Origin: Candidatus Aminicenantota bacterium
GTDB taxonomy: Bacteria > Acidobacteriota > Aminicenantia > UBA2199
Assembly: GCA_030671465.1 (NCBI GenBank)
Contig: DAOVIP010000005.1
Span: forward strand, 1-14,915
Length of the DNA: 14,915 nt
Reading direction: 5' to 3'
Both the position numbers and the translations under genes were made by a program. The notes below the pieces were generated by a model. It saw only the letters and a list, made by a program, of their open reading frames with translations, ran no database searches and was not told the DNA's origin. Positions 1 to 14,915 of this stretch are shown in pieces. Position 1 is the first letter of the stretch. Every line of letters begins with the position of its first letter.

Positions 1-1522
1 GATTCATGGTGTACAATAATTTCAATTTTCCCATATCCAGATCATTCCGGGGTAGCAATCCCAATAAATAAGCTCCCGCTGTATTGTTTTCTCGGTTTAT
101 GGAGAAAATTTTCAGGCCTTCTCTCTGCTTTATTCCGGAGATATCTGTATCCGGATCATGAAACAAAAGGGTTTCACCGTTTATTTCCTTATCTATATCG
201 GCCAGATTTTCCAGCCGGACCCGGGCAAACTTGGCCAGTTCGGTATTCTCCATATTCACGGCAACCAGTTTGACACCGTTCAGGACCGCCTGTTTGACAA
301 ATGTGGCCGCGACCGGATTATCCCGGGTCATGTCCGTATTGACGACTACAATGGTCTGGGCGTTTTTTATATCCTCGTAATCCAGGCCCATGAAGGCCGG
401 TGATTCAAAATGAAACACATTATCCCCGGACAGGGCCTCATCAAAAAACTTTTTTGCTTGAAACAGATCTTCATTCTTCTCTTTGGTAGATACCAGACAT
501 CCGATCGCTTCGGGACCGTATTTGTCTTTGACTTCATTGATCTTGGCAGCCAGCCAATCCAGAGCCGCTTCCCAGGTTGTTTCAACCAGTTTCCCGTTCT
601 GCCGGATCATGGGTCTGGTCAGCCGGTTTTCGGAGCGAATAAAATCAAAGGCAAAACGACCTTTAAAACACAGTCTGCCTCGATTGGGCAAGCCATCTTC
701 CACACCGTCAACTTTCACGATCTCATTATCCTTGACAAACAGGTCAAGCTGACATCCCACACCGCAATAATGACAGGTGGTCCTGACATGCTTCACATCC
801 CACATCCGGTAATTGAATCGATTCCGCTTTTCAAAAAGGGCACCCACCGGACAACTCTGGATACATTCACCGCAATACACACAATCCGAATCGGGCAGGG
901 TTAGGTCCCCCCTGACCACGATCTTTGCAATATTGCCCCGGTAGCCGTGAGACAGGGCATTGTTCACCTGGATTTCACAGCAGGCCTGGACGCATCGACC
1001 GCACAGAATACATCGTCCGAAATCCCTACCGATCAGAAAATCATCATACTCGAGTGGATATTTGGTGGGGATCCGGTCCATTGTTCTCTCGGTTACTCGA
1101 TATTTATAGGCCAGGGCCTGAAGTTCACACTTTCCATATGCCACACAGATATCATCTGCCTGATCATATTCAACCACATCTTTCTGAAAATCCGACCATT
1201 CCTGGGGATAATTTCCCCGGATCGAACAGTTATGATTCCCGGAAATGAGTAAGAGTTCTATGACCATCTGGCGTGCTTTGACAATTCGGTTCGATTCGGT
1301 AAAGATTTCCATACCATCAGCAGCAGGAGAGGAACAGGATGCAATCGGTCCCGGTGCCCCCTTGACCTCAACAATACAAACCCGGCAGGCTCCGGTGGGA
1401 GGGGCCCCCTTTAAATGACAGAGGGTGGGAATATCAATTCCATTTCGCCTGGCCACTTCCAGAATGGTTTCCCCGGATTCAAACTCACATTGTTTTCCGT
1501 TTATTGTGATTATATTAGCCAT
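1..1522 (-). CDS. NuoG/FdhA-like iron-sulfur protein (SfrA-like), 3' end outside window
   Basis: The frame is open from ATG at 1522 to the window edge (507 codons, no stop), so the gene is partial only because the window ends. Visible order: a [2Fe-2S] ferredoxin domain (C35, C46, C49, C63); a NuoG-type His/Cys cluster region (H97, C99, C126, C132); two [4Fe-4S] sites (C171/C174/C177/C181 and C214/C217/C220/C224); then the start of a molybdopterin-oxidoreductase fold with its own Cys cluster (C250, C253, C257, C285). This is the build of NuoG and of the NAD-linked formate dehydrogenase alpha subunit. The catalytic Cys/Sec motif of formate dehydrogenases is absent near residues 371-378, so formate oxidation is unlikely. 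It starts 22 bases after rnfB, whose C-terminal half is GltD/SfrB-like, which suggests an SfrA-type electron-transfer partner. The family is sure; the role is inferred. Confidence 0.85.
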   Translation of the reverse strand, partial: MANIITINGKQCEFESGETILEVARRNGIDIPTLCHLKGAPPTGACRVCIVEVKGAPGPIASCSSPAADGMEIFTESNRIVKARQMVIELLLISGNHNCSIRGNYPQEWSDFQKDVVEYDQADDICVAYGKCELQALAYKYRVTERTMDRIPTKYPLEYDDFLIGRDFGRCILCGRCVQACCEIQVNNALSHGYRGNIAKIVVRGDLTLPDSDCVYCGECIQSCPVGALFEKRNRFNYRMWDVKHVRTTCHYCGVGCQLDLFVKDNEIVKVDGVEDGLPNRGRLCFKGRFAFDFIRSENRLTRPMIRQNGKLVETTWEAALDWLAAKINEVKDKYGPEAIGCLVSTKEKNEDLFQAKKFFDEALSGDNVFHFESPAFMGLDYEDIKNAQTIVVVNTDMTRDNPVAATFVKQAVLNGVKLVAVNMENTELAKFARVRLENLADIDKEINGETLLFHDPDTDISGIKQREGLKIFSINRENNTAGAYLLGLLPRNDLDMGKLKLLYTMN

Positions 1523-1544
1523 TTTACTCTTTCTGGATCAATCC

Positions 1545-3554
1545 CTAGTAAGCGGAAATTTCCTCTTTATTGACTTTGTCCAATTTTTTCTTGTAACAGA
1601 TCAAACCACAATTCAAGCAGCGGTTGGCATGATATCTGGCCTCAGCCTCATCCACAGTGATCCGATTATCAATAATTCCCCGGGAAGCCATCAAATCCTT
1701 TTTATCGGCAATTTCAAATATATTCTGCAGTTCTTTGTCATCAACAATTACACCCGCATCAGGGGATATCTCCTCACCTGAGACATATTGTTGGATGGCT
1801 TTGGCCATTTTCCTGCCTCTTCCCACTGCCACCACTACACCGGCGAGATCAGTAGGTCTTCCGGTTTCAGCAATGGTGAATATTCCCACCTGTGATTCCC
1901 GGGGAAGTACCTTGAAAATATCCACAGTCTTCCATTGGGTTGCCTTTGTTTTTTCAATCAACATTTCCGGATAACGGCCCGAACTGACAATCAGGTTGTC
2001 CAGGCTCAACTTCTGGATCTCATCATTGACAACCCTCAGGGATAATGACTTTAATTGATCCCCGTTGCCTTCCAGTTCGACCGGAGTGGCTGAAAAAATG
2101 TATTTTACTTTTTTTGACCCGTTTAATTCAATGTTTCGGAATTCCGTCTCTTGCTTGGTGAAAGGAAGCACAACCGTTACCTGCTCGGCCCCGTTTCCCA
2201 GACAGACATCTGCCGCCCTGGATGAAGTACTGCCTCCGCCGATGATAACAATCTTTTTTTTCAAATCGATTTTTATATTTTTTGAAGCGGCAATTAACAG
2301 GTCAAGCAACAAATATGATCCGGGAATTATATTCTCTCCCCAGATGTTATCTCTAAGTATCTGACGGCTATCCCAACCACCGGTGGTCAGCAGGACCATA
2401 TCGGTTCCCGAGGAAAACATGGATCCCAGGCTGAAATCCTTCCCCATGGTTTTCCCGGTTTTTGCTTCGATTCCGGTTTCCAGAATACTGTCAATCTCCC
2501 AGTCCAGGACATTCCGGGGTAATCGATCCTCGGTAATCACATATCTAAGAATTCCACCTAAACGGTCAGTGGCTTCCATGACTTTGGGGGCATGATCCAG
2601 TCTCCTCAGATAATAGGCTGCGGTTAATCCCTCAACCCCGCCCCCCACAATGACAATGTTTTTTCCCTTGGCCGGTGGCAAGTAGTCGGGTAAAATCCTC
2701 TGACCGGAAGTCATCTCATACTGGGAAACAAATTTTTTCAAGGCATTGATCCCCACCGGTTCATCGATCAGGTTCCGCCGGCATTCAAACTCACAGGGGG
2801 CCGGGCATACCCATCCGCAAATCAAGGGAAAGGGATTTTTTTCCTTTATGACCCTGACGGCTTCAAGATAATTGCCTGCGGAAATCTGCCGGATATATTC
2901 GGGAATATCGATCTCAGCCGGGCAATTTCTCTGACAGGGTGCGGTACACTCACTCTTTTTCTGGTTGGCTTTGATCCTCCGGGTTGCCGATGAAAGGGTA
3001 ATGATGTCCTTGGGACAAACTTCAACGCAAACCCCGCAACCCGTACAGCGGTCCAGATTGACAACCGGCAGGTTATTTTCACCCATGGAAAGGGCATTGA
3101 AGGGACAGGAAACCACGCAGGTTCTCAGGCCCAGACAGCCGATGTGGCATTCCTTGCTGCCTTCGTAAAGCAGCATGGCAGCCCGGCAATCCAAAACCCC
3201 GTCATAAGTAAATTTTAAATCCGCATCCTGATAACCGTAATAACATCCCGGCCTGGCAAAATCCGGTTCTTTCTGTTCCACTTTTTTACCCATAACCTCC
3301 GCTACCTGCTGGGCAATTTCAAAACCTCCGGCCGTACAGACATCAAGCTCGGCTTTACTCTTTACCACTGCTTCGGCAGCGGCAGCACAACCGGCATATC
3401 CGCATCCGCCACAATTGGCTCCCAGAAGAGCTCCCTCCACCTGTTCGATGCGGGGGTCCTCCCAAACATATAATATTTTAGAGGCAATGGCCAGCATTAT
3501 GGAAGCCATCAATCCCAAACCCAGTAGCATTAGAAACGAATTCAAAATGATCAT
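1545..3554 (-). CDS. rnfB: RnfB fused to a GltD/SfrB-type Fe-S FAD oxidoreductase
   Basis: 669 residues, far longer than ordinary RnfB (roughly 180-330). Residues 1-190 are RnfB: an N-terminal membrane segment (about 4-24), the cluster motif GANCGGCGYAGC (C48, C51, C56, with C73), and two ferredoxin clusters (C136/C140/C146/C150 and C170/C173/C176/C180). Residues 200-275 form the Cys-rich N-terminal domain of the glutamate-synthase small subunit (C203, C207, C211; C246, C250, C254, C258). An FAD Rossmann motif follows (G304, G306, G309, with E327), then a second dinucleotide site (GGG at 439-441) and a C-terminal Cys set (C646, C649, C653). RnfB normally passes electrons between cytosolic ferredoxin and the membrane subunits; the added part resembles NAD(P)H-oxidising GltD/SfrB. 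It starts 13 bases after rnfA with a purine-rich SD. One continuous frame supports a genuine fusion. Confidence 0.92.
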   Translation of the reverse strand: MIILNSFLMLLGLGLMASIMLAIASKILYVWEDPRIEQVEGALLGANCGGCGYAGCAAAAEAVVKSKAELDVCTAGGFEIAQQVAEVMGKKVEQKEPDFARPGCYYGYQDADLKFTYDGVLDCRAAMLLYEGSKECHIGCLGLRTCVVSCPFNALSMGENNLPVVNLDRCTGCGVCVEVCPKDIITLSSATRRIKANQKKSECTAPCQRNCPAEIDIPEYIRQISAGNYLEAVRVIKEKNPFPLICGWVCPAPCEFECRRNLIDEPVGINALKKFVSQYEMTSGQRILPDYLPPAKGKNIVIVGGGVEGLTAAYYLRRLDHAPKVMEATDRLGGILRYVITEDRLPRNVLDWEIDSILETGIEAKTGKTMGKDFSLGSMFSSGTDMVLLTTGGWDSRQILRDNIWGENIIPGSYLLLDLLIAASKNIKIDLKKKIVIIGGGSTSSRAADVCLGNGAEQVTVVLPFTKQETEFRNIELNGSKKVKYIFSATPVELEGNGDQLKSLSLRVVNDEIQKLSLDNLIVSSGRYPEMLIEKTKATQWKTVDIFKVLPRESQVGIFTIAETGRPTDLAGVVVAVGRGRKMAKAIQQYVSGEEISPDAGVIVDDKELQNIFEIADKKDLMASRGIIDNRITVDEAEARYHANRCLNCGLICYKKKLDKVNKEEISAY

Positions 3555-3567
3555 GATCTTCTCTCAG

Positions 3568-4167
3568 TCATTTCATCATCAACGCCTGAAGCGAATTATC
3601 AATCCCTAAAAATCCGTAAAAGGCCAGGGCCATCAGGCCTGCCATTACCAGGGCAATGGCCGTATCCTGAAGGGCTCGCGGAATAAAGGATATCTCAAAC
3701 CTTCCCCGGATCCCGGCAAAAAGTATCAGGGCCAGCAAAAATCCGACTCCTGAAAACAGTGCATAAAAGAGACTCTGCAAAAAATTAAATTCATTATTGA
3801 TGCAAAGGACCGCCACACCCAGAATGGCACAATTGGTGGTGATGAGAGGCAGAAAAATCCCCAGTGCCTTATACAGGGCAGGCGCCAGTTTTTTCAGGAA
3901 CATTTCGATCAACTGAACCAGGGCTGCAATCACCAGAATAAAGACAATGGTCTGGAGATATTCAATCTGCAGGATTACCAGGATATAATGATACACAAAC
4001 CAGGTGATACTGGTGGCAAAGGTTATAACGAAAATCACGGCCATGCCCATACCGGTGGCGGTTTCCATTTTTTTGGAAACTCCCATAAATGGACAATTCC
4101 CCAGATACTGGGCCAGAAGAATATTTTTTACCAAAATAGCATTGATGGCCAGGATAATATATTCCAT
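3568..4167 (-). CDS. rnfA: Rnf electron transport complex subunit A
   Basis: 199 residues, the normal RnfA length, almost wholly hydrophobic with about six membrane segments. It carries the family motif GNCPFMG near the N-terminus and TTNCAILG in the middle. These two Cys, with their counterparts in RnfE, are the ligands proposed for the intramembrane [2Fe-2S] cluster that carries electrons across the membrane. RnfA and RnfE are distant homologues that pack in opposite orientation. The start follows the rnfE stop by 12 bases, and the rnfB start follows its stop by 13, so it is translated within the same operon. Nothing odd is seen; both cluster Cys are kept although other subunits here have lost cofactor motifs. 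Confidence 0.96.
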   Translation of the reverse strand: MEYIILAINAILVKNILLAQYLGNCPFMGVSKKMETATGMGMAVIFVITFATSITWFVYHYILVILQIEYLQTIVFILVIAALVQLIEMFLKKLAPALYKALGIFLPLITTNCAILGVAVLCINNEFNFLQSLFYALFSGVGFLLALILFAGIRGRFEISFIPRALQDTAIALVMAGLMALAFYGFLGIDNSLQALMMK

Positions 4168-4179
4168 TTAAAACTCCAT

Positions 4180-4773
4180 TTATTTTTTGGGAAATAAATT
4201 CATGATACCCAGAATCAGCCCCAGACAAACAAAGGCCCCGGGTGCACTCACCATAAAGGCAAAGGGTTCAAATGAATCCCACATCACCTGCATTCCCAAA
4301 AATGTACCTTTGCCCAGAATTTCCCGGATTGAGCTGATCAGTATCAAAGAGAGGGTAAAACCCAGCCCGATTCCCAGGCCATCAGCAGCAGAGAGATAAA
4401 TCGGATTTTTGGAGGCAAAGGCCTCGGCCCGTCCCAGGATAATACAATTCACCACAATCAGATTTATAAACAAACCGAGCTGCTGGGATATTGAAAAAAA
4501 GTAAGCCTTCATCACCAGTTCAACGATCACCACAAAAGTGGCAATCACAACAATATAAGAAGCAATCCTGACTTTCTTGGGGATCAGGTTTTTTATGGAA
4601 GATATGATAACATTTGAGAAAAACAGAACGAAGGTGGTGCTCAGGCCCATCCCGATCCCATTTTCAACAGCCGTGGTCACGGCCAGGGTCGGACACAATC
4701 CCAGAACCAGTTTAAAGGGGGGAAGTATTTCCCAGAATCCTTTTAAAAATTCCTGTGAAATCGTTTTATTCAT
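4180..4773 (-). CDS. rnfE: Rnf electron transport complex subunit E
   Basis: 197 residues, slightly short for RnfE, with about six hydrophobic helices. The N-terminal stretch has the typical FWEILPPFK-like start and GLCPTLAVTT; the second motif VNCIILGRAEAFA is also intact. The two Cys match the RnfA/RnfE intramembrane iron-sulfur site. Like RnfA it is an inner-membrane core subunit of the ion-pumping complex. It begins 21 bases after the rnfG stop, and rnfA follows after 12 bases. No lost residues were noticed. Confidence 0.95.
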   Translation of the reverse strand: MNKTISQEFLKGFWEILPPFKLVLGLCPTLAVTTAVENGIGMGLSTTFVLFFSNVIISSIKNLIPKKVRIASYIVVIATFVVIVELVMKAYFFSISQQLGLFINLIVVNCIILGRAEAFASKNPIYLSAADGLGIGLGFTLSLILISSIREILGKGTFLGMQVMWDSFEPFAFMVSAPGAFVCLGLILGIMNLFPKK

Positions 4774-4794
4774 TGATCAATCGTCCTATCCTCA

Positions 4795-5370
4795 CTATTT
4801 TTTCCCCAGTACTTTGTCTTTGATGGTGGCATACAAAGCAATGCTCTTTTTAACAGCCGAACACACGGCCCTGGAGGATATGGTGGCTCCGGAAACCGCA
4901 TCGATTATTCCGTTATCCTGTTTGACCTTGAAGGCTTCATTGATGGCCCTGCCTTTGAAATTATCCGTGAAGACAGCCTCGGAGACCCGGGCACCCAATC
5001 CGGGTGTTTCCTGATGGGTCAATATACCGATTCCGGAAATCATATCCTGGCTCAGGTTAAAACCCACCATCACCCCGATTTTACCTTTGTAACCCGTTCC
5101 CATGGTTTCAAAGGCAATTGCCCAGGATTTGCCATTCTTCTTGCCAATGAAAACAACTTTTTGCTCCCCGTCAATCGTGATCTGCTCCCGGTCACCAATA
5201 AAATCATTGGTAGATGAAGCCAGAACCTTTTTGAGGGCCGGCCCCTGAACATTCAATAGAAATTGCTCTTCAATCCGCTTTTCCGTTCCCTTTTTTACCG
5301 CTGCCAGTAACAGACCGCAGAGGGCTGCAATAATGGTCAAAACCGCCACCATCCGGAAATATTCTTTCAT
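4795..5370 (-). CDS. rnfG: Rnf electron transport complex subunit G (covalent FMN)
   Basis: 191 residues: one N-terminal membrane anchor (about 6-25) and a periplasmic FMN-binding domain. The signature HQETPGLG is at 119-126. The flavin attachment motif DAVSGAT ends at T163 and is followed by ISSR, so covalent FMN-phosphothreonine is expected. The flavin would need an ApbE-type transferase, which is not in this window. The start codon overlaps the rnfD stop in an ATGA (5367-5370), implying translational coupling. The intact site contrasts with RnfD in the same operon. In cytochrome-linked Rnf systems RnfG is a plausible partner of the periplasmic haem protein. Confidence 0.95.
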   Translation of the reverse strand: MKEYFRMVAVLTIIAALCGLLLAAVKKGTEKRIEEQFLLNVQGPALKKVLASSTNDFIGDREQITIDGEQKVVFIGKKNGKSWAIAFETMGTGYKGKIGVMVGFNLSQDMISGIGILTHQETPGLGARVSEAVFTDNFKGRAINEAFKVKQDNGIIDAVSGATISSRAVCSAVKKSIALYATIKDKVLGKK

Positions 5371-6338
5371 GTCACCCTTCTATCAATATAATAAATTGCT
5401 GTTGGCCGGGGTCTTTTCTTGATATTATCCAGCAGGGGGGTAAACAGATTCATAATCAATATGGCAAAGAAAACCCCATCCGGATAAATGCTCCAGATCC
5501 GTAAAATCATGGTCAAAAAACCGCAGCCGAAACCGAAGATAATCATTCCCCATTTATTGAAGGGAGAACTGGCAAAGTCAGTGGACAGGAAAAATATCCC
5601 CAGCATGAGGTTCCCGGTCAGAAGGTGGAAAAGCGGGTTGGCGAATTGATGGCTGTCAATCAACCAGAAAAATGCAGCTACCGATAAAACACCCGCTGCA
5701 AAAGACAGGGGGATTTCCCAGGTTATAATCCCTCTAATCAATAGATAAATGCCTCCAATTAACAGGAGTAATATGGCAATACTTCCGATTCCACCCACCT
5801 GCTTGCCCAGGAGAAGATCGATGAGTTTAATATCTGAAATAAATTCCACCCCCCCCTTTTTCAATAAGATCAAGGGGTAACGGAAGCTGAATCCCAGATC
5901 ATAATTCACCGAAGCCAGGTCCAGATTATAATAGGCCGGCCAGGAAATCCGGGTAATGGCCCAGCCAACCAAAACCGGATTCAGCGGACTGCTGCCCAGG
6001 CCCCCGAAAATCTCCTTTCCGATAAAAATACACAGAAAAGCACCGATAATGACCAGCCAGTAGGGAACACTCGGGGGAAGAATCATGGCAAAAACCAGAC
6101 CGATCAGTACCGCGCTCCCATCAAAAATGGTAGTGGATTTCTTGAACATCTTTCGAATGATCAGTTCACTCAAAACCGTGGTAACCACAGCCAGAGAAAT
6201 GACCCGGGCCGCATGAAATCCAAAGGTATAAATCGCATACAAAAAAGCCGGAAGCAGGACAATGATCAGCTGGGCATTAATTTTGGCCACACTGATATTT
6301 TTGTGCCAATGGGGGGGGCTGGAAACAACTAGGTTCAT
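5367..6338 (-). CDS. rnfD: Rnf electron transport complex subunit D with altered flavin site
   Basis: 323 residues with about nine to ten membrane helices. Family marks include FDGSAVLIGLVFAMILPPSVP (71-91), GKEIFGGLGSSPLNPVLVG (107-125), TWEIPLSF (206-213) and a late FLSTDFASSPFNKWG stretch. Ordinary RnfD holds FMN covalently on the Thr of an SGATPL motif. The aligned stretch here is FSFRYPLILLKKGG (150-163), with Y154 where that Thr is expected, so covalent flavin attachment at this place looks lost. Both ends overlap neighbours by ATGA (rnfC stop, rnfG start). Two eight-base G/C runs lie inside the gene, but the frame stays open and the protein reads sensibly on both sides. Confidence 0.93.
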   Translation of the reverse strand: MNLVVSSPPHWHKNISVAKINAQLIIVLLPAFLYAIYTFGFHAARVISLAVVTTVLSELIIRKMFKKSTTIFDGSAVLIGLVFAMILPPSVPYWLVIIGAFLCIFIGKEIFGGLGSSPLNPVLVGWAITRISWPAYYNLDLASVNYDLGFSFRYPLILLKKGGVEFISDIKLIDLLLGKQVGGIGSIAILLLLIGGIYLLIRGIITWEIPLSFAAGVLSVAAFFWLIDSHQFANPLFHLLTGNLMLGIFFLSTDFASSPFNKWGMIIFGFGCGFLTMILRIWSIYPDGVFFAILIMNLFTPLLDNIKKRPRPTAIYYIDRRVT

Positions 6339-7528
6339 GATTCCGTTTCTCCCTGAATTTTTTTCAGTTCACTTTTCGCCAGTTTAATGAATTGAACCAG
6401 AGAGCGGCCCGATGGGCAATAATAGGCACACAAGCCGCACTCGATACAATCAAACACATCCAGTTCCTGGCATTTTTCAAACATTGAAAACTCGGAAAAT
6501 CTGCATATGAGGTTTACATCCAGTTTTACCGGGCATACCCGAACACATTTTCCGCAACTGATACAGGATTTATTTTCATTCAATACGACTTGGCTTGAAT
6601 CCTGAATATAGATCAAATCAATGTCATCCCCGACAGGAATAATCGTATGATATCCGGAATAACCCCGGAAAGGACCTCCGAGAATCAGTTTGTCATTGGC
6701 ATCAATTCCGGTTTTCTGGCAGATATCTTTGACCAGGGTTCCCATTCTAACCCGGATATTTTTTTTCTGGTTCTTTTCCACAACGGTGACCACTTTATGA
6801 ACAAATGGTTTTCCCTCCTTCAGGGCAACCACAGCGGCAGTCAACTTTTCCACATTCATGAAACCGCATTTTCCCACTTGGCCGGTGCGGCAAATATCCG
6901 GTATCAGGATCTCGGGCAGTCCATTCGGATATTGGGGTTTTACCGGAAAAACTTCCGCTACATCACCGGGAATTTCTGTTCCCAATTCAGACAGATTCTG
7001 GGGAATGGCGAAAATGACTTTCCGGGCCGAGGTCAAATATTTGATTAAACTTAAACCCTCAAGGGTCAGATATTTATTTTCTCTCCAAATTTGCTGCTGG
7101 ACCAAACTCAGCGGATCCTGCTCGACAGCACTGATTATCATAGTTTCCAGAGGTTCCAGGTTATCTCTGAAACCCAGGTTGGCTCGATTCAGGCTTTTTA
7201 AGATTTCAGCGGGATCTTTTTTTAAAAAATCCGGTTCCGCTTTTATTTCCGGATCCAGTTGTTCCTTTTCATCCAGCTCGATCCTGAGTGCTGAAAATTC
7301 TTCATCCCTCATCATCAAAGGGTCGATACTTTTTATGGTACCGGTAACCGTGGAATATAATCCCGGTAAAATCTCATGACCGGTTTCCAGGTAATTCCCC
7401 ACCCTGAGATTCAGCCGAGCCTGATTGGAATTAAAACCTATCAGGGGGATAAGGACTTCGGCTGGCTCCGGGGCATCGATGATAGCTATATCTTCTTGGC
7501 TTAAAGTCAGGTGATCATTGGTTTTCAT
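6335..7528 (-). CDS. rnfC: Rnf electron transport complex subunit C, degenerate FMN/NADH site
   Basis: 397 residues, somewhat short for RnfC. The N-terminal barrel-like part (24-70) and the middle SLBB-like region (245-295, with LILGGPFRG) are recognisable. The two C-terminal [4Fe-4S] sites are intact: C322/C325/C328/C332 and C361/C364/C367/C371, each ending in CP. RnfC is normally the cytosolic NADH dehydrogenase subunit with FMN. The motifs for that, AGxxGxGGAGFPT and IINxAECEPY, are missing: the matching stretch (about 112-148) reads ANLGFRDNLEP and IISAVEQDPL, with the Gly-rich loop and the ECEP Cys gone. YPSGGAKQL has also become YPNGLPEIL. It probably carries electrons through its clusters but may not bind NADH. 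It starts 5 bases after the cytochrome stop; the SD is weak. Confidence 0.92.
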   Translation of the reverse strand: MKTNDHLTLSQEDIAIIDAPEPAEVLIPLIGFNSNQARLNLRVGNYLETGHEILPGLYSTVTGTIKSIDPLMMRDEEFSALRIELDEKEQLDPEIKAEPDFLKKDPAEILKSLNRANLGFRDNLEPLETMIISAVEQDPLSLVQQQIWRENKYLTLEGLSLIKYLTSARKVIFAIPQNLSELGTEIPGDVAEVFPVKPQYPNGLPEILIPDICRTGQVGKCGFMNVEKLTAAVVALKEGKPFVHKVVTVVEKNQKKNIRVRMGTLVKDICQKTGIDANDKLILGGPFRGYSGYHTIIPVGDDIDLIYIQDSSQVVLNENKSCISCGKCVRVCPVKLDVNLICRFSEFSMFEKCQELDVFDCIECGLCAYYCPSGRSLVQFIKLAKSELKKIQGETES

Positions 7529-7533
7529 CAGTT

Positions 7534-8226
7534 TTACTCTTCTTCATGACACAGGGTACAATCGTCGACCCCATCGCTGTGACACTCGATACAATTCTTG
7601 CCAATACACCTCATATGGATATCGGCGTCCTCACAAATTTGAGTATATTTTGTATTGTAATGACATCGCCGGCAATTCATGGGAAAGACTCCTGGCTTTT
7701 TCCTTTGATAACCATGGTGACAGGTTTGGCACTCGATATCATATTCATCCGGGGCGGCGTGGGAAAAATGGTTAAAAACAACCGGTCCGCCATCGGTCTC
7801 AAAGGTGATCTCTTTGGGTTCGGCAATGGTTTCGAAATGATCGGCATTATGACAGAACTCGCAACCGACCGAACCCTGAACATGGCAATCCAGGCAGTTC
7901 TTGCCGATACATTTCTTGTGAATGGCCTCATCCTCACACATCCCAATATGATCTTTGCGGTAATGACAATCCCGGCAATTCATTTGATCGGAATCCTGGT
8001 CACCGGATTTATAATTGTGATGACACTCCTGGCAGGTCATATCCTTGAGTGACGTATGATACCGGTGGTCAAAAACAACCCCCCCTCCCTTGGTGTCAAA
8101 GGCCACCCTCAGAGGTTCCTTCTGCTTTTCAAAAACAAATCCCCAGAGGGCCAGAATTACCAAAATCAGAATAACCGCTCCGAAAATAATCTCTTTTCTT
8201 TTAGTTAAAATTTTAACTTTATCCAT
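7534..8226 (-). CDS. membrane-anchored octaheme c-type cytochrome (tandem c3-like domains)
   Basis: 230 residues. A short basic start and one hydrophobic helix (about 13-31) act as an uncleaved signal anchor, placing the rest in the periplasm. There are eight CxxCH haem sites, starting at C65, C84, C111, C122, C166, C185, C212 and C223. The second four repeat the first four at exactly 101 residues, so the protein is a duplicated tetraheme domain of the cytochrome c3/c7 type. Each domain also has FxH and xYH/xSH histidines ahead of its first haem, likely axial ligands. It is the first gene of the rnf operon, as cytochromes are in several Desulfobacterota and in methanogen Rnf systems, and should exchange electrons with RnfG or a periplasmic carrier. 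An in-frame TGA lies just upstream, so this ATG is the first possible start; its SD is poor. Confidence 0.95.
   Translation of the reverse strand: MDKVKILTKRKEIIFGAVILILVILALWGFVFEKQKEPLRVAFDTKGGGVVFDHRYHTSLKDMTCQECHHNYKSGDQDSDQMNCRDCHYRKDHIGMCEDEAIHKKCIGKNCLDCHVQGSVGCEFCHNADHFETIAEPKEITFETDGGPVVFNHFSHAAPDEYDIECQTCHHGYQRKKPGVFPMNCRRCHYNTKYTQICEDADIHMRCIGKNCIECHSDGVDDCTLCHEEE
7537..8085 (-). repeat. internal duplication: two tetraheme domains, 303-bp period
   Basis: Residues 48-129 (7840-8085) and 149-230 (7537-7782) of the cytochrome align without gaps over all four haem motifs and a conserved non-haem Cys pair (C97/C106 and C198/C207, each before CIGKNC). The period is 101 codons. Confidence 0.85.
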
Positions 8227-8244
8227 TATAAATCAAGGTTACTC

Positions 8245-8274
8245 CAACTTTATATAATATTGAAATTAAAGTTG
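8245..8274. promoter_or_regulatory. inverted repeat in the rnf operon leader
   Basis: CAACTTTA (8245-8252) and TAAAGTTG (8267-8274) are perfect 8-base complements with a 14-base loop. They lie between the predicted transcription start and the cytochrome start codon. They could form an RNA hairpin or a protein site; the AT-rich stem would be weak. Confidence 0.35.
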
Positions 8275-8307
8275 CTATCGAGTGAGCAAATTAATTTAGA
8301 TAGTAAC
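8271..8307. promoter_or_regulatory. candidate operator: near-perfect dyad over the rnf promoter -10
   Basis: GTTGCTATC (8271-8279) and GATAGTAAC (8299-8307) are inverted copies matching at 8 of 9 positions, separated by 19 bases. The right arm contains the -10 hexamer and the left arm covers early transcribed sequence, so a bound protein would block initiation. A smaller dyad, TTGCT/AGCAA (8272-8276, 8285-8289), overlaps it. No known regulator consensus was recognised. Confidence 0.4.
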
Positions 8308-8329
8308 ATAAAAAAATTTCGGATGTCAA
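8300..8329 (-). promoter_or_regulatory. sigma-70-type promoter of the cytochrome-rnf operon
   Basis: On the minus strand, TTGACA (8324-8329) is a perfect -35. An 18-base spacer leads to TACTAT (8300-8305), a 4-of-6 match to the -10. Start of transcription would be near 8293, leaving a leader of about 65 bases before the cytochrome ATG. The T-rich spacer and position just after the response regulator gene fit a promoter for the rnf operon. No intrinsic terminator was seen in the gap 8227-8369, so read-through from the hydrogenase side is also possible. Confidence 0.6.
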
Positions 8330-8369
8330 GTGAAAAAAACAACCCTATCCGACACCTGAAAAGTGAAAA

Positions 8370-8756
8370 TTATTCTTTCAGCAATCCTTTTATGGTGGCA
8401 ATCAAATCATCGGGATCAATCGGTTTTTCCATGAATTTTTCGACTGGCAGGAAATTGCCGTCTTCTTCAATGTTAAATTTGAATTTGCTTATCTGATTCA
8501 CCGCAGTTGCCAGTATGATTGGAATATGTTTGAATTTTTCATTCATTTTTACATACTGGGCAAAATTGAAACCGTCACTGTCCTTTTCCATCATGACATC
8601 CAGGATGATCAGATCAATTTCTTCACTTTCCAAAATCTCTCCCGCAACTTTGATAGTTGTAGCCTGAACCACATCATAATTACTGTGTTCTAAAATAATC
8701 TTTCGGGCTTCCAATACATCGATATCATCATCAATATCTAATATTTTCTTCATCAT
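8370..8756 (-). CDS. stand-alone response regulator receiver protein
   Basis: 128 residues, a single receiver (REC) domain and nothing more. The acidic pocket is D9-D11, the phospho-acceptor is D53 in LIILDVMM, the switch residue is T84, and K111 precedes P112. There is no DNA-binding or enzyme output domain, so it would act by protein contact, as CheY- or Spo0F-like proteins do, or in a phosphorelay. The start has two adjacent Met codons (8756 and 8753). The SD AGGAGG at 8761-8766 is 4 bases from the first and 7 from the second, so the second may be used. The SD overlaps the stop of the kinase gene, which implies paired expression. Its place between hydrogenase and rnf operons suggests a link to H2 or redox state, but its target is unknown. 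Confidence 0.9.
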   Translation of the reverse strand: MMKKILDIDDDIDVLEARKIILEHSNYDVVQATTIKVAGEILESEEIDLIILDVMMEKDSDGFNFAQYVKMNEKFKHIPIILATAVNQISKFKFNIEEDGNFLPVEKFMEKPIDPDDLIATIKGLLKE

Positions 8757-8764
8757 GATTCCTC

Positions 8765-9463
8765 CTAATTCATTAAAGGTAGTTTTATGGTTAATGTTGT
8801 TCCCACACCCACGGTACTATCCACATCAATGGACCCTTCATGGTCCTTGATGATCTGGTTGACCAGAGAAAGTCCCAGGCCGATACTGCCATCGATATTT
8901 CTCCTGGCCTCTTTGCCCCGGGAGAAGATAGTAAATATGCTTTCAATATCCTCCGGAGGAATTCCGATTCCGGTATCACTGATCTCAACCACGATCAGTC
9001 TGCCGAATTTTTCAAAACATCGGATATCAATCCGGCCATTTTCTTTATTGTATTTAACCGCATTCATAATGACATTATTAAAAGCCCTCAACAAGAAGGT
9101 ATAATTTCCGAAAACGTACTTTTCCCGGCAGGATCCCTGCGAATAGTGGATCGAAATATTGTTTTGACGGGCATAGTGCTCAATGATCGAATAAGATTCA
9201 TCAATAATTTCAATCAGGTTCAACCGTTCCCGCTTCATCTGGGATTTATTCTCCAGAAGCGTATAATCCAGGATATCCTCAACAATTCTGATGAGCCCTT
9301 CCGATTTCTTCCTGGCTCTGGTGATGAGTTCCAAGACTTTTACCGGGTCATCCACATATCCCTTTTCCACTACATTCAGCAGATCGACCACGGCAGACAG
9401 GGGGGCTTTCAAATCATGGGCAATAACTGCCAGACTCTTAACATTTTCCTCTATTTTTGACAT
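8765..9463 (-). CDS. cytosolic histidine kinase without a sensor domain
   Basis: 232 residues. The phospho-accepting His is H16 in IAHDLKAPL, only 15 residues from the N-terminus, followed by the dimerisation helices. The ATPase domain has an N-box (FNNVIMNAVKYN, N130 and N134), G1 (DTGIGIPPE, from D163), an F-box-like IFTIFSRG and G2 (GSIGLGLSL, 193-200). No PAS, GAF, HAMP or membrane segment is present, so any signal must come through a partner protein or another subunit. The SD AGAGGA is well placed. It begins about 30 bases after the hydrogenase protease gene and ends 8 bases before its receiver protein, so it is likely co-transcribed with the hydrogenase. A partner sensor may lie elsewhere. 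Confidence 0.9.
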   Translation of the reverse strand: MSKIEENVKSLAVIAHDLKAPLSAVVDLLNVVEKGYVDDPVKVLELITRARKKSEGLIRIVEDILDYTLLENKSQMKRERLNLIEIIDESYSIIEHYARQNNISIHYSQGSCREKYVFGNYTFLLRAFNNVIMNAVKYNKENGRIDIRCFEKFGRLIVVEISDTGIGIPPEDIESIFTIFSRGKEARRNIDGSIGLGLSLVNQIIKDHEGSIDVDSTVGVGTTLTIKLPLMN

Positions 9464-9493
9464 TGGATTCCTCTTTTAACAAAACCATCGAAC

Positions 9494-9985
9494 TCAGACA
9501 ATTAAATCACCTTTATCAATATCCAGCATGACTTCATCGTAGACCTGTTCAACCAGAGATGGCAATGCCTGCTCCACAACCGGGCTCAATTTTTCTGACA
9601 TGGCAATTTCATCGGGCTGGATACAGTAAATCACCACATCAGGATTTCCCTTCTGTCTAATCCTGGGAGCGATATCCAGAAAATCAATTAAATCAAACTC
9701 ATGTAATGAATAACCCTTGGCTTCCTTTAAACTATTCACCTCATCCCGATGAAATCTCCGAAATTCTCCGGGCTGAATGCCGCAATTGCCCGCATCAATG
9801 AATATTATTTTTTCCCTCTCGTCGAATTGATGAAGAAGATTCATCCCGCAGGTACCGGCCTCTACTAGGTCAATTTCTTTTCCCTTCAATTTTTCTCCTA
9901 GTATTCGGGTGGCATGAAGACCTGCCCCCTCATCTGCCAGGAGTGTGTTACCCAGGCCAATAACCGCTATTTTATGTCTTTTCAT
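9494..9985 (-). CDS. [NiFe] hydrogenase maturation endopeptidase
   Basis: 163 residues, normal for the HybD/HycI family. The start motif GLGNTLLADEGAG is intact, and the three nickel-probing residues of HybD have counterparts in E19, D64 (FIDAG) and H95 (SLHEFDL). The enzyme removes the C-terminal tail of the hydrogenase large subunit once nickel is inserted. It follows hydA by 3 bases with only a weak SD, so translation is probably coupled. The likely substrate is the HydA tail in the same operon, which is just eight residues after the last cluster His. Confidence 0.93.
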   Translation of the reverse strand: MKRHKIAVIGLGNTLLADEGAGLHATRILGEKLKGKEIDLVEAGTCGMNLLHQFDEREKIIFIDAGNCGIQPGEFRRFHRDEVNSLKEAKGYSLHEFDLIDFLDIAPRIRQKGNPDVVIYCIQPDEIAMSEKLSPVVEQALPSLVEQVYDEVMLDIDKGDLIV

Positions 9986-9988
9986 ATA

Positions 9989-11293
9989 CTATTTTTTAAA
10001 TTCCACATTTAAAAAGTGGGTGGAACAGGATATACATGGATCATAGGCCCTGACCAGCATTTCCAGGTTGAACTGCAAATCCTTCTCCGGAAGGCTCAGC
10101 ATCTCGGGCACCATCTTCTCAAAATCCATCTGAATATTGTTGTGATTCAAATTGGTGGGGATCACACAATTGGCTGCCACACAAATACCATCATCATTAT
10201 AGGAGTAATCATGGAACAGAATACCCCGGGGAACTTCAACTGCTCCGACTCCCTGGCCATTTTTTACCTCGATATCAGGCTTCTCCATTTTTAATTCCTG
10301 ACCCAGCAACCATTCAATATGACTGATTGACCGCTCCACGGCAAAGACACATTCTACCACCTGAGCCGCATTGTTCTGGTATGGACTGATATTGATACCT
10401 GGCTTCAAGCCCAGCATTTCGGCAATCTGTTGACTCAAAGGGGTCAACTGACTATGGTTGTTGTTGTAGCGGGCCAGGGCGCCCACCATGAATGAGGCCC
10501 GGTTAAACTTTCCATACTTGGCTGTGGATTGAGGTACCACAAACTCATTCACCACACCCTTGTATTCATCAGGGGATATATTTTTATCAATATCTGTGGT
10601 GGTAACCTGTCCATCATAAAAAGCATATTCCTCGTCGTATGTCAGCGATAGGTACTCGGTCTCCCGGTTGAAGTCAGGGAATCCACCTGAAACCGATTTA
10701 AAAATCTCGGCCAGTTTCAACAGGTCCCCTTTAGCCTCCTCCAGCCGCCTCTTCAACTCTTCCAATTCTTGCCAGGTGGGCAACATGGTGAAATGTCCCA
10801 CTTTGGCCCGGATGGGATGGGTAGTCCGACCACCGATCACATCACACAGTTCATTGGACAGCCGGTGTAACTTGGTCACCAGCAGCACCGCATCCGGGTG
10901 ACTCGCGATCAGGGGAATGACACTGTTGACCTTGAACAGATCGGGCAGTACCAGATAACAAACATGCAAAATGTGACTCTGAAGTGTTTCTCCGTGAAGC
11001 AACAATTCACGCAATACCCGGGTTTGTTCGGAGATATTGATTCCCAGAGCAGCCTCGGTTGCTTTCAAACTGGCACAGGTGTGACCGATCGAGCATATAC
11101 CGCATATCCTTGAGGTGATGGTGGCCAGTTCAGAATACGCCCTGCCCACAACCATGGTCTCAAAAAATCGCGGTGCCTCTGGCACCTGCCACTCGAGCTT
11201 TTCTATATTTCCATCTTTAACATCCACCACAATATTACCGTGACCTTCCACACGGGTCAGATGCCTGACATTTATCTTGACTTCTTTACTCAT
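9989..11293 (-). CDS. hydA: group 3b-like [NiFe] hydrogenase large (alpha) subunit
   Basis: 434 residues. It carries the active-site motifs L1, RICGICSIGH (C64, C67, H71), and L2, DPCISCSTH (C420, C423, H426), which hold the Ni-Fe centre. The N-terminus shows the usual TRVEGHG. After H426 only eight residues remain, a very short tail like those of sulfhydrogenase-type enzymes; the adjacent protease should remove it. All four Ni ligands are Cys, with no in-frame TGA. The start overlaps the hydD stop by ATGA (11290-11293) and has a strong SD (GGAGGT). Next to HydB, HydG and HydD it forms a cytosolic heterotetramer that couples H2 to NAD(P)H. The subgroup is assigned from subunit make-up, not from a tree. 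Confidence 0.94.
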   Translation of the reverse strand: MSKEVKINVRHLTRVEGHGNIVVDVKDGNIEKLEWQVPEAPRFFETMVVGRAYSELATITSRICGICSIGHTCASLKATEAALGINISEQTRVLRELLLHGETLQSHILHVCYLVLPDLFKVNSVIPLIASHPDAVLLVTKLHRLSNELCDVIGGRTTHPIRAKVGHFTMLPTWQELEELKRRLEEAKGDLLKLAEIFKSVSGGFPDFNRETEYLSLTYDEEYAFYDGQVTTTDIDKNISPDEYKGVVNEFVVPQSTAKYGKFNRASFMVGALARYNNNHSQLTPLSQQIAEMLGLKPGINISPYQNNAAQVVECVFAVERSISHIEWLLGQELKMEKPDIEVKNGQGVGAVEVPRGILFHDYSYNDDGICVAANCVIPTNLNHNNIQMDFEKMVPEMLSLPEKDLQFNLEMLVRAYDPCISCSTHFLNVEFKK

Positions 11294-12045
11294 TTCTTTA
11301 CCTCCGGATTCACTCCAAATAAATTAATCGTCCGTTTGATCTCCTCAACGGTGTAATTATATTTATCCAATATCTCATGCATGGCATTCTTATTGGGATT
11401 ATCCACCGTTCCTCTACAGGCTTCGCAGGGTGAACCATTCGAAGGGCAAATCGCCCCGCAACCCGCTCGGGCCAGTGGTCCCAGGCAAATCACACCTTTG
11501 TCAAACAGGCAAATATTTTCTTTTAACTTGCACTCCACGCATACCGGATGATTGGGTAAACGGGGTATTTTACCCAGACTCAACTCCTTAACCATACGTA
11601 AGAACTCATCCCGGTTAATTGGACACCCCGGGATATATAAATCCACCTTTACCACTTCATCGACTCCTTTGGTGGGATAGGTATCCAGATGAGGCATGTA
11701 GGAATCATCACCGTACACACACTTCTTGACATCATCCATGCTGTGCCAGATATTCTTCAACCGGTTGATCCCGCCGTTGACCGCACACTGTCCATAGGCC
11801 ACCAGCAACTTGGAGCGTTCCCTTATATCTTTTAATCGTTTCTCGTCTGATTTGCGGGTTATTGATCCTTCGATAAACGCTATATCATAAGTTTCTGATG
11901 TGCTGCCTGTCATCACTTCCCTGAATTCTACCAAATCGACCAGATCCAACAGCTTGATGATATCTTCCTCCAGATTCGCCACCTGCAATTGACATCCCTC
12001 GCAACAAGCAAAATCAAAAAATGCTACCTTCGGCTTATCACTCAT
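11290..12045 (-). CDS. hydD: group 3b-like [NiFe] hydrogenase small (delta) subunit
   Basis: 251 residues with no twin-arginine signal, so the enzyme is cytosolic. It begins with the small-subunit motif FFDFACCEGCQLQ (C14, C15, C18). GQCAVNGG and IPGCPIN complete the proximal [4Fe-4S] set. A Cys-rich C-terminal part (CVECK, then further Cys to CEACRG) holds the medial and distal clusters. It relays electrons from the Ni-Fe site of HydA to the HydB/HydG flavin and iron-sulfur subunits. The SD AAGGAGT sits 9 bases before the ATG and overlaps the end of hydG, whose stop is 1 base upstream. It ends in an ATGA overlap with hydA. Confidence 0.94.
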   Translation of the reverse strand: MSDKPKVAFFDFACCEGCQLQVANLEEDIIKLLDLVDLVEFREVMTGSTSETYDIAFIEGSITRKSDEKRLKDIRERSKLLVAYGQCAVNGGINRLKNIWHSMDDVKKCVYGDDSYMPHLDTYPTKGVDEVVKVDLYIPGCPINRDEFLRMVKELSLGKIPRLPNHPVCVECKLKENICLFDKGVICLGPLARAGCGAICPSNGSPCEACRGTVDNPNKNAMHEILDKYNYTVEEIKRTINLFGVNPEVKK

Positions 12046-12046
12046 C

Positions 12047-12970
12047 TTAAATTACTCCTTTTATGTAACTGATATCATTGTAGTAGAATACAGGACCGTC
12101 CTGACATACATAAATATCCTCAATCTGGCAATGACCGCATTTGCCAACTCCACATTTCATCCGCCTCTCCAGCGATAAAATAATATGGTCATCGGAAAGC
12201 TCCATATCATGGAGGTTCATGATAGCAAATTTATACATGACCGGCGGGCCCACCACAATGGCATAGGTCTCACGCGGGTCTACATAATCCAACTTGGGAA
12301 ACAGGGTAGTAATTACTCCAACATTATCCTTCCACTTCTTCGATTTCCATTCATCCACCGGACCTCGGTAGGATAAATCCATGTGGCTCATTTCCAGATA
12401 GGTGGACAGATCGGTGGTATCGACCGTTTCATAGAACACAATATCATCACGCTGTTTCCATTGTTCCAGTTCATCGACAAATAGACGCTGGGCCGGATCT
12501 TTGCATCCGAACAGAATGGATATATTCTTGTAATCATCCCGGTGTTCCAGTGCATACTTGATGGCTGAACGGGCCGGCACCAAGCCGATACCTCCGCAGA
12601 TAAATAGCAAGCTGCTTCCCTTTAAGGCTTCCATGGGAAAAGAGGTGCCGTAAGGTCCCCGGACACCCACCTTTTCTCCGACTTCCAAACTGTGAATGGC
12701 TGAGGTAACGGTTCCCACTTTGCGGATCACCATTTCAAATCGATTATCGGTAGCGGGCGGCGAGGAAACGGATATGGGTGCCTCACCAATACCCGGAATG
12801 GATATTTCGGCAAACTGACCGGGACGATGGCCCAGGCTGTGATCCCTTAGCTCGAAACTGAAATAGGTATCAAATGGGGTCATAGGTCTTTTTTCTCTCA
12901 GCGTAGCCACCTCGGGCAGATAGATCGATGTCTTTTCTATCACTTCTTTATGTGGATAAGTTTCAGCCAT
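12047..12970 (-). CDS. hydG: group 3b-like hydrogenase FAD/NAD(P)-binding (gamma) subunit
   Basis: 307 residues from the ATG at 12970. A longer frame reaches 13075, but the perfect SD AGGAGG at 12976-12981 and overlap avoidance with hydB favour the internal start. Domains: a ferredoxin-reductase-type FAD domain (RPGQF 49-53, PISVSS 65-70); an NAD(P) domain starting FICGGIGLVPARS (123-135); and a C-terminal [2Fe-2S] site (C273, C278, C281, C289), as in dihydroorotate dehydrogenase PyrK and sulfhydrogenase gamma. It oxidises or reduces NAD(P)H and links to HydB. The hydB stop is 10 bases upstream and hydD starts 1 base after its stop. NADH or NADPH preference cannot be read from the sequence alone. 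Confidence 0.93.
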   Translation of the reverse strand: MAETYPHKEVIEKTSIYLPEVATLREKRPMTPFDTYFSFELRDHSLGHRPGQFAEISIPGIGEAPISVSSPPATDNRFEMVIRKVGTVTSAIHSLEVGEKVGVRGPYGTSFPMEALKGSSLLFICGGIGLVPARSAIKYALEHRDDYKNISILFGCKDPAQRLFVDELEQWKQRDDIVFYETVDTTDLSTYLEMSHMDLSYRGPVDEWKSKKWKDNVGVITTLFPKLDYVDPRETYAIVVGPPVMYKFAIMNLHDMELSDDHIILSLERRMKCGVGKCGHCQIEDIYVCQDGPVFYYNDISYIKGVI

Positions 12971-12975
12971 GATTT

Positions 12976-12981
12976 CCTCCT
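12976..12981 (-). promoter_or_regulatory. ribosome binding site deciding the hydG start
   Basis: AGGAGG on the minus strand, 5 bases before the ATG at 12970. It touches the hydB stop codon (12981-12983) and settles the internal start over the longer frame to 13075. Confidence 0.8.
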
Positions 12982-14003
12982 CACTGCTTTTCCAGAATAT
13001 ATTTGAACACTTTGTTCGGTCCGGCAATATCAGCGGTACAGGCATCCGCACACCTTCCGCATCCCACACACCCAAAATAGCGGTACCTGTCAGGAAGGTA
13101 TTTTACTTTTCTGAATGTTCGATGTTTGAATCGATCCGCCCGGTCTCTGCGAAAATTGTGACCGTCAGCAACCACGGCAAAATTCTCCAGCATACAGCCG
13201 TCCCAGACCTTTATCCGTTGACCCGCAGCCAGGGTGAGATCGATTTCTTCGCACACATCAAAACAGTAGCAGGTAGGGCAAACGAAAACACAGGAACCGC
13301 AGGAAAAACATTTATCCCCAAAATATTTCCAAACCGAATGATAGTAATTCCGAGTTAAAAATTCTGAAGCGATATCCACTGTAACCGGCAGTTTCTGATC
13401 GTCTTTGATATGGGTCTTGGCTTCTTCGACCTGCTTCAGGCTGTAGGTATTCTTTTTTAGTTGACTGCCCTTCAGGTAATTTTTCCCTTTTTCACTGACC
13501 ACTTCGATAACATATTCATCTCCCATATCCACCAGCATCAGGTCCGCCACCTTGTAGTATTGGTCTTTAACCACAGATCTTGAAAAACGTTGCTTAAAAT
13601 GCTTTTGGGGATAGCTGCCGATCAACAGGGAATTTTCTCTTTTCTTGATATAGTGTTCATCACCATCACCATCTGAAAAAGCCCGGTCCATCAGGTAAAT
13701 GGCAGCCAGATCATAATAGTGAATCCCGAAAATGGTGATGGGATCGTAGCTGTTAACCGCCACGTAGCTCTCAACGTTTTTGGGAGCAAATTTTAACATG
13801 ACCTCCTTCTGGGGTTGAAAATACTTTTTAGGAGGCAGTATGGTAACGTCATAGTCAAGTCTCAAGTCCTTTGATGACTGCAAGTCATCAAATACAAAGT
13901 GGGAACCCTTTTGAATGACCCCCACAATTCTGGATTTTTTTTCCGACATTTTTTTATCAACAAAAGACAAGAAATTCTTTTTTGAAATTTTTAAGAGTTC
14001 CAT
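12981..14003 (-). CDS. hydB: group 3b-like hydrogenase iron-sulfur (beta) subunit
   Basis: 340 residues from the ATG at 14003. The frame extends to 14078, but AGGAGA (14010-14015) marks this start and the upstream part would cover the promoter. The N-terminal 220 residues have no simple motif but match the sulfhydrogenase beta pattern. Two ferredoxin-type clusters follow: C232/C235/C238/C242 with an extra C245/C247/C251, then WDGCML (267-272), and C312/C315/C318/C322. The last Cys is followed by Thr rather than the usual Pro. The subunit passes electrons between HydD and HydG. It is the first gene of the hydrogenase operon and lies behind a good promoter. Confidence 0.92.
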   Translation of the reverse strand: MELLKISKKNFLSFVDKKMSEKKSRIVGVIQKGSHFVFDDLQSSKDLRLDYDVTILPPKKYFQPQKEVMLKFAPKNVESYVAVNSYDPITIFGIHYYDLAAIYLMDRAFSDGDGDEHYIKKRENSLLIGSYPQKHFKQRFSRSVVKDQYYKVADLMLVDMGDEYVIEVVSEKGKNYLKGSQLKKNTYSLKQVEEAKTHIKDDQKLPVTVDIASEFLTRNYYHSVWKYFGDKCFSCGSCVFVCPTCYCFDVCEEIDLTLAAGQRIKVWDGCMLENFAVVADGHNFRRDRADRFKHRTFRKVKYLPDRYRYFGCVGCGRCADACTADIAGPNKVFKYILEKQ

Positions 14004-14009
14004 GATTTG

Positions 14010-14015
14010 TCTCCT
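14010..14015 (-). promoter_or_regulatory. ribosome binding site deciding the hydB start
   Basis: AGGAGA on the minus strand, 6 bases before the ATG at 14003. It supports this start over the longer reading to 14078. Confidence 0.8.
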
Positions 14016-14042
14016 ATAAAACGATACATAATTAAGATTATT

Positions 14043-14071
14043 ACAATAATATAAAACCCCAATCTTGTCAA
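14043..14071 (-). promoter_or_regulatory. sigma-70-type promoter of the hydrogenase operon
   Basis: On the minus strand, TTGACA (14066-14071) is a perfect -35. A 17-base spacer leads to TATTGT (14043-14048), matching the -10 at 4 of 6. Start of transcription would be near 14036, about 33 bases before hydB. A short dyad, TTGT/ACAA (14065-14068, 14075-14078), overlaps the -35 and may be an operator; its spacing does not fit a Rex site. Confidence 0.65.
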
Positions 14072-14188
14072 GAAACAAAACCCAAGAATTCGAAAAATTA
14101 TTCCAAAAAATAAAATTAATCGTTAAAATTAAAACAAATAATAACGGAAAGAAACCGGAAGGGCCTTTTGATTTTCCCTAACTCGTTA

Positions 14189-14194
14189 TATAAT
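14189..14194 (+). promoter_or_regulatory. -10 element of the hypA promoter
   Basis: TATAAT is a perfect -10, 20 bases before the hypA ATG. The -35 is poor: TTGATT (about 14168-14173) lies only 15 bases upstream. The leader would be about 14 bases with a weak SD. Confidence 0.45.
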
Positions 14195-14214
14195 GAATCA
14201 GAAGCGAAAATATC

Positions 14215-14559
14215 ATGCATGAATTCGCCCTGGCTGAAGATATCATTAAAACCATTGGCACCAGTGTGAACCATAAGTTTGGAAGCATATCCCAGATCAA
14301 CATCGAGGTGGGCCCCTTTTCGGGAGTGGTGATTGATTCCCTGGAATTCGGCCTGCAGATTATTATGAAAGAAAAAACCAATCCCACGGTCAAGATCAAC
14401 ATCAAGCAGGTATCGGCCAGGGCACAATGCCAATGCGGAAAAAGCTATTCGTTTACCACCATGTTTGATGGATGTCCGGTATGCAATTCATTACAACGAA
14501 AAATTATTTCCGGGATGGACATTGTAATCAATTCCGTAGAAATCAGAGAAAACCAATGA
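14215..14559 (+). CDS. hypA: hydrogenase nickel-insertion protein HypA
   Basis: 114 residues, the normal HypA length. The N-terminal MHEFALAE contains His2, the nickel ligand, which fixes the start. A zinc site uses C72, C74, C87 and C90. The first pair is CxC rather than the usual CxxC, a small deviation. HypA delivers nickel to the hydrogenase large subunit together with HypB. It is transcribed away from the hydrogenase operon it presumably serves. The stop overlaps an ATG that leads only to a 23-codon frame; hypB begins further down at 14596. Confidence 0.95.
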   Translation: MHEFALAEDIIKTIGTSVNHKFGSISQINIEVGPFSGVVIDSLEFGLQIIMKEKTNPTVKINIKQVSARAQCQCGKSYSFTTMFDGCPVCNSLQRKIISGMDIVINSVEIRENQ

Positions 14560-14595
14560 GTGATAAAATCGAGGAATACAAAGGGGGTAAAGCCC

Positions 14596-14915
14596 ATGAA
14601 AAAAAATCTAAATATATCCGCCCATGATCGTAACCAGTTGATTGCCAATGAGAACCGGCAATATTTTAAGTCCCAAAATATTCTCACCCTGAACCTGATC
14701 GGCTCTCCGGGTTGCGGGAAGACCTCCATACTGGAATATACAGTCAATCACTTCGACCAGCCCTTCGCCGTGATTGTGGGAGATGTGAAAACCGCCCTGG
14801 ATTCCGACCGGATTATCCATTCGGGGAATCAAAATGCTTTTGCCATTGAAACTGGGGGGGGTTGCCACCTGTCTGCCCAGATGATTCAGGACAAAGTGAA
14901 GGACATCAATCTGGA
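14596..14915 (+). CDS. hypB: hydrogenase nickel-incorporation GTPase HypB, 3' end outside window
   Basis: 106 complete codons are visible and the frame runs off the window end, so the gene is partial. The Walker A motif is GSPGCGKT (36-43). VGDVKTALDSDRI (62-73) follows, and the metal-site motif TGGGCH (86-91) carries C90 and H91. HypB hydrolyses GTP during nickel insertion with HypA. The GGGGGT SD before ATG 14596 supports this start. It is the short HypB form without an N-terminal Cys or His-rich nickel-binding stretch. It lies 36 bases after hypA on the same strand and is probably in the same operon. Confidence 0.94.
   Translation, partial: MKKNLNISAHDRNQLIANENRQYFKSQNILTLNLIGSPGCGKTSILEYTVNHFDQPFAVIVGDVKTALDSDRIIHSGNQNAFAIETGGGCHLSAQMIQDKVKDINL

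Follow-up and report, generated by a model that had tools for sequence, protein, structure and literature searches.

A candidate second, cytochrome-linked Rnf complex with a dismantled arm to NAD in an Aminicenantota bacterium

In the canonical Rnf complex, as outlined in the excerpted text of PMC11889175, electrons follow a U-shaped path that leads from RnfB through AE1, the FMN of RnfG and the flavins of RnfD to RnfC and NAD. Desulfovibrio encodes its Rnf in an operon of the order dhcA-rnfCDGEABF (PMC4841214, PMC4287179, PMC10920352), and the complex of sulfate reducers is called a ferredoxin:cyt c3 or a ferredoxin:NAD+ oxidoreductase, a choice that the excerpt of PMC10920352 leaves open. 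An rnfA mutant of D. alaskensis, a strain whose own RnfC and RnfD lie outside the present comparison, has a lower proton motive force (PMC4841214). In Methanosarcina acetivorans a cytochrome gene (MmcA) lies beside rnf, and the portions of PMC4023990 and PMC6703419 considered report no use of NAD(P). StnABC and NfnABC combine NuoE, NuoF, GltD and NuoG modules (PMC10482914; 8oh5, 9bov, 9n5u), and the predicted Nuo-Bfu and Mbh-Bfu enzymes join a bifurcating NuoEF core to an ion pump within one gene cluster (PMC9304861). The locus described here resembles each of these systems in part.

The window, a stretch of 14,915 nucleotides that begins at base 1 of contig C275 of an Aminicenantota MAG (completeness 88%), carries an operon that lies wholly on the minus strand, from 8226 down to 2 (Table 1). 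All reading frames of the window are open, and the last, NuoG-like one is truncated by the contig edge. Homologues of RnfC, D, G, E, A and B lie together in this one operon, as in an Rnf complex. The same gene order is found in genomes of the same family, whose RnfB are 56-74% identical, and because the operon recurs in these relatives we reject chance or artefact as its origin. The four features singled out in a preliminary description of this DNA, an RnfC without FMN/NADH motifs, an RnfB joined to a GltD-type flavoprotein, a NuoG-like next gene and an octahaem leader, are all confirmed. From sequence comparison, we put at roughly 0.6 the probability that the operon encodes a second, cytochrome-linked Rnf complex whose electron-return arm to NAD has been dismantled.

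Table 1. Features of the operon, in the order of its genes
Feature	Position	Strand	Basis
Octahaem class III-type cytochrome c	7534..8226	-	PF02085 51.6 bits; eight CxxCH
RnfC without FMN/NADH motifs, 397 aa	6335..7528	-	TIGR01945 181 bits; both 4Fe-4S motifs retained
RnfD without covalent-FMN threonine motif	5367..6338	-	TIGR01946 250 bits; motif alignment and scan
RnfG, covalent-FMN motif SGAT retained	4795..5370	-	NF045876 RnfG_DVU2794 236 bits (cut-off 205); DAVSGATISS
RnfE, membrane subunit, two [2Fe-2S] cysteines	4180..4773	-	TIGR01948 237 bits; cysteine columns
RnfA, membrane subunit, other two [2Fe-2S] cysteines	3568..4167	-	TIGR01943 247 bits; cysteine columns
RnfB fused to StnC/GltD-type FAD domain, 669 aa	1545..3554	-	RnfB N-terminus, Fer4_20 and Pyr_redox_2
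NuoG-like Fe-S protein, 507 aa, partial (contig edge)	2..1522	-	Profile matches

The window RnfC falls short of the cut-offs of both TIGR01945 (181 against 246 bits) and the Nuo51 FMN domain (27.2 against 31.2 bits). In the alignment its canonical GG[AG]xFPT stretch is deleted and the N..ECEP stretch reads SAVEQDP; the FMN/NADH motifs of the ferredoxin:NAD+ type are absent. They are likewise absent from the RnfC of fused operons, in all 16 that are distinct and readable, the window included (L105 being the same contig as L021, and L026 and L059 being dropped as truncated), in a set drawn from at most 80 loci among the matches listed for a fused-RnfB query. The TIGR01945 score was rejected as a test of this loss, the motif-less RnfC of L038, L041, L050, L052 and L064, for example, exceeding the cut-off. 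A window-type RnfC is present at E up to 1e-40 in 8 of 142 Aminicenantia genomes; of 41 genomes screened for the fusion, exactly the same eight have it (in one of them, G005, the fused RnfB is cut by the contig end). The expectation that these changes belong together is thus upheld for RnfC and RnfB, and a fused RnfB with an intact RnfC, named beforehand as evidence to the contrary, was not seen among the 16 readable RnfC. Motif loss is not confined to the fusion: L064, L066, L068, L077, L082 and L097 are motif-less too, with RnfB matches that stop somewhere from residue 194 to residue 241. In L065, where the RnfC motifs are also absent, a plain RnfB-like ORF of 266 aa lies upstream and the contig ends before the operon does.

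A comparable loss affects RnfD, which in the window reads SFRYPL where canonical sequences read xTATPL/SGATPL; it lacks the covalent-FMN threonine of the ferredoxin:NAD+ type, which is Thr156 in A. woodii (PMC11889175). Judged by motif, whose absence is not proof of a missing flavin, the site is lost in 18/18 distinct RnfD of fused operons and kept in the 24/24 canonical rows that cover it (L089 does not), the canonical controls being the non-fused matches of the fused-RnfB scan and the window genome's own canonical Rnf. The motif is also missing in ten of ten further operons, hand-picked among 31 genomes (L146-L155); one of these, L152, comes from Desulfatibacillum alkenivorans (G168), a genome that contains L062 as well. 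In a protein search with an RnfD query, 119 of 120 RnfD among the matches listed lack the FMN pattern, the single match being at position 234; none among the matches listed was named D. vulgaris. The preliminary description did not mention the change in RnfD. In the Na+-NQR, NqrF takes the place of RnfB and FMN is retained in NqrB; the window differs in keeping RnfB, with no NqrF in its stead, and in having an RnfD without FMN motif.

The window retains the covalent-FMN site of RnfG and the [2Fe-2S] cysteines of RnfA and RnfE. The RnfG site is present throughout the rows compared for RnfD, four fused rows having Ser in place of Thr, and the RnfA/E cysteine columns are retained in 18/18 fused rows except for one of two in the RnfA of L059, whose frame is split. 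Aligned columns were used for this scoring in preference to a fixed cysteine pattern, whose strictness made it miss 1 of 18 fused RnfE, 5 of the 6 RnfA from other motif-less rows and, among canonical rows, 2 of 30 and 4 of 28. With the sites of both RnfD and RnfC lost, the return arm RnfG-RnfD-RnfC-NAD is left without two flavin sites, and since those of RnfG and RnfA/E persist, electrons would most likely exit at RnfG to the cytochrome. Both 4Fe-4S cysteine motifs of RnfC are retained in the window and throughout the 17 fused rows shown, which speaks for an RnfC that continues to pass electrons to something; NqrA, by comparison, is described as cofactor-free in the excerpt of PMC12174285. RnfC might accordingly be redox-active still, its two clusters and the riboflavin of RnfD forming a third, cytoplasmic port to another protein. 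We consider this unlikely, as loss of the RnfD FMN site would break the known link from RnfG to riboflavin and no partner is known.

A canonical Rnf, not reported in the preliminary description, is encoded separately in the same genome. A second standard RnfC, whose service to the window complex would have counted against the preliminary description, does exist on contig C341, but it sits inside its own rnfCDGEAB operon and therefore most likely serves that complex; the two Rnf are most likely separate. As canonical RnfC is present in 7/8 Aminicenantes genomes with a motif-less RnfC, the window operon could be pictured as a degenerating, non-functional paralogue. This is highly improbable: the reading frames are open, the RnfG, RnfA and RnfE sites are conserved, the clade, a deep one, extends over several phyla, and several other genomes (G143, G145, G146 and G148, for example) yield one rnfC match only.

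In a tree of RnfD, RnfE and RnfA all 18 fused rows fall with L064 and L077 into one 20-row clade (SH-aLRT 100), of which 18 rows have a readable RnfC, each without the motifs. The combined losses in RnfC and RnfD mark a deep Rnf clade of Thermodesulfobacteriota, Aminicenantes, a spirochaete and others. Both sites are also absent from the Methanosarcina and two Clostridium rows, which are placed outside this clade. The Methanosarcina-type rows (L066, L068) resemble the window in both motif losses and differ from it in position and in an RnfB match that ends before most of the GltD part. The excerpt of PMC4023990 names another possible flavin motif in the RnfD of M. acetivorans, notes that RnfB alone does not reduce RnfG and proposes an electron route from RnfB to RnfG by way of RnfC and RnfD; deletion of MmcA has little effect on growth on acetate (PMC6703419). 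We count these points and the deletion result against a linear RnfB-RnfG-cytochrome path.

Four Desulfovibrio-type rows (L054, L059, L060, L077) belong to the window's clade by the tree. In Desulfovibrionaceae sampled with an RnfD query of the clade itself, the D. vulgaris and D. alaskensis sequences not being among them, the RnfD motif is missing in 30/30 fetched (the 30 best of 46 matches) and the RnfC motifs in 28/28 long RnfC (L169 yielded no RnfC, and that of L196 has only 80 aa). The NCBIfam RnfG_DVU2794 model is reached by the RnfG of the window and by 8 of 9 clade RnfG scanned; neither L057 nor the canonical RnfG of this genome reaches it. Differences from the window are a decahaem leader in L054, L060 and L077 and the absence of any visible NuoEFG neighbour in these three and L059. 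At least 20 of 79 Desulfovibrionaceae genomes have a fused RnfB, and at least 9 a plain one. That RnfC and RnfD both lack their flavin sites across the clade predicts a cytochrome, rather than NAD, as acceptor and makes the question directly testable; the window complex may show how the Rnf pumps of many sulfate-reducing bacteria work.

The leading cytochrome has exactly eight CxxCH motifs and an N-terminal hydrophobic anchor, read directly from its sequence, and we propose it as a periplasmic electron port; the excerpt of PMC11434368 predicts a cytoplasmic location for the cytochrome of Desulfovibrionaceae. Orthologues occupy the same position in L102, L103, L105 (= L021) and L106. A multihaem gene abuts rnfC in 9/16 fused operons and in 10/10 operons selected from genomes with a stand-alone fused RnfB, against 0/24 canonical operons, four of them with less than 300 bases of upstream sequence. 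The other seven fused operons (L025, L038, L041, L049, which is cut, L050, L052 and L055) have no cytochrome directly upstream.

The GltD part of the window RnfB covers residues about 196-600, with a C-terminal RCLxCGLxCY motif. In sequence as well as in fold, its top PDB matches are NfnABC (9n5u_A/9bov_A) and StnC (8oh5_C); as AlphaFold models the N-terminal half of RnfB poorly (mean pLDDT 69.8) and global TM-scores are low, only the ranking of fold matches was used. Residues K170 and R239 of StnC (PMC10482914) correspond, as matched by hand, to the invariant K273 and R344 of the fused-RnfB alignment. Unlike in StnABC and NfnABC, GltD here stands apart from NuoG, is fused to RnfB and lacks the NADPH motif. 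Among fused RnfB longer than 600 aa from the best 120 listed, 115/115 have the first glycine motif (FAD) and 0/115 the NADPH motif [YF]RR[TS][RK], whereas this arginine motif is kept in 4/4 GltD-containing StnC-sized controls and 4/5 NuoF-GltD proteins. Conservation in fused RnfB is 0.48 in the second Rossmann part as against 0.69 in the first FAD part; in nine controls, few and partly close, it is 0.67 and 0.73. Geobacter SfrAB is a pair of NuoG-like and GltD-like proteins, likened to the window by description only; the window differs in having a GltD half without NADPH motif. That the RnfB domain is a true GltD-type FAD fold and has the FAD glycine motif would suit the earlier proposal, in which the GltD/SfrB-like FAD domain of RnfB itself oxidises NAD(P)H and the NuoG-like protein is its SfrA-like partner. 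The missing NADPH motif and the less conserved second Rossmann part make this improbable, and with that motif gone pyridine-nucleotide chemistry has probably not been transferred to RnfB.

The NADH site more probably sits, by analogy with related operons, in a downstream NuoF. In relatives the operon runs past the position of the window's contig edge into NuoE and NuoF, a continuation that the preliminary description did not include. NuoE and NuoF directly adjoin fused RnfB, with NuoG, in seven Aminicenantes/spirochaete loci (L021, L022, L102, L103, L104, L106, L107), and they also adjoin seven stand-alone fused RnfB (L030, L036, L039, L043, L045, L048, L051; NuoF alone is visible in L036 and L039). 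The NuoF of L102 has the FMN/NADH motifs and scores 764 bits to 9bov_B and 739 to StnB 8oh5_B. NuoF was not found in the window's genome, an incomplete MAG in which the contig breaks off within the NuoG-like gene, so that the NuoEF module is here predicted from relatives.

In 13 fused operons from groups other than Aminicenantes and one spirochaete, no NuoEFG neighbour is seen. The module is therefore not a fixed part of the clade, the idea that fused RnfB always goes with NuoEFG is ruled out, and the general co-occurrence of a NuoG-like neighbour, expected earlier, does not hold. These 13 operons would fit a complex in which ferredoxin alone feeds RnfB and then the cytochrome, GltD being an extra port for certain partners such as NuoEF or formate dehydrogenase. 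So would the Desulfovibrionaceae without fusion, whose sampled RnfC and RnfD still lack the sites, six stand-alone fused RnfB that adjoin a divergent selenocysteine-type FdhA, and the M. acetivorans Rnf, reported not to use NAD(P) (PMC4023990). We nevertheless hold ferredoxin-only input to be somewhat unlikely, because rnfB is directly followed by NuoEFG in Aminicenantes and a spirochaete and because GltD conserves its FAD glycines and StnC-like residues, which argues that the domain is in use.

The function that we favour as most likely, with the same rough probability as the reading given at the outset, is that of an ion pump whose cytoplasmic port is an Stn/Bfu-type NADH/ferredoxin module and whose periplasmic port is the cytochrome. 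Electrons would pass from RnfB through RnfA/E and RnfG to the cytochrome, or in reverse, with ion translocation retained at the RnfA/E step and RnfC and RnfD persisting as scaffold and perhaps ion path. The cytoplasmic port would be a bifurcating/confurcating module of NuoE, NuoF and the NuoG-like protein, as suggested by relatives, docking on the GltD domain of RnfB much as the two StnC halves are joined in StnABC. Running forward, the complex would push electrons of NADH and reduced ferredoxin to the cytochrome with ion pumping; in reverse, the ion gradient would draw in electrons from a periplasmic donor, to be split to NAD+ and ferredoxin. Pumping has been proposed to occur at RnfD, driven by its FMN, in C. 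tetanomorphum (PMC9588780) and at RnfA/E in A. woodii (PMC11889175); an ion gradient built by a complex whose RnfD has no FMN would speak for the latter site.

More tentatively, and with somewhat less than an even chance, the complex may represent a third kind of membrane-bound bifurcating enzyme, 'Rnf-Bfu'. It would consist of a StnABC-type module with GltD as the RnfB C-terminus and a linear Rnf ending at RnfG and a periplasmic cytochrome, confurcating NADH and ferredoxin with ion pumping or working in reverse. Unlike in Nuo-Bfu and Mbh-Bfu the pump is Rnf, a word that occurs once, in a reference, in PMC9304861. If true, this would show gene fusion to be a way of coupling a bifurcating module to Rnf.

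That the NuoG-like gene encodes a formate dehydrogenase is thought unlikely in Aminicenantes, where complete relatives have 667-678 aa and the one complete relative scanned (L102/G001, 678 aa) has no Mo-dinucleotide domain. The spirochaete copy (L022, 912 aa) does have this domain, yet reads without the catalytic Cys/Sec. The C-terminal ferredoxin-type clusters of NuoF are present in L102 and L022; it counts against the favoured reading that in the same-family operons L103, L104, L105 and L106 a GltD part takes the place of these clusters, which should reduce ferredoxin.

On the minus strand of the window, the gene for a cytochrome with eight CxxCH motifs is followed by rnfC, rnfD, rnfG, rnfE, rnfA, rnfB and a terminal NuoG-like gene interrupted by the contig end. 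Each Rnf subunit is backed by Pfam and NCBIfam, and the nearest named relatives of RnfB are Candidatus Aminicenantes proteins. Gene order, family matches and haem motifs confirm what the preliminary description observed: an altered RnfC, an RnfB fused to a C-terminal GltD-type FAD domain (fused RnfB), a NuoG-like neighbour and a leading cytochrome. Its interpretation, that pyridine-nucleotide chemistry moved from RnfC to an SfrAB-like module on RnfB, was half right, the larger change being the loss of two return-arm flavin sites.

The A. woodii structure is described as a U-shaped path through RnfB, the RnfA/E cluster, the RnfG FMN, the RnfD flavins and the RnfC clusters and FMN to NAD, with the covalent FMN of RnfD on Thr156 (PMC11889175). 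We scored the latter site with the pattern [ST]x[AP]T[PA][LM]. In the alignment all 24 canonical operons (ferredoxin:NAD+ type) covering the site have its [AP]T[PA] threonine, whereas none of the 18 distinct RnfD of fused operons does, the window reading SFRYPL. This loss, missed in the preliminary description, extends to seven other loci with lost RnfC motifs (its FMN/NADH-binding stretches) and, by pattern, to 10/10 further operons (L146-L155) whose genomes also contain a stand-alone fused RnfB. The RnfG covalent-FMN site is kept throughout, with Ser replacing Thr in L022, L052, L055 and L057, and the aligned RnfA and RnfE cysteines are kept in 18/18 fused loci, except for one RnfA cysteine of L059, where the frame is split. 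As judged from these alignments, the clade keeps its sites as far as RnfG and has lost two return-arm flavin sites. In Desulfovibrionaceae, where a clade RnfD used as query matched 38 of 78 genomes, the RnfD site was absent from all 30 proteins fetched, the best 30 of 46 matches, and the RnfC motifs from 28/28 long RnfC.

In a quick maximum-likelihood tree of RnfD+E+A (49 loci), 18/18 fused loci group with L064 (Desulfofervidaceae) and L077 (Desulfovibrio) with an SH-aLRT of 100, and RnfC motifs are absent in all 18 members of that group with a readable RnfC. The canonical Rnf of the window's own genome lies on the opposite side. Methanosarcina (L066, L068) and Clostridium (L082, L097) also lack both sites and are placed among canonical loci, which makes three separate places of the tree where RnfC and RnfD have jointly lost these sites. 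The two Clostridium loci have a short RnfC (310-330 aa), lack the flavin motifs of RnfC and RnfD and show no haem-protein gene nearby, the upstream view of L082 spanning only about 100 bases. Within the clade the RnfB fusion is frequent but not fixed: among 79 Desulfovibrionaceae genomes, at least 20 encode fused RnfB at full length, and at least nine others have an unfused RnfB of about 300 aa. The FAD oxidoreductase described in this family in place of rnfB (PMC11434368) is, by sequence, probably the fused RnfB.

A multihaem gene directly precedes rnfC in 9/16 fused operons and in all of L146-L155, versus 0/24 canonical ones, four of which (L072, L078, L090, L101) have <300 bases upstream; in canonical L067 a haem protein gene lies 2.3 kb upstream. 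Because the return-arm sites are lost and a multihaem gene precedes rnfC, electrons would leave at RnfG to the cytochrome, the natural exit. The published M. acetivorans model instead takes electrons via RnfC and RnfD to RnfG (PMC4023990), and the cytochrome of that organism, reported as largely dispensable on acetate (PMC6703419), counts against an RnfG-to-cytochrome exit. Function and direction of the complex are what we infer. Methanosarcina Rnf without NAD use (PMC4023990), the cytochrome in Desulfovibrio rnf operons and the proton motive force defect of a D. alaskensis rnfA mutant (PMC4841214) are known; the open-licence literature searched, as far as its text was accessible, yielded neither joint loss of flavin sites in RnfC and RnfD as a marker of the clade, nor a Stn-type RnfB fusion lacking the NADPH motif, nor a NuoEFG module behind Rnf. 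Behind fused rnfB, two near-identical MAGs (UBA6099, ADurb.Bin236) encode a 22-CxxCH protein (see table).

The GltD-type FAD domain of RnfB has its top sequence and fold matches in subunits of the bifurcating transhydrogenases NfnABC and StnABC (9n5u_A, 9bov_A, 8oh5_C). StnC K170 and R239, residues studied previously (PMC10482914), correspond in the alignment to invariant K273 and R344 of fused RnfB (numbered by hand). Among the best 120 matches listed, of which 115 are full-length and five shorter ones were omitted, the FAD glycines are kept in 115/115 and a C-terminal RCLxCGLxCY motif in 107/115, and the NADPH arginine motif occurs in 0/115. Controls keep the arginine motif, namely 4/4 StnC-sized GltD-containing proteins of related genomes (chosen without a family scan) and 4/5 NuoF-GltD proteins. 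Fused RnfB shows a drop in column conservation between the first FAD part (0.69) and the nucleotide part (0.48), compared with 0.73 and 0.67 for the nine controls; conservation is also low in the second FAD part (0.53 versus 0.66). Since the motif is absent, the nucleotide part less conserved and the motif kept in controls, the domain is most likely an electron carrier that binds no NADPH. NAD chemistry did leave RnfC, but its proposed transfer onto RnfB is probably wrong.

NAD chemistry probably sits in NuoF instead. In G001, the sole other genome of the genus compared, NuoE (165 aa) and then NuoF (598 aa) come after the NuoG-like gene, this NuoF being closest to bifurcating subunits of NfnABC/StnABC (764, 752 and 739 bits). 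The assembly from which the window comes, starting at the first base of contig C275, is a fragmented MAG of 2.41 Mb in 521 contigs (88% complete), and no NuoF was found in it. All 14 NuoF examined carry NADEGDPG and GEET[AS]L, and 10/14 an exact RGRGGAGFP. In G003, G010, G011 and G021, NuoF (1,021-1,043 aa) has a terminal GltD domain replacing two ferredoxin clusters, and these proteins may, given the arginine motif in 4/5 of them, host NADPH chemistry; L104 has two NuoE-NuoF pairs in tandem. Spirochaete L022 shows the order cytochrome, rnfCDGEAB, NuoE, NuoF, NuoG. Seven stand-alone fused RnfB directly follow NuoF in Desulfobacterota-type MAGs (L030, L036, L039, L043, L045, L048, L051). These NuoE-NuoF-fused RnfB groups lack other rnf genes, with only NuoF visible in L036 and L039. 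Elsewhere in the genomes of L030, L039, L043 and L048 (4/4), an rnf operon headed by a haem-protein gene encodes a motif-less RnfC; a second fused RnfB is seen in L149 and L155, which belong to the genomes of L039 and L043, and the genomes of L030 and L048 have a truncated one.

Outside Aminicenantes and the spirochaete, thirteen fused operons show no NuoEFG neighbour (L025, L026, L029, L038, L041, L049, L050, L052, L054, L055, L057, L059, L060; L029 displays RnfA only and L049 about 1 kb behind rnfB), their scanned neighbours being ApbE, Pta/AckA/PFOR and others. In 6/6 cases (L034, L035, L044, L056, L061, L062), FdhA divergent to a stand-alone fused RnfB has an in-frame TGA in NN[IV]DHCARL-HSS, which reads as selenocysteine-type at the catalytic position of formate dehydrogenase. 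With thirteen operons showing no NuoEFG and six stand-alone copies facing FdhA, the GltD domain may serve to plug in more than one kind of cytoplasmic partner.

Within Aminicenantia the type occurs in 8/142 genomes searched, and 7/8 also have a canonical RnfC (530-545 bits), G001 (70% complete) being the exception. Each of 31 additional genomes to which the loci led contains an rnfC match, and in 17 of them one exceeds the family cut-off; several of the latter matches are motif-less clade members, and the threshold thus cannot tell the two kinds apart. Five genomes that have a stand-alone fused RnfB encode a second one, of 694-714 aa, in a separate rnf operon (L149, L150, L153, L154, L155); the RnfB frame of L152 is 467 aa and ambiguous, and RnfB is cut off in the other four of L146-L155.

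Coordinates of the features discussed
Locus	Positions	Feature
L101 (G000:C341)	2408-7369	canonical rnfCDGEAB of own genome, RnfC and RnfD flavin motifs intact
L103	3905-6970	NuoF-GltD fusion
L104	2707-5838	NuoF-GltD fusion
L104	6365-9445	NuoF-GltD fusion
L105	1746-4814	NuoF-GltD fusion
L106	2371-5439	NuoF-GltD fusion
L052	12696-14315	22-CxxCH protein
L055	12692-14311	22-CxxCH protein
Window	8370-9463	lone receiver-domain protein and small sensorless histidine kinase (direct reading)
Window	9494-14913	NiFe hydrogenase set (direct reading)

Upstream of the operon, on the same strand, the hydrogenase set comprises a maturation protease and large, small, FAD/NAD-type and 4Fe-4S subunits, the large subunit ending in DPCxxCxxH; the plus strand carries HypA/HypB-like genes. 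The enzyme resembles a cytoplasmic, NAD(P)-linked hydrogenase (group 3), and G001 (L102) has open reading frames of similar size at the same place. The receiver and kinase genes separate the hydrogenase set from the cytochrome gene; in L038, too, rnfC is preceded by a receiver-kinase protein, and in L031 and L035 such genes occur close to the stand-alone fused RnfB.
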